Shown here: positions 1 through 64,000 of the stretch, in pieces | How the letters are laid out: the number at the start of each line of letters is the position of its first letter | How positions within the stretch are numbered: the stretch's first letter is position 1 | Origin: Bacteroidales bacterium | GTDB lineage: Bacteria; Bacteroidota; Bacteroidia; Bacteroidales; JAADGE01 | Reading direction: 5' to 3' | DNA: 64,000 bases | Assembly: GCA_021648725.1 (NCBI GenBank) | Contig: JAKISF010000001.1 | Location: forward strand, 62,001 to 126,000 | Translations under genes and position numbers: made by a program | Notes under the pieces: model-generated | What the model saw: the letters and a program-made list of their open reading frames with translations, nothing else | Told to the model about the DNA's origin: nothing | Database searches by the model: none

Positions 1-960
1 ATCGGATTAAAATTAATTAATGTAAATGTTACTGATATTACTGATGATGCCGGGTACATAGAAGCTTTGGGGAAAGAAGCAACTTCAGGAGCTGTGAATG
101 ATGCTAAAAAGCAAGTTGCAGAAAAAAACAGAGACGGAGAAATCGGACAAGCAAATGCTCAAAGGGATCAAAGAATTAAAGTTGCGGAAGCAAATTCAGA
201 TGCACAAATCGGAGAGGCAAATGCAGAACAAAACAGACGTACGAACATTGCATTTGCTAATGCGAAAGCAATTGAAGGTGAGAACCTTGCAAAAGTATCT
301 ATTGCAGATACAAATGCCGAAAGAATGAAAAGAGAAGCTGAAGCCGAAAAAATTTCTGTTACTGCCGAAAAAGTTAATGAAGCACAAGCAAGGCAAGCAG
401 CTTATGACGCAGAAAAACAAGCTGAACTTAAACGTGCCGAAAGAGAAGCTGCAACCCAACATGCAAACATCATTGTTCCTGCTCAAATAGAAAAGCAAAA
501 AGTAGAAATTGAAGCTGAAGCCGAAGCCGAAAGACAAAGAAGAATTGCAAAAGGAGAGGCTGATGCTATTTTCCTCGAAATGCAAGCAGAAGCAAGAGGT
601 AACTTTGAAATATTAAGCAAACAAGCTGAGGGTTACAAATTAATGGTAGAATCAACAGGCGAAAATGCAAGAGATGCAGTATTGTTGATGATTGCTGAAA
701 AACTTCCCCAAATTGTTGAAACTCAGGTTGAAGCAATCAAAAATATTAAAATTGATAAAGTTACGGTTTGGGAAAACGGAAACGGTGACGGAAACGGAAC
801 TTCAACAGCTAACTTTATGAAAGGAATGATGGGGGCTGTTCCGCCTTTGGAAGATTTATTTAATCTTGCAGGTATGAACTTACCAAATTATTTAAAAGGA
901 AAATCAACTGATGAGGTTCAAGATGCCGAAGTTGTAAAACCTAAAAATAAGAAAGCTTAA
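1..960 (+). CDS. Flotillin-like SPFH protein, 5'-truncated by the window edge
   Basis: The open frame runs from base 1 without a start, so only the C-terminal 319 residues are visible. The first residues (GLKLINVNVTDITDD) match the end of the SPFH/band-7 domain of flotillins. About 180 residues of Ala/Glu-rich coiled coil follow, with many AEA and NAE motifs, then a short Gly-rich stretch and a charged tail ending KPKNKKA. Flotillins are membrane-anchored scaffolds that oligomerise in ordered lipid patches; the anchor and most of the SPFH domain lie upstream of the window. A TTG at 67 could be read as a start, but the homology continues upstream of it, so it is not one. A hairpin follows the stop. 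Confidence 0.85.
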   Translation: MGLKLINVNVTDITDDAGYIEALGKEATSGAVNDAKKQVAEKNRDGEIGQANAQRDQRIKVAEANSDAQIGEANAEQNRRTNIAFANAKAIEGENLAKVSIADTNAERMKREAEAEKISVTAEKVNEAQARQAAYDAEKQAELKRAEREAATQHANIIVPAQIEKQKVEIEAEAEAERQRRIAKGEADAIFLEMQAEARGNFEILSKQAEGYKLMVESTGENARDAVLLMIAEKLPQIVETQVEAIKNIKIDKVTVWENGNGDGNGTSTANFMKGMMGAVPPLEDLFNLAGMNLPNYLKGKSTDEVQDAEVVKPKNKKA

Positions 961-984
961 AAATAAAGTAAATATTAATATTTT

Positions 985-1024
985 GAAACTTGGAATTTGA
1001 AGTAAAATTTAAATTTCAAGTTTC
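985..1024 (+). terminator. Hairpin after the flotillin gene, possible terminator
   Basis: The 14-base arms at 985-998 and 1011-1024 pair with one G-U wobble around a 12-base loop. A moderately T-rich stretch follows. It sits 25 bases past the flotillin stop and 22 bases before the next start. Whether it terminates is inferred from shape only. Confidence 0.45.
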
Positions 1025-1045
1025 TCGTTTAAAGTTTTTCGGAAT

Positions 1046-1462
1046 ATGAAATCTTACAGAAAAGAACTTTGGTTTAATACAACAAGTCGTCGCCAATTAA
1101 TTAATATTACAAGAGAAGTTCAAAGTGAAATCAATGAAAGCGGTATTAATGAGGGATTTGTACTTGTTAATGCAATGCATATAACTGCAAGCGTTTTTAT
1201 AAATGATGATGAATCCGGTTTACATCAAGATTATGAAAATTGGTTAGAGAAACTTGCTCCGGAAAAACCTTATTCGCAATATAATCATAATACTTATGAA
1301 GATAATGCCGATGCACACCTAAAAAGGACGATTATGGGACGAGAAGTTGTTGTTGCAATAACAAACGGTAAACTTGATTTCGGACCTTGGGAGCAAATCT
1401 TTTACGGAGAATTTGACGGTAAAAGACGAAAACGAGTTTTGGTAAAAATAATCGGAGAATAA
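1046..1462 (+). CDS. YjbQ-family protein (UPF0047), secondary thiamine-phosphate-synthase-like
   Basis: This 138-residue protein is the usual length for the YjbQ/UPF0047 family. It shows the family pattern: [11 protein letters not shown] in the first half, then the [12 protein letters not shown] segment and the [21 protein letters not shown] segment that carries conserved polar residues. The family is annotated as having weak thiamine-phosphate synthase activity because it complements thiE mutants. Its true role is not settled, and there is no thiamine gene nearby here. The ATG at 1046 gives the normal family N-terminus. The gene is convergent with the acyltransferase gene, with only 7 bases between the stops. 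Confidence 0.85.
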
Positions 1463-1469
1463 TTATTCG

Positions 1470-2612
1470 TTACGGTAACTTTATTTTGTTAATAAGAGGA
1501 TTTGCATAAATACCGTAAAATATATTTTCTAATAAATCATTTTCACCTTTTATTGAATTAATGATTTTTTTACATTGAAATCTTAGTTTTGTTTCATCTT
1601 CTTTAAGATATTTTTTCTCACGTAAAGATTTTTTTGAATTTGTTAAGATGTCAAATGCAATATAATTGTTTTTGGTCAGTTTAAAATTGTCGTATATTTC
1701 TTTATCAATAAGCTCAGACAATTTTTGAATGTTTATGTTTCTGTTAGTATCTTTATTAAACTTCTGAATTTCTGAATTGACACATTCCCCGAAAGATATA
1801 CAAACTCTGCCTTTAATATTATATAAACCTCGCCCCATATCCTCTAAATCGTCTTCTAAAGTTTTATGATATTTTTTACCTTGTAATTTTGAATATGTCG
1901 ATGCAATTTTTGATTCAATTGTGGGTTCATATTCATAAGAAATACTAACGGGAACTATATTTAATTCTGAAAAATCCTTTATAAAATTATTTGTTCCGCT
2001 GAAGTTTAGCATTTTTAACAGAGCTAAATCCGTTAAGTCATTTCCGTCTTTTGTTCGTCCTTCTTTTTGTGCAATCCAAACGGATGTGTTTCTGTTTGCT
2101 ATTGTATTCCTGATGTATGCAGACAGCTTCATTGATGCTCGCAACATTTCTTTTCCTTGCAAATCCCTTTTTACAACGAATGATTTATTTAAACGTGCTA
2201 AGTCTTCTATCCATTTGTATATTAAGAGGTTATTGCCTATTGCGATTTCGGAAGTTGCTAAGCCGTTTTTCAGCAGACTTTCATTAATTAAAGCTGAGTC
2301 CAGAATAATATCTCTGTGATTTGATATAAAAAGGTATGCTTTGTTTTTATCAAGTTTTTCAATTCCGGTAACCGATAATTCGGAAATTGATAAATTTACC
2401 AGACTTTCAACATAATATGAAATATATTTCGATTGAAAATCATAAACCGAATTAACTTCGTTAAGTTCATTGCTGAGGTTTGCAATTCGTTCGTCTGTAA
2501 AAATTTTCTTTAAAATATAAATAAATCCTTTATCCTTAACAAGATTTCTGAGTTTTTGATTAACCTCTTCATCTCTGAATGAACGGATATCATCAAAATT
2601 ATATTTATCCAT
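1470..2612 (-). CDS. PlsC/PlsB-like glycerolipid acyltransferase family protein
   Basis: A 380-residue protein with an acyltransferase core at about residues 75-260. The block around His99 reads ISNHRDIILD, so the acid lies two or six residues after the histidine rather than in the canonical H-x4-D. Further blocks are FVVKRD (145-150) and an EGRTKDG motif typical of glycerol-phosphate acyltransferases. The likely reaction is acylation of (lyso)glycerophosphate at the cytoplasmic membrane. No clear membrane helix is visible, so a peripheral protein is likely. It is the last gene of the long minus-strand cluster, 20 bases after mqnA. The cdsA and psd genes in the same cluster support a phospholipid role. 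Acyl donor and acceptor cannot be told from sequence. Confidence 0.75.
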   Translation of the reverse strand: MDKYNFDDIRSFRDEEVNQKLRNLVKDKGFIYILKKIFTDERIANLSNELNEVNSVYDFQSKYISYYVESLVNLSISELSVTGIEKLDKNKAYLFISNHRDIILDSALINESLLKNGLATSEIAIGNNLLIYKWIEDLARLNKSFVVKRDLQGKEMLRASMKLSAYIRNTIANRNTSVWIAQKEGRTKDGNDLTDLALLKMLNFSGTNNFIKDFSELNIVPVSISYEYEPTIESKIASTYSKLQGKKYHKTLEDDLEDMGRGLYNIKGRVCISFGECVNSEIQKFNKDTNRNINIQKLSELIDKEIYDNFKLTKNNYIAFDILTNSKKSLREKKYLKEDETKLRFQCKKIINSIKGENDLLENIFYGIYANPLINKIKLP

Positions 2613-2632
2613 AGCTTATTTGTAAATGTGTT

Positions 2633-3400
2633 TTAATGCTTATTCTCTTTTTTTAACATTTTTAAAAATAAATCCATTCCTCTTCTTTTTTCAACATCTA
2701 AATGATAGCTTATACTTTTTTCTAAATAACTTTTTATATCAATATCAGAGTTTTGGTTTTTTAGTTTATAATTTGCAACTACTTGATTGATATTTAATAA
2801 TCCGAATTTTAATGCTTCATTAAATTTAGTTACAAAAGTATCTTCTAATTTTTTATTTGTTACCCATGCTGCAAAAACAAAAGGCAGTTTTGCAAAGTTC
2901 AGCCATTCTTCCGACAAATCATAAACATATTTAAAGTTTTTTGCATATTTAAATGCTCTGTCGCCTATTATTAAACCGGCAGTATTATTTTTTATTTCTT
3001 CCTCAAAACCTTTTTTTGCATCAATATAATTAATGTTTATTTTCCAGTGGTTTTTTGCAAGTATTTTCAATAAATTTACGGAAGTTCTTGAATGATAATC
3101 TAAAAATATATTTTTGATTTCAGCAACAGGAACATTGCTTAATAAAAGTACGGTTTTTACTTTTCCTACGGCACCTATGCAATAATTTGAGATAACATAA
3201 GGGTTACTTAATTTATGAATTTCGGCAATTGGAATTAAGCCTATATCAACTTCATTATTAATTAATTTATTTGCACAAACGGAAGGTATATCTCTCTGTA
3301 TGTCAATTTGTTCTGAAATGTTGCCGTAATTTCTTAAACCATACAAAAAAGGCAGTGTATTAAGATATGAAACAGCAGATATTTTAATTTTCTTCTTCAA
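2633..3400 (-). CDS. mqnA: Chorismate dehydratase MqnA (futalosine pathway)
   Basis: 255 residues with a periplasmic-binding-protein-like fold. Family features are the N-terminal SAVSYLNTLPF block, DIGLIPIAEI near residue 60, LDYHSRTSVNLLK near 105 and IIGDRAF near 150. MqnA converts chorismate to 3-(1-carboxyvinyl)benzoate, the first committed step of menaquinone synthesis by the futalosine route. The only start that gives the family N-terminus is TTG at 3400; an in-frame stop lies 18 bases further upstream and there is no ATG between. It starts 5 bases after the stop of the EI24-like gene, so the two are probably co-transcribed. Other mqn genes are not in the window. MqnD is a paralogous alternative, but the sequence fits MqnA better. 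Confidence 0.82.
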   Translation of the reverse strand: MKKKIKISAVSYLNTLPFLYGLRNYGNISEQIDIQRDIPSVCANKLINNEVDIGLIPIAEIHKLSNPYVISNYCIGAVGKVKTVLLLSNVPVAEIKNIFLDYHSRTSVNLLKILAKNHWKININYIDAKKGFEEEIKNNTAGLIIGDRAFKYAKNFKYVYDLSEEWLNFAKLPFVFAAWVTNKKLEDTFVTKFNEALKFGLLNINQVVANYKLKNQNSDIDIKSYLEKSISYHLDVEKRRGMDLFLKMLKKENKH

Positions 3401-3405
3401 AAATA

Positions 3406-4227
3406 TTATATTTCTGCATTAAACATTTTGTCGATTTCGATATCTTCAATTTTTTTTATTTCAAGCATTGAAACTGTTCCCGCTATTACGGAAATTACGG
3501 CAATAAATGCCGACAAAGCTGTTCCCAGCCAAGGGATAAACAATACAAATGCAAATAAAGAACCGTTTACGATTGCAACCCATTTATATTTTCTGATATG
3601 TTTTACGCTGTCTTTTAATTTGCGTTTATGTCTTTCGTTTGTATAGTCCATATACGAAAAACCGTAAAAATATGAAGAAACAAAAAACATAAAAATAACT
3701 CCGAGCCAACTTATAAAAGATAAAATTATTCCTGCGATAAAAATAAGAATCATTATTCCGGTTTCTAATAAAACGTTTCTGATTGCAATACCTATGCCCC
3801 TGAAAACATCAATTATAAATTGTTTAAGTTCAAAAGGATAATCAATGCCACCTTCACTTAAAACATATTCTGTTTTTTCGGAAATTATTGAAAATAAAGG
3901 AGAAAGAATAATTATTATTACAAAACCGCCGAAATAGACAAATGTTATGAAAAATAATGAGTATATAATAATTTCAATAAGACCGGATGATAACCATTTT
4001 AATGCACCTGCACCCCAAAAATTACCTTCGCCTATATTTATCCAATTTACGAAAGCATCACTTGCCCAATCGGCTGCATCTTTGACAAAACTTATTCCGA
4101 GCCAAAAAAATAGAACGTTCAGCAGCAAAGGAAAAATCATATATTTTATAAAACCTTTTGAGAATAAAAGTTCTATTGCTTTGAAATAGCCTTTAAATCC
4201 AATTGCAACTTGTTTTCTGAATATCAT
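3406..4227 (-). CDS. EI24/CysZ-like multi-pass membrane protein
   Basis: 273 residues from the ATG at 4227. Hydrophobic segments lie near residues 27-49, 80-115, 150-185 and 215-250, giving about four to six membrane helices. The AIGFKGYFKAIELLF start and overall layout fit the EI24 domain family, which includes the sulfate permease CysZ. A sulfate role is not supported by context, as no cysteine genes are present. A longer reading from a TTG at 4245 would overlap lon by 14 bases; the ATG lies 5 bases past the lon stop and matches family starts. Substrate is unknown. Confidence 0.7.
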   Translation of the reverse strand: MIFRKQVAIGFKGYFKAIELLFSKGFIKYMIFPLLLNVLFFWLGISFVKDAADWASDAFVNWINIGEGNFWGAGALKWLSSGLIEIIIYSLFFITFVYFGGFVIIIILSPLFSIISEKTEYVLSEGGIDYPFELKQFIIDVFRGIGIAIRNVLLETGIMILIFIAGIILSFISWLGVIFMFFVSSYFYGFSYMDYTNERHKRKLKDSVKHIRKYKWVAIVNGSLFAFVLFIPWLGTALSAFIAVISVIAGTVSMLEIKKIEDIEIDKMFNAEI

Positions 4228-4231
4228 AAAA

Positions 4232-6685
4232 TTAATTTTTATCAATTTTAAAATTAACGGGATTTTTTACTTTTTGTTTTAATAATGCAATATCTAAAAC
4301 CTCTGCAATATTTTCTACAAAATGAAACTTTAAGCCTTTAATGTAAATTTCGTTTATTTCTTCAATATCTTTTTTATTGTCTGCTGATAATATAATCTCC
4401 TTAATATCAGCACGTTTTGCTGCAAGTATTTTTTCTTTAATTCCTCCCACGGGTAATACTTTTCCTCTTAAAGTTATTTCGCCGGTCATTGCTAATTTGT
4501 TTTTTATTTTACGTTGCGTAAAAGTAGAAGCAATAGAAGTTACCATTGTTACACCGGCAGAAGGACCGTCTTTCGGGGTTGCTCCTTCGGGAACATGAAC
4601 ATGAACATTGTATTCCTTAAAAATATCACAGTTAATATTTAAATTATCGGCATGTGCTTTAATATATTCATGAGCAATAATTGCGGATTCTTTCATAACT
4701 TGACCGAGGTTTCCGGTTAAATTAAGTTTGCCGTTCCCTTTGCTTGCACTTGATTCTATATACAAAATTTTTCCTCCTACGGATGTCCATGCTAAACCGG
4801 TTACAACACCTGCATATTCATTTCCCTCATATTTATTTTTTGTAAATTTAGCAACTCCGAGATATTTGCGTATATCTTCCGGTTTCAAATTTTTATTATA
4901 ATATTCTTCGGTTGCAATTTTTTTCGCAACTTTTCTTATTACGCCGGCAATTTTCTTTTCAAGGTTTCTTACTCCGGATTCTCTGGTGTAATTTGTAATT
5001 ATTTCTTCAATTGCTTGTTTCGTTAATTTAACTTGTGATAATTTTACACCGTGTTCTTTTAACTGACGAGGAATAAGATGCCTTTTTGCAATTTCGATTT
5101 TTTCCTCAATAATATAACCCGAAACATCAATTAGTTCCATTCGGTCACGTAATGCAGGTTTTATTGATGAAAGCGAATTTGCGGTTGCAATAAAAAGAAC
5201 TTTTGATAAATCGTATTCAAGTTCTAAATAGTTATCATAGAATGTGTTATTTTGCTCAGGATCAAGAACTTCTAATAGTGCAGAAGACGGGTCGCCTCTG
5301 TGGTCGTTACCTATTTTATCAATTTCGTCAAGTATAAAAACCGGATTTGAAGATTTCAATTTTTTTAAGTTTTGAATTATTCTGCCCGGCATTGCTCCGA
5401 TGTATGTTTTTCTGTGTCCTCTTATTTCTGCTTCGTCATGCAAGCCTCCGAGTGACATTCTGGCATATTTTCTGTCTAATGCTCTTGCTACCGATTTTCC
5501 GAGAGATGTTTTTCCTACTCCGGGAGGTCCGTATAAGCATAAAATGGGAGCTTTTAAATCTCCTTTTAATTTTAATACGGCAAGATGTTCTAATATTCTG
5601 TCTTTAACTTGGTCTAAACCGAAATGATCTTCGTTTAAAATTTTCTCTGCTCTTTTTAAATCGAAGTTATCTTTTGTAAATTCATTCCAAGGCAGCTCTA
5701 CAAGTGTTTGAGCATAAGCAATTTGGTAGGAATAGTCGGGTGACATGGGATTTATTTGCTTCAACCGGCTTATTTGTTTCTTAAATGCTTTTGCAACTTC
5801 TTCGTTCCATTTTTTCTTCTTTGCTTTTTTTTCTAATTCTTCAATTTCTACTTTCGGAGATTCGTGCCCTAATTCTTCTTGAATTGCTTTCATTTGCTGA
5901 TGCAGAAAATACTCTTTTTGTTGTTGAGTCATTTCTGTTTTAGCTTTATTTTGGATATTATCTTTTAATTCAAGTTTTTGAACTTCTTTTACCAGAAATT
6001 TTATGAGCTCCCCTGCACGTTCCGACATACTGTTTTCTTCAAGAAGAGTTTGCTTATTTTTTGTATTTATATCGCTGTTTGAAGAAACGAAATTTATTAA
6101 GAACTCAGGATTATCAATATTTTTAACTGCAAAGGTTGCTTCTTTCGGAATATTAACGGATAAATGAATTATTTTTACTGATAACTCTTTTATTGAAAAA
6201 AGTTTTGCATCGTATTCTTTCTTTTCACTTTTATCAGGTTCAATATTTTCAAGAACTTCATAAGCTACTGTCAGATTCGGTTTGGTTTTAATACGTTTCT
6301 TTATTTTAAAACGTTTAATTCCGTGTAAAACAGCGGTTTGTTCTCCGTCAGGCATTTCAAATAGTTTTACGACACGAGCTAATGTTCCTGTTTCAAATAT
6401 ATCATCAAAATCAGGGTCTTCAATTTTCTCGTCTTTTTGGCTGATTATCCCTATTAACTGTTCTTTTTTGAATGCAGTTTTTACAAGTTTTAATGATTTT
6501 TTTCTTCCGACTGCAATCGGTATAATTATTTTAGGAAATAATACCGAGTTTCTTAAAGTCATTAAGGGCAATTCTTCAGGTAAATCAGAATCGTTTATTA
6601 AGATATTATCAGGATCTGAAATTATAGGAAAAATATCAGAATTATTATCTTTTTTATCACTGCCGAAAATTAAGTCTTCAAACAT
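4232..6685 (-). CDS. lon: ATP-dependent protease La (Lon)
   Basis: 817 residues from the ATG at 6685; a TTG at 6721 would add 12. Domain order is a LON substrate-binding domain (about 38-240), coiled linker, AAA+ module with Walker A GPPGVGKT at 386-393 and Walker B VFILDEID near 449-456, then the serine protease domain. The catalytic dyad is Ser709 in PKDGPSAG and Lys752 in GGIKEK. Lon degrades misfolded and regulatory proteins in the cytoplasm. Here it lies 77 bases downstream of psd within the phospholipid cluster. No heat-shock operator of the CIRCE type is visible upstream. All catalytic residues are intact. Confidence 0.97.
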   Translation of the reverse strand: MFEDLIFGSDKKDNNSDIFPIISDPDNILINDSDLPEELPLMTLRNSVLFPKIIIPIAVGRKKSLKLVKTAFKKEQLIGIISQKDEKIEDPDFDDIFETGTLARVVKLFEMPDGEQTAVLHGIKRFKIKKRIKTKPNLTVAYEVLENIEPDKSEKKEYDAKLFSIKELSVKIIHLSVNIPKEATFAVKNIDNPEFLINFVSSNSDINTKNKQTLLEENSMSERAGELIKFLVKEVQKLELKDNIQNKAKTEMTQQQKEYFLHQQMKAIQEELGHESPKVEIEELEKKAKKKKWNEEVAKAFKKQISRLKQINPMSPDYSYQIAYAQTLVELPWNEFTKDNFDLKRAEKILNEDHFGLDQVKDRILEHLAVLKLKGDLKAPILCLYGPPGVGKTSLGKSVARALDRKYARMSLGGLHDEAEIRGHRKTYIGAMPGRIIQNLKKLKSSNPVFILDEIDKIGNDHRGDPSSALLEVLDPEQNNTFYDNYLELEYDLSKVLFIATANSLSSIKPALRDRMELIDVSGYIIEEKIEIAKRHLIPRQLKEHGVKLSQVKLTKQAIEEIITNYTRESGVRNLEKKIAGVIRKVAKKIATEEYYNKNLKPEDIRKYLGVAKFTKNKYEGNEYAGVVTGLAWTSVGGKILYIESSASKGNGKLNLTGNLGQVMKESAIIAHEYIKAHADNLNINCDIFKEYNVHVHVPEGATPKDGPSAGVTMVTSIASTFTQRKIKNKLAMTGEITLRGKVLPVGGIKEKILAAKRADIKEIILSADNKKDIEEINEIYIKGLKFHFVENIAEVLDIALLKQKVKNPVNFKIDKN

Positions 6686-6762
6686 ATATTCTTTCTTTGT
6701 GTTTTTATGTATTAATGTCAAGTGTTATGCCAAAAGGGAACCGGGAAAATGTGTCATAAAGT

Positions 6763-7413
6763 TTATATTTCGGCAATAACAGATTGTGTTCCTTTTACTT
6801 TATCTCCAATTTTTACTTTAATATCAGCATCAAGCGGAATAAAAATATCAAGCCGAGAACCAAATTTGATAAATCCGCATTCCTGTGCTTGTTTTACTTT
6901 ATCGTCTTTTTTTGCATAATATACAATTCTTCTTGCTACTGTTCCTGCTATTTGGCGAAATAATATTTCTTTTTTTTCTTCATTTTCAACAACAATTGTT
7001 GTTCTTTCGTTTTCTTCTGATGATTTAGGGTTTATTGCAAGCAAATATTTTCCTTTATGGTACTTTGCATATTTAATAATTCCTGCAACGGGATAAAAGT
7101 TAATATGAACATTCCACAAAGACATAAAAACGGAAACTTTAATTCTTTCATCTTTAAAATATTCTGTTTCTTTTGTTTTTTCAATTACTACAACTTTTCC
7201 GTCAGCCGGAGAAAGAATATTTTTTGTTGAAAGTTTGATAATTCTTTTCGGTTTTCTAAAAAATTGCAGAACAATTGAAAATAACACTGAGGATAAAAAA
7301 ATTGATATGTAGAAAATTAAATTACAGTCACAGAAAAAAACAAATACGGATAATATTGTTAATATTAAAAAAACAATTATCAGGGTTTTATAACCTTCTT
7401 TGTGGATTCTCAT
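6763..7413 (-). CDS. psd: Phosphatidylserine decarboxylase proenzyme, short type
   Basis: 216 residues, the short form of the family. Two hydrophobic segments (about 10-27 and 31-50) anchor it in the membrane. The SPADGKV block is at 68-74 and the MSLWNVHINFYPVAG block at 97-111. Self-cleavage at Gly185-Ser186 (FGSR) would generate the pyruvoyl cofactor. It converts phosphatidylserine to phosphatidylethanolamine, the step that follows CDP-diacylglycerol and phosphatidylserine synthesis. It starts 23 bases after cdsA, whose product supplies the pathway, so co-transcription is likely. The phosphatidylserine synthase gene is not in the window. Confidence 0.93.
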   Translation of the reverse strand: MRIHKEGYKTLIIVFLILTILSVFVFFCDCNLIFYISIFLSSVLFSIVLQFFRKPKRIIKLSTKNILSPADGKVVVIEKTKETEYFKDERIKVSVFMSLWNVHINFYPVAGIIKYAKYHKGKYLLAINPKSSEENERTTIVVENEEKKEILFRQIAGTVARRIVYYAKKDDKVKQAQECGFIKFGSRLDIFIPLDADIKVKIGDKVKGTQSVIAEI

Positions 7414-7436
7414 TTTTGATAAACTTTAACAGTTCT

Positions 7437-8267
7437 TTAAAAAAAATATTCTAAAACTTTAAGATACAAAAAAATCATTGGAGCTGCAAAAAAAGTGCTG
7501 TCAAACCTGTCGAGTAATCCACCGTGACCGGGCATAATATTGCCGGAATCTTTTACTCCGACTTTTCTTTTAAGGTGTGATTCTACTAAATCTCCGTATG
7601 TTCCGAAAACAACAACAATTATTGCAAATATCAGCCATTCGATAACATTTAAGCCTGAAAAACAAAGAGATATAAGATAAGCTGCAATTAGTGTAACTAA
7701 AAAACCGCTTATTGCACCTTCCCAAGTTTTTTTAGGAGAAATTCGTTCAAATAATTTTCGTTTTCCGAAAACAGAACCTAATAAATATGCTCCGGTATCA
7801 TTTACCCAAATCATAATAAACATTGCAAGGATGTATTCATAAGTATATTGGTCTTTGTTAATTCCTGCAAAAGCAATAAAATTCAATGCCGACAGAGGTA
7901 AAACAACATAGATTATTCCGAGAAGAGTGAATGCAATACATTTAAAATGATCTTCTTTTTTACTGTAAAGTTGAAAAATAAAAAGCAACAGTATTAACAA
8001 AATTGAAATAAAATAACTTGTAGGCGGAATTAAATTTTTTGCTACAAAGAAGCTTGAAATATAAATAACTAATCCTACAAATACTCCGTATCTTTTTTGA
8101 TTGTCATAATTTCCTTTTTCCAGTAATTTGTACATTTCAAATTGAGAAAATATCAGAATTATAACAAAAACGCCAAAATAGAAATATTCATTAATGATAA
8201 TTCCGCTTAGAAGAATTACAAGAAAAATAACTGCAGAAAAAATTCTTTTTATAAGGTTTTTACTCAA
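7437..8267 (-). CDS. cdsA: Phosphatidate cytidylyltransferase
   Basis: 276 residues, strongly hydrophobic, with about seven or eight membrane segments. The CTP-transferase signature is present near the C-terminus: SPKKTWEGAISGF, then GDLVESHLKRKVGVKDSG and GHGGLLDRFDS, which carry the catalytic aspartates. It makes CDP-diacylglycerol from phosphatidate and CTP in the inner membrane. The start is TTG at 8267. No ATG exists between it and an in-frame stop 12 bases upstream, and the next internal Met would remove half the protein. It follows the DUF2007-like gene by 9 bases and precedes psd by 23. Confidence 0.93.
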   Translation of the reverse strand: MSKNLIKRIFSAVIFLVILLSGIIINEYFYFGVFVIILIFSQFEMYKLLEKGNYDNQKRYGVFVGLVIYISSFFVAKNLIPPTSYFISILLILLLFIFQLYSKKEDHFKCIAFTLLGIIYVVLPLSALNFIAFAGINKDQYTYEYILAMFIMIWVNDTGAYLLGSVFGKRKLFERISPKKTWEGAISGFLVTLIAAYLISLCFSGLNVIEWLIFAIIVVVFGTYGDLVESHLKRKVGVKDSGNIMPGHGGLLDRFDSTFFAAPMIFLYLKVLEYFF

Positions 8268-8276
8268 AATCAGATA

Positions 8277-9215
8277 TTATAATTTATCGAATAATTCTTT
8301 TGCTTTTGTATAATATTCTTGTTCTACCAATAATTCAATTTCTCCGAGAAGAAATGACGAATCTTTTTCATTTACTATTATTGAAGGAATATTTGCAGTT
8401 TCAAGTATGCTTTTGTAGTAAAGAGCATTTGCAACATTTGAGAAAGTTTTTAATTCAACCCAGTCAATTTCATGGTTTATAATTTCTTTTGCTTTTTCAA
8501 AGTTGCTTTCTTCAACCAGCAATTTAAAGTTTGTTTTTTCTTTTCTTATAATTGCTTTTATAAACTCTTTTGCAAGAATTTCTTCTGATTTTTCAATTAC
8601 GGAAGAATTTTCGGATTCTTGAACAACTTTAAATCCTTTAATATCTGCCATAATATCTTTTGCTTTCTTTGCATATTCTTTTTTAACAAATATGTTTATT
8701 GTTTCTAAATGATACTCAGAGTCTCTTTGCTTTATTATTATTGAATTTATAAGATTTTCACCGAGCAAATCAACATAATGTTTTGTTTGGCGAACTTTTG
8801 TGCAAATTTTCACTTTCTCCCAACCGGTCAATTTTTCACCAGTGAGGTAAGGTAGTACTTCCTCTAAATGTTCATTATTGACGTATAATTCATAATTGCC
8901 GAGAATATATTTATCGCTTTCTTTTCTTTTAATTGTTGTTTCGATACCTGCATCCTGCAATACTTTTTGAAAAAGCAAGATGGGTTTCATTTCGATGAAA
9001 GAATTTATTTTGGTAAGTCCGTTAAATTCATTTATCAAAGCTTTTGCTTTCTTTTCATTTTTTTCTTCAACAAAAAGTTCAATATCGCCAAAAAGAAAAA
9101 GGCTGTCTTTTTCATTAACAATTACAGAGTTAATATTGTTTTGCGAAAGAATATCTTTTCTTAATTCAGCTTGATGAATTCTTTTAAATGACTGTATTTT
9201 TATCCAATTATCCAT
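8277..9215 (-). CDS. Five-copy DUF2007-like repeat protein
   Basis: 312 residues, soluble, built from about five tandem copies of a 60-residue ferredoxin-like unit resembling DUF2007 (putative signal-transducing protein). Copies lie near 3-63, 72-124, 131-192, 197-247 and 250-312. Copies 1, 3 and 5 are the clearest, each opening with a Trp. Copies 1 and 5 share the core VNEKDS[LS]F[LF] followed by G[DE]IEL. Copies 2 and 4 are degraded. DUF2007 units are usually single and of unknown biochemical role. The gene sits between ftsH (29 bases) and cdsA (9 bases), so it is probably translated with membrane-quality and lipid genes. Function is unknown. Confidence 0.7.
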   Translation of the reverse strand: MDNWIKIQSFKRIHQAELRKDILSQNNINSVIVNEKDSLFLFGDIELFVEEKNEKKAKALINEFNGLTKINSFIEMKPILLFQKVLQDAGIETTIKRKESDKYILGNYELYVNNEHLEEVLPYLTGEKLTGWEKVKICTKVRQTKHYVDLLGENLINSIIIKQRDSEYHLETINIFVKKEYAKKAKDIMADIKGFKVVQESENSSVIEKSEEILAKEFIKAIIRKEKTNFKLLVEESNFEKAKEIINHEIDWVELKTFSNVANALYYKSILETANIPSIIVNEKDSSFLLGEIELLVEQEYYTKAKELFDKL

Positions 9216-9244
9216 TTTCTTTTTTTTATAAATCCTTTATTGTT

Positions 9245-11359
9245 TTACAATTTTTTCTTTTTTTTCTCTTCCTCCCTTTTCTCTTCTTCTTTTTCTTTTT
9301 TTGCGTCTTCTTTTTGTTTTTTTAACCTTTCTATATTTCGTTTTCTTACTTTTTGAATTTCTTCTTCATATTCATCCGCAAATTCTCTTTTTCCGAATAT
9401 ATTCTCTACATCTTCATAATATATAACTTCATTTTCTAAGAGAAGTTCGGCAAGTTCATTCATTTTTTCTTTGTTGTCGCTTAATATTTTTTTTGCTTTT
9501 TGGTATTGTTCTTCAATCATTTTTTTAACTTCTTGATCTATTAATTCAGCAGTAATTTCACTATATGGTTTTTGAAATTGATATTCACCTCTGCCTGACG
9601 AATCATAAAAGCTGATGTTTCCTATCTTTTCACTCATTCCGAGGAAAGCAGTCATTGAATATGCTTGTTTTGTAACACGTTCTAAATCATTTAATGCACC
9701 GCTTGAAATTTTACTGAAAGTTAGTTCTTCGGAGGCTCTGCCTCCTAATGTTGAGCACATTTCGTCAAGAAGTTGTTCTTTTGTGGTAATTTGTCTTTCA
9801 TGCGGTTGATACCAAGCAGCACCTAATGCTTGACCTCTCGGAACAATTGTAATTTTTACCAAAGGATGTGCATATTCGAGCATCCAACTAACTGTTGCAT
9901 GACCTGCTTCGTGGTATGCAATTGTTTTTTTCTCTGTCGGAGTAATTATTTTGCTTTTTTTCTCAAGACCGCCTATAATTCTGTCAATCGCATCATGAAA
10001 GTCTTGATGTGCTACTTCTTCTTTATTTGTTCTTGCGGCAATTAATGCTGCTTCGTTACAAACATTAGCAATGTCAGCTCCTGAAAACCCGGGAGTTTGT
10101 CTGGATAATTTTTCAACATCAACATCTTTTCCGCATTTTATGGGTTTTAAATGAACTTTAAATATATCTTCTCTTTCTGTTAAATCCGGTAAATCAACAT
10201 GTATTTGTCTGTCGAACCTGCCGGCTCTCATTAATGCCGGGTCTAAAATGTCGGCTCGGTTTGTTGCAGCTATTATTATTACTCCTGTGTTTGTGTCAAA
10301 ACCGTCCATCTCTGTAAGGAGTTGATTGAGAGTGTTTTCCCTTTCGTCATTTCCTCCCATATTTAAACCTCTGCCTCTTGCTCTTCCTATTGCATCAATT
10401 TCGTCAATAAACACAATACATGGTGATTTTTGTTTTGCTTGTGCAAATAAATCTCGTACTCTTGAAGCTCCTACACCTACGAACATTTCAACAAAATCAG
10501 AACCTGATAATGAGAAGAACGGAACATTTGCTTCTCCGGCAACTGCTTTTGCCAATAATGTTTTACCGGTTCCGGGAGGTCCTACTAATAATGCACCTTT
10601 AGGTATTTTACCACCGAGTTTTGTATATTTATCAGGCTTTTTTAAGAAATCAACAATTTCCTGTACTTCAATTTTAGCTTCTTCGAGACCGGCAACATTT
10701 GTAAAGTTTACTTTAATTTTTGTTTTTTCGTTATCAAATAATTTTGCTTTTGATTTTCCTACATTGAAAATTCCGCCGCCTCCGCCGCCCATGCCTCCGC
10801 CCATTCTGCGGAAAATAAAAATCCATATAACAACAATAATTAACAGCGGAAATAACCATCCCATAAGTTCACCGAAAATATCAGTTCGTTCCTCATACTC
10901 TATCGGAAAATTAAATGAACTGTCTTTATTTTTAAATTTATTTATTCCATTAATAAAAACTTCAACTGAACCAATCATGAAATAATAATCAGGAGATTTT
11001 TGAGCCGTAAAAATCCCTTGTCCTCCCGAGGCAGGACGGTCGCTGAATTCGGAATCTCCTATGTATGTTTCATTAATAAAAATTTCAACTTTTTTGTTAT
11101 TTACTATGTTTATTCTTTCAATTGCTTGAGGTTTCGTAAGCATTTTTGTTTCAAATCTTAATTGACTGATTTTTACGGCAGTTTCTTGATTCGAAGCATA
11201 TTGTAAAATGAAGAATCCTATTGCAATTGCAATAAATATAAAAACTGTATTTTTATTTCCTTTTCCTTTAAAAAAGTTTCCGTTGTTTTCAGGCAATTTA
11301 CCTTTTTCAGGTTTTCTTTGTTGTGGCTTGTTGATATTATCTTTATGTTTGTCTGACAT
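9245..11359 (-). CDS. ftsH: ATP-dependent zinc metalloprotease FtsH
   Basis: 704 residues. Membrane helices lie at about 38-55 and 163-184 with a periplasmic domain between. A Gly-rich linker (187-196) leads to the AAA+ module: Walker A GPPGTGKT at 260-267 and Walker B IVFIDEID at 315-322. The zinc site HEAGH is at 483-487. The C-terminus is a highly charged Lys/Glu tail of about 50 residues. FtsH is a membrane-anchored hexamer that removes damaged membrane proteins and, in some bacteria, controls lipid enzymes. The rsfS gene ends 11 bases upstream and the DUF2007-like gene begins 29 bases downstream. Confidence 0.97.
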
Positions 11360-11370
11360 CTAATTCTTCT

Positions 11371-11745
11371 TTAATTTTCTATATTTGAATACTTTACTTC
11401 TATTTTATTTATTTCGGCATCTCCCCAAAGTTCTTCCAATTTATATGTTTCTCTGAATTCTTTTCGGAATATATGAACAATAACATCAAAATAATCTATT
11501 ATTATCCATTCTGCATTTTCTTTACCTTCGGTATGAATAGGTTTTTCTTTTGTGTTTTTTAAAACTGTCTTTTCAACAGAATCTGAAATTGCTTCTACTT
11601 GTTTTTGATTTTCTGCATCACAAATAATAAAAAAATCAGTAATGGCATTTTCTGTTCCCGAGAAGTTAATATTGACAATGTTATTTGCCATTTTTTCAAT
11701 CATCCCTTCTTTAATTGCTTCCAGTAGTTTTTGGGTATTGTTCAT
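11371..11745 (-). CDS. rsfS: Ribosome silencing factor RsfS
   Basis: 124 residues, the normal size of the RsfS/Iojap/C7orf30 family. The core has the family blocks DFFIICDAENQKQVEAISDSVE and EGKENAEWIIIDYFDVIVHIF. RsfS binds ribosomal protein L14 on the large subunit and blocks subunit joining during starvation. It is the first gene of the minus-strand cluster, with ftsH 11 bases downstream. A -7-like TAnnTTTG (TATATTTG) is present on the minus strand at 11845-11838, but no TTTG stands at the right distance upstream, so the promoter is not established. Confidence 0.92.
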   Translation of the reverse strand: MNNTQKLLEAIKEGMIEKMANNIVNINFSGTENAITDFFIICDAENQKQVEAISDSVEKTVLKNTKEKPIHTEGKENAEWIIIDYFDVIVHIFRKEFRETYKLEELWGDAEINKIEVKYSNIEN

Positions 11746-11866
11746 ATTTACGCTTGAATTTTTACAATAGTCTGCAAATTTAATTAATTTTATGCTATTG
11801 AAAATAATATTTTATACATTGTATTAAGCTTTACAATCAAATATAGTACAATTGAATGATAAATTA

Positions 11867-13006
11867 ATGAGAACAGTAAAAAATATTTTAATTGCTCCGG
11901 ATAAATTTAAATTTACTTTAACGGCAAATGAAGTTATTGACGCTGTATATCAGGGTTTACCAAGTTCGGAAAATAATTTTAATATTGTAAATTGTCCTCT
12001 TGCAGACGGAGGAGAGGGTACTTCTGACATTTTGGCTGATTATTTTAATGCTGACAAAATATGCATAAATGTTAATAATTCGTTATTCAAAAAAATTGAT
12101 GCATATTATTATTTTTCAAGGAAAAACAAAACTGCAATAATAGATTTATCAAGTGCATCAGGACTTCAGTTGTTAGATATAAAAGAGCAAAATCCTATGT
12201 TTACAAGTAGTTTCGGAACCGGAGAAATGATTCTTGATGCTTATGAAAAGGGAGCAAAGAAAATAATAGTAGGTTTAGGAGGAAGTTCGGTAAATGATAT
12301 GGGAATAGGTGCTGCAAATGCAATCGGTTATAGATTTTTGTCGAATAACGGATTTGAACTAAGACCAATCGGTAAAAATTTAATTAAAATATTTCAAATT
12401 GATGATTCAGGAGCTAAAATACCTTTTTATGAAATTGAGATTATTTCGTTATATGATGTTAAAAATCAACTATACGGAAAAAACGGTGCAGCATATACTT
12501 TTGCAGGACAAAAAGGAGCAAGTAAAGCCGAAATAAAAATTTTAGACAGAGGGTTATCACATTTATCCGATTTAATAAAAAAACAATTTAAAAAAGATTG
12601 TGCCATAGAGCAGGGGAGTGGTGCGGCTGGAGGATTCGGAGCAGGAAGTTATGCTTTTTTTAATGCAAAATTAAAACCCGGAAGCAAATCAATTTTTGAT
12701 TATCTGAAACTTGAAGAAAAAATAAAAAATTGTGATTTATTGATTACCGGGGAAGGAAAATTTGACAAACAAAGTTTACGAGGGAAAGTTACCGGAGAAT
12801 TGATTAAAACAGCAAATAAATATAAGAAACCGGTTGCGGTTATTTGCGGAATTTCAGAATTAGAAAGTTCTGATTCAGAATATGAGAATATTAAATTTTT
12901 TCCTTTGTTTAAAAAAGATGTTGATATTGAAACTGCAAAACAAAAATCTGTTGAATTAATTATTAAAAAAGTTGCGAATATTATTGAAGTGTATAATCTT
13001 GTTTGA
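11867..13006 (+). CDS. Glycerate kinase (GlxK/GarK family)
   Basis: 379 residues from the ATG at 11867; a TTG at 11852 would add five. Family blocks occur in order: APDKFKFTLTANEV at the N-terminus, ADGGEGTSDIL near 45, GLGGSSVNDMGIGAANAIGY near 130, GSGAAGGFGAG near 245, and LLITGEGKFDKQSLRGKVTGEL near 285. The enzyme phosphorylates D-glycerate, feeding serine or glyoxylate breakdown products into glycolysis. Class-II type kinases of this fold make 2-phosphoglycerate. No tartronate semialdehyde reductase gene is adjacent. It is divergent from rsfS and separated by 121 bases. Confidence 0.9.
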   Translation: MRTVKNILIAPDKFKFTLTANEVIDAVYQGLPSSENNFNIVNCPLADGGEGTSDILADYFNADKICINVNNSLFKKIDAYYYFSRKNKTAIIDLSSASGLQLLDIKEQNPMFTSSFGTGEMILDAYEKGAKKIIVGLGGSSVNDMGIGAANAIGYRFLSNNGFELRPIGKNLIKIFQIDDSGAKIPFYEIEIISLYDVKNQLYGKNGAAYTFAGQKGASKAEIKILDRGLSHLSDLIKKQFKKDCAIEQGSGAAGGFGAGSYAFFNAKLKPGSKSIFDYLKLEEKIKNCDLLITGEGKFDKQSLRGKVTGELIKTANKYKKPVAVICGISELESSDSEYENIKFFPLFKKDVDIETAKQKSVELIIKKVANIIEVYNLV

Positions 13007-13097
13007 TTTTTAAGTAAGCGTTTTGTTCTTATATTTGGGGAAAATAATATCCGAAACATTAAAAAAACTAATGGAATAATAAACATAAAATTAAACC

Positions 13098-14603
13098 ATG
13101 TTCACAAAAAACGATTTAAAACAATTTTCAGAAAAAGGAATAAGCAAAGAAACTGTTGAAAAACAAATTGAAAATTTCAAAAAAGGTTTTCCTTATGTTA
13201 ATATTGTCAAAGTCGCAACAATTAATGACGGAATTATTAAACTGAAAGATACTGATATTGAAAAATATATAAACCTATATAATAAAATATCAGACGATGA
13301 GAAAATCATAAAGTTTGTTCCGGCATCAGGTGCGGCAAGCAGAATGTTTAAACAGCTTTTTGAGTTTATGGAAGATGAAAATTCAAATATTGCAGAAAAA
13401 AAATATACACAGGTAAGTACTTTCTTTAAAGAAATTGAAAATTTTGCTTTTTATCAAGATTTAAAAGAAATTTGCGATGAAAATATTGATTCAATTACAA
13501 ATAATAAAAAAGTTTTATCTTGCTTGTTGAATGAAAAAGGTTTGAATTACGGCAATTTGCCGAAAGGCTTACTGAAATTTCATAAATACGGAAAAGAATC
13601 AAGAACACCTGCAGAAGAACATCTTGTTGAAGGTGCAAATTATGCAAATTCCGGCGGCAAAGTTAATGTTCATTTTACGGTTTCGCCCGAGCATCAAGAA
13701 AAATTTTATGAGCACATTATTTCTGTAATGAATAAATATGAAGAAAAATATAAAGTTAAATTTCAGATAAATTTCTCCGTTCAAAAAAACTCAACAGATA
13801 CAATTGCCGTTACACTTGAAAATGAACCTTTCAGAACAGAAGATAACTCAATTTTGTTTCGCCCGGGCGGACATGGTGCATTAATCGAGAATTTAAACGA
13901 TATTGATGCAGATATTATATTTGTTAAAAACATAGATAATGTTGTTCACGATAAGCTTAAAGGAGATACATTTATTTATAAAAAAGCACTTACCGGACTA
14001 TTAGTTAATATCAGGAATCAAGTTTTTGAACACATAGAAGTTCTTAATAATCAGGCAGATGATAATCTTATTGAAGAAATTGCAAGTTTCTTGGAAAGAA
14101 AACTGTTTATAAAACTTGATAACAAATTTAAAGACAGAACAAAAGAAGAGAAAACAACTTATCTTTTAAAGAAACTTAACAGACCTATAAGAGTTTGCGG
14201 AATGGTAAAAAATGAAGGAGAACCCGGCGGAGGTCCGTTTTTTGTTAAAAAAGACAGCGGTTCGGTTTCTTTACAAATAGTTGAAGGTGCTCAAATTGAC
14301 ATGGATAATCCCGAGAAAGCCAAAATTGCTAAAAACGCAACACATTTTAACCCCGTCGATTTAATTTTAAGTGTAAAAGATTATAAAGGAAACCTATTTG
14401 ATTTGAAAGAATATGTTGATTTTGCAACAGGATTTATCTCAGAAAAATCAAAAGACGGAAAAAAACTTAAAGCACAAGAATTACCCGGACTTTGGAACGG
14501 TGCAATGGCAAATTGGTTAACGGTATTTGTTGAAGTTCCTGTTTCAACTTTTAATCCCGTAAAAGTAGTTAATGATTTACTTAGAACTGCACATCAAGAA
14601 TAA
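13098..14603 (+). CDS. DUF4301 family protein
   Basis: 501 residues, soluble, recognised as the DUF4301 family found mainly in Bacteroidota. Visible features are the VPASGAASRMFKQL block near residue 75, which looks like the nucleotide-binding Gly/Arg loop of sugar-nucleotidyltransferase folds. A FRPGGHGALIENLN block lies near 255 and GEPGGGPFFV near 375. The GHGALIEN block resembles UDP-sugar pyrophosphorylases, so a nucleotidyltransferase activity is plausible but unproven. It lies 91 bases after glycerate kinase. A TATATTTG at 13030-13037 may be part of a promoter, but no TTTG is well spaced from it. Confidence 0.75.
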   Translation: MFTKNDLKQFSEKGISKETVEKQIENFKKGFPYVNIVKVATINDGIIKLKDTDIEKYINLYNKISDDEKIIKFVPASGAASRMFKQLFEFMEDENSNIAEKKYTQVSTFFKEIENFAFYQDLKEICDENIDSITNNKKVLSCLLNEKGLNYGNLPKGLLKFHKYGKESRTPAEEHLVEGANYANSGGKVNVHFTVSPEHQEKFYEHIISVMNKYEEKYKVKFQINFSVQKNSTDTIAVTLENEPFRTEDNSILFRPGGHGALIENLNDIDADIIFVKNIDNVVHDKLKGDTFIYKKALTGLLVNIRNQVFEHIEVLNNQADDNLIEEIASFLERKLFIKLDNKFKDRTKEEKTTYLLKKLNRPIRVCGMVKNEGEPGGGPFFVKKDSGSVSLQIVEGAQIDMDNPEKAKIAKNATHFNPVDLILSVKDYKGNLFDLKEYVDFATGFISEKSKDGKKLKAQELPGLWNGAMANWLTVFVEVPVSTFNPVKVVNDLLRTAHQE

Positions 14604-14696
14604 ATAATGATTATGTGTTGTATTCCGAATATTTTTTAGAATTAACATAGAAATTATTTGAAAATTCTTAATTTTGAGTTTCGTAAAAATAAAAAA

Positions 14697-16949
14697 ATGA
14701 AAAATACCGACTCAAAAAGCCATTTAAGAGGCGAATCAATATATTTAGATGATATACCGGAACTTCAAGGAACATTATACGGTTTAGTATTTGACTCTCC
14801 CGTTGCTCATGCCGAAAACCTGAGAATAGATTATTCAAAAGCTGAAAACTTAGACGGCGTTGTAAAAATATTTACTTATAAAGATATTCCGGGTAAAAAT
14901 CAAATAGGGGCAATTATTCAGGACGAACCTCTTTTTGCAGAAAACGAAGTCCATTTTACAGGACAACCGATTGCATTTATAGTTGCTGAAAGTGAGCGTA
15001 TTGCAAGAGATGCAAAAAAACTTATTGAATTTGATGCAGATGAACTCCCGGTAATAACCGACCCCAAAATTGCAAAAGAAAACGAAAGCTTTATAATCCC
15101 GCCTCGAACCTTTAAACTCGGAAACCTTCAAAAAGGAAAAGAAAAATCAAAATATATTATAAAAGGAACTTCCGAAACCGGAGGGCAAGAACATCTTTAT
15201 CTCGAAACGCAGGGTGCTTATGCAGTTCCCAAAGAAAACGGAAGTATCACGCTGTACTCTTCAACACAAGGAGCAACTTCTGTTCAAAAAATAACTTCCG
15301 AAATTCTAAATGTTTCAATGAATAAAATTGAGGTAGATGTTAACCGACTCGGCGGCGGTTTCGGCGGCAAAGAAGATCAAGCAACACCCTGGGCGGCAAT
15401 GGCATCACTTGCGGCATATATTTTACATAAACCCGTAAAAATAAGCTTGGCAAGACATGATGATATGAGAATGACCGGAAAACGACATCCTTATACTGCT
15501 GATTATGCAATAGGTTTATCGGAAGATTTAAAAATACAATTTTACGAAGTTGAATTTATACAAGACGGAGGAGCATCAGCTGATTTATCTCCGGCAATTA
15601 TGGAACGAACATTATTTCATGCTGCGGGAAGTTATTTTATTCCGAATACGGAAATAACAGTTTTCAGTTGCAGAACAAATACACTTCCCAACACGGCATT
15701 CAGAGGGTTCGGTGCTCCGCAGGCATTTTTTGCAATAGAATCGGCTGTGCAACAAGCTGCCGATGAAATAGGTGTGCCTGCACATAAAATTCAGCGTGCA
15801 AATTTGATTAAAGAAAATGATGAGTTTCCTTTCGGACAAATTGCAACACAAGCAGAAGCAATAAATTCTTGGAAAGCCGCCGATAAAATTTTTAATATTG
15901 ACCGGCAAATAAAAGAAGTTAAGAAATTTAACTCGGAAAATACAAAGTTCAAAAAAGGAATCTCAATTACACCGCTTTGTTTCGGTATTTCATTTACGAA
16001 TACTATGATGAATCATGCAAGAGCATTGGTACATATTTATCAAGACGGAAGTATTGGTATAAGTACGGGGGCAATTGAAATGGGGCAGGGGGTAAATACT
16101 AAAATGATACAAGTTGCTTCTCATATACTCGGTGTTTCAGTTAACAAAATTAAAATTGAAACAACAAACACGACAAGAGTTGCAAATACATCACCGACAG
16201 CAGCAAGTTCGGGTGCCGATCTTAACGGCAAGGCTGTGGAAGTTGCTTGTAATGAATTGCTTGTGAGATTAAAAGATGCAGCTGCCGAATTTTTGAACCT
16301 TACTTCAAGCGATGTTGAAATAAAAAATGACTTTGTTTTAAATAAGAATAAGAAAACTGATTTAGGTTGGAATAAACTCATCGAAGTTGCATTTGCAGGC
16401 AGAGTAAAACTTTCAGAAAAAGGGCATTATGCAACACCTGAAATTCATTTTGATAAAACAAAGGAAAAAGGGCATCCGTTTGCATATCATGTGTACGGAA
16501 CAGCAATAACTGTTGCAAAAATTGATACGATAAGAGGAATTTTTGATATTGAGTCTGTTGATATTGTTCATGATTTCGGGAAAAGTATGAATTTGCTGTT
16601 GGATAAAGGACAAATTGAAGGAGCATTAATTCAAGGCATCGGTTGGGTAACTATGGAAGAAATAAGATTTGACGAAAAAGGTCGCCTTTTATCAAATTCA
16701 CTTTCATCATATAAAGTTCCTGATATTAATTCTGTACCGAAATCTGTGAAAGTTGAAGCATTAGAAACAGAAGGACATAAACATGCAATTTTAAAATCAA
16801 AGGCTGTGGGTGAACCTCCGCTGATTTACGGGCAAGGAACTTATTTCGCTGTTTCGGATGCAATTAAAGCATATAATCCGAATTACAAAATTGATTTCAC
16901 TGCACCTATGACACATGAAAAAGTGCTGACAGGCTTGTATAAAGAATAA
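14697..16949 (+). CDS. xdhB: Xanthine dehydrogenase, molybdenum-binding subunit
   Basis: 750 residues from the ATG at 14697; a TTG at 14658 would add 13. It has the a/b hammerhead domain (about 10-120) followed by the molybdopterin domain. Active-site residues known from bovine xanthine oxidase are all present: Gln191 (bovine Q767), Glu226 in GGKE (E802), Arg304 in MERTLFH (R880), Arg336 in AFRGFGAPQ (R912) and the base Glu706 in AVGEPP (E1261). The E802 and R880 pair separates xanthine enzymes from aldehyde oxidases. It would oxidise hypoxanthine and xanthine to urate. The FeS/FAD subunit is neither upstream (DUF4301) nor downstream (uvrA, convergent), so this is an isolated subunit gene. 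Confidence 0.88.
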   Translation: MKNTDSKSHLRGESIYLDDIPELQGTLYGLVFDSPVAHAENLRIDYSKAENLDGVVKIFTYKDIPGKNQIGAIIQDEPLFAENEVHFTGQPIAFIVAESERIARDAKKLIEFDADELPVITDPKIAKENESFIIPPRTFKLGNLQKGKEKSKYIIKGTSETGGQEHLYLETQGAYAVPKENGSITLYSSTQGATSVQKITSEILNVSMNKIEVDVNRLGGGFGGKEDQATPWAAMASLAAYILHKPVKISLARHDDMRMTGKRHPYTADYAIGLSEDLKIQFYEVEFIQDGGASADLSPAIMERTLFHAAGSYFIPNTEITVFSCRTNTLPNTAFRGFGAPQAFFAIESAVQQAADEIGVPAHKIQRANLIKENDEFPFGQIATQAEAINSWKAADKIFNIDRQIKEVKKFNSENTKFKKGISITPLCFGISFTNTMMNHARALVHIYQDGSIGISTGAIEMGQGVNTKMIQVASHILGVSVNKIKIETTNTTRVANTSPTAASSGADLNGKAVEVACNELLVRLKDAAAEFLNLTSSDVEIKNDFVLNKNKKTDLGWNKLIEVAFAGRVKLSEKGHYATPEIHFDKTKEKGHPFAYHVYGTAITVAKIDTIRGIFDIESVDIVHDFGKSMNLLLDKGQIEGALIQGIGWVTMEEIRFDEKGRLLSNSLSSYKVPDINSVPKSVKVEALETEGHKHAILKSKAVGEPPLIYGQGTYFAVSDAIKAYNPNYKIDFTAPMTHEKVLTGLYKE

Positions 16950-16959
16950 TAAGTTGTTT

Positions 16960-19779
16960 TTATAACTTTTCTTTTAAATATTTTCCGGTATAGGATTTTT
17001 TTGATTTTATCAATTGCTCCGGAGTTCCTGCAAACAGCAGATATCCGCCTTTATCACCGCCTTCGGGACCTAAGTCAATAATATAATCTGCAGATTTTAT
17101 TACTTCTAAATTATGTTCAATTATTACTATAGAATGACCTCTGTCAAGAAGTGCATTAAAAGATTGCAAAAGTTTATTTATATCATGAAAATGCAAACCT
17201 GTTGTCGGCTCATCAAAAATAAACATTGTTTTTTTTAATGATTTTTCCTTGCTTAAAAACGAAGCGAGTTTTACTCTTTGACTTTCGCCGCCGCTTAATG
17301 TATTTGAAGATTGTCCTAATTTAACATATCCTAAACCTACATCAACCAGCGGTTTTATAAGTGTTGTAATCTTTTTTGTTTCATTATTCTCGGAGAAAAA
17401 CTCAAAAGCTTCATCAACAGTCAGTTCAAGAATATCAAATATTGATTTATCTTTAAACTTTACATCTAAAATATCATCTTTGAAACGCTTGCCTTTGCAC
17501 TCGTCGCAAACCAAATGAACATCTGCCATAAATTGCATTTCAACCGTAATCTCGCCTTCGCCTCTGCAATTCTCGCAACGTCCTCCGTCAATATTAAAAG
17601 AAAAATGAGCAGGTTTATAGCCGTTAATTGTTGATAATTGTTGAGATGCAAACAATTTTCTTATTTCATCAAATGCTTTTAAGTAAGTAACCGGATTAGA
17701 GCGAGATGATTTTCCTATCGGATTTTGATCAACAAAAATAATTTCTTTAATTTGTTTTATATTGCCTGTTATTTCTGAATAACTTCCGGGTTTTTTACCG
17801 AAATCATTCAAAATTCTGCTTAATGCCGGATATAAAATGTCACGTATTAAGGATGATTTTCCGGAACCGCTTACACCGGTTACAACAGTCATTGAATTTA
17901 AGGGAATTTTAATATCTATATTTTTCAGGTTATTATGAGTTGCACCTTTAAGTTCTATAAACTGTTTTGAAGTCCTTCTTTTTTTCGGAACAGGGACTTT
18001 TATTATATTTCTCAGATAATCAGAGGTTAAAGATTTGTTTGTTTTACCGTTTAATTTCATTAAATCTTTATAAGTTCCTTGGTAAACCAATTCTCCGCCG
18101 TTAGTTCCCGCCAAAGGTCCTATGTCAATTATATTGTCGGATGCTTTTATAATATCTTCATCGTGTTCAACAACAATTACCGTATTTCCTATATCTCGAA
18201 GTTGTTTCAAAACTTTAATCAATAAATCAGTGTCTTTCGGATGCAAACCTATGCTCGGTTCATCAAGAATATATAAAGAACCGACCAAACTGCTTCCCAA
18301 CGAACTTGCCAAATTTATTCTTTGAGATTCGCCTCCCGAAAGCGTTGAAGACAGTCTGTTCAATGTAAGATATGACAAACCTACATCGGATAAATATTGT
18401 AATCTGTTTTTTATTTCGGTTAATAATCTTTCGCCGGCATCTTTTTGGCTTTGGTTAAGACTTATATTATTAAAAAATGCAATTAGTTCATTTATAGGTA
18501 TATTCACTAATTCATGAATTGATTTGCCTCCTACTTTAATATAACTTGCTTCTTTTTTCAGCCTTGTTCCTTTACATTCATAACAAACTGTTTTGCCTCT
18601 GTACCTTGAAAGCATAACACGATATTGAATCTTTCTGCTCTTTTTTTCAATCATTTTAAAGAAAGCAAATAAACCTTTAAATTTACCTTTCCCGTACCAT
18701 AAAATATCTTTTTCATCTTGTGTTAATAAATAATAAGAGCGATGAATCGGGAAATTTAAATCTGATGCAATTTTTATAAATTCATCTTTATACCAACTCA
18801 TTTTTTCGCCTCTCCAACAAGCAACGGTTTCCTCATAAACAGATAAATTTTTGTTGGGAATAACTAAATCTTCATCAATTCCCATAGTTTTTCCGAAACC
18901 TTCACAAACAGGGCATGCACCCAAAGGATTATTAAAACTGAATGTATGAACGGTAGGAATTTCAAAAGTTATTCCGTCGGCTTCAAATTTATTTGAAAAA
19001 GTTTCTTTAATTGTTTTCTCTTTCCCGAAAACTTTTATAACGCACACACCTTTACCTTCAAAAAAAGAAGTTTGAACCGAGTCTGCAATTCTGCTTATGG
19101 TATCTTCATTATTTGATATTGAAATTCTGTCAATAACAATATATGCTTTTTTTGGTTTTGAAATTTTCGATTTATTTAACAATTCGTTAATTGCATAAAT
19201 CTCATTGTCAAATTCAACTCGTGAAAAACCTTGCTTTAATAAAATTTGAAGTTGCTGAGAACAGGTTCGTTGACTTACGACATACAAAGGTGCAAGAATA
19301 ATTGCTTTTGTATTTTTAGGATATTGATATAAATAATCAATAACATCAGTAACTGTATTTCTTTTTACTTTTTTTCCTGAAACAGGTGAAAATGTTTCTC
19401 CGGTTCTTGCATATAGCAGTTTTAAGTAATCATAAATTTCTGTTGAAGTTCCTACTGTTGAACGAGGGTTGCGCGTATTTACTTTTTGTTCAACAGCAAT
19501 TGCCGGCGGAATTCCTTTTATGTAATCAACTTCGGGCTTATTTAAACGTCCTAAAAATTGACGAGCATAAGATGATAAACTTTCAACATATCTTCTTTGT
19601 CCTTCGGCATATAATGTGTCAAATGCTAAAGATGACTTACCGGAACCGGACAAACCCGTGATAACGGTAAATTTATCTCTTTCGATTGTTAAATTTATAT
19701 TTTTTAAATTATGAACTCTTGCACCTTTTATTTCAATGTTTTCAGCAAAAAGTTTGTTATTTTTCTTTGTTTTTGACAT
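16960..19779 (-). CDS. uvrA: Excinuclease ABC subunit A
   Basis: 939 residues from the ATG at 19779; an upstream ATG at 19833 would add 18 residues that do not look like the family. Two ABC ATPase halves are present. The first Walker A is GLSGSGKSS at 42-50 with its LSGGESQRINLASSLG signature near 490. The second Walker A is GVSGSGKSS, with an LSGGESQRVKLASFL signature. Zinc-binding pairs CPVC/CYEC and CENC/CDEC are intact. UvrA with UvrB scans DNA for bulky damage. The gene converges on xdhB with 10 bases between stops. No LexA box is recognisable upstream. Confidence 0.95.
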   Translation of the reverse strand: MSKTKKNNKLFAENIEIKGARVHNLKNINLTIERDKFTVITGLSGSGKSSLAFDTLYAEGQRRYVESLSSYARQFLGRLNKPEVDYIKGIPPAIAVEQKVNTRNPRSTVGTSTEIYDYLKLLYARTGETFSPVSGKKVKRNTVTDVIDYLYQYPKNTKAIILAPLYVVSQRTCSQQLQILLKQGFSRVEFDNEIYAINELLNKSKISKPKKAYIVIDRISISNNEDTISRIADSVQTSFFEGKGVCVIKVFGKEKTIKETFSNKFEADGITFEIPTVHTFSFNNPLGACPVCEGFGKTMGIDEDLVIPNKNLSVYEETVACWRGEKMSWYKDEFIKIASDLNFPIHRSYYLLTQDEKDILWYGKGKFKGLFAFFKMIEKKSRKIQYRVMLSRYRGKTVCYECKGTRLKKEASYIKVGGKSIHELVNIPINELIAFFNNISLNQSQKDAGERLLTEIKNRLQYLSDVGLSYLTLNRLSSTLSGGESQRINLASSLGSSLVGSLYILDEPSIGLHPKDTDLLIKVLKQLRDIGNTVIVVEHDEDIIKASDNIIDIGPLAGTNGGELVYQGTYKDLMKLNGKTNKSLTSDYLRNIIKVPVPKKRRTSKQFIELKGATHNNLKNIDIKIPLNSMTVVTGVSGSGKSSLIRDILYPALSRILNDFGKKPGSYSEITGNIKQIKEIIFVDQNPIGKSSRSNPVTYLKAFDEIRKLFASQQLSTINGYKPAHFSFNIDGGRCENCRGEGEITVEMQFMADVHLVCDECKGKRFKDDILDVKFKDKSIFDILELTVDEAFEFFSENNETKKITTLIKPLVDVGLGYVKLGQSSNTLSGGESQRVKLASFLSKEKSLKKTMFIFDEPTTGLHFHDINKLLQSFNALLDRGHSIVIIEHNLEVIKSADYIIDLGPEGGDKGGYLLFAGTPEQLIKSKKSYTGKYLKEKL

Positions 19780-19988
19780 AATTTTGTCCGAGTTTTCGGC
19801 ATGAAAATTGTTTCTGAATATAATATGATGCAAATTTAGTTAATAGAATTAATCAAAAAATATTTTTTTTTTCATTTTTTTAAATGATATTTGCATTAAT
19901 CTTTTAATACCTAAGTTATTTTTAAAATTAAAACCTTTGCCTATAGCACAACTTTACTCTTATTATTTTTAAACTAAATAGGAGAGCT

Positions 19989-20579
19989 ATGAAAATCAAA
20001 CTAAAAGACAAGGAACTTGTTAAGAAGTTTATTGAAGGGGATAAGTCTGCACTTGAGGTATTAATAAAAAGACATAAAGAAAGAGTTTATACTTACATAT
20101 TCTTTATTGTTAAAAATGAGAAATTAGCCGAAGACATTTTTCAAGACACATTTATTAAGGTAATTAAATCTTTGAGAAAAGGTAAGTACAATGAACAAGG
20201 TGTTTTTGTTTCTTGGGTAATCAGGATTGCACATAATTTAACAATTGATTATTTCAGGAAAGATTCAAGAATGCCTACTTATTCTAATGATGTTAATTCT
20301 GAAATTGATATTTTTAATTCAAAAAGATTTTCGGAAGAAACTATTGAAGATGAAATGATTAAGAAACAGATTGCCGCTGATGTCAGAAATCTTGTTGAGG
20401 AATTACCTAACGAACAAAAAGAGGTAATTTTATTAAGACATTTTGGAAATTTGAGCTTCAGAGAAATAGCGGAACAAACAAACGTAAGTATAAATACAGC
20501 TCTCGGAAGAATGAGATACGCATTAATTAATTTAAGAAAACTTATAGAAGAAAAGAATTTGAATTTGTCTGTATTTTAA
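19989..20579 (+). CDS. ECF-type sigma-70 family RNA polymerase sigma factor
   Basis: 196 residues. Region 2 is at about 25-95, with the FQDTFIKVIKSLRKG and FVSWVIRIAHNLTIDYFRK blocks. Region 4 is at about 130-190, with LPNEQKEVILLRHF and the helix-turn-helix LSFREIAEQTNVSINTALGRMRYAL. Regions 1 and 3 are absent, as in ECF factors. No anti-sigma gene adjoins it: the next gene is an unrelated membrane protein behind a strong terminator. An unusually clear purine-rich GGAGAG at 19981-19986 precedes the ATG. Its regulon cannot be inferred. Confidence 0.9.
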   Translation: MKIKLKDKELVKKFIEGDKSALEVLIKRHKERVYTYIFFIVKNEKLAEDIFQDTFIKVIKSLRKGKYNEQGVFVSWVIRIAHNLTIDYFRKDSRMPTYSNDVNSEIDIFNSKRFSEETIEDEMIKKQIAADVRNLVEELPNEQKEVILLRHFGNLSFREIAEQTNVSINTALGRMRYALINLRKLIEEKNLNLSVF

Positions 20580-20598
20580 AAGTTAAACATTAACAATA

Positions 20599-20635
20599 AA
20601 ATAAAGAAGTTTGAGCTATTCGAACTTCTTTATTT
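20599..20635. terminator. Terminator hairpin after the sigma factor gene
   Basis: Arms 20599-20613 and 20621-20635 pair over 15 positions, with one G-U wobble, around a 7-base loop. The A-rich left end and T-rich right end make it terminator-like in both directions. It begins 20 bases after the sigma stop and separates it from the next gene. Confidence 0.75.
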
Positions 20636-20656
20636 GTTTAAGGACTAAAGTTAATC

Positions 20657-20688
20657 TTTGTATTAATAAATAATAAATGCTATTTTTG
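20657..20688 (+). promoter_or_regulatory. Bacteroidota-type promoter for the 20718 membrane-protein gene
   Basis: A TTTG at 20657-20660 is followed after 20 bases by TATTTTTG at 20681-20688. This matches the known Bacteroidota primary-sigma pattern TTTG-N19/20-TAnnTTTG. The predicted transcript start is about 20695, leaving a leader of about 23 bases before the ATG. Confidence 0.6.
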
Positions 20689-20717
20689 TTTTGATAATAA
20701 CAAAGAAACAATACTAA

Positions 20718-21419
20718 ATGAAACAATTTTCTGCAATACATTTTACTGTAATATCTCTAATTCTGTTGTCTTTGTTAATGCATTATGTATATTATTCAAG
20801 CACCGGCAGTTTAAATTCTCCTATTATAAAGTATGAATTTGTTAAAAGCGAAAAAGATGTGAAATCAATCTTTATGGAAAATAACGAGTTCAAAAAAGAT
20901 GTTATAGAAGGGGTTCATAATCAGAATCTTGTAGATTACGCATATATGCTTGCTTATACAGCATTATTATTTCTTGTTTTTATGAAAATATTGAAACATG
21001 AGAAAAAAATAATCTATAATATCGGAATAATATTTTCCTTTGCGGCAATCATCGGAGATGTAGTAGAGAATATACAACTTTTCAGAATTTCAGAACTGTT
21101 GGTTGCAAGATTAAATTTTACTTCAATAGTTGAAATATTGATTATTGCCACAAGAATAAAATGGTTAAGTTTAGCATTTGCATTATTTATACTTTCATTT
21201 TACTATTTTACTAAAGGTGTTACGGGAAAAATTTTTGCAGTTATTTCATCGTTACCTATTTTGGCTGCCGTTTTATCAGTTTTCATATATATAGAAAATC
21301 AAGAAATTTATTTCAGTTATATTATAATGTCGGGTTTCGTTGCTTTAATGATTTGGACATTTTTAAAAAAATCAAATAAATCATCTTTCTCTTTTTACAA
21401 TCAAAATAAAGAAGCATGA
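20718..21419 (+). CDS. Unknown polytopic membrane protein
   Basis: 233 residues that I do not recognise. Hydrophobic segments lie near 10-27, 74-92, 97-115, 135-160, 170-192 and 198-217, giving about six membrane helices. A 45-residue polar loop follows the first helix and contains the charged stretch KSEKDVKSIF. There is a conserved-looking DVVENIQ just after helix 3. No transport or enzyme motif is seen. It has its own promoter and is isolated by a terminator from the sigma factor gene. The 147-base gap after it shows nothing beyond AT-rich sequence. Confidence 0.6.
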   Translation: MKQFSAIHFTVISLILLSLLMHYVYYSSTGSLNSPIIKYEFVKSEKDVKSIFMENNEFKKDVIEGVHNQNLVDYAYMLAYTALLFLVFMKILKHEKKIIYNIGIIFSFAAIIGDVVENIQLFRISELLVARLNFTSIVEILIIATRIKWLSLAFALFILSFYYFTKGVTGKIFAVISSLPILAAVLSVFIYIENQEIYFSYIIMSGFVALMIWTFLKKSNKSSFSFYNQNKEA

Positions 21420-21566
21420 AACTAATGAATCTTGTATTTATCATCTGTTTTTTCTATTTTTACGCAAAAAATTTGTAGGATTTTAAAACGTCAACAGTTA
21501 TTCCATACAGTTTTAAATGCAAACAGTTGTTTAAATAACTAAAATTCACAACTTAAAAAGAAACTA

Positions 21567-23405
21567 ATGAAAAGAATAATAGGAATATTTATATTTCTTT
21601 CAATATTTGAACTGAGTTTTTCCCAAACCGAAATTAAAAAATCGGATGAAACAGCAATAATAAATAATCAAAAATATTATTTGCATAAAGTTGAAGCCGG
21701 TCAAACTTTATATTCAATTTGTAAAGCATATAATGTTTCTCAAAAAGATGTTGCAAAAGCCAATAACATACTTACCTCTTCAATAAAAATAGGACAAATA
21801 TTAAAAATGCCTATTGTTAATAAAGAAGAAAAAGATTCTCCTGATTTTATTTTCCATAAGGTTACGGCAGGAGAAACGCTATATGCTTTATCAAAAAAAT
21901 ATAATGTTTCGGTTGAAGATATTATTATGCACAATGTTGACGCAAAATATGGAATTAAAACCGATCAGGTTTTAAAAATTCCTAATATTAAAAAAGGAAA
22001 TTTCGATTATGAAGACGAAAATATTTATTATTATACGGTTGAAAAAGGTAATACATTATTTTCAATATCACAAAAATTCGGAATGCCGATAAGGCAAATA
22101 GTTCTTTTTAATCCTGAAACTAAAAACGGTTTAAAAGCCGGACAAACTTTAAAAATTCCGAAAACAAACTACGATATCTCTGAAAGGCTTCCGATAAATA
22201 ACGATACCGAAATTCAAATATATGAACATTTGTATTTTGAAGAAGAAGGTATAACTCCTTGCAACAAGTTTGTTTACAATAAAACAATGAGTTTTAATAT
22301 TGTTCTTTTATTGCCGCTTCATCTGGACAGAAATGTTTATTATATAAGCAATTACAAAGACGAAAAAGATAAAATGTTCTACAAAAACACTAAGGTTTTT
22401 TTTGAATTGTATGAAGGGATTTTATTGGCATTACAAACATTGAAAAAACAAGGACTTTCGATAAACCTTTCTGTATATGATACAAAAAATGACAGTAAAA
22501 CGGTTAATGATATAATGAAAAGTTTAAATTATAATGATGTTGACTTAATAATAGGACCTGTTTATTCTGCAAATGTTAAAATAGCAACTAATTATGCAAA
22601 AAACAATCGTATAAACCTAATTTCGCCTCTATCTCAAAATATTGATTTAATAAAAAATAATCCGTTTGTTTATCAAGTTGTTCCCTCAACGGAAATGCGA
22701 ATAAAAAAAACATCCGATATGTTCGGACGTATGCATGACACAAGTATTGTAATGATACATAACGGAACAGAAAAAGAAAAAAAACTAATTAATATTTATA
22801 AAAATAAGCTTGTTCAATCAAGCTCATTTCAAGAAACCACAAATGCCATAAGCCTTAAAACCGTAAATTATAATAAAGGCGGTGAAGAAACAATTGAAGA
22901 TGCACTGTCGGTAGGAGTTCAAAACGTAATAGTTATACCATCCGATGAAGAAGTTTTTATTACCCAAGTTGTTGATAAATTGAACTTATTGTCGGAAACT
23001 TACGATATAAAACTTGTGGGGTCTCCTAATTGGGAGTCATTTCAGAATATTAATTTAAAACATTTAAAAGATCTGTCATTTCACTATATTTCTCCGGTAT
23101 TTCGTAATTATTCAAATCCTGAGGTGAAAAAGTTTGTTGCGGAATACAGAACAACCTTTGAAACCGAGCCTTCAATTTATTCTTTTGAAGGCTATGATAT
23201 AATGTATTATTTTGCAAATGCTTTAAGAAAATACGGCAGACATTTTCAGTTTTGTTTATCGCCCGGTGATGCTATACCCGATAAGAACGGAATTGTATTT
23301 GATTTTGATTTTGTAAGAACAAATAAAAACGGCGGATTTGAAAATAACGGAATGTTTATATTAGAATATAGTGAGAATTTTCAAAAGCAAAAAACAACTT
23401 TTTGA
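21567..23405 (+). CDS. Triple LysM protein with periplasmic-binding-like C-terminal domain
   Basis: 612 residues. A signal peptide (1-20, ending SFSQ) directs it across the inner membrane. Three LysM domains lie at about 39-82, 96-138 and 155-198, each with the HKV-x-AG-x-TLY[SA] type opening and the closing QxLKxP. From about 240 to 605 the sequence resembles a type I periplasmic-binding fold (FNIVLLLPLHLDRN, DLIIGPVYSANVKIA, NLISPLSQN, SFEGYDIMYYFANAL). LysM binds peptidoglycan; the C-terminal half looks like an amino-acid/branched-chain ABC receptor, but no ABC permease genes are nearby. A wall-anchored sensor or scaffold is plausible. Exact role unknown. Confidence 0.78.
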   Translation: MKRIIGIFIFLSIFELSFSQTEIKKSDETAIINNQKYYLHKVEAGQTLYSICKAYNVSQKDVAKANNILTSSIKIGQILKMPIVNKEEKDSPDFIFHKVTAGETLYALSKKYNVSVEDIIMHNVDAKYGIKTDQVLKIPNIKKGNFDYEDENIYYYTVEKGNTLFSISQKFGMPIRQIVLFNPETKNGLKAGQTLKIPKTNYDISERLPINNDTEIQIYEHLYFEEEGITPCNKFVYNKTMSFNIVLLLPLHLDRNVYYISNYKDEKDKMFYKNTKVFFELYEGILLALQTLKKQGLSINLSVYDTKNDSKTVNDIMKSLNYNDVDLIIGPVYSANVKIATNYAKNNRINLISPLSQNIDLIKNNPFVYQVVPSTEMRIKKTSDMFGRMHDTSIVMIHNGTEKEKKLINIYKNKLVQSSSFQETTNAISLKTVNYNKGGEETIEDALSVGVQNVIVIPSDEEVFITQVVDKLNLLSETYDIKLVGSPNWESFQNINLKHLKDLSFHYISPVFRNYSNPEVKKFVAEYRTTFETEPSIYSFEGYDIMYYFANALRKYGRHFQFCLSPGDAIPDKNGIVFDFDFVRTNKNGGFENNGMFILEYSENFQKQKTTF

Positions 23406-23506
23406 CCGAAAGTATTTCAGGTGTTTTTAAAAACAAGAATGATTATTACAAGTATTATAAAATATTTATTATTTTTGATTAATTTATTCTTTTAAAAGAA
23501 CAACAA

Positions 23507-25156
23507 TTGAAAACAAAATTAAGATTAAAAATTCTGGTTAAACTCATACTCGGGTTCGGTATTATATTACTCTCTTTTTTAACAGCATACACATATATAT
23601 ATCTTATGTTAAAAGAGAACAGAGAGTTAACTACAAAGGTTAATAATGACATTGTTCCTTCAATGTCAACATTAAATAAATTTTCTTCAACAATATTTGA
23701 ATCTAAACATTTACTGAAAAATTGGGTACTGTTTGAAAAAAAGAGTAACACACCTAAAAAATTACGATTAATTAAAATAAACCAAAATATTTATATCGAT
23801 ACAAAATATGAATTGAAAAATTTATCACAAAATTGGGAGCAAAACGAACGCCAAAAGCTAAACCAAATATTCGATTTGACAGACAGTTGGTTTACACAAC
23901 AAAAAAATATAATGAAACGTTTAAACTCTCCCGAAAAATATGACGATACAGAATTCGATAAAAAATATTCTCATTATGTTCAAGAGGGTGAGCCTTTAAT
24001 GGACTTAGCTGATAATATTAAAACCCAAATAGATGAAATGTATTCAGCAAAAAAAGATGTTTTACTTTCTTATAATGTTAAGATGGAGAAATCATTTTTA
24101 GAATTTACAAACAGAATTATTGTTTCCGGCATAATTTTAATTATAATGGTTCTGCTTATTGCATTCTTATTTGTGAGGTCAATGTTGACTCCCTTAAATT
24201 ATATCAGAAAAGTTATTGCATCAATGTCTGCGGGAGAACTTCCTAAGAAAGAAGTGCTGACATCTACCGATGAGATAGGGCAAATGGGTAAAGCCCTTAA
24301 TAATTTAATATCTGGCTTAAAGCAAAAGGCTGAATTTGCAAAAGAGATTGAGTCCGGAAATTTTGAAGGTAAATTTGAAAAAAGCGGAAAAAGTGATGTG
24401 CTGGGAAACTCTTTATTAGCCATGAGAAACAGTTTGGCAGATGCAGCGAAACATGAGGCAATACGTAGGAAGGAAAATGAAGAACGAAGTTGGGTTACTC
24501 AAGGAATTTCTGAATTTAATGAAATTATAAGAGAACACAGCGGAACTAAAGAAGACTTTGGTTTAGTTGCAATAAATAAACTAACGAGATATACAGGTTC
24601 GCAAGTCGGAGGGCTTTATGTTTTAAATGAATCTGATGAAAACAACGTTTTTCTTGAACTTATTGCATTTTATGCTTATGACAGGCATAAGTTTTTTGAA
24701 CAAAAAATTCTTCCGGGTGAAAATTTAATAGGGCAATGTTATTTGGAAAAAGATACAATCTTTTTAACAGATATTCCGAAGTCTTATATAAAAATTTCTT
24801 CAGGCTTAGGGGAGGAAGATGCAAAAAGTGTTTTAATAGTTCCGCTTATTATTAACGAGAAAGTTTATGGTATAGTAGAACTTGCATCAATAAACGTGTT
24901 CGAAGCATATCAAATTGAATTTGTTGAAAAAGTAAGCGAAATTTTAGCTTCTACAATTTCTACAATTCAAATTAATCTACATACGAAACAACTTTTAGAA
25001 GAAACTCATGAAAAATCAGAAATTCTGGAACAACATGAAAAAGAAAGTATAAAAAATATTGAGCGATTAAATATTGAGTTGGAAGAAATGCGAATAGCTA
25101 ACAGCGAACTGAAACAAAAAAATAAAGAATTGCAAAACATTATAAATGAAAAGTAA
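23507..25156 (+). CDS. Membrane HAMP-GAF sensor-like protein without output domain
   Basis: 549 residues. Membrane helices lie at 11-34 and 204-224 around a helical periplasmic domain resembling four-helix-bundle chemoreceptor sensors. A HAMP domain follows at about 224-275, with conserved Pro229 and DEIGQMGKALN. A second HAMP-like unit spans 276-318 and a GAF domain about 333-490. The last 60 residues are coiled coil. There is no histidine kinase, GGDEF, SpoIIE or methyl-accepting domain, so it must signal through a partner. The only in-frame start before the first helix is TTG at 23507, since a stop lies 27 bases upstream. A bidirectional terminator follows. Confidence 0.75.
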   Translation: MKTKLRLKILVKLILGFGIILLSFLTAYTYIYLMLKENRELTTKVNNDIVPSMSTLNKFSSTIFESKHLLKNWVLFEKKSNTPKKLRLIKINQNIYIDTKYELKNLSQNWEQNERQKLNQIFDLTDSWFTQQKNIMKRLNSPEKYDDTEFDKKYSHYVQEGEPLMDLADNIKTQIDEMYSAKKDVLLSYNVKMEKSFLEFTNRIIVSGIILIIMVLLIAFLFVRSMLTPLNYIRKVIASMSAGELPKKEVLTSTDEIGQMGKALNNLISGLKQKAEFAKEIESGNFEGKFEKSGKSDVLGNSLLAMRNSLADAAKHEAIRRKENEERSWVTQGISEFNEIIREHSGTKEDFGLVAINKLTRYTGSQVGGLYVLNESDENNVFLELIAFYAYDRHKFFEQKILPGENLIGQCYLEKDTIFLTDIPKSYIKISSGLGEEDAKSVLIVPLIINEKVYGIVELASINVFEAYQIEFVEKVSEILASTISTIQINLHTKQLLEETHEKSEILEQHEKESIKNIERLNIELEEMRIANSELKQKNKELQNIINEK

Positions 25157-25166
25157 AGAATAATAA

Positions 25167-25198
25167 AAAAGGGCTTCTCATAAAATAGAAGCCCTTTT
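25167..25198. terminator. Bidirectional terminator between convergent genes
   Basis: Perfect 12-base arms at 25167-25178 and 25187-25198 with a GC-rich core (GGGCTTCT) and an 8-base loop. A-tract and T-tract flanks serve both strands. It lies between the HAMP-GAF stop (25156) and the fumC stop (25220). Confidence 0.85.
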
Positions 25199-25219
25199 AG
25201 CTGAGAATTTTTTCTTACT

Positions 25220-26617
25220 TTAACCCAAAGAACCAATCATTTTTGAAGGAACAACCCATTCATCAAATTGTTCATTCGTTACAAAACCCAGTTCTATTGC
25301 AGCTTTTCTTAAGGTTGTATTTTCTTTATGAGCCTTTTTTGCAATTTTTGCAGCTTTTTCATAACCTATTTTTGTGTTTAAAGCCGTAACCAACATCAAA
25401 GTATTTTCCAACTTATGTTTTATCTCAACATGGTTAGGCTCAATTCCTACGGCAAGATTATCATTAAAAGAAACACAAGCATCTCCGAGAAGTTTTGCAG
25501 ATTCTAAAAAATTATGAATCATAACAGGTTTAAACACATTAAGTTCAAAATGTCCCTGCATTCCGCCTACGGTAATTGCCGTATCATTTCCTATAACTTG
25601 AGCACAAACCATTGTAAGAGCTTCAACTTGTGTAGGATTAACTTTTCCCGGCATAATTGATGATCCCGGTTCATTCGAAGGTATAATTAATTCTCCTATT
25701 CCTCCTCTCGGTCCCGATGCCATAACCCTTATGTCATTCGCAATCTTCATCAAGCTTACTGCAAGTTGTTTTAAAGCTCCCGACGATTCAACAATTGCAT
25801 CATGTGCGGCAAGTCCTTCAAATTTATTTGTTCCGGTAATAAAAGGTAAACTCGTAAGCTCTGCAATCTTCTTTGCAACCAATACATCATAACCTTTCGG
25901 TGTGTTAAGCCCTGTGCCGACTGCTGTTCCGCCCAATGCAAGTTCGGTAAGGTGAGGAAGTGTATTTTTTAAAGCTTTTAATCCGTGGTCAATTTGCGAA
26001 ATATAACCTGAAAATTCTTGCCCTAAAGTTAAAGGTGTTGCATCCATCCAATGTGTACGACCGTTTTTAACAACATTTTTGAACTCTTTTGCTTTTTTAT
26101 CAAGCGTATTTCTTAATTTTTCAATACCGGGAATTGTATTTTCAATAAGCATTTTATATGCAGCAATGTGCATTGCGGTAGGAAATGTATCATTTGAAGA
26201 TTGAGATTTATTCACATCATCATTAGGATGAACAGGGCTCGTTCCTTCTCCGAGTTTTCCTCCGTTAATGACATGTGCTCTGTTTGAAACAACTTCATTA
26301 ACATTCATATTTGATTGAGTTCCCGAGCCGGTTTGCCAAATAACTAATGGAAATTGGTCATTTAAATCTCCCGCAATAATTTCATCACATACTTTCTCTA
26401 TAAGAACTTTTTTTTCTTCGGAAAGGACACCTAATTCACTATTTGCTTGTGCAGCAGCTTTTTTCAAATATCCGAAAGCATTAATTATTTCCTTCGGCAT
26501 TGAACCGGCATCACCTATTTTAAAATTTTCTCGAGAGCGTTGTGTTTGTGCTCCCCAATATTTGTCTGCGGGAACTTTTACTTCTCCCATTGTATCATGT
26601 TCAATTCTGTATTCCAT
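25220..26617 (-). CDS. fumC: Fumarate hydratase class II
   Basis: 465 residues, the normal class II length. The family signature [10 protein letters not shown] is at 318-327. The substrate-site blocks [14 protein letters not shown] (96-109) and [11 protein letters not shown] (140-150) are present, as is the catalytic-site [10 protein letters not shown] at 186-195. It interconverts fumarate and malate in the TCA cycle and needs no iron-sulfur cluster. The neighbouring sucD gene is also a TCA gene but has its own promoter and terminator, so the two are separate units. A -7-like TAATTTTG is present on the minus strand at 26666-26659 without a well-placed TTTG. Confidence 0.96.
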
Positions 26618-26739
26618 AATTATTTTATTAATTGTTAAAAAATCTAAAATGAAAACATCAAAATTATAAAATATTATATAAGTTTGAATATGTCAAACAG
26701 CAGTTAGCTAAAAAAACTTAAGTCAATGAGAATTCAATA

Positions 26740-26774
26740 AAAAATCCCTGTAAAATATTATTACAAGGATTTTT
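26740..26774 (-). terminator. Terminator after sucD
   Basis: Arms 26740-26752 and 26762-26774 pair over 13 positions with one mismatch. The loop is 9 bases and both flanks are A/T tracts. It lies 45 bases past the sucD stop in the direction of transcription. Confidence 0.7.
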
Positions 26775-26819
26775 GTTTATTTTAAGCTAAATTATTGCTA
26801 AAAAATATTTAACCTGTTG

Positions 26820-27689
26820 TTATTTAAGAAGTTCTGCCATTTTTATTCCTATATCAGCAGGTGAGTCAACAACATGAACACCGCTTTCTCTTAAAATCTG
26901 TTTTTTAGCTTGAGCTGTATCGGCTTTTCCACCGATTATTGCTCCGGCATGTCCCATCCGTTTTCCTTTAGGTGCTGTTTCTCCGGCAATAAACCCTACA
27001 ACAGGCTTTGTTCCGTTTGTTTTTATCCATTCTGCTGCTTCTGCTTCCATATTTCCGCCTATTTCACCAATCATTACTATTCCTTTTGTTTCGGGGTCGG
27101 CTTCAAAAAGCTTTACGGCGTCTAAAGTAGAAGTTCCTATAATCGGGTCTCCTCCTATTCCTATCGCTGTTGTTTGCCCTAAGCCTACTTTTGTAATTTG
27201 ATCAACAGCTTCATAAGTTAATGTTCCTGATTTTGAAACAATACCAACCGAACCTTTTTTGAAGATAAAACCGGGCATAATACCGATTTTTGCTTCTTCT
27301 GCCGTGATAATTCCGGGACAATTAGGACCTATTAAAGTTGTATCCTTATCCGTAAGATATTCTTTAACTTTTACCATGTCAGAAGTAGGAATACCTTCTG
27401 TGATTGCAACAATAACCTTAATTCCGGCATTTGCAGCTTCCATAATTGCATCAGCTGCAAAAGCCGGCGGAACAAATATAATTGAAACATCGGCACCTGT
27501 CTCTTTAACGGCATCTTCTACAGTATTAAAAATAGGTTTATCTAATCTGAATTGTCCGCCTTTACCCGGTGTTACTCCGCCGACAACATTAGTCCCGTAT
27601 TCAATCATTTGTGTTGCATGAAAAGTTCCTTCGCTGCCTGTAAATCCCTGAACGATAACTTTTGATTTTTTATTTATTAAAACGCTCAT
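26820..27689 (-). CDS. sucD: Succinyl-CoA ligase alpha subunit
   Basis: 289 residues. The CoA-binding N-terminal domain starts with [22 protein letters not shown], and the ligase domain holds the phosphohistidine His247 in GHAGAII. SucD pairs with SucC to make ATP or GTP from succinyl-CoA in the TCA cycle. The sucC gene is not adjacent: upstream is the GNAT gene and downstream fumC. In many bacteria sucC and sucD are one operon, so the split is notable but not rare in Bacteroidota. A close match to the Bacteroidota promoter consensus lies upstream. Confidence 0.95.
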
Positions 27690-27726
27690 TTATAATTAGT
27701 TTTGATGTGTGTAATAATTAGATTGC

Positions 27727-27757
27727 CAAAAGTAATTTATTTATATGATTGTGCAAA
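27727..27757 (-). promoter_or_regulatory. Bacteroidota-type promoter of sucD
   Basis: On the minus strand TTTG (27757-27754) is followed after exactly 19 bases by TACTTTTG (27734-27727), a full match to TTTG-N19-TAnnTTTG. The predicted transcript start is about 27720, giving a leader of roughly 30 bases. It is the best promoter match in the window. Confidence 0.75.
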
Positions 27758-27804
27758 AAAAATAAGAATGTTTGAAAACAAGATATTTCTATATCCGGAT
27801 ATTT

Positions 27805-28326
27805 TCAATCAAAAATAAGTTGGAAAAATAAAACATCTTTAAATCCTTCTGATGTATTTAACCATTGTTCTTTTTTTCCTGTTTGTTTAAAGCCGGCTTT
27901 CTTAAATAAATTTACACTTGCAATATTGTCGGCACTGATATTACAATAAACTTGGGTTAGCCTTAAAATATGAATGCAATATTCTTTTAAAACAATTAAT
28001 GCATTTTCAGCAAATTTCTTTCTTTTTTCATTGTTAATTATGTTTATTCCTATTTCCGCACGAAGATGAATAGGGTCATAATTAAATAAATCAATCATTC
28101 CTACAACTTTTTTTTCAACAGTTGTTTCAATGATAAATCTTACTTGTTTTGCAGAAAAAATATCTTGAGTATTTTGTATATATTTTTCCAAAGTATGCTT
28201 AGAATAAGGGCTTACGATGTTGCTGATTTCCCATAAATCAATGTTGTTTTCAGTTTGATATAAAAAATCAATATCTTCTGTTTCTATACTTCTTAATCTA
28301 ATTGTCGAGTTTTCAAGTGTTTTCAT
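27805..28326 (-). CDS. GNAT family N-acetyltransferase
   Basis: 173 residues from the ATG at 28326; the frame stays open to 28449 but the extra 41 residues do not look like the family. The GNAT fold is recognisable: TIRLRSIETEDIDFLYQ at the start, an EIGINI strand near 110, and NISADNIASVNLFKKAGF near 145, typical of the RimJ/SpeG branch. In the acetyl-CoA loop the usual R-x-x-G-x-A reads KRKKFA, so the Gly is replaced by Lys. Substrate is unknown; protein N-termini or polyamines are the usual options. A TACATTTG on the minus strand at 28348-28341 suggests a very short leader. Confidence 0.75.
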   Translation of the reverse strand: MKTLENSTIRLRSIETEDIDFLYQTENNIDLWEISNIVSPYSKHTLEKYIQNTQDIFSAKQVRFIIETTVEKKVVGMIDLFNYDPIHLRAEIGINIINNEKRKKFAENALIVLKEYCIHILRLTQVYCNISADNIASVNLFKKAGFKQTGKKEQWLNTSEGFKDVLFFQLIFD

Positions 28327-28706
28327 AAAAAAAGTTTTTGCAAATGTAAAAAAATATCTATATTTCGGAGTTAAATGTTTTGCAAAATGTTTTCTTGAAA
28401 GGATCGTTTTTGTAAAGTATATATAACTAATTTTTAATGAGATATACATTAAAAAAAATGCTTTTTATTTTTATTTAATAAAAAGTATAAAATCGTGCAA
28501 CTATTTTAAGTCTTTAAAAGTCTTTAAGTTGTATTATTATATCTAAAAATATGACACCCAATAAACTATTTGCATAACTCTTTGTGCAATAAGCTGTTGA
28601 GAGTTTTTTGTTGAATTATTATTTGAAACATCCGTGAAATTATCTCTTAATTCTTAGAGAAGTTGTCGGAAGTTTTGTAAACATTATAAAATTAAAAAAT
28701 AAACAC
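28327..28706. other. 380-base intergenic region between the GNAT gene and the giant gene
   Basis: No gene is seen here. It must hold the divergent promoters for the GNAT gene and the 17-kb gene. Visible structure: a perfect AT-rich hairpin with 9-base arms at 28461-28469 and 28477-28485, and a perfect 10-base tandem direct repeat (AAGTCTTTAA twice) at 28508-28517 and 28518-28527. No full TTTG-N19-TAnnTTTG match was found on the + strand. It is the longest non-coding stretch in the window. Confidence 0.6.
28508..28527. repeat. Tandem 10-base direct repeat upstream of the giant gene
   Basis: AAGTCTTTAA occurs twice head to tail, 180 bases upstream of the giant gene's ATG. A one-turn spacing could suit a DNA-binding regulator, but in AT-rich DNA it could also arise by chance. 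Confidence 0.4.
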
Positions 28707-31700
28707 ATGAAAAAGTATCTCATTCTTACTTTGTTTATTAGCTTAGGATATTTACTGAGCGCACAAACTTTACCGACTGTTAATAATGAAACGGTCAGTA
28801 CACTCGAAGACAATGATAAGGTCTTTGTTGTCGGAGATTTTCCTTCCTATTTTGATGCCGACGGAGACCCGTTTACTGATATTCGTATAAGAGGGTTGGA
28901 ATCTGTAGGAATATTGTATTATGATGCTGATGGTGACAATATAATTGATGCCGGCGAAGATGTGGCATTATGGGATGTAATCTTAGTTGCGGATATTCCC
29001 AGATTAAAATTCAGACCTAACCCGGATGAAAACGGTGTCGGGTACGACAGTTTTGACTTTCAGGTTAATGACGGAAATGACGGTTATAGTGCAATACGTA
29101 CAATGACAATAGATGTTACTCCCGTAAATGATGAACCCTCCTTTACGGCAGGGGCAAATCAAACGGTTTTGGAAGATGCCGGACCGCAAAATGTTCCGAA
29201 TTGGGCAACAGCTATTAGTGTAGGACCTGCGAATGAGGCAGGACAAACACCAAGTTTTAATGTTTCAAATAATAATAACGGACTTTTTTCAGCTCAACCG
29301 GCTATTGATGCTGCCGGAAATTTAACTTATACATCAGCTGCTAATGCGTCAGGATTTGCCACGGTTACAGTAAGTGTCAGTGATGACGGAGGAATTGCAA
29401 ATGGCGGTGATGATACAAGTCCAGGTCAAAATTTTACTATTACGATAACAGCAGTAAATGATTTACCCACAGGTGCAGATAACACTGTAAGTTGTTTTGA
29501 AAATGCAGGAGTAACCTTTGCTGCAGCACATTTCGGATATGCAGATAATGACGGAGATGCTTTTGCTCAGATTCGAGTTACTACTGTTCCGGGTTTAGGG
29601 ACATTATGGATAGATACTGATAATGACGGTACTGTTAACGGTGCAGAAGTTCCCTTGGCATCAGGCAATGTTGTTTTAATAGCAGACATTAATGCAAGTT
29701 TATTAAAATACATTCCTTTACCGGGAGAAAACGGAAGTCCTTATACAACTTGGGATTTTGAAGTTCATGACGGAACTGTTTATAGTGCAACATCTTATAC
29801 AATGACAATTGATGTCTTACCAGTAAATAGTGAGCCTTCTTTTATTATCGGAGCAGACCAAGTTGTAAATGAAGATGCAGGAGCACAGAATGTTGTAGGA
29901 TGGGCAACATCAATAAGTGCAGGTGCAGCAGATGAAGAGCCACCTATTCAAACACTAACATTTTTTGTTTCAAATAATAATAACGGTTTATTTTCTGTTC
30001 AACCCGGTGTAGATGCAACAACAGGTAATCTTACATACACACCTGCTGCAAATATATTCGGTGTTGCAACAGTAACAATATATTTAACAGATGACGGCGG
30101 AACAGCAAATGGAGGAGATGACACAAGCCCTTCTCAAAATTTTACAATAACTGTAAATTCTGTAAATGATGCACCGACATCTACTGATAATTCTGTAAAT
30201 GTATTTGAAAATTCAGTTCTAACATTAGTTACTGCTCATTTTAATTATTCAGATGTTGAATCAGATCCCTTTACTCAAATTGAAACCACAACAGTTCCCG
30301 GTCTTGGAACTTTATGGATAGATACAAATAGTGACGGAATTATTAACGGAGGAGAAGTTCCTCTTGCTCCCGGAAATATTGTTCCTATTGCCGATATTAG
30401 CGGTAATCGTTTAAAATTTATACCTAATCCCAACGAAAACGGAAGCCCTTATACAACTTTTGATTTTAAAGTACACGATGGTATTGAATTCAGTACATTA
30501 AGTTATACGATGACAATAAATGTTTTGGCAGTTAATAGTGAACCTTCTTTTACAAAAGGTGCTGACCAAGTCGTAAATGAAGATGCCGGAGCTCAAACTG
30601 TTGCCGGATGGGCAACAGCTATTGACCCGGGAGGTGCAGGAGAAGGCGGACAAGTATTGACGTTTAATGTTTCAAACTCTCTGCCGGCATTATTTTCTGT
30701 TCAACCTGCAGTTGATGCAGTAACCGGAGACTTAACCTATACACCGGCACCAAATGCAAATGGAGTAGCAACTGTCAGTATATATTTAACAGATGACGGA
30801 GGAACAGCTAACGGTGGAGATGATACAAGTCCTACACAAACCTTTACGATTACGGTAAATCCTGTAAATGATGTTCCTGTTGTTACTGCAAATAACCCTT
30901 TAAATATTAATGAAGGAGACATTAACCAACTTATTTCGACAGCACTGTTAGAAGTTACTGATGTTGACAATACTCCTGCCGAAATTGAATATACAATTAC
31001 AACTGTTCCTGCTGCAGGAACTCTTAAATTAAGTGGCTTGCCTCTTGGTTTAAATGATACTTATACTCAGGCAGATATAAATGCAAATGCTTTAACATAT
31101 TCACATGATGGTAGTGAAGGTACTCCCGATTCATATTTTTTTACAGTTATTGACGGGGCAGGAGGATCAATAGGGTCAACTCAATTTATAATCAATATTG
31201 CTCCTGTGAATGATGCTCCTATATTTACTTCTTCCCCTGTTACAACCGGAGATCAACTTGTTTTTTACATATATAATATAACAACTACAGATGCCGAGGG
31301 CGATCCTCTTGTAATTGCTCCTGTCACAATACCTGCATGGTTGGCGTTAGTAGATAACGGTGACGGAACAGCAACCCTGTCGGGAACACCTCCCGGAGGA
31401 ACCCCGTTAAATAACCCGATAACAATTTCAGTTTCTGACGGTATTGCACCGCCGGTTACACAATCATGGAATCTTATTATTTCTTCAAGTGTTACTGCTG
31501 ATGCAGGCCCCGATGATATAACTTGCAATAATAATGAATATACCTTAAATGCAACAGCTGCTCCGGTAGGTTATACCGGAACATGGACAGTTATTGGCGG
31601 TTCCGGTGTTTTTGCAAATGCTAATTTGCCGAACACACTTGTTACCGGTTTAGATAACGGACCGGCTCCTTTTAATACAAATACATTCAGGTGGACACTT

Positions 31701-34700
31701 TCTAACGGAATTCCCGCTGAAGATGTCTGGGATGATGTTGTAATAACAAACAATACAGTTGTTGCTTCGGTAACTGATATTAATAATGTATGCGGAACTA
31801 ACGCAATATTACAAGCTGATAATGCTCTTAATCCCGGTGAAACAGGATTATGGACAGTTGAAGGTGCACCGATACCACTACCTGTAATTGCAAATCCAAA
31901 TAATAGAACTACTGCTGTTTCAGGTCTTCAATATAATGTAAATCAATTCAGATGGACATTAACAAAAGGAACTTGTTCTGATTTTGCAATAATGAATGTT
32001 AATGTAATTGAAGTATATGCTACTGCAGGGGGGCCTGCTGAAATTTGTTCGGAACCTTTTACTATATTAGGTAACGACCCTACAATTTTGGGTGGTACAG
32101 GCGTATGGACAGTCGGTGCCGGGAGTGGTGTTTTTGCAAATGCCAATGCTCCTACAACAACTGTAACCGGTTCTCATCAAGATGTTCAAAATGAATATGT
32201 TTGGACAGTAACAGTAAACGGTTGTTCTGCACAAGCGTCTGTATTTGTTGAAAATAATATTCCTACAACTGCGGTTATTACTACTCCAAATCCAAGTACA
32301 TCTTGTGACGGAATATATACAATCTCAGCTGTTCCTGCTGATGCAACAGACCCTAATGAAACAGGTTATTGGACAACAGTTACTCCCGGGGTTGTAATTA
32401 CAAATGCAAATTTAGCTACAACAGGTGTAACCGGCTTACAAGAGGGTGCAAATTTATTTACATGGCATATTACAAACGGAACATGTCCCGAATCTACTGC
32501 AGATGTAACAATAAATTATTTTTTTCCTCCTACAGTTGATGCCGGACCTGATGCAATAATATGCACGGACGATTACAATCTTGCAGCAACTCCTTTAGAC
32601 GCAGGAGAAACAGGATTGTGGACTTTTACAACCGGAGGTATGGGTAGTACGATTATAAATCCTACTTCAAATACAACTCAAGTAATTAATCTACAAAGCG
32701 GTTTAAATGTTTTACAATGGACAGTTTCACATGATATATGTTCATCAGATGATGTAGTTGAAATTACAAATATGTCTGTTGATGCAATTATCTCTACAAC
32801 AGATCCTTTAATCTCTTGTACAGATCCTTCACCTTTAATTACGGCAAATATTCCTTCATCACAAGATATTGCAAATCCCGCAACACCTGCAACAGGCTCT
32901 TGGTCTGTATTGTCAGGAGGTTCAATTGTTGATAATCCCTTGTCTTGGAATACAACTGTAAGTAACCTTGATGCAGGTAATAACGATTATATTTGGACGA
33001 TAACAAACGGAACTTGCACGGATACAGATACAATTACCGTAATAAACAGTATTCCCACACAAGCTTATGCCGGAAAAGATACAATAGTATGCAGTACATC
33101 ATTACCGAATTTAAACGGAAATAATTATAATTCTCTTGTAGAAATAGGTTTCTGGAGGAGAATTGCCGGAAATGCTACTATTACTGATATTTCTCTTGCA
33201 AATACTTCGGTTACAAATTTAGATTATTACTGTACTCCTTGGACTCCTAATTGGTGGACTAATGTTGCAGCGGTAAATGTATTCGAATGGGTAATACGCA
33301 GAGGAACTTGTGAATCAACAGATCAAGTTAGTGTTATGAACGGGTTACCTGAAACAATTGACGCAGGTTTAGATCAAACAGTTTGTGATAATGTTGTTAA
33401 TCTTGATGCTCTTGATGAAGCTTCATGTGCAGATGATCATTGGTGGGAACAACTTCCGGATGTAGGTAATTATATTGATCCGTTAACAGGAGCATTTATC
33501 CCTGATAACGATTTGAACATGCCGTTTAATGTACATGTTGATAATATTCAAGATGGTATGACTCAATTTGTATGGCATAAAAGAAATAACTTCTTTGATT
33601 CTCTCGGAAATCCTATTCAATGCGAATTAACTGATACCGTAGAAATAACAAGCCTTGGTCTGGTAGAAGATGTACAGGCAGGCCCGGAAGATGCAACCTG
33701 TGAAAATTGGTATCAATTAAATGCAACAAATCCTTCTACAATTTTTACTGCAGGACCTCCTTTTGATGTTGTTTCAGGACAATGGACATTAATTTTCGGG
33801 GCGGGTAATTTTGACGATGACACATATTATAATACAACAGTCAGAAATATGGCTGCCTATGATAATATTTACAGATGGACAGTAACCAATCTTACAAAAG
33901 GATGTATATTAACAGATGATGTTTATATACATAGTGCAAGACCTTCTAATGCGACTGCAGGTCCTGATGATGTAACTTGTAATGATTTTGCAGTTCTTTC
34001 CTCAAATGTTCCCGTAAGATATACTTCCGCATACTGGACAGTTGCTGTAGGAGGCTCAACAATTATTCAAAATTCTTGTACAGGCTTTACTTGTGATGCG
34101 ATAGCAACAAATATTGCCGACAGTTTAAATATTTATATATGGCATGTTGTTAATGAATATACCGGTGGTTTTGGAGGTTATGATGCCGCAAATCCTCTTA
34201 CTTGCGAAGTAATTGACTCAACTGTAATTATATACAGAGGTGTTACGGCAGATGCAGGTGTTGATATATATGAATGTGGAGACTTTACACAGTTAAATGC
34301 AAATGACCCTGCATGGAATACAGGTGTTTGGACAGGTTCCGGGACTTTTGATGATTCCGGTACAAATACAAGTACTTTATTTAATGATATAGTTCGCGGG
34401 CTAACACCAGGTAAAAACACATTTACATGGACAATATCAAATGAAACATGTAGTGCATCTGACAATCTTGTCGTGTTTGGTTTATTGCCTCCGACTCCTT
34501 ATGCAAATGTTGATCAAACAATTTGTAGCGGAACTGTAAATTTAAACGGAAATAATGTTGCTAATACATGGACTGTAGTTGATCCGGTTCCGCCTAATCC
34601 TGTTTGGCAAGAAGCAATAGCTACAGGTTACTGGACATCTACAAATCCGCTCGTAACCTTTACAAATGCAAGTAACTTTAATACAACTGCAAGCGGAATA

Positions 34701-37700
34701 AGTATGCAAACTGAAGATGCATTTATATGGCATTCTGTTAATAATTTTACAGATTATGTTGCAGGAATTACTCGTACATGTGAATTGGTTGATACTATGT
34801 TAGTATATAACAATTCTGTTACATCAACAGCAGGAAGTGATATTTTTGAATGCGGAATTGATTTAGTTGCTAATTCATTTAATCTTAATGCTGTACCTGC
34901 TGTTGCTCCTATGTCAGGTGTTTGGTCTCAAATTTCAGGACCGGCTTCAACAATCTTGACACCGGCATCTCCGACAACATTAGTTACAAATGTATTTCAA
35001 GATAATGACTACATTTATCAATGGACGGTTTCAGCAACCAGAAATACCGTAACTTGTACTGCTGCTGATAATATGTTGGTAGAAGTCAGGATTCCCAGTA
35101 ATTCAGTTGTTAACCCCTCTACTCTTGAAGTATGTGTAAATCAGGCTCCATTAGTCGGTAATATTCCTCTCAGCGGAATAGGAACATGGTCGTCAGCATC
35201 AGGTTCACCCGGAACAATTGATGACCCTTCAAGCAGTGTTACATTTGTAGATTTAATTCAAAATGGAGTAAGTCAGTGGCAATGGACAATTGACAGACAA
35301 GGTTGTACATCTAATGATATTATCACTGTTACCAATAATACAGTAACAGCAGATGCTGATTTGGCACTGACAGATCCTAATGCAACAGATATCTGCTTCC
35401 CCGAATATGTATTAAATGCAACAGACCCTGATATATTTAATGTTGCATTACCCAATGCAACAGGTATTTGGTTGGCTAATCTCGGAACAACAACTTTTGA
35501 TAATAATACAGTATATAATACAACAGTCAGAAATTTAAGTTCAGCATTACCTAATATTCTTACTTGGACAATTACGAAAGGTTCATGTATTGAATCAAGT
35601 CAGTTAACAATTAATAATAACGAATTTTTTGTTGACGCTGATGTAAATGAAAACCCAAACTTACTTGAAACATGTGACGGAAACATTACCCTTGCAGGGG
35701 AGCAGCCGGGAGTAGGCGGAACAGGTTTTTGGGAAATAATAATCGGCGGCGGAACATTTGTAAATACAACATTATACAATACAGTTGTTATTACAGTTCC
35801 TAAACCTTTCAGCAGATATGTGTGGCATGTAAACAGAATTGGTTGTAATGCTACTGACACAGTCAGAGTAGATAACAATCAAGTATTCTCTAATGCAGGT
35901 TTTGATCAAACAGTTTGTAATAATTTTGCTACATTAAACGGAGGTATTCCCAATGCCGGTGAATTAGGACAATGGACTGTTACAAACGGTGGTGGAACAG
36001 TTACGACTCCTTCAGCTTATAATTCAGGAGTTACAAATATGGCACAAGGTCAAAATACTTTTGTTTGGACAATTTCAAAAGGTAATTGTTCTGCATTTAG
36101 TAGTGTTGAAATTATAAATAATGAACCAAGTGATTTTAATGTTGAACCGGATAGAGAGGTTTGTGGAATAAATGATGCAATTACAGTTAATCCGGGTGCT
36201 ATAGGAACAGGTGTTTGGACAATTTCGCAAGGAGGTGCTTTTACAGCAATTGTTGATAATACTGCTACTAATACTAATGTAACAGATTTACAACCGGGCT
36301 TGAATACTTTTGTATGGACTGCAACAAACGGAACTTGTACAAAAGTAGGAGATGTAACTTTGACTAATAATATGGTAATATCTGATGCCGGTGTTCCTCA
36401 ATTTGTTTGTGCAGACAGCACAAATTTACTTGCAGCTGAACCTTCAATAAACTATCCTTTCCAAGGAACAGGAATATGGACTGTTGTAACAGGAAGTTCA
36501 ACAGTTGTTACGGTAACAGCTTATAATTCGCAGGTAATTAGCTTAGACCCGGGTCTTAATACATTCAGATGGAATATGTCTCTCGGTACTTGTACTGATT
36601 TTGATGATGCAGATGTAACAAATAATGCGGTACAAGCTAACGCTTCAAATCAAACAGTTTGTACTGATGCTGCTACATTTGACGGAAATAATCCCGGAAG
36701 TTCAAATGGTTTATGGACATTAGTCGGATCCTCGGGAACACCCACTATTACAACACCTACATTAAATATTTCAACGGTAACCGGCCTTGGAACAGGTGTT
36801 AATACATTTAGATGGTTAGTTAATAATGCTGCCGGTTGTGCAGATAGTATAGATATTCAGATTGATAACGGAGAATTTATTACTTCTGCCGGACCTGATC
36901 AATCGCTTTGCAGCACAACTGCTACAATGGGTGCTCAGAATCACGGAGTAGGTTATAACGGTTATTGGTATGTTGTTGCCGGTGGAGCAACTGTTACAAA
37001 TTCTGCTCAATTTGATTCGCCCGTTACCGGATTAACACCGGGAAATAATGTGTTTAGGTGGGTAGTAAACTCAGTTGATTGCATGGCTTTTGATGAAGTC
37101 ATAATACAAAATAATTTACCGACGGATGCTGTTATTGTAACGCCTATTGTAACAAACAGAGAAGTTTGCACTAATTCAGCAGCTGTTGAAGGTACAAATC
37201 CTGTATTCGGAATCGGAGTTTGGACTGTTTCTACCTCTATTTTGGGAACTTATTTTACAAATAGTACAAGTTATCAAACAGTCATTAATGATTTAAGACC
37301 CGTAAATAATGTATTGACATGGACAATCTCAAACGGAACTTGTTCTTCTGTTGATCAAATTACTATTGTTAATAATGAAGTAGCGTCTGTAGCCGGATCG
37401 GCTCAAACATTATGTTTTGATAATACATCTTTGGCAGCCACAGATCCGTCAACAATATATCCTAATCAAGGAACGGGATACTGGACAAATATCAGTGGTA
37501 ATGTTGCTGTTATAACAAATTCATTAGCATGGAACACCGGAGTAACAAATCTTCCTCTCGGAACTACAACATTCCGTTGGACTGTTGAAAAAGGTATTTG
37601 TTCTGTCTTTGACGAAGTTATAATTGCCAACAATTCAGCAACAGCATCAGCGACAAATCAAAGTGATTGTAATTCCGTCTTTACTTTAAACGGAAACGAT

Positions 37701-40700
37701 CCTTCAACATTCGGAGGAACAGGCTATTGGGAGATTGTAGGCGGCGGCAGCGGAACAATAACTGCTCCGAGCACACAATATAATACAACAGTAACCGGAA
37801 TACCGAACGGAGTAACAACGACCTTACGTTGGAATGTAGATAACGGTACATGTACAGATAATATTGAAGTAACCGTAACTAATAATAATTTCAGTATAGA
37901 TGCCGGAGCAGCTCAAACAATATGTTCTTCAAATGCTACAATGAACGGTGATTCTCCCGGAACCGGAACCGGATATTGGACATTAGTATCAGGCTCCGGA
38001 ATTTTTAGTAATTCTTTGGCTAATAATACAACTGTTTCAGGCGTAGGACAGGGAACTAATTTGTATAGTTGGACAGTTACACGCGGAGTTTGTACAAATT
38101 CAGATAATGTAACTATTATAAACAGTTCACCGAGTACGGCACAGATTACAGGACCGGTTATAACGGAAACCTGTGACGGAACAATAAGTTTAACTGCAAA
38201 TATGCCGTCACCGTATTATGCGGATAATCAGTATTGGCAAATTGTAAGCGGAGGCGGAACATTTAATAATCCTTCGACAAGTTTTACAATGGATGTCACA
38301 AATATGAATCCCGGAACTAATCTTTTCCAATGGACTATTGAAAGAGGAATTTGTCCTTCAAGTACGGATGTTATTACTATAGTTAATAATGAGGTAACAG
38401 CTGTTGCAGGAGGTAACCAAATAATATGTAGTGATAATACATTCTTAAATGCAACAGATCCTACCGTAATTTATCCTAATCAAGGAATAGGGTATTGGAC
38501 TAACTTAAGTAGTAACAGTGCATTAATTACAAATTCTTTATTACAAAATACTGCGGTAAGTAATTTACCTATCGGTACTACAACTTTCCAGTGGACAGTT
38601 GAATTAGGAAGTTGTACAGCAAATGATTTATCACAAATAACTAACAGCTCGGTAACGGCAACTGCAAACAATCAAACAGGCTGTGACGGAGTATTTACTT
38701 TAGACGGGAATGATCCTTCAACATTTGCAGGTACAGGTTATTGGCAAGTTATTGCAGGAAGCGGAACAATTACTGTTCCGAGTACACAATATAATACAAC
38801 AATTACAGGTGTTGCATATAATGCTACATCAGCGTTACGTTGGACGGTTGATAACGGAACATGCTCAAACAGTGTCGATATTACAGTTGAAAATACCGGA
38901 TTCCCAATTAGTGCAGGTCCTGATGTAACTCAATGTAGTGATACATATACATTTAGTGCCGATGATGCTGCTCCGGGAACAGGATATTGGACTTTAGTAG
39001 GCGGCGGAGGTACTATTTCAAATTTAAGCCAATTTGATGCAGTTGTTTCCGGATTACCACAAGGAAGTAATGTTTTCAGATGGACTGTAACAAGAGGTTC
39101 TTGTACAAACTTTGATGAGATAACAGTTGAAAATACAAATCCTGATGTAGCATTAATTACTGCACCCGGACCGACAAACAGAGAAATCTGTTCAAATTCA
39201 GTTTCGATTCAAGCAAATGTTCCGGCATTCGGAACAGGACAATGGTCTGTTAGTTCAGGAACAGCAACGTTTGTTGATGATACTAACTTCTCAACAGTTG
39301 CAAACGGTTTAGCTCCCGGTTCCAATACTTTAACTTGGACAATCTCAAACGGTTCGTGTACAAGTTCGGCAGATTTAATTATAACTAACAGTGAAGTTGC
39401 TTCAGAGGCAGGTCCTAATCAGATTTTATGTGCTGATGCTACTGTTCTTAATGCTCTTAATGTTAGTACAACCTATCCTTTCCAAGGAGTAGGGCATTGG
39501 ACAAATGTAAGTAGTAACGGTGCCGTAATTACGAATTCTTTAGCAGAGAATACAGCTGTAAGTAATCTGCCGGTAGGAACAACAACTTTTATGTGGACTG
39601 TTGAAAACAGTATATGTTCAACAAATGATATAGTGCTTATTTCGAATAATACAGTAACAGCAACAGCTCTTGATGCACAAACTTGTAATTCTGATATACT
39701 GTCATTAACCGGAAATACTCCCGGCCCGGGAGAAACAGGAACATGGACATGTTTCACTGCGGGTGTTACATTTGATGATTCAAATGTTTATAATACAGCT
39801 GCTCATAATTTAGGAGTCGGTATTAACAATTTTGTTTGGACTATAAATAATGCAGATTGCTCAACTGATGCAAATATTGTTGTTACCTCAATTAATCCTC
39901 TTGCTGATGCAGGACCAGATCAAAATAATTTATGTGATAACTTTACATTTATGGGTGCTGTCAATCCGACACCTGGAACAGGTGTTTGGTCTGTTCTTTC
40001 AGGTTTGGGAACATTTGCCGATGCTTCTGATAATGTAACTTATGTCTCCGGTATTCAACAAGGAATTAATACATACAGATGGACTGTTACAGAAAGTGGC
40101 TGTGTTCGAACTTCTGATGTTACAATTATTAACAACTTACCATCGGTAGGGGCAGGCTCTGACCAATCAACATGTAATAATAACGTTACATTGTCAGGTA
40201 CAAATCCGGGTGGCGGAGAGTCCGGTGTCTGGAATCAAATTGCCGGTATTACTGCAATAATTACAAACAGTGTTCAATTTAATACAACAGTTACCGGCTT
40301 GTCAAACGGAGCAAATATTTTTGAATGGACTATTTCAAATGCTTTATGTAGTGCAAGTGATGAAGTTACAATAACATTCAACGAAGTAATTGCAGATGCA
40401 GGTCTTGATAATTCTACTTGTAACGGAACATATGCTCTTATGGCAGTTGATCCTTCTCCGGGAACGGGTTATTGGGAAGCTGTCGGTGCCGGAACATTCT
40501 CAGATATATCTATGTTTAATTCAAATGTAACAGGTTTAAATAACGGACCCAATACTTTAAGATGGCATCAATCTTATGCAGGATGTTCAGACTATGATGA
40601 TGTAGTTATAACTAATAATGAAGTTTCCGTTAATGCCGGTTTAGACCAAGCATTATGTACAGATAATACAATATTGGTAGGAAATAATCCGGGAGCAACC

Positions 40701-43700
40701 GGCTCAGGAAATTGGACTCGTTCAGGCGGAAGCGGAACAATTACAATCCCGAGTTTTTACAATTCTCCCGTAACAGGTTTAAGTAAAGGGATAAATATAT
40801 TTACATGGACAATAACTGACGGACCTTGTAGTAACTCAGACGAGGTTATTATAAATAACGATGAAATAACCGATGTTAATGCAGGGGTAGATCAAAATGT
40901 TTGTGATACTTATGCAACTTTGGCGGCACTTGCTCCGCAATCCGGTGAATCCGGATATTGGACAGTTGCAGGTGGCACAGCCGTATTTAATAATTCAGAT
41001 TCTTATACAACAGATGTTACAGGTTTAGTTCAAGGAGACAACAGATTAGTCTGGACTTTAACTAACGGAATCTGTAATGCTTCTGATACAGTTGTTGTTA
41101 CAAATAATTCTCCGACTGTTGCATTGGTTTCTCCTGATGCTGAGATATGCAGTAATATTTATACATTAGTAGGTAATATACCGGGAGGAGGAGAATCCGG
41201 GATTTGGACTAAAGAATTTGGTGCATCTGCAACAATTGTTAATCCTACATCTAACATTACTACAGCACTTTCAATAGGTGCGGGTTCTAATACTTTCAGG
41301 TGGACAATATCTAATGCATTATGTGATTCTTATGATGATATTGTTATTACAAATAATACAATAACAACTGATGCAGGTTTAGATGCTTCATTATGTACAG
41401 ATACAACGGTATTATCTGCTGATAATCCTGCTCCGGGAATCGGGCTGTGGACGGTCGTAAATTCAGCAGGAACACCGATATTTGATAATGCTTCTGCTTA
41501 TAACACAATTGTAAGAAATCTTGCAAACGGCTCTAATATATTCAAATGGACAGCTACAAAAGGCGGTTGTTCAGCTTGGGATATTGTTACTATTTCAAAC
41601 GATATTCCTACAACAGCTGATGCAGGTCCGGACGAAACCGTATGTGACGGAACTGTTAATTTGAAGGCAAATAATCCTTCTGTAGGAACAGGTGTTTGGA
41701 CAAGGTTAGGAGGTGCGGGTGTAATTGCAAATCCAAGTAATTATAATACACTTGTAACAGGTTTAAGCTCAGGCGGAAATACTTTCAGGTGGACAATTAC
41801 CGAAGGTATGTGTGAATCATACAGTGATGTATTAATTACAAATGAACTTGTATATGCATCGGCAGGAATGGATGATAATATTTGCGGTAACTCTTACGGT
41901 CCGTTAAACGGTAATCAACCGGGAGCAGGCGAAACAGGAATTTGGACTGTAACAGGCGGTACAGGAATTTTTGCAAATCCGACTTTATATAATACAAGTA
42001 TAAGCGGTTTATCTCAAAGCGAAAATGTATTAACTTGGACAGTTACAAGAGGTTCATGTTCAAATTCTGCAAATGTAAGTATTTTTGATAATACCCCTTC
42101 TCCTGCTTCTGTCAGCAATGACCAAGAAGTTTGTGATGATTTTACTGTAATTGCGGGTAATCCGCCGACAACCGGTGTAGGAGTATGGTCGGTTGCGGCA
42201 GGTAGCGGAGATTTTGATAACTCTCTTGCAAATACTACAACTGTCAGAAATATAGGCCCTGATATTAATATTTTCAGATGGACAATTACAAACGGTACAT
42301 GTACGAATGCAGCTGATATTACTGTAACAAATAATTCTGTAACAGCTGTAGTAGGCGACAGTATATTTGTTTGCGGAACTGATGCATACTTAAACGGTAA
42401 TGAACCGACAGCAGGACAAACAGGAGTTTGGACAAGAACTGCCGGAACAGGTATTATTGTGAACAGTACATTATATAATACTGCTGTTACCAACTTAAAT
42501 GTAGGTATCAATAAATTCAGATGGTCAATAAGTAACGGAACTTGTAGTGCTTATGCAGATTTAGTTGTTACTAATAATTTATATGATGCTACAGCAAGTG
42601 TTGCAGGACCGACTGTAATTTGTGTTGATTCTGCTGATTTACTCGGCAATATTCCGATACAAGGTAGTACAGGACATTGGGAAGTATTTGCAGGTGGTGG
42701 TGTGTTTGATGATTTTACCAGCCCGACAGCAAGAATAAATAATTTAAATAAAGGAGAAAATACTTTAAGATGGTTTATAACAAAAGCAGGATGTTCAAAC
42801 TTTGCAGATGTCTCGATTACTAATAATATGGTAAGTGCATTAGCCGGAGCTGATGTTATAACATGCGGAAACGATGCTAATTTATCTGCGAATGAATTAT
42901 TGCCGGCTGAAAACGGTTTGTGGACATTGGTTGCAGGTACTGGTACAATTCTTACTCCCTCTAATAATGAGACAATTATAACAGGACAAAGCTCAGGTGT
43001 AAGTGTTTACAGATGGACTGTTTGGGGCAACGGATGTATGGATGATGATATTGTACAAGTAAATGAGAATTCATTCTTAACAGAAGCAGGACCTGCTCAA
43101 ACTGTTTGTAATACAGATGCAACTCTTACAGGACAAGATCCGACACCGGGAACAGGTATTTGGACAACAGGTTCAGGAGTTACGATAAATACACCCACGA
43201 ATTATATAACAACAGTTACGGGATTACAAGATAATTCTCCTCATACATTTAGATGGACAGTAAGTAAAAACGGTTGTTCGTCTTGGGACGAGGTAGTTAT
43301 TACAAATAACTTAGTTCATGCTTATGCAGGAACAGACCAGTCTGTTTGTTTTTCAAATGCTGTTTTAGGTGCTCAAAACCCTGTTGCAGGAAACGGACTT
43401 TGGAATATAACATCCGGTTCAGGTATAATTACGACACCGAGCTATTATGCTTCTACAGTTACAGGTTTAAATGCAGGTACAATTACATTAACTTGGACTG
43501 TAAGTCACGAAAATTGCACAGATGCCGATAATATGATTATTATTAATAATATGGTAGAAGCAACTGCAGGTGCAAATCAAGCAGTTTGTGCAGATTTTAC
43601 TAATTTAACGGGAGATCAAGCACAAGCCGGAGGATACGGTATATGGACAACTGCCGGAGGACCGGGCATCGTTCAAACTCCGTCAGCATTTAATACATTA

Positions 43701-45974
43701 GTAACAGGCTTACAAAGAGGTGTAAATACTTTCCGTTGGACTGTTTATGAAAATTCATGTGACAACGGAGGAGATTTAGTACAAGTTATTAATAATACAT
43801 TTGATGCATTTGCAGGTTTAGATCAAACTTTAAATCCGCTTCAAACAAATACATATTTCAATGCTGAATTGTTAGCAAATCAAACAGGACAATGGTCAAT
43901 ATTATCCGGTAGCGGAAATATACATACTGACACAAGTCCTACATCTTATGTTTACAATATGCCTACAGGTACTAATATATTTACTTGGACAGTACATAAT
44001 AATGTTACAGGATGTAATGATGACGATGATGTTGCTATTATTGTTGCTAATTTTGTACCGTATGCAGGGGAAGATCAAGTTGTTTGTGTTGACACAGCTA
44101 AATTAAATGCAAGGGTTGAAACAGGTGCAAGTTCTCATACATGGTCAATTGTTAGCGGCGGCGGAGTGTTTGATGATATCTATGATTCGAATACAGTAGT
44201 AAGAGGGATTAATCACGGAGCAAATGTTTACAGATGGACGGTTACTTTTATCGGTTATTCAAATTATGATGATGTTGTTATTTTCAATGATTCAATATTT
44301 GTAAGTGCCGGTGATGATGTTGTTACATGTGACCGTGAGCACATTATGAATGCTCAACAGATTTTAGATCCGGACAGTGTTTGGTGGTCTCCGGTCGGAA
44401 TAGGAGGAGGTACAATTGTTACCAATACAGCTTGGAATACGCATATAACAGGTTTGGAGCCAGGAGACAGCTATTTTGAGTGGTATGTAAGTAACGGAAA
44501 TTGTATATCTCGTGATACAGTAATGTTACATTATAATTTACCGCCGATTGCTCAATTTGAAACTGATCCGACAGAATTCTGTGCACCTGCCTTAGTTACA
44601 ATTAACAATACATCAACTGCTTATGGCGGCTATAATATACCGACTGAATTCCATTGGGTAATTGAAGATTTTGCTATGCCGAACACGTACGATGTAAATG
44701 ATGATGTATTATATACATTTACAAATACGGCGGAGTGGGATTCAATATACACCATAAGATTAGTTGCAATTGATACATTTACAATGTGTACAGATACATT
44801 CTATTCAACTGTAACTGCATCAGCAGGACCCAAGGTTGAGTTTGAGGTAAGACCGAATGAACCGCAAAGAATTCCTAATGCAATCTTTACATTCCAAAAT
44901 AAGAGTGCAACTGATTTGATTTCTTATGAATGGGATTTCGGAAATGCTGATAACAGATATGATACATACTATGTAGGTTCTTTCGATTATGAATATCAAA
45001 TTGCAGGTACTTATGTTGTTACATTAGAAGGAGTAAGCGGAGGACAATGTACAGGAACTTATACAGATACTGTTGTAGTACTTCCTGCTTGTCCGTTCTC
45101 TTGGAATGAGGGCAGTACAGTAGCGGAAGGATGTCAAGAATTAACGGTTGAGTTCTATAATGATGTTTACTACGCAGATAATCAGAGCTTTACAAAATGG
45201 CATTTCTACGGACCTAATGATGATGTACCTGCCGGTGTGGACAGAGATACTTCGACTTTTGTAAATGACCCTGTTTATACTTATCCTGAACCGGGGAATT
45301 ATCATCCGTATATTACGGCATGGAATGCATCATGCGGTTCAGAAACAATGCCTTATTATACAAGAGTTGATACTGTAATAGTTTATACAAAACCGATTGT
45401 TGATTTTGATGTTGCTCCGAGATTAATTATGTTGCCCGATCAATTATTAACATGTTTTAATTATTCTGAATATGGTGACAGGTATTTCTGGAACTTCGGA
45501 GATTCTATTACAGCCGATAATTATCTTGAATTCCCGCAACATCAATATACTGAACCGGGAGCATATGATATTTCACTGGCTGTTTGGACAGTAAATGATT
45601 GCTTTGCCTCGGATACATTATATAATATTGTATATGTTGAAGAAGAAGGATCAATTGAGTTTCCGAATGCGTTTACACCTAGTCCGAACGGTTCTAACGG
45701 AGGTGTTTATCCTTGCGGAGATAAATATACTGTGGATAAAGATAATTTAAATGATGTATTTTATCCGAAACAAAGCGGTGTTGTAACTTACAATCTTGAA
45801 ATTTATAACAGATGGGGAGAAAAAATCTTTGTCAGTGATGATTTATGTGTAGGTTGGGACGGCTATGTTAAAGGAGTGTTAGCACCGCAAGATGTTTATG
45901 TCTGGAAAGTATCCGTAATTTATAAAAACGGTGAACCGGAAAGAAAATACGGAAGTGTTACTTTATTGAGATAA
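28707..45974 (+). CDS. Giant T9SS-exported repeat protein (5755 residues), probable surface adhesin
   Basis: A single uninterrupted frame of 17.3 kb. A signal peptide (1-20, ending LLSAQ) is followed by three cadherin-like units (21-722) with EF-hand-like loops. Two further Ig/cadherin-like domains run to about 928. Then come 51 tandem domains of about 85 residues (929-5280), PKD-like domains (5281-5648) and a type B T9SS sorting domain (5649-5755) with the FPNAFTP and YNRWGEKIF signatures. The protein should cross the outer membrane by T9SS and stay on the surface or be released. By size and layout it resembles gliding or attachment adhesins such as SprB, but its repeats are not SprB repeats. 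Thr, Asn, Gly and Val dominate. It ends at a strong terminator and has no operon partner. Confidence 0.92.
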   Translation: MKKYLILTLFISLGYLLSAQTLPTVNNETVSTLEDNDKVFVVGDFPSYFDADGDPFTDIRIRGLESVGILYYDADGDNIIDAGEDVALWDVILVADIPRLKFRPNPDENGVGYDSFDFQVNDGNDGYSAIRTMTIDVTPVNDEPSFTAGANQTVLEDAGPQNVPNWATAISVGPANEAGQTPSFNVSNNNNGLFSAQPAIDAAGNLTYTSAANASGFATVTVSVSDDGGIANGGDDTSPGQNFTITITAVNDLPTGADNTVSCFENAGVTFAAAHFGYADNDGDAFAQIRVTTVPGLGTLWIDTDNDGTVNGAEVPLASGNVVLIADINASLLKYIPLPGENGSPYTTWDFEVHDGTVYSATSYTMTIDVLPVNSEPSFIIGADQVVNEDAGAQNVVGWATSISAGAADEEPPIQTLTFFVSNNNNGLFSVQPGVDATTGNLTYTPAANIFGVATVTIYLTDDGGTANGGDDTSPSQNFTITVNSVNDAPTSTDNSVNVFENSVLTLVTAHFNYSDVESDPFTQIETTTVPGLGTLWIDTNSDGIINGGEVPLAPGNIVPIADISGNRLKFIPNPNENGSPYTTFDFKVHDGIEFSTLSYTMTINVLAVNSEPSFTKGADQVVNEDAGAQTVAGWATAIDPGGAGEGGQVLTFNVSNSLPALFSVQPAVDAVTGDLTYTPAPNANGVATVSIYLTDDGGTANGGDDTSPTQTFTITVNPVNDVPVVTANNPLNINEGDINQLISTALLEVTDVDNTPAEIEYTITTVPAAGTLKLSGLPLGLNDTYTQADINANALTYSHDGSEGTPDSYFFTVIDGAGGSIGSTQFIINIAPVNDAPIFTSSPVTTGDQLVFYIYNITTTDAEGDPLVIAPVTIPAWLALVDNGDGTATLSGTPPGGTPLNNPITISVSDGIAPPVTQSWNLIISSSVTADAGPDDITCNNNEYTLNATAAPVGYTGTWTVIGGSGVFANANLPNTLVTGLDNGPAPFNTNTFRWTLSNGIPAEDVWDDVVITNNTVVASVTDINNVCGTNAILQADNALNPGETGLWTVEGAPIPLPVIANPNNRTTAVSGLQYNVNQFRWTLTKGTCSDFAIMNVNVIEVYATAGGPAEICSEPFTILGNDPTILGGTGVWTVGAGSGVFANANAPTTTVTGSHQDVQNEYVWTVTVNGCSAQASVFVENNIPTTAVITTPNPSTSCDGIYTISAVPADATDPNETGYWTTVTPGVVITNANLATTGVTGLQEGANLFTWHITNGTCPESTADVTINYFFPPTVDAGPDAIICTDDYNLAATPLDAGETGLWTFTTGGMGSTIINPTSNTTQVINLQSGLNVLQWTVSHDICSSDDVVEITNMSVDAIISTTDPLISCTDPSPLITANIPSSQDIANPATPATGSWSVLSGGSIVDNPLSWNTTVSNLDAGNNDYIWTITNGTCTDTDTITVINSIPTQAYAGKDTIVCSTSLPNLNGNNYNSLVEIGFWRRIAGNATITDISLANTSVTNLDYYCTPWTPNWWTNVAAVNVFEWVIRRGTCESTDQVSVMNGLPETIDAGLDQTVCDNVVNLDALDEASCADDHWWEQLPDVGNYIDPLTGAFIPDNDLNMPFNVHVDNIQDGMTQFVWHKRNNFFDSLGNPIQCELTDTVEITSLGLVEDVQAGPEDATCENWYQLNATNPSTIFTAGPPFDVVSGQWTLIFGAGNFDDDTYYNTTVRNMAAYDNIYRWTVTNLTKGCILTDDVYIHSARPSNATAGPDDVTCNDFAVLSSNVPVRYTSAYWTVAVGGSTIIQNSCTGFTCDAIATNIADSLNIYIWHVVNEYTGGFGGYDAANPLTCEVIDSTVIIYRGVTADAGVDIYECGDFTQLNANDPAWNTGVWTGSGTFDDSGTNTSTLFNDIVRGLTPGKNTFTWTISNETCSASDNLVVFGLLPPTPYANVDQTICSGTVNLNGNNVANTWTVVDPVPPNPVWQEAIATGYWTSTNPLVTFTNASNFNTTASGISMQTEDAFIWHSVNNFTDYVAGITRTCELVDTMLVYNNSVTSTAGSDIFECGIDLVANSFNLNAVPAVAPMSGVWSQISGPASTILTPASPTTLVTNVFQDNDYIYQWTVSATRNTVTCTAADNMLVEVRIPSNSVVNPSTLEVCVNQAPLVGNIPLSGIGTWSSASGSPGTIDDPSSSVTFVDLIQNGVSQWQWTIDRQGCTSNDIITVTNNTVTADADLALTDPNATDICFPEYVLNATDPDIFNVALPNATGIWLANLGTTTFDNNTVYNTTVRNLSSALPNILTWTITKGSCIESSQLTINNNEFFVDADVNENPNLLETCDGNITLAGEQPGVGGTGFWEIIIGGGTFVNTTLYNTVVITVPKPFSRYVWHVNRIGCNATDTVRVDNNQVFSNAGFDQTVCNNFATLNGGIPNAGELGQWTVTNGGGTVTTPSAYNSGVTNMAQGQNTFVWTISKGNCSAFSSVEIINNEPSDFNVEPDREVCGINDAITVNPGAIGTGVWTISQGGAFTAIVDNTATNTNVTDLQPGLNTFVWTATNGTCTKVGDVTLTNNMVISDAGVPQFVCADSTNLLAAEPSINYPFQGTGIWTVVTGSSTVVTVTAYNSQVISLDPGLNTFRWNMSLGTCTDFDDADVTNNAVQANASNQTVCTDAATFDGNNPGSSNGLWTLVGSSGTPTITTPTLNISTVTGLGTGVNTFRWLVNNAAGCADSIDIQIDNGEFITSAGPDQSLCSTTATMGAQNHGVGYNGYWYVVAGGATVTNSAQFDSPVTGLTPGNNVFRWVVNSVDCMAFDEVIIQNNLPTDAVIVTPIVTNREVCTNSAAVEGTNPVFGIGVWTVSTSILGTYFTNSTSYQTVINDLRPVNNVLTWTISNGTCSSVDQITIVNNEVASVAGSAQTLCFDNTSLAATDPSTIYPNQGTGYWTNISGNVAVITNSLAWNTGVTNLPLGTTTFRWTVEKGICSVFDEVIIANNSATASATNQSDCNSVFTLNGNDPSTFGGTGYWEIVGGGSGTITAPSTQYNTTVTGIPNGVTTTLRWNVDNGTCTDNIEVTVTNNNFSIDAGAAQTICSSNATMNGDSPGTGTGYWTLVSGSGIFSNSLANNTTVSGVGQGTNLYSWTVTRGVCTNSDNVTIINSSPSTAQITGPVITETCDGTISLTANMPSPYYADNQYWQIVSGGGTFNNPSTSFTMDVTNMNPGTNLFQWTIERGICPSSTDVITIVNNEVTAVAGGNQIICSDNTFLNATDPTVIYPNQGIGYWTNLSSNSALITNSLLQNTAVSNLPIGTTTFQWTVELGSCTANDLSQITNSSVTATANNQTGCDGVFTLDGNDPSTFAGTGYWQVIAGSGTITVPSTQYNTTITGVAYNATSALRWTVDNGTCSNSVDITVENTGFPISAGPDVTQCSDTYTFSADDAAPGTGYWTLVGGGGTISNLSQFDAVVSGLPQGSNVFRWTVTRGSCTNFDEITVENTNPDVALITAPGPTNREICSNSVSIQANVPAFGTGQWSVSSGTATFVDDTNFSTVANGLAPGSNTLTWTISNGSCTSSADLIITNSEVASEAGPNQILCADATVLNALNVSTTYPFQGVGHWTNVSSNGAVITNSLAENTAVSNLPVGTTTFMWTVENSICSTNDIVLISNNTVTATALDAQTCNSDILSLTGNTPGPGETGTWTCFTAGVTFDDSNVYNTAAHNLGVGINNFVWTINNADCSTDANIVVTSINPLADAGPDQNNLCDNFTFMGAVNPTPGTGVWSVLSGLGTFADASDNVTYVSGIQQGINTYRWTVTESGCVRTSDVTIINNLPSVGAGSDQSTCNNNVTLSGTNPGGGESGVWNQIAGITAIITNSVQFNTTVTGLSNGANIFEWTISNALCSASDEVTITFNEVIADAGLDNSTCNGTYALMAVDPSPGTGYWEAVGAGTFSDISMFNSNVTGLNNGPNTLRWHQSYAGCSDYDDVVITNNEVSVNAGLDQALCTDNTILVGNNPGATGSGNWTRSGGSGTITIPSFYNSPVTGLSKGINIFTWTITDGPCSNSDEVIINNDEITDVNAGVDQNVCDTYATLAALAPQSGESGYWTVAGGTAVFNNSDSYTTDVTGLVQGDNRLVWTLTNGICNASDTVVVTNNSPTVALVSPDAEICSNIYTLVGNIPGGGESGIWTKEFGASATIVNPTSNITTALSIGAGSNTFRWTISNALCDSYDDIVITNNTITTDAGLDASLCTDTTVLSADNPAPGIGLWTVVNSAGTPIFDNASAYNTIVRNLANGSNIFKWTATKGGCSAWDIVTISNDIPTTADAGPDETVCDGTVNLKANNPSVGTGVWTRLGGAGVIANPSNYNTLVTGLSSGGNTFRWTITEGMCESYSDVLITNELVYASAGMDDNICGNSYGPLNGNQPGAGETGIWTVTGGTGIFANPTLYNTSISGLSQSENVLTWTVTRGSCSNSANVSIFDNTPSPASVSNDQEVCDDFTVIAGNPPTTGVGVWSVAAGSGDFDNSLANTTTVRNIGPDINIFRWTITNGTCTNAADITVTNNSVTAVVGDSIFVCGTDAYLNGNEPTAGQTGVWTRTAGTGIIVNSTLYNTAVTNLNVGINKFRWSISNGTCSAYADLVVTNNLYDATASVAGPTVICVDSADLLGNIPIQGSTGHWEVFAGGGVFDDFTSPTARINNLNKGENTLRWFITKAGCSNFADVSITNNMVSALAGADVITCGNDANLSANELLPAENGLWTLVAGTGTILTPSNNETIITGQSSGVSVYRWTVWGNGCMDDDIVQVNENSFLTEAGPAQTVCNTDATLTGQDPTPGTGIWTTGSGVTINTPTNYITTVTGLQDNSPHTFRWTVSKNGCSSWDEVVITNNLVHAYAGTDQSVCFSNAVLGAQNPVAGNGLWNITSGSGIITTPSYYASTVTGLNAGTITLTWTVSHENCTDADNMIIINNMVEATAGANQAVCADFTNLTGDQAQAGGYGIWTTAGGPGIVQTPSAFNTLVTGLQRGVNTFRWTVYENSCDNGGDLVQVINNTFDAFAGLDQTLNPLQTNTYFNAELLANQTGQWSILSGSGNIHTDTSPTSYVYNMPTGTNIFTWTVHNNVTGCNDDDDVAIIVANFVPYAGEDQVVCVDTAKLNARVETGASSHTWSIVSGGGVFDDIYDSNTVVRGINHGANVYRWTVTFIGYSNYDDVVIFNDSIFVSAGDDVVTCDREHIMNAQQILDPDSVWWSPVGIGGGTIVTNTAWNTHITGLEPGDSYFEWYVSNGNCISRDTVMLHYNLPPIAQFETDPTEFCAPALVTINNTSTAYGGYNIPTEFHWVIEDFAMPNTYDVNDDVLYTFTNTAEWDSIYTIRLVAIDTFTMCTDTFYSTVTASAGPKVEFEVRPNEPQRIPNAIFTFQNKSATDLISYEWDFGNADNRYDTYYVGSFDYEYQIAGTYVVTLEGVSGGQCTGTYTDTVVVLPACPFSWNEGSTVAEGCQELTVEFYNDVYYADNQSFTKWHFYGPNDDVPAGVDRDTSTFVNDPVYTYPEPGNYHPYITAWNASCGSETMPYYTRVDTVIVYTKPIVDFDVAPRLIMLPDQLLTCFNYSEYGDRYFWNFGDSITADNYLEFPQHQYTEPGAYDISLAVWTVNDCFASDTLYNIVYVEEEGSIEFPNAFTPSPNGSNGGVYPCGDKYTVDKDNLNDVFYPKQSGVVTYNLEIYNRWGEKIFVSDDLCVGWDGYVKGVLAPQDVYVWKVSVIYKNGEPERKYGSVTLLR
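28767..30872 (+). repeat. Three cadherin-like tandem units with EF-hand-like loops
   Basis: Three units of 232, 236 and 234 residues start at 28767, 29463 and 30171. Each holds one domain with an acidic 12-residue loop, then one with the VNEDAG and DDGG-x-ANGGDDTSP motifs, closing in a PVND-type linker. Loops lie at 28923-28958 (DADGDNIIDAGE), 29613-29648 (DTDNDGTVNGAE) and 30321-30356 (DTNSDGIINGGE). Positions 1, 3, 5 and 12 fit calcium-binding EF-hand loops except for Asn3 in the third. Calcium-dependent stiffening is inferred from cadherin-like proteins. Confidence 0.75.
31491..44546 (+). repeat. Array of 51 tandem ~85-residue domains in the giant protein
   Basis: By eye I count 51 copies over 4352 residues. 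A consensus copy opens with AG-x-D-Q-x-x-C, continues with L-x-x-NxPxxGxTGxWT, then G-x-F/I, YNTxVxGL, G-x-N-x-FxWT and a G-x-C, and closes VxITNNxV. Most copies have exactly two cysteines, one near residue 9 and one near 65, suggesting one intradomain disulfide. Lengths vary most in the first 16 copies and settle at 80-86 residues afterwards. I do not recognise the unit as a named domain; an immunoglobulin-like beta sandwich is likely. Confidence 0.85.
36138..40145 (+). repeat. Four-fold super-repeat of about 1 kb, each of four domains
   Basis: Units at 36138-37127, 37128-38138, 38139-39149 and 39150-40145 are 330, 337, 337 and 332 residues. Each contains four distinct domain types in the same order. 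Type A has no AG opening and usually carries REVC or a similar motif. Type B carries a YP[NF]QG-x-G motif after its DP or similar. Type C has a short opening such as TATANNQT and usually GNDPSTF. Type D opens with an AGP-like motif and has GTGYWTLV or similar. Type B of units 2-4 shares VTNLPLGTTTFRW-like wording. DNA identity is clearly lower than protein similarity, so the duplication looks old. Confidence 0.75.
44547..45650 (+). other. PKD-like domains before the sorting signal
   Basis: About four PKD-like domains of 85-100 residues lie between the repeat array and the T9SS domain. PKD hallmarks are visible in copies 2 and 4: SYEWDFGNAD with a later YEYQIAGTYVVTLE, and RYFWNFGDS with HQYTEPGAYDISL. 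Copies 1 and 3 are more diverged. PKD domains commonly form a rigid stalk near the surface anchor. Confidence 0.75.
45651..45971 (+). other. T9SS type B C-terminal sorting domain
   Basis: The last 107 residues match the gliding-motility-associated C-terminal domain: FPNAFTPSPNG, a LNDVFYP block, LEIYNRWGEKIF, GWDGYVKG and a final VWKVSVIYKNGE followed by GSVTLLR. Known type B domains route SprB-like proteins through the type IX machinery and usually need a PorP/SprF-like partner, which is not encoded next to this gene. Confidence 0.9.
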
Positions 45975-45990
45975 TAATTATTTAAAAACT

Positions 45991-46022
45991 AAAAAAAGCC
46001 GAACGTAAGTTCGGCTTTTTTT
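45991..46022. terminator. Strong bidirectional terminator after the giant gene
   Basis: Perfect 14-base arms at 45991-46004 and 46009-46022 with a 4-base loop GTAA. There is a GC-rich core and a run of A on one side and T on the other. It lies 16 bases past the giant gene's stop and 24 bases before the stop of the convergent ligase gene. Confidence 0.92.
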
Positions 46023-46046
46023 AGTTTCATTTTTTTGCAACCTTTT

Positions 46047-49000
46047 TTATAATTCCCTGACTAATGCTCCCCATTTTTTGTCAATTACAAAATTATGTTT
46101 TAGATAATAGTTTCCGAATAAGAAATGAGCTTTTATTGTTTTGATTCCTTGTGCTTTCATTCTTGTGAAAAAATCTTCCATCATTGCCGAGCCTATTCCT
46201 TTACCGTGTAATGGAGATGTAACAGCCATTCCGTCAATTAATACAACATTTTCATCTAATTCTTTATAGCATAAACCACCGATAACACGTTCATTTGAGT
46301 CTGTAAGAATATAGTGTCTATCCGGTTTTGAAATTTCTTTAGGATAATTCTCTTTAAAAAATAATTTATAAAGTTCACCTACTTCAAACGCTTCAAGAGG
46401 TTCTCTCATAGTGTATTCAGTATTGTTTTTGTCTTTTAAAATTGAACGGACGATAACATGTTCGTCTTTTTTTTCTCCTATTGTTAAAATATCGACTTTT
46501 TGTTTTGTTTTAATTCCCGGGAAAACCATTTTTCCGAAAATATTCTTTTCTGAACTGTTCTTTAATACAGATTGTAAATCAGAAAGTTCTGTTAGTTGTA
46601 TTGGTAAATGATTTATATTTTCTGACATTTTATTTATCAGTATATCGAAATATGAAACAACTTCTTTGTCTGAATCTTTAAAAAATGTTTCTCTGTAAAA
46701 TTTATATCTGATAATTTCCGGAAATTTCCCTAAAGCATATAAATCAAACAGTTCTGCTATGGTTTGCTCTTTAGCTGTGATACTTGCTTTTTTACTTTTC
46801 TTAACCCAATCAGAATATCTGTCAATTGCATTAAAAAGAGCTAAGGGTAAATAAATTCTTCCTTTAAAATCTTTTAAATATTCTTTTAATGTTTCATATA
46901 TTTCAAGTTCATTTTCTTTTAAAGCAGGTTTGTTTTCGTATTCTGAAATAAGCTTTTTAAAAAGAAGTCTTGATTTTTTTTCTCCCAAAGCTTCAACACA
47001 CGCATGATATATCCATCTTGTTTTTATATGTTTTTTTAATAATGGATAATGTGCTGTTGCTTTTTTATAAAAGTTTTTTAACATTGCCGAAATTAAAGAG
47101 CTGATTTGTGCATTTTTATTCCAACCGGAAAGAGAAATAACTACTGAATTATCAGAGAAGTCATTTTCAGGAAGTGCAACATTTCCGGGAGATACAAAAC
47201 CGGGCATTATTTCTTGATTGCTGTTGTGCCAAACTCTGAAGAATGCACTCATTGAGCGGATATATATTTTTCTCCACGTATTTGCTTGTTCTATTTGTCC
47301 GAATGCTTGCATTTCTGCAATAGCTCTTATTTTGTCCCATGCCGTAAGCATACTTAAATAACCCGAAATAATAATTTTTTCAGAAGGATTACTACATCCG
47401 AATATTGTAAGGGAAGGACTGTCAAAGGGGTATCCGCCTATTGCAATCATTCTGTATAAAGTTTCGAGTCCTTTTTGAGTTTTTAATTTTTCATCAATTG
47501 CAATATGCAAATCGTAATGTTTACCTTTTTTTGTATTAATGCTCATTCTGTAATGCTTTGTGTTTCTGTAACTTTTAACACGTGAAACCCAAATGTTATT
47601 TTTTGCAATTAATTTAAGATCGAAATTGTATTCGTCATAAATTAAAATAAGTGCTTGTTTAAGAGTATTACTTGAAGCTAATTTTGTTGTCAGTTCTTTT
47701 TTATTATCTTCTGAAATTCCTTCGTCAAAAACTAATAAAGATTTCCATTCTTTTTCAGTGTAAATTTTTGATGTTTTGCTTATTTGTTTTTTGAATCCTT
47801 CAAATAATTCATAAAAATATTTATGTGCTTTTTTTGATAAAACAGGTTCATTTTTTAACAGCATCCATGAAGCAAATTCGGCTCTGATTGATTTGTAATA
47901 TTTCGGATGATTTATTCCGAAGTTCAGAAGCAGCCTGAAAATTGTGTCGAATTGTTTTCTTGTTTGTTTGTCGGCAGGCCATTTCATTTCATTTCTGTAA
48001 TGAAACATTCGTTTTCTTAAGCTGTCAAAATGTTGAAAAGCAAATGTGTTTTTTGCTAAAGTTCTTATTGACTGCTCATTAAGAAATGTTTTGCCTGAAT
48101 TAATAAATGCAGGAAGAAGTTCTGAGAAGTTAGGCTCCGGATCTTTTGTTAATAAAATTCGATATGCACTAACTCTGATTTCTTCATCTTTATGACAGGC
48201 TAAGGCTTCTAATCTTCTGCGAATAATTTCTGCTTTATTTTTATCAGATTGGGTAAATATTTTTTCAATTTGTTTAAGGCTGATTAACGATGTTTTAGTG
48301 TCAGAGTGTAATGTTTCTGATAGTAAGGTGTTTAGAAAGGTAAGGTCAGCATCAATAATATTTAAAATTTGAGGTATTTCTCCCGGGTGGTAAGTTCTTA
48401 TATCTTTTTTCGGAACACGTAATTGAGGAGAAATATTCTTTAAAGGTAAATCAAAGCTTACCTTACAAGGTGAAAAAGATATAAGTTCAGGGTTTCCTGC
48501 CCAAAGTTTGGGTTGTCTGACAATTATTCCCAAATCAACTTTTTTATCATATATTTTATATTCTAAATCTCCGATTAAATAAATATTTTCTTTATAAGAT
48601 TTTTGTATTCTTAATTTTTGTTTAGTTACTTTATTGTAGATGCCTTCTTTATCAGAAATTATATCAGTTTCTAATATTCCGATATCTCTGTAGAACCATC
48701 TGGGAATTACAATTTCAAAATTTTTCTTTTTAATAAGAATAAAATCTTTTTCATATAACTTACTTATTAATTCTGAAAAGTTTTTTTCTATATTCTTTCT
48801 TTTAAATGAACCTTTTGCGGTTATCTCCCCTTTTTCTTTTAAAAATTCTCTGTTTGCTATGCTGAAATTTATTACGCGTTCATACGGTGCCGAATCTTTA
48901 TTTGCTGTTGTAATTATTTGGTGGAAATATTCATTAATATTATCATCTTTACTTCCGGAAGTTAATACCGGATCTTCAAAATCGGGAACAATTAAAAGCA

Positions 49001-50621
49001 CATTATACGGTTTTCCGTCACCGATTAAAAATGTTTGCTTAATCCCGGGGACTCCTGCAAATTTCTTTTCTATCATTCCGGGAGCAATTGTTTGTCCTTT
49101 GTTATTTTTGTAAATGTCTTTTACTCTGTCAATAATCTCATGATGACCGTTATTGTCAATTTTAAAAATATCGCCTGTTGATAACCAATAATCTTCTTCG
49201 TGAGGATAAGGAATTATGTCTTCCGGTCCTGCATCTTCTAAATATTTTGCCAGATAATGACTTTTAATTTCAAGTTCACCATTTTCTTTTAATCTTGTTT
49301 TTGTTCCCGGTAAAGGAATCCCTGTTGAGTTTTCTTTGTAGTCATAAGAAGGTGTCATCGTAATTCCTCCGGTTGCTTCTGTCATTCCGAAACCGCTGTT
49401 TAGTGTAATTCCGTGTTTATGAAAATATCTGAATATTTTCGGGTCAAGATAACCGGCTGCTGATAAGCCCCAATGAAGATTTTTACCCGTTATGCTTTTT
49501 ATTACTTTCTGCTGTTCTTTTTCATCTTCAATTCCTTCTGTGGCTTTTATACATTTCTCATAAATTTGCCCCCAACGAATAGGAACGCTTATAAAACCTG
49601 TAGGATGCTCTTTAGGAAATAAAGATAATAAAGTTGCCGAAGACGAATTTCCTGCAAAAATATATGTGCCGCCCCAAAAAATAGTACCTGTTAATTCCAG
49701 AAATCTGCCGAATGTATGGAATAGCGGTAAATAACATATCAGTTTTTCATTTTTTCCGACTTGCGGTAATGCTGCCGCACGTGCAAATCGTTTACTGATA
49801 ATATTGTAAATTGAGAAAGAAACTCCTTTCGGCATTCCTGTACTTCCGGAAGTAAACATTGTTGTTGCAACTTGGTTTATTTTCTTCCTTTCTCTTTTAT
49901 TTAAAATTTCATCAGCTTTTTGTAACGATATTTTCTTACATTCTTTACTCAGAAAATAATCTGCATCTTTATTTTTTGCTGTATTAATGTGCGTAACAAT
50001 TATTTTAATTTTTTTGTCAATATTTTTGACTGCAGCCGTAACAATTTTTAATCTTTCTGAAGTATCAGTAATAATAATATCAATATTTAATTTCTCAATA
50101 ATATGTTTTAATATATCTTCATTAAAATGAATATTTAGGGGTGTATTAAAAATATCGTATGACAAGCAGGCTAAATCAGAAATTGCTCCTTCAATACTGT
50201 TATTCATGTATAAAGCAACTTTCGGATTTTTTTTATTTATGGAATATATAAATGCTGCTATTTCTTTTATATGATGAAAAACTTGTTTGTACGTCCATTC
50301 GACAACTCGGGGTTTTGACCGGTCTTTAAATAATATTTTTTCAGGATGCTCATCAACACGCTGTTTAATCATAGAAAGCAAACTGTATTCTGTTTTTTGA
50401 ATTATTTCAAATACTAAGTTTGCCCATTCTTCTCTTTTTTTTTGTGATTTTAAAGAACATAAAAAATTAATTTTTCCGGTATAGTTTAAAAAAATGTATA
50501 GATATTTTGTGTTAATTTTGCCTTCCAAAAGTTCTTTTTTTGCAGAACTTATAATATTTGTAGCTTCTTTATTTGTAAAGTCTTTTTTTATTATATCGGG
50601 CAAATCGTTTAACTTGTTCAT
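46047..50621 (-). CDS. Acyl-CoA synthetase-like protein fused to a helical region and a GNAT domain
   Basis: 1524 residues. Residues 80-625 form an ANL-family adenylating domain. It has the P-loop FTSGSTGMPKG (256-266), SGFGMTEATGG (409-419), STGD (481-484) and a candidate catalytic Lys603 in TAKGSFKRK. This fits long-chain fatty acid-CoA ligases. About 640-1425 is a mostly helical region, HEAT-like near 745-850, that I do not recognise. Residues about 1430-1524 are a GNAT domain with the acetyl-CoA loop LHGKGIGSAM near 1472-1481. The fusion suggests that activated acyl groups are passed to an acceptor by the same protein, but this is inference. It stands alone between two convergent or divergent neighbours. 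Confidence 0.8.
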   Translation of the reverse strand: MNKLNDLPDIIKKDFTNKEATNIISSAKKELLEGKINTKYLYIFLNYTGKINFLCSLKSQKKREEWANLVFEIIQKTEYSLLSMIKQRVDEHPEKILFKDRSKPRVVEWTYKQVFHHIKEIAAFIYSINKKNPKVALYMNNSIEGAISDLACLSYDIFNTPLNIHFNEDILKHIIEKLNIDIIITDTSERLKIVTAAVKNIDKKIKIIVTHINTAKNKDADYFLSKECKKISLQKADEILNKRERKKINQVATTMFTSGSTGMPKGVSFSIYNIISKRFARAAALPQVGKNEKLICYLPLFHTFGRFLELTGTIFWGGTYIFAGNSSSATLLSLFPKEHPTGFISVPIRWGQIYEKCIKATEGIEDEKEQQKVIKSITGKNLHWGLSAAGYLDPKIFRYFHKHGITLNSGFGMTEATGGITMTPSYDYKENSTGIPLPGTKTRLKENGELEIKSHYLAKYLEDAGPEDIIPYPHEEDYWLSTGDIFKIDNNGHHEIIDRVKDIYKNNKGQTIAPGMIEKKFAGVPGIKQTFLIGDGKPYNVLLIVPDFEDPVLTSGSKDDNINEYFHQIITTANKDSAPYERVINFSIANREFLKEKGEITAKGSFKRKNIEKNFSELISKLYEKDFILIKKKNFEIVIPRWFYRDIGILETDIISDKEGIYNKVTKQKLRIQKSYKENIYLIGDLEYKIYDKKVDLGIIVRQPKLWAGNPELISFSPCKVSFDLPLKNISPQLRVPKKDIRTYHPGEIPQILNIIDADLTFLNTLLSETLHSDTKTSLISLKQIEKIFTQSDKNKAEIIRRRLEALACHKDEEIRVSAYRILLTKDPEPNFSELLPAFINSGKTFLNEQSIRTLAKNTFAFQHFDSLRKRMFHYRNEMKWPADKQTRKQFDTIFRLLLNFGINHPKYYKSIRAEFASWMLLKNEPVLSKKAHKYFYELFEGFKKQISKTSKIYTEKEWKSLLVFDEGISEDNKKELTTKLASSNTLKQALILIYDEYNFDLKLIAKNNIWVSRVKSYRNTKHYRMSINTKKGKHYDLHIAIDEKLKTQKGLETLYRMIAIGGYPFDSPSLTIFGCSNPSEKIIISGYLSMLTAWDKIRAIAEMQAFGQIEQANTWRKIYIRSMSAFFRVWHNSNQEIMPGFVSPGNVALPENDFSDNSVVISLSGWNKNAQISSLISAMLKNFYKKATAHYPLLKKHIKTRWIYHACVEALGEKKSRLLFKKLISEYENKPALKENELEIYETLKEYLKDFKGRIYLPLALFNAIDRYSDWVKKSKKASITAKEQTIAELFDLYALGKFPEIIRYKFYRETFFKDSDKEVVSYFDILINKMSENINHLPIQLTELSDLQSVLKNSSEKNIFGKMVFPGIKTKQKVDILTIGEKKDEHVIVRSILKDKNNTEYTMREPLEAFEVGELYKLFFKENYPKEISKPDRHYILTDSNERVIGGLCYKELDENVVLIDGMAVTSPLHGKGIGSAMMEDFFTRMKAQGIKTIKAHFLFGNYYLKHNFVIDKKWGALVREL

Positions 50622-50843
50622 TACTGTTATTTTCGATTATTTATAGAAACTACAAAAATAGCAGAAACTTAAATTTATCAGCTAAAAATAAACAATAATA
50701 ATTCCCAATTTACAATTAGAAGGTAATCTGATTATTATCAGATAGTTTTTAATGATTGCTATTAAAAGTAAATATGATAACATATAGATTCCAAGGGGTT
50801 TATGCAAATATTTTAAGAGCTAATGAGCAATTTGGTATTATTG

Positions 50844-50851
50844 TAACTTTG
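50844..50851 (+). promoter_or_regulatory. -7-like element upstream of the glutamine synthetase gene
   Basis: TAACTTTG fits TAnnTTTG and lies 53 bases before the start codon. No TTTG is found 19-20 bases further upstream; the nearest is only 9 bases away. It is a partial match only. Confidence 0.3.
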
Positions 50852-50904
50852 TCTTATTTTTACAGAAAATCAGGAGATTTAATTTGTTAATTAACTAATG
50901 TAAA

Positions 50905-52410
50905 ATGAGAGAATTAGAAGTATTAATGAACCCGAATAAACTTGTTCAGCACCTGAAGAAACCTGCAAGTGAATTTACAAGATACGATATTATTAAATTT
51001 ATAGATGATAATAATATTGAAATGTTAAATTTCAGATATGTCGGTGAAGACGGAAAATTAAAAACATTAAATTTTGTAATTACGGGAAAAAATTACCTTG
51101 AATCAATTCTTTCAACAGGAGAGCGTGTTGACGGTTCAAGTTTATTCTCATATATTCATGCCGAAACCAGTGACTTGTATGCAATACCTCGATTCAGTAC
51201 GGCATTTGTAAACCCTTTTACGGAAAAAACCACTTTGGATATTATGTGTTCTTTTTATACAAAGGACGGAAATCCGCTTGAAAGTGCTCCCGAATATATT
51301 TTAAAGAAAGCTCATCAAGTTTTCAAAAAAGAAACAGGATATTCTTTTAAAGCAATGGGAGAACTCGAATATTATATAATCGGTAAAAATGACGATTTAT
51401 ACCCTGCAGTTGATCAAAAAGGTTATCATTCATCGCTTCCGTTTACAAACTATGAAAACTTACGTTTGGAAGCAATGCAACTTATTGCACAATGCGGAGG
51501 TAAAATAAAATATGGGCATTCCGAAGTGGGCAATTTTAAAGACGGGGACTTTATGTATGAACAGCATGAAATTGAGTTTATGCCTGTTGACCCGGAAAAA
51601 GCCGTTGAGCAACTTATTATTGCAAAATGGATTTTAAGAATGCTCGGAAAAAAGTACGGAGTACTTATCAGTTTTGCTCCGAAAATTACTGTCGGAAAGG
51701 CAGGAAGCGGTATTCATGTTCATTTTCAGGTAGATAAAGATGATGTAAATGTAATGGCAGGTGAAGTAGGCTTAACTGATGTTGCTAAAAAAGCTATTGC
51801 AGGAATTTTAGATAAAGCACAATCTTTAACTGCATTCGGAAATACAATTCCGACATCCTATCTTCGTTTAGTTCCGCATCAAGAAGCTCCTACAATGGTT
51901 TGTTGGGGAGACAGTAACCGCTCTGTTTTAGTTCGTGTTCCGCTTGGTTGGATTGCAAAAACAAATATGATTAAAGATGCAAATCCGCAAGAAAGGGGAG
52001 AGGTGCCTTATGTAACCGGTAAACAAACAGCAGAATTCAGAGTTCCTGACGGTTCGGCAGACTTATACCATCTTTTTGCAGGGATTATTCTTGCAGCAAA
52101 GAACGGAATTTTAAACCCTGACTCCTTACAACGTGCCGAAGAACTGTATGTAAATGTTAATATTTTTGAGAAAGAAAATAAACATATTTTAGACAGACTT
52201 GTTGCCTTGCCGCAATCGTGCTCACAATCAGCAGATTATCTTGAAAGTGAAAGGTCTTTTTATGAAAACGAGAATGTTTTTCCGAAAGGAACTATTAATG
52301 CATTTATTTCTAAATTAAAATCTTATAAAGATGAGAAATTAAGTGAAGAATTATTCGGCAAAAAAGATAAAATTAAAGAACTTGTTGAAAAATATATCCA
52401 TTGTATGTAA
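50905..52410 (+). CDS. Glutamine synthetase family protein, divergent
   Basis: 501 residues. The N-terminal beta-grasp domain covers about 25-125 with VDGSSLFSY near 72. The catalytic domain holds GELEYYIIG, the MYEQHEIEFMP block and GSGIHVHFQV (metal and ATP site), then the DSNRSVLVRVPLG block. It should ligate ammonia to glutamate, or to a related amine acceptor. The region that in GlnA type I carries the adenylylated Tyr (NLYDLPPEE) is missing; the C-terminal 100 residues are unlike GlnA. Sequence therefore supports the family, but a role other than ammonia assimilation is possible. No PII (glnB) or amtB gene is nearby. Confidence 0.8.
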   Translation: MRELEVLMNPNKLVQHLKKPASEFTRYDIIKFIDDNNIEMLNFRYVGEDGKLKTLNFVITGKNYLESILSTGERVDGSSLFSYIHAETSDLYAIPRFSTAFVNPFTEKTTLDIMCSFYTKDGNPLESAPEYILKKAHQVFKKETGYSFKAMGELEYYIIGKNDDLYPAVDQKGYHSSLPFTNYENLRLEAMQLIAQCGGKIKYGHSEVGNFKDGDFMYEQHEIEFMPVDPEKAVEQLIIAKWILRMLGKKYGVLISFAPKITVGKAGSGIHVHFQVDKDDVNVMAGEVGLTDVAKKAIAGILDKAQSLTAFGNTIPTSYLRLVPHQEAPTMVCWGDSNRSVLVRVPLGWIAKTNMIKDANPQERGEVPYVTGKQTAEFRVPDGSADLYHLFAGIILAAKNGILNPDSLQRAEELYVNVNIFEKENKHILDRLVALPQSCSQSADYLESERSFYENENVFPKGTINAFISKLKSYKDEKLSEELFGKKDKIKELVEKYIHCM

Positions 52411-52422
52411 ATTAAGAAGTCA

Positions 52423-52459
52423 CGGTGTGAATTTATATTAAGTTAAATGATTCACACCG
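52423..52459. terminator. Hairpin between convergent glutamine synthetase and PNP genes
   Basis: Perfect 10-base arms CGGTGTGAAT and ATTCACACCG at 52423-52432 and 52450-52459 with a 17-base loop. There is no T-run directly after it, so it may be a bidirectional terminator or an mRNA-end protecting hairpin. Confidence 0.55.
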
Positions 52460-52480
52460 AGACTACTATTCTAAATAATC

Positions 52481-53296
52481 TTACATCTTCTCAATTAACC
52501 CCTCAATAATTTTAGTCATTTTCGGTTCAACCGAGCCTGCAACGTCTTGAACTTCTTCATGAGTTGTTTCATCAGTCGGGTCATCGGTTTCACTTACATT
52601 TGTGATTACTGACATACCAAATATACGCATTCCTTGATGATGTGCAACAATTACTTCCGGCACGGTTGACATACCGGTTGCATCTGCTCCGAAAAGATGG
52701 AATAATCGATATTCGGCAGGAGTTTCAAGCGTAGGACCGGAACTTCCGATGTAAATTCCTTGATGAACAGTAATATCAACATCTTTTGCAAGCTCTTCCG
52801 CAATTTTAATGTATCCCTTATTATAAACATTACTCATATCCGGAAAACGAACCCCGAGTTCTTTAAAGTTTCTCCCGTGAAGCGGATGTTCGGGAAAATT
52901 ATTAATATGGTCATTAATAATCATTAAATCACCTTGTCGGAATTTTGGGTTCATTCCGCCTGCTGCATTTGAAACAATTAATTTTGTTGCTCCCAAAAAA
53001 TGCATAACTCTTACAGGAAATGTAACTTCTTTCATCCCGTATCCCTCATAATAATGAAAACGTCCCTGCATTGCAACAACATTCTTTCCGCCGAGTTCTC
53101 CGAAAACTAATTGGCCTGAATGTCCTTCAACTGTTGATACAGGAAAGTTTGGAATGTCCTCATATTTTATTACTGTCGCATTATTAATTTTATTTCCGAG
53201 TCCTCCTAAACCGCTGCCCAGAATAATAGCAACTTCCGGTTGTGTTGATATTTTTGACTTTAAAAAGTCGGCTGTTTCTTTAAATTTTGTTAGCAT
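52481..53296 (-). CDS. Purine-nucleoside phosphorylase, trimeric (class II) type
   Basis: 271 residues, the size of the trimeric PNP/MTAP family. It has the phosphate-site GSGLGGLG (27-34), EGHSGQLVFG near 58, GRFHYYEGY near 77, the base-site SNAAGGMNPKFRQGDLM block near 110 and a GMSTVPEVIVAHHQGM block near 195. It cleaves (deoxy)inosine and guanosine with phosphate to the free base. Hypoxanthine from this step is the substrate of the XdhB-type enzyme elsewhere in the window. It is a single gene, convergent with glutamine synthetase and divergent from icmF. Confidence 0.93.
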   Translation of the reverse strand: MLTKFKETADFLKSKISTQPEVAIILGSGLGGLGNKINNATVIKYEDIPNFPVSTVEGHSGQLVFGELGGKNVVAMQGRFHYYEGYGMKEVTFPVRVMHFLGATKLIVSNAAGGMNPKFRQGDLMIINDHINNFPEHPLHGRNFKELGVRFPDMSNVYNKGYIKIAEELAKDVDITVHQGIYIGSSGPTLETPAEYRLFHLFGADATGMSTVPEVIVAHHQGMRIFGMSVITNVSETDDPTDETTHEEVQDVAGSVEPKMTKIIEGLIEKM

Positions 53297-53453
53297 ATTT
53301 TTATTTTTTTATTTATTCATATTTTTGGATTGTAAATATAGAAAAAAATCCTTTTGAAACAATTGCTTAATACGACATTCTTAAAATAAGCCTATTTTTT
53401 GTATTTTTGACAACTCAAAACTTAAGTATCAAACATCAAATATCTATAATCTT

Positions 53454-56400
53454 ATGTCTAACATCTCAAATATCAAATCTCAAAAAAAATATCAAGCAAA
53501 GAATCATATAAGAATAGTAACGGCAGCATCGCTTTTCGACGGGCATGATGCGGCAATTAACGTAATGCGAAGAATAATTCAAAGTACGGGAGCAGAAGTA
53601 ATTCATCTCGGACATAATCGCTCCGTACAAGAAATTGTTGACTGTGCCGTACAAGAAGATGTTCAGGCAATTGCAATAACATCCTATCAAGGCGGGCATA
53701 TTGAGTTTTTTAAATATATGAAAGATTTGCTCGAAGAAAAAGGCAGACCTGATATTAAAATTTTTGGCGGCGGCGGCGGAGTTATCCTTCCTGAAGAAAT
53801 AAAAGAACTGCAAGAATACGGTATAACAAGAATATATTCGCCCGATGACGGTAGAGAAATGGGATTGCAAGGTATGATTAACGACCTTTTGCAAAAGTCT
53901 GACTTCTCTTTTGAACTTTCTGATTACCATAGTATTGCAAATATAAAAAAGAAAGATGTAAATTCAATTGCTCGTTTAATAACTATTGCCGAATGTTGTA
54001 ATAATAAAGTTTCCGGTATTTTACAAGAAATACGAAAAATTGTAAAAACTAAAAAAATACCGGTTCTTGGAATTACAGGTACGGGAGGTTCAGGCAAATC
54101 ATCTTTGGTTGACGAGCTTGTTCGCAGATACCTTGATGATTTTAACGAAAAAACAGTTGCAATAATTTCGGTTGACCCTTCAAAACGCAAAACAGGCGGA
54201 GCATTACTCGGTGATCGTATTCGTATGAACAGTATAAACGATAAGCGTGTTTATATGCGTTCTTTGGCAACTCGTCAGGCAAATTTGGCGATGTCTCCTT
54301 TTGTTAAAGATGCGGTTGATATTGCAAAAATTGCAGATTACGATTTAATTATTCTAGAAACTTCAGGTATAGGGCAGTCTGATACTGAAATCACAGAACA
54401 CAGCGATATTGCAATGTACGTTATGACACCCGAATACGGTGCTGCAACACAGTTAGAGAAAATAGATATGCTTGATTTTGCAGATATTATTGCAGTAAAT
54501 AAATCAGATAAAAGAGGTGCAGTTGATGCAATCAGAGACGTTAAAAAACAGTATCAAAGAAATCACGAACTTTTTGATATTGAAACAGATAAAATGCCGG
54601 TTTACGGAACGGTTGCTTCGCAATTTAATGACAGCGGGGTTAATGAATTGTATTTTGCTTTAATGAAATTAATTACAGAAAAAACATCTGTTAATTTTAT
54701 CAATAAAGAAAATATAAAGGAAGTTAAACATGAAAAATTGCAAATTATTCTGCCGAAGCGAGTGAGGTATTTGTCAGAAATTTCTGAAACTATTCGTTCT
54801 TATAATGATTGGACAGAGAAGCAAGCAGAGATTGCACGAAATTTATTTGCTTACAAAACAACCTTTGAGCACCTGAAAGACCTTGAAGCATCTGAAACTA
54901 TAAAAAAACTTTATGAAGAAACAGAACTCGACCTCGACCTGCGAAACAAAAAAATCATTGAAAGCTGGGAAGAGAAAGTTGAGAATTATGCAGGAGATGA
55001 ATTTATTTACAAAGTAAGAAACAAAGAAATTAAAGTTAAAACTTTTTCTGAAAGTCTTTCGCATTTAAAAATTCCAAAAATTTCATTACCTAAATATAAA
55101 GATTGGGGCGAAATTTTAAAATGGAACTTACGTGAAAATGTTCCGGGAGAATTTCCGTATGCAGCAGGAGTTTTTCCGTTTAAACGTGAAGGAGAAGACC
55201 CTACAAGAATGTTTGCAGGCGAAGGCGGACCCGAAAGAACAAATAAACGATTTCATTACGTTTCATTCGGAATGCCTGCAAAAAGATTATCAACTGCATT
55301 CGACAGTGTAACTCTTTACGGCGAAAATCCTGACCGCAGACCCGATATTTACGGAAAAATAGGAAACTCCGGTGTTTCGATAGCTTGCCTTGATGATGCA
55401 AAAAAATTATATTCAGGTTTTGAACTTACAGATTCTGCAACTTCGGTTTCAATGACAATCAACGGACCGGCTCCTATTATGACGGCATATTTTATGAATG
55501 CCGCAATTGACCAAGAATGCGAAAAATACATTAAAGAAAACGGCTTAGAAAAAGAAATTGAAGAAAAAATAAATGCAATTTATAAAGCAGAAGGAACGCA
55601 ACGACCCAAATATCAAGGAGATTTACCCGAAGGAAATAACGGTTTGGGATTAATGCTTCTCGGTGTAACGGGAGATGAAGTTCTGCCGAAAGATGTTTAC
55701 GAAAAAATAAAAACAGAAACAATTACAAAAGTAAGAGGAACCGTTCAAGCTGATATTTTAAAAGAAGACCAAGCACAAAACACTTGCATTTATTCAACCG
55801 ATTTTTCATTGAAATTAATGGGCGATATGCAAGAATATTTCATAAATAATGGTGTCCGTAATTTTTATTCTGTTTCAATTTCAGGTTATCATATTGCCGA
55901 AGCAGGAGCAAATCCTATCAGCCAGCTTGCATTTACGCTTGCCAACGGTTTCACTTACGTGGAATATTATGTTTCCAGAGGAATGGATATTAATAAATTT
56001 GCACCGAACCTATCATTCTTTTTTTCGAACGGATTAGACCCCGAATATTCTGTTATGGGACGAGTTGCACGTTTAATTTGGGCAAAAGCAATGAAGCAAA
56101 AATATGGTGCGGACGACCGTTCGCAAAAATTAAAATATCATATCCAAACTTCCGGTCGTTCTTTACATGCACAAGAAATTGATTTTAATGATATTCGCAC
56201 AAGTTTGCAAGCACTTTATGCAATTTATGATAATTGTAACTCCTTGCATACCAATGCTTATGATGAGGCGATTACAACACCTACAGAGGAAAGTGTAAGA
56301 CGTGCAATGGCAATACAACTTATTATAAATCATGAACTTGGTTTGGCAAAAAATCAAAATCCGCTGCAAGGAGCTTTCATTATTGAAGAACTTACCGATT

Positions 56401-56834
56401 TAGTTGAAGAAGCCGTTTTAACGGAATTTGACCGCATTACTGAACGTGGCGGAGTTCTCGGAGCAATGGAAACCATGTATCAACGCAGTAAAATACAAGA
56501 AGAAAGTTTGTATTATGAAAATTTAAAACATACGGGCGAACTTCCTATTATGGGTGTAAATACTTTCTTATCATCACAAGGCTCACCAACGGTTACACCA
56601 GGTGAAGTTATAAGAGCAACTGAAGAAGAAAAAGAATATCAAATTAAAATGCTTGAACAACTTCATAAAACAAAAGAAAATAGAGCAGGGGATAGACTTG
56701 AAAGCTTAAAACAGGCATCAAAACAAAATAAAAATATTTTTGCCGAACTTATGGAAACCGCAAAAGTTTGCTCAATCGGGCAAATAACGGGAGCATTATT
56801 TCAAGTCGGTGGGCAGTATAGGAGGAATATGTAA
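53454..56834 (+). CDS. icmF: Fused isobutyryl-CoA mutase IcmF
   Basis: 1126 residues in IcmF order. A B12-binding domain (about 15-150, with the DGHDAA motif at 29-34) is followed by a MeaI-type G-protein chaperone (about 195-410, Walker [10 protein letters not shown] at 209-217), a linker and the mutase barrel (about 550-1120). IcmF interconverts isobutyryl-CoA and butyryl-CoA. Known substrate-site residues that distinguish it from methylmalonyl-CoA mutase are present: Phe587 in [10 protein letters not shown] and Gln775 in DQAQNTCIY, where MCM has Tyr and Arg. Two-subunit MCM is therefore unlikely. A -7-like TATTTTTG is present at 53402-53409. No cobalamin riboswitch is seen in the 157-base gap. 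Confidence 0.93.
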
Positions 56835-56846
56835 GAGATAAAAGTT

Positions 56847-57500
56847 ATGAATAAAACAATTCTTATTACATTAATGTCAATTCTTATATTTGGTTGCAGT
56901 ACAGGTAAATATGTTTCTGATTATAAGCAAATAAAGAAGTCAATTGATACACTTGTTGTGTTATTACCGATGGTGATAATAGATGAGGTTGACTTTCAGG
57001 GTAAAAGGATGGCTGACGACAAACTTGAAAAAGATATTAGAGAAAAAATTGTAAATAAGACATATGATATGCTTATACAAAAGTATGAAATCAAAGAAAA
57101 TCTTTATAGAAAAGAATATAATGATGAAAATATTGAAGACATACGGAGTTTAGTTATGAAAATTAAGAATTCTCCAAATCCGATAAATAATTTATTTTTT
57201 CCCGGCACTATTTTTCAAAACTATGAGATTAAAACAGATAAATGTTTTTTACTCATTTATCTAAAAGGACATTATACTTTAGGAGTAGGACCATATGGAC
57301 CACCCGGAATATTAGGAGATGGCGTAAGAATATACCTTCCGCCTACAAGATTTGCTGATAAAGAAATAGGAGTATTATTATTTAATGAAAACAAAGAAGT
57401 TTTATATTATAATTTTATTTCCTCTGCAAATGACCCAAGAATAAAAGAGTTATTAGAAAGAGATCTTATGAAAGTTCTTAAACCAATCTATTATAGATAA
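56847..57500 (+). CDS. Unknown lipoprotein
   Basis: 217 residues that I do not recognise. The N-terminus is a lipoprotein signal with a lipobox LIFGC, so Cys17 should be acylated and the protein anchored in a membrane. The mature part is charged and mixed. A GVGPYGPPGILGDG segment is followed by a VRIYLPP and an IGVLLF stretch. No enzyme motif is visible. The gene starts 12 bases after icmF, so it may be read from the same transcript, but nothing links it to the mutase. A full Bacteroidota promoter follows its stop. Confidence 0.6.
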   Translation: MNKTILITLMSILIFGCSTGKYVSDYKQIKKSIDTLVVLLPMVIIDEVDFQGKRMADDKLEKDIREKIVNKTYDMLIQKYEIKENLYRKEYNDENIEDIRSLVMKIKNSPNPINNLFFPGTIFQNYEIKTDKCFLLIYLKGHYTLGVGPYGPPGILGDGVRIYLPPTRFADKEIGVLLFNENKEVLYYNFISSANDPRIKELLERDLMKVLKPIYYR

Positions 57501-57507
57501 AAAAATC

Positions 57508-57537
57508 TTGCCCTAAATAATCAAATTATTATCTTTG
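57508..57537 (+). promoter_or_regulatory. Bacteroidota-type promoter of the aldolase gene
   Basis: TTG (57508-57510) is followed after 19 bases by TATCTTTG (57530-57537), matching TTG-N19-TAnnTTTG. The predicted leader is about 55 bases to the ATG at 57600. Confidence 0.55.
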
Positions 57538-57599
57538 AATTTTATTTTCAGAAAATTAATTTATTAAATCAAAATTTATAATTCATAATTCAAAAAGAT

Positions 57600-58682
57600 A
57601 TGGCATTCAAAAATATAAAACCCGGAGTTCTTCATGGAGAAGATATTCAAAAACTTTTTAAAATTGCACAAGAAAACAACTTTGCAATACCGGCAGTAAA
57701 TGTAGTCGGTTCTCATTCCGTAAATGCAGTGCTTGAAGCTGCCGCAAAAGCAAATTCTCCCGTTATGATTCAGTTTTCAAGCGGAGGAGCCCAGTTTTTT
57801 GCAGGTAAAAGCTTAAATAATGATAATCATTCAGCACAAATTCTCGGAGGAATCGCAGGAGCAAAATATGTTCATTCGGTAGCGGAAGCATACGGTGTTC
57901 CCGTAATTTTACATACCGACCATGCAGCAAAAAAACTACTTCCTTGGATTGACGGACTTCTTGAAGAAGGGCACAAACATTTCATGAAATACGGTAAACC
58001 TCTTTTCAGTTCGCACATGTTAGATTTATCGGAAGAAACTCTCGAAGAAAATATTGAAATTTCCGAAAAATACCTTAAAGACATGAGCAAAATAGGAATG
58101 ACTTTGGAAATTGAACTCGGTATTACAGGTGGAGAAGAAGACGGTGTTGATAATGAGGATGTTGACGAATCAAAACTTTACACACAACCTGAACATGTTG
58201 ATTATGCTTACACAAAACTATCAGCAATAAGTGATAAATTTACAGTCGCAGCATCTTTCGGAAATGTGCATGGAGTTTATAAACCCGGAAATGTAAAACT
58301 TACCCCGAAAATTCTTTTAAATTCTCAAAAATATATTCAAGAAAAACATAATCTTACAGACAGTGAGCCTGTTAATTTTGTTTTTCACGGAGGCTCAGGT
58401 TCTTCTCACGAAGAAATAAGAGAGGCAGTTTCATACGGAGTAATTAAAATGAATATTGATACAGACACACAGTGGGCATTTTGGAACGGTGTAAGAAAAT
58501 ACGAAGCTGCAAATCACGATTATTTACAAGGACAAATTGGAAATCCCGAAGGAGATGACAAACCGAATAAGAAAAAATACGATCCGAGAGTTTGGCTTCG
58601 AGAAGGTGAAAAATCATTAGCAGAAAGATTACAAATTGCTTTTGAAGATTTGAATTGTATTAACAGAAATGAACTTTTATAA
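57600..58682 (+). CDS. fbaA: Fructose-bisphosphate aldolase class IIA
   Basis: 360 residues, the class IIA size (E. coli FbaA-like). Zinc-site and catalytic motifs are present: HTDHA at 105-109, the GITGGEEDGVDNE block near 175-187, VHGVYKPG near 222, FHGGSGSSHEE near 262 and MNIDTDTQWAFW near 283. It cleaves fructose-1,6-bisphosphate to two triose phosphates in glycolysis, or runs in reverse in gluconeogenesis. It has its own promoter upstream and a hairpin downstream. The accD gene follows 75 bases later. Confidence 0.96.
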   Translation: MAFKNIKPGVLHGEDIQKLFKIAQENNFAIPAVNVVGSHSVNAVLEAAAKANSPVMIQFSSGGAQFFAGKSLNNDNHSAQILGGIAGAKYVHSVAEAYGVPVILHTDHAAKKLLPWIDGLLEEGHKHFMKYGKPLFSSHMLDLSEETLEENIEISEKYLKDMSKIGMTLEIELGITGGEEDGVDNEDVDESKLYTQPEHVDYAYTKLSAISDKFTVAASFGNVHGVYKPGNVKLTPKILLNSQKYIQEKHNLTDSEPVNFVFHGGSGSSHEEIREAVSYGVIKMNIDTDTQWAFWNGVRKYEAANHDYLQGQIGNPEGDDKPNKKKYDPRVWLREGEKSLAERLQIAFEDLNCINRNELL

Positions 58683-58698
58683 TTGAAAATATAATTTT

Positions 58699-58727
58699 GT
58701 TGAAAGGATTTTTATTTCCTTTTCAAC
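58699..58727 (+). terminator. Hairpin after the aldolase gene
   Basis: Arms GTTGAAAGGA (58699-58708) and TCCTTTTCAAC (58717-58727) pair with one bulged T. A T-rich tract with AACTTT micro-repeats follows. It looks like an intrinsic terminator, although only 31 bases remain before the accD start. Confidence 0.5.
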
Positions 58728-58757
58728 TTTTAACTTTTAACTTTCAACTAAAAAGAT

Positions 58758-59615
58758 ATGGCTGAAGAAAAAGCAGGTTGGTTTAGCAGAAAAGAACAAG
58801 GAATTGTTACCGAAACCAAAGATAAAAAAGAAATAAAAGAAGGTATGTGGTATAAATGTCCGAAATGCAAGACTGTTGTTACTACAGAGGAACATGAAGA
58901 AAATCTTAACGTATGTAAATGCGGTTATCATGACAGAATCCCTGCAAAAAAATACTTTGAAATTTTATTTGATGATAATAAATATACAGAACTTGATAAA
59001 AATCTGACATCAGCAGACCCTTTAAACTTCCATGACAGAAAAAAATATACCGACAGATTAGTCGCTATGGAAAAAAAGACCGGTTTAAAAGATGCAATGA
59101 CTTCTGTTACCGGAAAAATAGGAGGATATGATATTGTTATTGCCGCAATGAATTTTGAATTTATAGGAGGTTCAATGGGTGCGGTAGTCGGAGAGAAAAT
59201 TGCAAGAGCAATTGATTACAGTTTGGAGCATAAAATACCTTTTATGATTATTTCAAAGTCAGGAGGTGCAAGAATGATGGAAGCCGCATTTTCATTAATG
59301 CAAATGGCAAAAACATCAGCAAAATTAAATCAATTATCTGATGCAAAAATTCCATATATTTCTTTATTATTAGATCCTACAACCGGCGGTGTAACAGCCT
59401 CTTATGCAATGCTGGGAGATGTAAATATTGCAGAACCCGAAGCATTAATAGGCTTTGCAGGTCCGCGTGTAATAAGAGATACGGTCGGTCATGATTTGCC
59501 CGAGGGTTTTCAGCGTTCTGAATTTGTTTTGGAGCACGGTTTCTTGGATTATATTGTTGAAAGAAAAAATCTGAAGAAGAAACTTACACAACAATTAAAA
59601 ATGTTTGCAAATTAA
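58758..59615 (+). CDS. accD: Acetyl-CoA carboxylase carboxyltransferase subunit beta
   Basis: 285 residues. An N-terminal zinc ribbon is followed by the carboxyltransferase domain, with [31 protein letters not shown] and [19 protein letters not shown] as recognisable blocks. With AccA it transfers CO2 from carboxybiotin to acetyl-CoA, starting fatty acid synthesis. The ribbon cysteines are Cys34, Cys37, Cys53 and Cys55, so the second pair is C-x-C instead of the usual C-x2-C; one residue is missing before Lys54. The accA gene is not in the window. A terminator follows. Confidence 0.93.
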
Positions 59616-59636
59616 GTAAATCAAAATATAAAAACT

Positions 59637-59663
59637 AACTGTCAGGTAAATATACTGACAGTT
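59637..59663 (+). terminator. Terminator after accD
   Basis: Perfect 9-base arms AACTGTCAG (59637-59645) and CTGACAGTT (59655-59663) with a 9-base loop, followed by TTT. It separates accD from the symporter gene. Confidence 0.72.
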
Positions 59664-59688
59664 TTTGTATAAATAAAATCATAATAAA

Positions 59689-61530
59689 ATGAGAAGTTTT
59701 CTGTTTAATTTATTATTTATTTTTATATCAGTTTTATCATTCGGTCAAAATTTTGAATTTGAAATAAAAACATCAAACAAATCAAAAAAAATTAATAACG
59801 GTGTGGCAAGTATTATTGTAAAAGGCGGAACAGCACCTTATACTTATTATTGGTCAAACCAATCAACTTCTCTAAACTCTTTAATTGCCGACGGCTTAAC
59901 CGAAGGAAAAGAATATTCAATTGAAATAACTGATGCAAAAGGTATAAAAGCAAAAAAAACTTTTGTAATAGAAACAACATCTGCTGACGAAAAAATAAAT
60001 TCGTTTTTCACTCCTATTGTTGATGCAATAGCAACTGTTTTGATGTTTGATATTTTTGCAACATTACATATTTATAATCCTATACTACATGATGACAGCG
60101 GTAATGTTTTAAAACATGCAAACGGTGACCCTAAAAAAATGAAAATTCCTTTTGTAGTTGTGTGGCTTGTTTTCGGTGCATTGTTTTTTACTATAAAAAT
60201 GAAGTTTATAAATTTCAAAGGATTTAAACATGCAATCGACTTAATAAGAGGTAAATATGACAATCCTAAGGATAAGGGGGAAGTGTCTCATTTTCAGGCA
60301 TTGACAACTGCTCTTTCGGCAACTGTGGGCTTGGGTAACATTGCCGGTGTTGCAATTGCTATTACAATAGGAGGTCCCGGTGCAACATTTTGGATGATAC
60401 TTGCAGGACTTCTCGGTATGGCATCAAAATTTACGGAAGTTACATTAGGCGTAAAATACAGAACAATAGATGAAGACGGTCAAGTTGCCGGAGGACCGAT
60501 GTATTATTTAAGTAAAGCATTAAAAAAGAAAAATCTCGGAAAGCTCGGAAAAGTTCTTGCGGCAATATTTGCAGTTCTTGTAATCGGAGGTTCTCTCGGA
60601 GGAGGAAATATGTTTCAGGCAAATCAAGCATTTTCACAATTATCGGGTAAATTATCACCTTATTTTATGGGAATTGAAGGGTACGGAGCATATTTCGGGA
60701 TACTAATTGCAATTTTTGTCGGTATTGTTGTAATAGGCGGTATTAAAAGTATTGCAAATGTTACGGAAAAAATTGTACCTTTTATGGCAGTTTTGTATGT
60801 CGGTGCTGCATTAATTATAATCGGAATTAATATTACAGAAACAGGGCATGCTTTCGGATTAATATTTAACGGTGCTTTTGCTGCCGATGCAATGAAAGGT
60901 GGGTTTGTAGGAGTGCTTATTGTAGGTTTTCAAAGAGCTGCTTTTTCTAATGAAGCCGGCGTCGGTTCAGCTTCAATTGCTCATTCTGCCGTAAAAACAG
61001 ACCGACCTGTAAGTGAGGGCTTTGTTGCTTTACTTGAACCGTTTATTGATACTGTTGTTATTTGCACAATGACAGCACTTGTAATTATTTTTACGGGATT
61101 TTATGATCCGACATTAGCAAACGGACTTGCAGGTGTCGAACTGACTTCAAAAGCATTTGAAAGTGTTTTTCCTTGGTTTTCATGGATATTGTTAATTGCC
61201 GTTTTGCTTTTTGCTTTTTCAACGATGATATCTTGGTCTTATTACGGTTTAAACGGTTTTAAATATTTATTCGGAAAATGGTTCGGAAATAAAAAAGTAA
61301 CGAAAAATCTATATTTAAGTTCATTAGTTTATTATATTATTTTTTTGATATTTATAGTGATAGGTTCTGCTTCAAGTCTTGGTGCTGTGGTTGATTTTTC
61401 TGATTTTATGATACTGAGCATGGCAATTCCAAATATTCTGGGTTTATTAATTTTGGCTCCGGAAGTAAAACAAGATTTAAAAAAATACCTTTCAGATATT
61501 AAAAACGGAGTTATTAAAAAATACAAATAA
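59689..61530 (+). CDS. Alanine/glycine:sodium symporter (AGCS) with N-terminal SprB-like repeat
   Basis: 613 residues. Residues 1-20 form a signal peptide ending SFGQ. Residues 24-95 form one SprB-type repeat, with [14 protein letters not shown] at 46-59 and [10 protein letters not shown] at 76-85. From about 105 the sequence is a full AGCS transporter: [21 protein letters not shown] at 200-220, [11 protein letters not shown] near 263, and a [14 protein letters not shown] block near 425. The AGCS family imports alanine or glycine with sodium. Typical AGCS proteins are 440-500 residues and begin directly at the membrane part. Here the head should sit in the periplasm, preceding the first helix. 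The next gene begins 4 bases after its stop. Confidence 0.9.
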
Positions 61531-61534
61531 TTAA

Positions 61535-62701
61535 GTGTCTCGAAAAGAACAAATAAAGGAATTTCTTACGTTCACAAAAGGCGAAAAAAAGGGAATAATT
61601 GTTCTTATTATTCTTGTGTTAACCGTAATTCTAATTAACCAATTTTCACACCTTTTAATAAAAGAAGAAAAAATTGATTTTTCCGAATTTAAAAAACAAA
61701 TCAACGAATTTGAAAAATCATTAGTATTGAAAGAGAAAGATAACAACAAATCATACTTCGAGTTAAAGTATGATACTCTGCAACTGTTTTCTTTTAATCC
61801 GAATAATACATCAAAAAATAAATGGGAATTATTGGGTTTGTCGGAAAAACAAATAAAAACTGTTAATAACTACCTGAACAAAGGCGGAAAGTTTATCTAT
61901 AAAAATGATTTTAAGAAGATTTACGGTATCTCGGCATTTCAATTTCAAAAATTAAATCCATACATTGATTTACCTGAAAAGGAAGGAAGTTATAATTCGG
62001 AATTTTCTGATGATGGCAATAAAGAAAATAATTCGGAATATTTTATTCCTGATGTAGAAAATTATATTGATTTTAACCCTAATATAATTTCAGATTTTGA
62101 ATGGAAAAGATTGGGATTTTCAACAAAGCAAATTACTGTAATCCGAAAATATTTAGACAAAGGCGGCAAGTTTTATAAAAAAGAAGATTTGAAAAAGATA
62201 TACGGAATTAAAGAATTTCAATACGAGAGAATAAAAAATTATATAAAAATTCCGATAAAAGAAGACAGTACTGAAATAAAGGAAAAAGAAGTTAATATTA
62301 AACCGAAAGTTAATATAAACAATTTATCGATTGAAGAAATGAAAAAATACGGTAAATTTTGGCAATTCAACGCAACAAGAATTGTAAAATACAGAAATTT
62401 ACTCGGCGGATATTACAAAAAAGAACAACTTCTTGAAGTTTACGGTATGAAAAGAGAATACTACCTGAAAGTTGCAGATGATATTACTATAGATAAATCA
62501 AAACTTGAAAAAATCAATATTAACTTTGCCGAAGTTTCAGAACTCGGCAGGCATCCTTACATAACTTATAAAGAGGCAGAAAAAATATTGAAATACAGAA
62601 ATAGAAAAGGGTCGTATAAAAATCTTGAAGATTTAATAAATAAAGAGATCGTTACAAAATCATTATACGACAAAATAAGTCCTTATTTAAAAGTGAAATA
62701 A
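61535..62701 (+). CDS. Membrane-anchored helix-hairpin-helix protein (ComEA-like repeats)
   Basis: 388 residues. A single membrane helix at 19-36 is followed by about four repeats at 85-146, 178-238, 258-320 and 326-386. Each has a GLS/GFS-x-KQI-like helix, then K-Y-L-x-K-GG-K-F and K-x-D-L-K-K-I-YGI. These look like helix-hairpin-helix (ComEA/T2SK-like) units, which bind DNA or proteins. The orientation puts the repeats in the periplasm. The only start is GTG at 61535, 4 bases after the symporter stop, implying translational coupling. DNA uptake or cell-envelope binding is possible; no competence genes are near. Confidence 0.78.
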   Translation: MSRKEQIKEFLTFTKGEKKGIIVLIILVLTVILINQFSHLLIKEEKIDFSEFKKQINEFEKSLVLKEKDNNKSYFELKYDTLQLFSFNPNNTSKNKWELLGLSEKQIKTVNNYLNKGGKFIYKNDFKKIYGISAFQFQKLNPYIDLPEKEGSYNSEFSDDGNKENNSEYFIPDVENYIDFNPNIISDFEWKRLGFSTKQITVIRKYLDKGGKFYKKEDLKKIYGIKEFQYERIKNYIKIPIKEDSTEIKEKEVNIKPKVNINNLSIEEMKKYGKFWQFNATRIVKYRNLLGGYYKKEQLLEVYGMKREYYLKVADDITIDKSKLEKININFAEVSELGRHPYITYKEAEKILKYRNRKGSYKNLEDLINKEIVTKSLYDKISPYLKVK

Positions 62702-62704
62702 AAA

Positions 62705-62983
62705 ATGAACAGGAAAAAAAATAAAAAAGAAATATTTCTGAAACAACAAAAAGAACCTTCAAAGATAACTTTAAAATTAAACAGGGCTTGTATCTTCGGA
62801 GGATCTTTGGCTGAAATAAAAAGACTTGTGGCAGAAAATGAATATACAATTCCTGAATTAGAACATGCTGTTTCGGTTTTAAGAGGAAGCGTAACAAGTG
62901 CACTTGAAAACAATTTAGCAGAAGAAGCAGAAATGTTTTTAAAGAAAATTATTAAAGGAAAAAAACTTTTGAAAAGGATATGA
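62705..62983 (+). CDS. Small unknown protein
   Basis: 92 residues, very basic at both ends (KKNKKEIF near the start, KKIIKGKKLLKRI at the end), with an acidic helical middle. I recognise no domain. The ATG at 62705 lies 3 bases after the stop of the helix-hairpin-helix gene, so it is probably the third gene of the symporter unit. A small cytosolic or membrane-associated accessory protein is all that can be said. Confidence 0.55.
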   Translation: MNRKKNKKEIFLKQQKEPSKITLKLNRACIFGGSLAEIKRLVAENEYTIPELEHAVSVLRGSVTSALENNLAEEAEMFLKKIIKGKKLLKRI

Positions 62984-63061
62984 TTTTATTCTTTTAAGGT
63001 AATCTTTTTTCATTTTTATTTTATTTATATTTACAAAATAAAAATTCTAAATATATTTAAA

Positions 63062-64000
63062 ATGAATTTCGATTTATCAGAAGAACATAAATTAATACGC
63101 CAAACCGTAAGAAATTTTGCCGAAAGAGAGATTAAACCTGTTGCACAAGAATTAGACGAAAAAGGAGAATTCTCTGTTGATTTAACAAAAAAAATGGGAG
63201 AATTAGGTTTGTTCGGAATGTATTTACCTGAAAAATTCGGAGGGCAGGGACTTGATACACTTTCATATATTATAGCTGTTGAGGAACTTGCAAGAATCGA
63301 CAGTTCACAAGCGGCAACACTTGCAGCACATAACTCATTGGGTATCGGTCCAATCTATTATTTCGGAACAAAAGAACAAAAAGAAAAATATTTGCCGAAG
63401 CTTTGTACAGGAGAGCATCTTTGGGCATTCGGTTTAACCGAACCCGATGCAGGTTCAGATTCCAGAGGAACCAAAACAACAGGCAAACTCGTAAACGGAG
63501 AGTGGGTTATAAACGGTTCAAAGATTTTTATTACAAACGGAGCTTCGAAGATTGCAATGGGAGCAACGGTGCAAACAGTTGCAAAAACAGAAGGAAGAGA
63601 ACGAAAGTTTACAACAATCCTTGTTGATAAAGGAACAAAAGGATACAGCACTATACCCATGCACGGAAAAATGATGTGGCGAGCATCAGATACTGCTGAA
63701 TTGTATTTTGATGATTGCAGAGTTCCGAAGGAGAATATTCTCGGAAAAGAGGGGCAAGGTTCTAAAATTATGTTGAGCACGCTTGATAACGGTCGCTTGT
63801 CTATTGCTGCAATGGGACTTGGGTTGGCACAAGGAGCATTAGAAATGGCAGTTCAATACTCAAAAGAAAGAAAACAATTCGGAAGAGAAATTAATAAGTT
63901 TCAAGCAATTTCTTTTCGTCTTGCTGACATGGCAATGAAAGTTGAACTCGGCAGAAACTTATTATATAAAGCATGTTGGTTGAAAGATAATAAAAAACCT
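63062..64000 (+). CDS. Acyl-CoA dehydrogenase, 3'-truncated by the window edge
   Basis: 313 residues are visible, running off the end of the window. Family features are FDLSEEHKLIRQTVRNFAERE at the start, an LGLFGMYLPEKFGGQGLD block near 45, and the FAD-site signature LTEPDAGSDSRGTKTTG near 125-141. The RKQFGREINKFQAISFRLADMA block near 280 is also present. The catalytic Glu lies beyond the window. The flavoenzyme introduces a double bond alpha-beta to the thioester in fatty acid or branched-chain acyl-CoA breakdown. The presence of IcmF elsewhere in the window makes a butyryl- or isobutyryl-type substrate plausible but not shown. Start is ATG at 63062. Confidence 0.92.
   Translation, partial: MNFDLSEEHKLIRQTVRNFAEREIKPVAQELDEKGEFSVDLTKKMGELGLFGMYLPEKFGGQGLDTLSYIIAVEELARIDSSQAATLAAHNSLGIGPIYYFGTKEQKEKYLPKLCTGEHLWAFGLTEPDAGSDSRGTKTTGKLVNGEWVINGSKIFITNGASKIAMGATVQTVAKTEGRERKFTTILVDKGTKGYSTIPMHGKMMWRASDTAELYFDDCRVPKENILGKEGQGSKIMLSTLDNGRLSIAAMGLGLAQGALEMAVQYSKERKQFGREINKFQAISFRLADMAMKVELGRNLLYKACWLKDNKKP

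Follow-up and report, generated by a model that had tools for sequence, protein, structure and literature searches.

A predicted T9SS type B substrate of 5755 residues from a Bacteroidales bacterium carries 51 tandem K319L-like PKD domains

The DNA analysed here, a stretch of 64,000 nucleotides from a Bacteroidales contig (hereafter, the window), encodes a protein of 5755 residues. Its repeats are of a known PKD subtype, and we place it as a new and very large addition to an established class, the T9SS type B fibrillar adhesins. We think it probable that this protein is exported by the T9SS and tethered to the outer membrane as a fibrillar adhesin, with PKD domains forming a rigid stalk and a tip that evolves faster; its export, its anchoring partner and its adhesive function are predicted. 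The main interest of the protein is its link to the solved base of GhpA, together with a fixed, position-conserved array of 51 units.

Architecture of the giant protein

The giant gene is a single frame on the forward strand, with an ATG at 28707 and a stop codon that ends at 45974. Its parts, in window coordinates and with the evidence for each of them, are the following:

28707..45974, + strand: giant open reading frame, T9SS type B substrate with a PKD-array stalk, 5755 aa (translation, profile matches)
28707..28766, + strand: Sec-type signal peptide, MKKYLILTLFISLGYLLSAQ (read from sequence)
28767..31487, + strand: head, residues 21-927, cadherin-like, Big_9 and tandem-95 domains, presumed tip (profile matches)
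31488..44537, + strand: 51 tandem K319L-like PKD units, residues 928-5277 (unit profile, fold match)
37377..40136, + strand: section of the array showing a higher-order repeat of four units (unit-versus-unit identity)
43803..44537, + strand: units 49-51, the last three of the array (cysteine losses recurring in orthologues)
44538..45686, + strand: tail, residues 5278-5660, PKD_4/PKD-type domains (Pfam scan)
45687..45971, + strand: type B T9SS C-terminal sorting domain (CHU_C), residues 5661-5755 (profile matches)

A previous sequence-only reading of this DNA had described an intact 17.3-kb frame with a cadherin-like head, 51 two-cysteine copies of about 85 residues making up 75% of the protein, and a type B T9SS signal, and this description was borne out throughout. 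The translation contains zero internal stops, and the head matched Cadherin_3, Cadherin_4 and Cadherin_5, Big_9 and the NCBIfam tandem-95 model. Using a profile trained on the array, we found 51 strong units (24-97 bits) over residues 928-5277; these 4350 residues make up 75.6% of the protein, and the units recur on average every 85.4 residues. There was also a weak 52nd match (residues 5282-5371, 10.7 bits), which we assigned to the PKD_4-type tail. When this tail was used as a query against the named genomes, no match was obtained. Regarding the C-terminal 95 residues, they gave 34-35 bits with CHU_C (cut-off 27) and 24-33 bits with TIGR04131, just under its cut-off of 35.

In the alignment of the units, two tryptophans are invariant and two cysteines nearly invariant. 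By inspection, 48 of the 51 units have both cysteines, while units 1, 49 and 50 each lack one of them; unit 49 is missing the first and unit 50 the second, and the orthologues show the same losses. Counting cysteines with the normal model gave 1174 units with both, 30 and 14 units with one, and zero double losses, and a cysteine-blind model gave 24 double losses, with a weak trend (p = 0.098). Judging from the strand order, the two cysteines may form an intradomain disulfide. The array also shows a higher-order repeat with a period of four units, in which units 23/27/31, 24/28 and 25/29 are pairwise 49-65% identical. We regard this four-unit repeat, at window 37377-40136, as the trace of a block duplication.

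The repeat unit is a divergent PKD domain

The repeat unit is a divergent PKD subtype missed by PF00801, and it is of the same kind as the units in the base of GhpA. In a Pfam scan, residues 3432-5755 matched PF22352 (K319L-like PKD) with 52.9 bits (cut-off 27), and the same family gave 55.5 bits with a paralogue on contig C10 of the same genome and 83 bits with a named Bacteroidales homologue. Single units matched PF22352 weakly: most of the 51 fell under the Pfam cut-off, and 16 reached E <= 1. Searching the PDB with the unit profile, we retrieved GhpA with E = 6.7e-115 and 11 strong copies at its residues 4757-5716, as well as the PKD domain of human KIAA1837/KIAA0319L (2yrl, E = 5.8e-5).

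Structure prediction agreed with these matches. The AlphaFold model of one unit (pLDDT 97.2) has a PKD beta-sandwich fold, and Foldseek placed the GhpA base at the top of its matches (TM 0.89, rmsd 1.6, 36% identity), followed by 2yrl (TM 0.79); 2e7m gave TM 0.77. A model of three tandem units (pLDDT 97.4, pTM 0.80) again had the GhpA base as its top match, with a moderate superposition of the whole chain (TM 0.54, rmsd 6.7). Fold and above-cut-off array profile are hence shared with the K319L-like PKD family (PF22352; KIAA0319/KIAA0319L, PDB 2e7m and 2yrl), but where 2yrl aligns with the bacterial units it shows no counterpart of their near-invariant cysteine pair.

The sequence-only reading had taken the unit as unclassified, perhaps a new domain family, and as neither SprB nor PKD. 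The first part of that exclusion holds, since a scan of the giant protein for PF13573 (the SprB repeat) gave no match, while the second is contradicted by the PF22352 match; PKD was missed because a unit taken by itself has in most cases diverged too far to reach the cut-off. A new domain family was rejected on the above-cut-off match to PF22352, the profile match to GhpA and KIAA0319L and the PKD fold. Profile search and structure prediction of one copy, both suggested in that reading, thus lead to known PKD domains, and the Bacteroidota survey it also proposed counts against a new family, as the unit is already common: we found it in 56 of the 396 genomes sampled across the phylum.

The unit was also present in 46 of 60 close relatives, and its consensus was found at 32 named loci, including Crocinitomix, Runella, Pedobacter, Chitinophaga, Labilibaculum and many MAGs. 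A literature search on PKD arrays in Bacteroidota found nothing specific. Some arrays are longer still: in G450, a relative from the same order (L080-L083), one frame has at least 8359 codons and 98 PKD units and another at least 7914 codons and 97 units; both frames end at contig or stretch ends, so these lengths are lower bounds. The paralogue on contig C10 (L068:4951-9270) has 1440 aa and 16 PKD units of the same kind; unlike the giant protein, it lacks a cadherin head and its sorting tail is of type A (PF18962), not type B. According to this, the PKD stalk pairs with both types of sorting signal. Besides, a contig labelled as a Thiomargarita sp. MAG (L039) holds about 65 such units, and is probably a mis-binned Bacteroidota contig.

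The array is largely conserved in order and number

The repeat was present in all 13 genus relatives searched (13/13). In three of them the frame is open over 5612-5616 codons and encodes 49 units; in a fourth (G406) a single in-frame stop separates 44 units from 7 more, 51 in all. This stop, after unit 44 and before unit 45, maps to about 7719-7721 of L076 (minus strand) and could reflect a pseudogene, a sequencing error or a phase-variable state. Most of the 51 units are the reciprocal best match of the orthologue unit at the same position, mostly with 55-90% identity. A few array positions are replaced or missing (units 16-18 and 34-37 against one relative, for example), and this explains the difference between 51 and 49 units. 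In the signal peptide, M1, K2, K3, T8, L9, F10, S12, A19 and Q20 are unchanged across four orthologues.

The order of the locus is conserved as fumC-sucD-GNAT-giant gene-AMP-binding, with each neighbour kept wherever the contig of the relative extends that far. The AMP-binding neighbour (window 46047-50621, minus strand) is a 1524-aa ligase with a C-terminal GNAT domain, and it is kept beside the giant gene in relatives. Elsewhere in the window, a gene at 21567-23405 (plus strand) encodes a protein in which LysM repeats are joined to a domain resembling periplasmic binding proteins. An assembly artefact, which the sequence-only reading had considered, was rejected on the syntenic genus orthologues with 49, 49, 49 and 51 units. 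Nor is the array a collapsed or mis-joined repeat, because its units are too different from each other (mean identity 33% within the giant protein).

We then looked at selection in the closest pair of relatives (G398 and G399), where omega was 0.073 in the array, 0.080 in the tail and 0.185 in the head. In this pair dS was higher in the head too (0.56 vs 0.28), so recombination in the head is possible. The identity of the head to its genus orthologues is 38-65%. Given the positional orthology of most units, the conserved locus and the low omega, the array is old, has kept nearly the same length and evolves under purifying selection, and the head is the part that changes fastest.

One could argue that such a protein forms a passive coat or a spacer around the cell, its array working without any specific ligand. 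A repetitive array of beta-sandwiches would suit this role, and the profile scan of the head found no recognised ligand-binding domain. Yet the head is kept by purifying selection while evolving faster than the stalk, and the number and order of the units are largely conserved, and we regard a passive coat as improbable.

Export and anchoring

The genome encodes SprA (E = 9.5e-168), and contains eight PorP/SprF genes and 16 CHU_C places. Going by their coordinates, five PorP/SprF genes lie next to a CHU_C gene, and the other three, on C3, C4 and C5, have none beside them. A cognate porP/sprF directly downstream is common, though not universal, in type B substrates; the genome search found no PorP/SprF gene adjoining the giant gene, the nearest ones being on other contigs. 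Since none adjoins it, one of the three unlinked genes would be its likeliest partner. PorP/SprF barrels bind type B CTDs, export them and keep them at the surface, and the proteins with such CTDs are adhesins, either known or predicted (PMC9143113, PMC12618676); orphan type B substrates may share one unlinked shuttle (PMC12618676).

In the fibrillar adhesin that we propose, the Sec pathway would bring the giant protein to the periplasm by the signal peptide read from its sequence, and the T9SS translocon, of which SprA is present, would export it by means of the type B domain at its C-terminus. As in other type B proteins, a PorP/SprF-like barrel would tether this C-terminus to the outer membrane, its gene lying elsewhere, and the 51 PKD domains would fold separately and stack as a stiff stalk. 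A PKD domain usually measures 3.5-4 nm in length; on this basis the extended stalk may reach, very roughly, 180-200 nm. Such a stalk would set the cadherin-like head far from the cell, where it may bind a surface, a polymer or another cell.

Comparison with SprB

The sequence-only reading had proposed a surface adhesin or a motility filament. The role of surface adhesin or filament fits the evidence, while membership in the SprB class was rejected for the giant protein, which has no SprB repeats. Its likeness to SprB of Flavobacterium johnsoniae lies in being a giant, repetitive surface filament protein with a type B CTD, SprB having 6497 aa (PMC9870892). In SprB, however, the repeat is PF13573, sprF lies directly downstream and the protein is experimentally tied to gliding. 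As a gliding adhesin of this kind, the giant protein would be a filament carried along a helical GldJ track, pulling the cell over surfaces. Such a motility role is possible because the genome encodes a full-length GldJ-like protein (423 bits, under the curated cut-off of 458); moreover, some type B CTDs, orphan ones included, target the gliding track of F. johnsoniae (PMC12618676). Against this, the giant protein lacks PF13573 repeats and an adjacent SprF gene, and other proteins of its own genome do have the repeats: two or three of them, on contigs C7, C16 and C35, which are better SprB candidates. We hence consider a SprB-like gliding function unlikely, although it is the least improbable of the alternatives to the fibrillar adhesin.

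The sodium:alanine symporter (PF01235) encoded at window 59689-61530 (plus strand) follows a start that resembles a signal peptide and an additional domain at the N-terminus. This domain gave 25 bits with the SprB repeat in Pfam (below the cut-off of 28) and 29.4 bits in the genome search (above it), making the protein an unusual fusion of a SprB-like domain and a transporter.

Comparison with GhpA

According to a review and to PDB titles, GhpA is the grappling hook protein of Aureispira, forms heptamers and works with the T6SS, which is needed for ixotrophic killing (PMC11205867). GhpA (Aureispira sp. CCB-QB1; PDB 9flp, 9fls, 9fly and others) is also a T9SS substrate and of similar size (5898 vs 5755 aa). 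It has the same subtype of PKD unit and, at the cell-proximal end, the same order, with the PKD array first and then a type B CTD that matches that of the giant protein. The CTD profile built from the giant protein and its relatives matched GhpA 5810-5885 with E = 3.5e-10. In contrast, GhpA has 11 such units where the giant protein has 51, neither the sequence nor the profile of the head gave any match to GhpA, and the GhpA neck matched the unit only as a general Ig-like fold. GhpA is linked to a T6SS, whereas no sheath gene was found here: profile searches gave no TssC (Bacteroidetes T6SS type) in the source genome or 21 relatives, with a model that detects 6 of 118 other Bacteroidota, and no VipB in the source genome, with a model that detects E. 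coli. Lacking both a head match and a sheath gene, GhpA orthology was rejected.

These observations also bear on a grappling-hook-like capture, in which the chains would assemble through their PKD base like the GhpA heptamer and catch prey or partner cells. The shared unit subtype with its 11 GhpA copies, the fold match to the GhpA base, the common order of array and CTD and the similar length all speak for it. The unlike head, the absence of TssC and VipB and the moderate superposition of three units on the GhpA base speak against it, and the shared unit is weak evidence of shared function because it is so widespread. All in all, we judge this capture mechanism very unlikely. There is likewise little chance that the giant protein is a multimeric grappling-hook-like device in bacteria apparently without a T6SS, with PKD array plus type B CTD as a general capture chassis in Bacteroidota; if this were true, GhpA would be one specialised case of a general chassis for long-range capture organelles.

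Discussion

A large and poorly annotated class of Bacteroidota surface proteins gains a solved structural footing, since the repeat is of the PKD subtype of the GhpA base. The module formed by a PKD stalk and a type B CTD offers a testable model for how very long T9SS filaments may be built, in which a conserved stalk would carry a faster-changing tip.

Follow-up and report, generated by a model that had tools for sequence, protein, structure and literature searches.

A single uninterrupted ORF of 1524 amino acids (46047-50621, minus strand; ORF listing and translation) in the window, the 64,000-nucleotide stretch of a Bacteroidales contig analyzed here, carries an AMP-forming acyl-adenylating (ANL) module at its N-terminal end and a GNAT domain at its C-terminal end. 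The middle of the protein was modeled as a beta domain, a helical array and a kinase fold with a helical extension. This architecture is common to about 40 other genomes. Our candidate reading, held tentatively and with somewhat less than even confidence, is that the protein may be a single-chain acyl-CoA ligase and N-acyltransferase, in which the helical and pseudokinase part would serve as scaffold or sensor. The features are listed in Table 1.

Table 1 Features of the ORF, with positions in the window
Feature	Residues	Positions	Strand	Basis
Whole ORF	1524 aa	46047..50621	-	ORF listing and translation; 100% recovery in own genome
ANL adenylation core	85-500	49122..50369	-	PF00501; motif residues same in 27/27
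A3 P-loop	255-266	49824..49859	-	T257, S258, G259, T261, G262 and K265 in 27/27
ANL C-terminal subdomain	501-630	48732..49121	-	PF23562 at 508-625, E 1.6e-12
A10 loop	601-608	48798..48821	-	K603 and R608 invariant; Ser/Thr at 605, not the canonical Lys
Beta domain	631-740	48402..48731	-	AlphaFold model of 630-1524, high pLDDT there
Helical array (HEAT-like)	758-984	47670..48350	-	All-helical in AlphaFold model; Foldseek Vps34/PI3K-C2a
Kinase-fold domain	about 985-1230	46932..47669	-	Model pLDDT 89.1, pTM 0.86
Degenerate catalytic loop	1140-1148	47178..47204	-	Asn1147 kept; Asp position 1142 is Phe
Helical extension after kinase fold	1231-1372	46506..46931	-	Secondary structure in both models
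GNAT domain	about 1375-1524	46050..46499	-	PF00583 at 1424-1499; VIA Gcn5

Conservation of the fused ORF

A long match to the protein was found in 20 of 60 near genomes, its own included, 2 of these matches being cut at contig ends, and the whole-length alignment held 18 sequences of the near clade. The domain order was also kept in 20 sequences from other classes and in 4 of a third group. Every full-length relative found keeps all parts fused, and relatives with the same architecture rule out a fusion by chance or by assembly error. The contig scan of genomes recovered 9 loci, namely 7 with the long protein (one cut at a contig end) and 2 ordinary ligases. The whole-genome searches covered the window's own phylum; two doubtful matches of the phylum searches (G218 and G518) were short frames with E of about 1e-4 and were treated as chance. 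No relative was found on plasmids or on viral contigs, the viral scan being a single degenerate pattern.

Residue conservation was examined in a 27-row alignment, composed of P0001, 3 of its 17 full-length near relatives, 20 sequences of the second set and 3 of the third group. It contained 114 invariant positions, 96 of them within the ANL module, and the pairwise distances of the five parts correlated with r of 0.84-0.97, the pattern that joint inheritance as one unit would give. The relative L096 was missed by the P-loop pattern (PKA, not PKG) and is absent from this alignment; examined by eye, it has the same architecture and A10 loop, and the catalytic-loop Asp is missing there too. G481, split over two contigs, was left out, and the 39-row alignment was made without L004, L007, L011, L016 and L096.

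Adenylation module and GNAT domain

The acyl-adenylating and GNAT ends claimed in the original prediction were both recovered by Pfam. AMP-binding (PF00501, residues 86-450, E 4.8e-50) and AMP-binding_C_3 (PF23562, 508-625, E 1.6e-12) scored above their cut-offs, which places the module at residues 86-625 in the ANL superfamily. Motifs A3, A5 (TE), A7 (TGD) and A8 (DR) are present, the P-loop lies where it had been described (257-266), and T414, E415, D484, D498 and R499 are kept in all 27 sequences, as are the six P-loop residues of Table 1. Among the NCBIfam matches listed, none reached its own cut-off; the best, PRK06187, fell far below it, and carboxyl_red scored 110.7 bits where its cut-off is 1300. 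Pfam found no carrier (PP-binding) domain in the protein. Compared with FadD-like ANL acyl-CoA synthetases with AMP-binding_C_3, the ORF shares the core, the C-terminal subdomain and A3, A5, A7 and A8, but it has Ser/Thr at A10 with a Lys two residues upstream, and 900 extra residues.

Lys603 had been named as the adenylation lysine. It is indeed invariant, but the canonical A10 position is that of Ser605. All 27 aligned sequences, and likewise 18 of 18 near relatives, have Lys at 603 and Ser/Thr at 605, whereas the aligned non-fused ligases (paralogs) have Lys in the 605 column in 12 of 12 cases. Judged from the aligned residues, the adenylation site is complete apart from the Ser/Thr in place of the canonical A10 Lys. 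The same variation, a Lys placed two positions ahead of a hydroxyl residue, is described for the fungal carboxylate reductases NcCAR and AtCAR, and NcCAR, described there as active, has Lys522/Thr524 (PMC5826065). As active fungal enzymes have this departure in common with the ORF, it limits certainty on activity, not on kinship. By Pfam the ORF lacks the reductase and carrier domains of these enzymes; from the A, T and R set of carboxylic acid reductases, only the A-like part was found.

Acetate was considered as a substrate and appeared doubtful. Gly412 occupies the position where acetyl-CoA synthetases have Trp, and a separate AcsA above cut-off in 3 of the 7 genomes examined also counted against acetate. 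The argument is not decisive, because the window's own genome has no AcsA above cut-off.

At the C-terminal end, Acetyltransf_1 (PF00583) matched residues 1424-1499 with E 1.8e-9, and the VIA structure search returned Tetrahymena Gcn5 (Z 15.2, rmsd 2.2 over 122 residues). The fold together with an R/Q-x-x-G-x-G/A CoA loop, located as described at about 1472-1477, identifies a GNAT superfamily member. The loop reads H/Q-G-K/R-G-I-G in the window's near clade and R-R-K-G-I-S in the second clade, so that the first and last letters of the consensus vary. The acceptor side also differs by clade (HFLFGNYYLKHNF versus GFFRPEYFYKFGF), suggesting that the acceptors may differ or that the GNAT may be regulatory.

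Middle region and kinase-fold domain

Between the two ends, the original prediction had placed about 785 unassigned residues as a helical spacer matching nothing known. For sequence libraries this held: Pfam gave no match in about 640-1420, only scattered sub-threshold matches appeared in the middle part of 39 relatives, and PDB profile searches of this part gave nothing significant (best E 0.28 and 0.16), so no known sequence family was assigned. The profile matches to MST1/MST2 kinases over the alphaC-beta5 stretch (E 0.23-0.68) were not counted. For the fold it did not hold. The AlphaFold models contradict a helical spacer, and on these models the middle is a beta domain, a helical array of about 230 residues and a kinase fold with a helical extension.

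The kinase fold, at about 1005-1240, was modeled with confidence. The elements follow in the order N-lobe beta1-3, alphaC, beta4-5, alphaD, alphaE and catalytic loop, and all 50 of the 50 PDB matches listed by VIA were kinases or kinase-like phosphotransferases. The nearest kin depended on the model searched. For the isolated domain PRPK/Bud32 led both Foldseek (E 2.9e-5) and VIA (Z 14.1, 196 residues, rmsd 3.6). For the 630-1524 model, Foldseek matched the helical and kinase part of Vps34 and PI3K-C2a, and these two and mTOR, in which a helical solenoid precedes the kinase, were the best matches (E 1.8e-4, probability 1.00). The TM values of 0.29 or less and rmsd of 17-24 for these three indicate that the succession of folds is common to PI3K/mTOR and the ORF, but the packing is not.

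With Bud32/PRPK and protein-kinase-like folds the ORF shares the kinase topology, but it shows no significant sequence similarity and lacks the catalytic Lys, Asp and DFG Asp. Its loop PGxxSPxNV resembles HGDLxxxN, the kinase catalytic-loop motif; the register was inferred from this motif and the order of elements. In the 39 sequences, Asn occupies column 1147 in 36 and Asp occupies 1154 in 35 (it is lost in the three third-group sequences of the alignment), while the catalytic-loop Asp column 1142 has Asp in 6 sequences and Asn in 8 others. No column from 1035 to 1042 has Lys/Arg in more than 4 of 39 sequences, so no conserved beta3 Lys was seen, and columns 1161-1165 hold no Asp. With no beta3 Lys, Asp at 1142 in only 6 of 39 and the DFG Asp gone, the domain looks like a pseudokinase.

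Gene neighborhood and candidate functions

In the window, the neighbors of the ORF are a giant secreted protein, encoded convergently, and a glutamine synthetase, encoded divergently. Of the 20 loci fetched for the second set, 13 have a citrate synthase upstream on the same strand, and in 10 of these the distance is within 400 bases. The neighborhood comparison proposed earlier gave a link in the second set only, and citrate synthase was rejected as a general partner, the sole one of the window's genome lying on another contig. No acceptor candidate was found among the gene neighbors at the window locus or in the citrate-synthase clade.

The idea of one chain with an acid-activating and an acyltransferase end was upheld, and the signature residues of both are kept across the family. 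In the ligase and acyltransferase reading that we tentatively favor, the ANL module would use ATP to activate a carboxylic acid to acyl-AMP and probably pass it on to CoA, as no carrier domain lies beside it. The GNAT may then bind acyl- or acetyl-CoA and transfer its acyl group to an amine; the simplest candidates are a lysine or the N-terminus of a protein. The helical array and kinase fold could act as a scaffold without catalysis of its own, keeping the two enzymes together and either docking the acceptor or sensing a nucleotide or a metabolite. The kept ANL motifs, the Lys603 and Ser/Thr605 arrangement, the GNAT fold and CoA loop, the degenerate kinase residues and the constant fusion count in favor of this reading. 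The clade differences on the acceptor side and the neighbors without an acceptor count against it, and nearly as good a fit is offered by two alternatives: control of the ligase by the GNAT of its own chain or, as in Pat, a GNAT that an acyl-sensing ligase domain gates.

A possible though less probable reading is that the ligase does the actual work and carries the GNAT as a built-in brake, which would acetylate the ligase when acyl- or acetyl-CoA is high, with the pseudokinase part sensing the signal; Pat and AcuA act in this way in trans on acetyl-CoA synthetase. The invariant Lys603 would be the obvious target, its acetylation stopping adenylation, and AMP-forming ligases are described as regulated in this manner, GNAT acetylation of the active-site Lys blocking adenylation (PMC4053389). 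The citrate synthase of the second set would link such a brake to the acyl-CoA/TCA node. However, that gene lies elsewhere in the window's genome, and the canonical target is Ser/Thr in all sequences, so that the shifted Lys603 would be needed instead. We consider it unlikely that the GNAT is a protein acetyltransferase with the ligase part as acyl-CoA or ATP/AMP sensor, on the plan of type I Pat. Pat/PatZ likewise joins a large N-terminal acyl-CoA synthetase domain (about 700 aa) to a C-terminal GNAT (about 200 aa), but its synthetase domain is NDP-forming and inactive (PMC8556138). Here it is AMP-forming (PF00501), and nothing in the protein is better conserved than its active-site motifs, more than a mere sensor would need; synthetase and GNAT are moreover separated by the helical array and kinase fold. 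The ORF is a parallel to type I Pat built from different domains. Very improbable is an active atypical kinase that would make the chain trifunctional: the frequent Asn1147 and Asp1154, the Asp or Asn at 1142 in some sequences and the atypical chemistry reported for some pseudokinases speak for it, but the missing beta3 Lys, the lack of Asp at 1161-1165 and the loss of Asp1154 in the third group speak against it.

If the ligase and acyltransferase reading is true, bacterial GNAT protein acetyltransferases, for which five architectures are described, would gain another. In the literature searched, it would be the first whose own chain could supply the acyl donor, and the first with a kinase-fold pseudoenzyme between two acyl-metabolism enzymes. 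A more specific version, which we regard as rather doubtful, is a self-fuelled bacterial protein acylase, in which ANL would make acyl-CoA in cis, the Gcn5-like GNAT would use it, and the solenoid and pseudokinase would present the protein substrate. The eukaryotic Tra1 pseudo-PI3K scaffold beside Gcn5 is a reminiscent arrangement, by analogy and not homology. The A10 Lys shift, familiar from fungal carboxylate reductases, also has a clean example in this bacterial family, and Lys603, Ser605, Asn1147 and the GNAT CoA loop provide single-residue handles for tests.

Domain architecture and distribution

ORF listing and translation confirmed an uninterrupted ORF exactly at the position given in the original prediction (see the table). 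Pfam placed the adenylation (ANL) and GNAT families at its two ends, and made no assignment within residues ~640-1420. NCBIfam returned many ligase models, none close to its own cut-off among the best 25 of 90; the best, PRK06187, reached 150.5 bits vs a cut-off of 476.

Features of the fusion protein and its neighbours
Feature	Window position (strand)	Residues	Remark
Fusion gene	46047-50621 (-)	1-1524	1524 codons
AMP-binding (Pfam)		86-450	
AMP-binding_C_3 (Pfam)		508-625	
Beta-rich domain		631-740	model 630-1524
Helices		~758-984	model 630-1524
Kinase fold		~1005-1240	established for the model of 985-1372
Strand beta3		1035-1042	
Loop PGFVSPGNV		1140-1148	
Expected place of DFG Asp		1161-1165	
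Acetyltransf_1 (Pfam)		1424-1499	
Repeat protein	28707-45974 (+)	5755 in all	
B12-binding, MeaB GTPase and methylmalonyl-CoA-mutase-type fusion	53454-56834 (+)	1126 in all	three genes from fusion gene

Long matches were found in 20 of the 60 near genomes (own genome included) at 49-100% identity, two of them cut by contig ends, and one further genome held a 170-residue piece. By kinship, the family occurred in 11/14 genomes of the genus (12/14 with the piece), 6/7 of the rest of the family and 3/39 belonging to the order's remaining families. Behind the fusion proteins, the closest matches that these genomes held were ordinary ligases of 22-34% identity, and the fusion family is therefore sharply separated. 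A profile of the middle part matched 22 of 395 genomes sampled from the phylum, a count that takes in the window's own genome and a short frame of doubtful status; the remaining 20, listed within the phylum but outside the window's class, had ORFs of 1515-1632 aa, all with the domain order of the window protein (hereafter the second set). A further search, over 197 genomes from a single other class, yielded 24 matches, 5 of them new and 1 doubtful; the new ones were full ORFs in genomes G467, G458, G462 and G487 and one split ORF. In all full-length frames seen, the middle part was accompanied by both ends, and pairwise distances of the five protein parts correlated across 27 aligned sequences (r 0.84 to 0.97).

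Adenylation site and GNAT domain

The 27-sequence alignment had 114 invariant positions over the whole protein, 96 of which fell in the ANL module, and the residues defining motifs A3, A5, A7 and A8 were identical in 27/27. In ligases without the fusion, taken from the same genomes or from related ones, the A10 loop, of the type TNTLKLKR or TRLGKIQR, carried the canonical-place Lys in 12/12 (2 further ligase frames, without the P-loop pattern used for selection, were left unaligned). The fusion-family loop reads T-x-K-(mostly G)-S/T-x-K/N-R, with Ser/Thr at the canonical place (605) and an invariant Lys (603) two residues upstream in 27/27; the same arrangement was present in 18/18 near relatives and in L096, a locus of the third group, and phmmer aligned a bacterial carboxylic acid reductase in an identical A10 register. 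In this the family resembles fungal carboxylate reductases, which, according to PMC5826065, are active enzymes with a hydroxyl residue at the canonical place (Thr524 in NcCAR, Ser540 in AtCAR) and Lys522 two residues upstream that could assume the contacts. Since these active enzymes share the loop, it favours rather than disfavours a working adenylation site, and our comparison argues for one of an unusual type. Lys603, named in the original prediction as an adenylation motif residue, is thus probably the functional lysine, but in a non-canonical position. The third group (L096-L099) comprised the most divergent relatives, with the Lys-x-Ser loop nevertheless unchanged; the P-loop of L096 ends in PKA, not PKG.

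The GNAT fold was standard (Tetrahymena Gcn5, Z 15.2, rmsd 2.2, 122 residues), as was its CoA loop, HGKGIG in the window protein and RRKGIS in the second clade, and the sequence of the acceptor-side segment depended on the clade.

The middle part

Residues 630-1524 were modelled with AlphaFold2 from 18 sequences (mean pLDDT 82.9, pTM 0.52). After the beta-rich domain and the helices, the model showed three strands, a helix, two strands, two helices, further helices and the GNAT. Foldseek against PDB ranked Vps34, PI3K-C2a and mTOR at the top (lowest E 1.8e-4; leaders at probability 1.00), with TM of 0.29 or less and rmsd of 17-24; the likeness lies in the succession of helical array and kinase domain, and the packing is not shared. 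Folded alone from 39 sequences, residues 985-1372 gave pLDDT 89.1 and pTM 0.86. Foldseek matches with E no higher than 0.001 numbered 94; human PRPK ranked first (E 2.9e-5, TM to target 0.60), ahead of Bud32, FGFR2, CDC7 and KIT. VIA-align agreed, with PRPK at Z 14.1 (rmsd 3.6, 196 residues), Bud32 at Z 13.7, and Rio1, PKR, JAK2, a corramycin phosphotransferase and LicA at Z 10-11; all of the best 50 rows were kinases or kinase-like phosphotransferases. No sequence method used recognised this domain.

The catalytic residues were read in a register set by motif and element order, without superposition. In strand beta3, Lys/Arg occurred in no more than 4 of 39 sequences in any column. The PGFVSPGNV loop, which we take to resemble the kinase motif HGDLxxxN, had Asn1147 in 36/39, and position 1142 was Asp in only 6/39 (Phe in 9, Asn in 8). 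No DFG Asp was found at its expected place in the 39 sequences; Asp1154, in the loop between two strands following the catalytic loop, was present in 35/39, and this column was Arg in L097-L099. From these residues we read the domain as a pseudokinase; it may have an atypical activity.

Among the freely available journal papers searched, no AMP-forming ligase joined to a GNAT via a kinase-fold domain was found, and the protein is therefore regarded as an acyl-CoA-synthetase/GNAT fusion, a known kind, varied by a new core between its ends. A word search of PMC12599244, which reviews the pseudokinase families of bacteria, gave no GNAT, acetyltransferase or AMP-binding, and none of the five types in a bacterial GNAT review had an ANL domain in the text examined.

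Possible roles and gene neighbourhood

In the simplest reading, the ligase part would form an acyl-CoA and the GNAT would consume acyl- or acetyl-CoA, while the helical/pseudokinase part would serve as a scaffold or a sensor. Close rivals are two regulatory explanations. The GNAT could acetylate Lys603 of its own ligase, a principle backed by GNATs that switch off AMP-forming ligases through acetylation of the active-site Lys (PMC4053389). Alternatively, the ligase domain could gate the GNAT, as in type I Pat, where, according to PMC8556138, an inactive NDP-forming synthetase domain regulates the C-terminal GNAT; the strong conservation of the ANL active site argues against a ligase that is a mere sensor.

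The window fusion gene stands alone, between the convergent repeat protein and a divergent glutamine synthetase, with a purine nucleoside phosphorylase and the fused B12-dependent mutase, likely of the isobutyryl-CoA mutase IcmF type, farther along. No AcsA above cut-off was found in the window genome, and its sole citrate synthase lies away from the fusion gene. In the second set, a citrate synthase was upstream on the same strand in 13/20 fetched loci (L063-L067, L070-L075, L078, L079; identified by Pfam in one and by mutual blastp in the others), with a gap of 21-393 bases in 10/13; G121 and G110, two of these genomes, have no other citrate synthase. Nine of the 13 had an amine-oxidase-type gene before the citrate synthase, mostly with a squalene/phytoene synthase pair. 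Six second-set loci shared a downstream string, by eye CTP synthase, secreted protein, purN, purH and mreB. The repeat protein, whose end converges on the fusion gene, has a signal-like N-terminus, dozens of short repeats and a C-terminal domain resembling by eye a gliding-motility/type IX sorting domain, and several near genomes carry a relative at the corresponding position.
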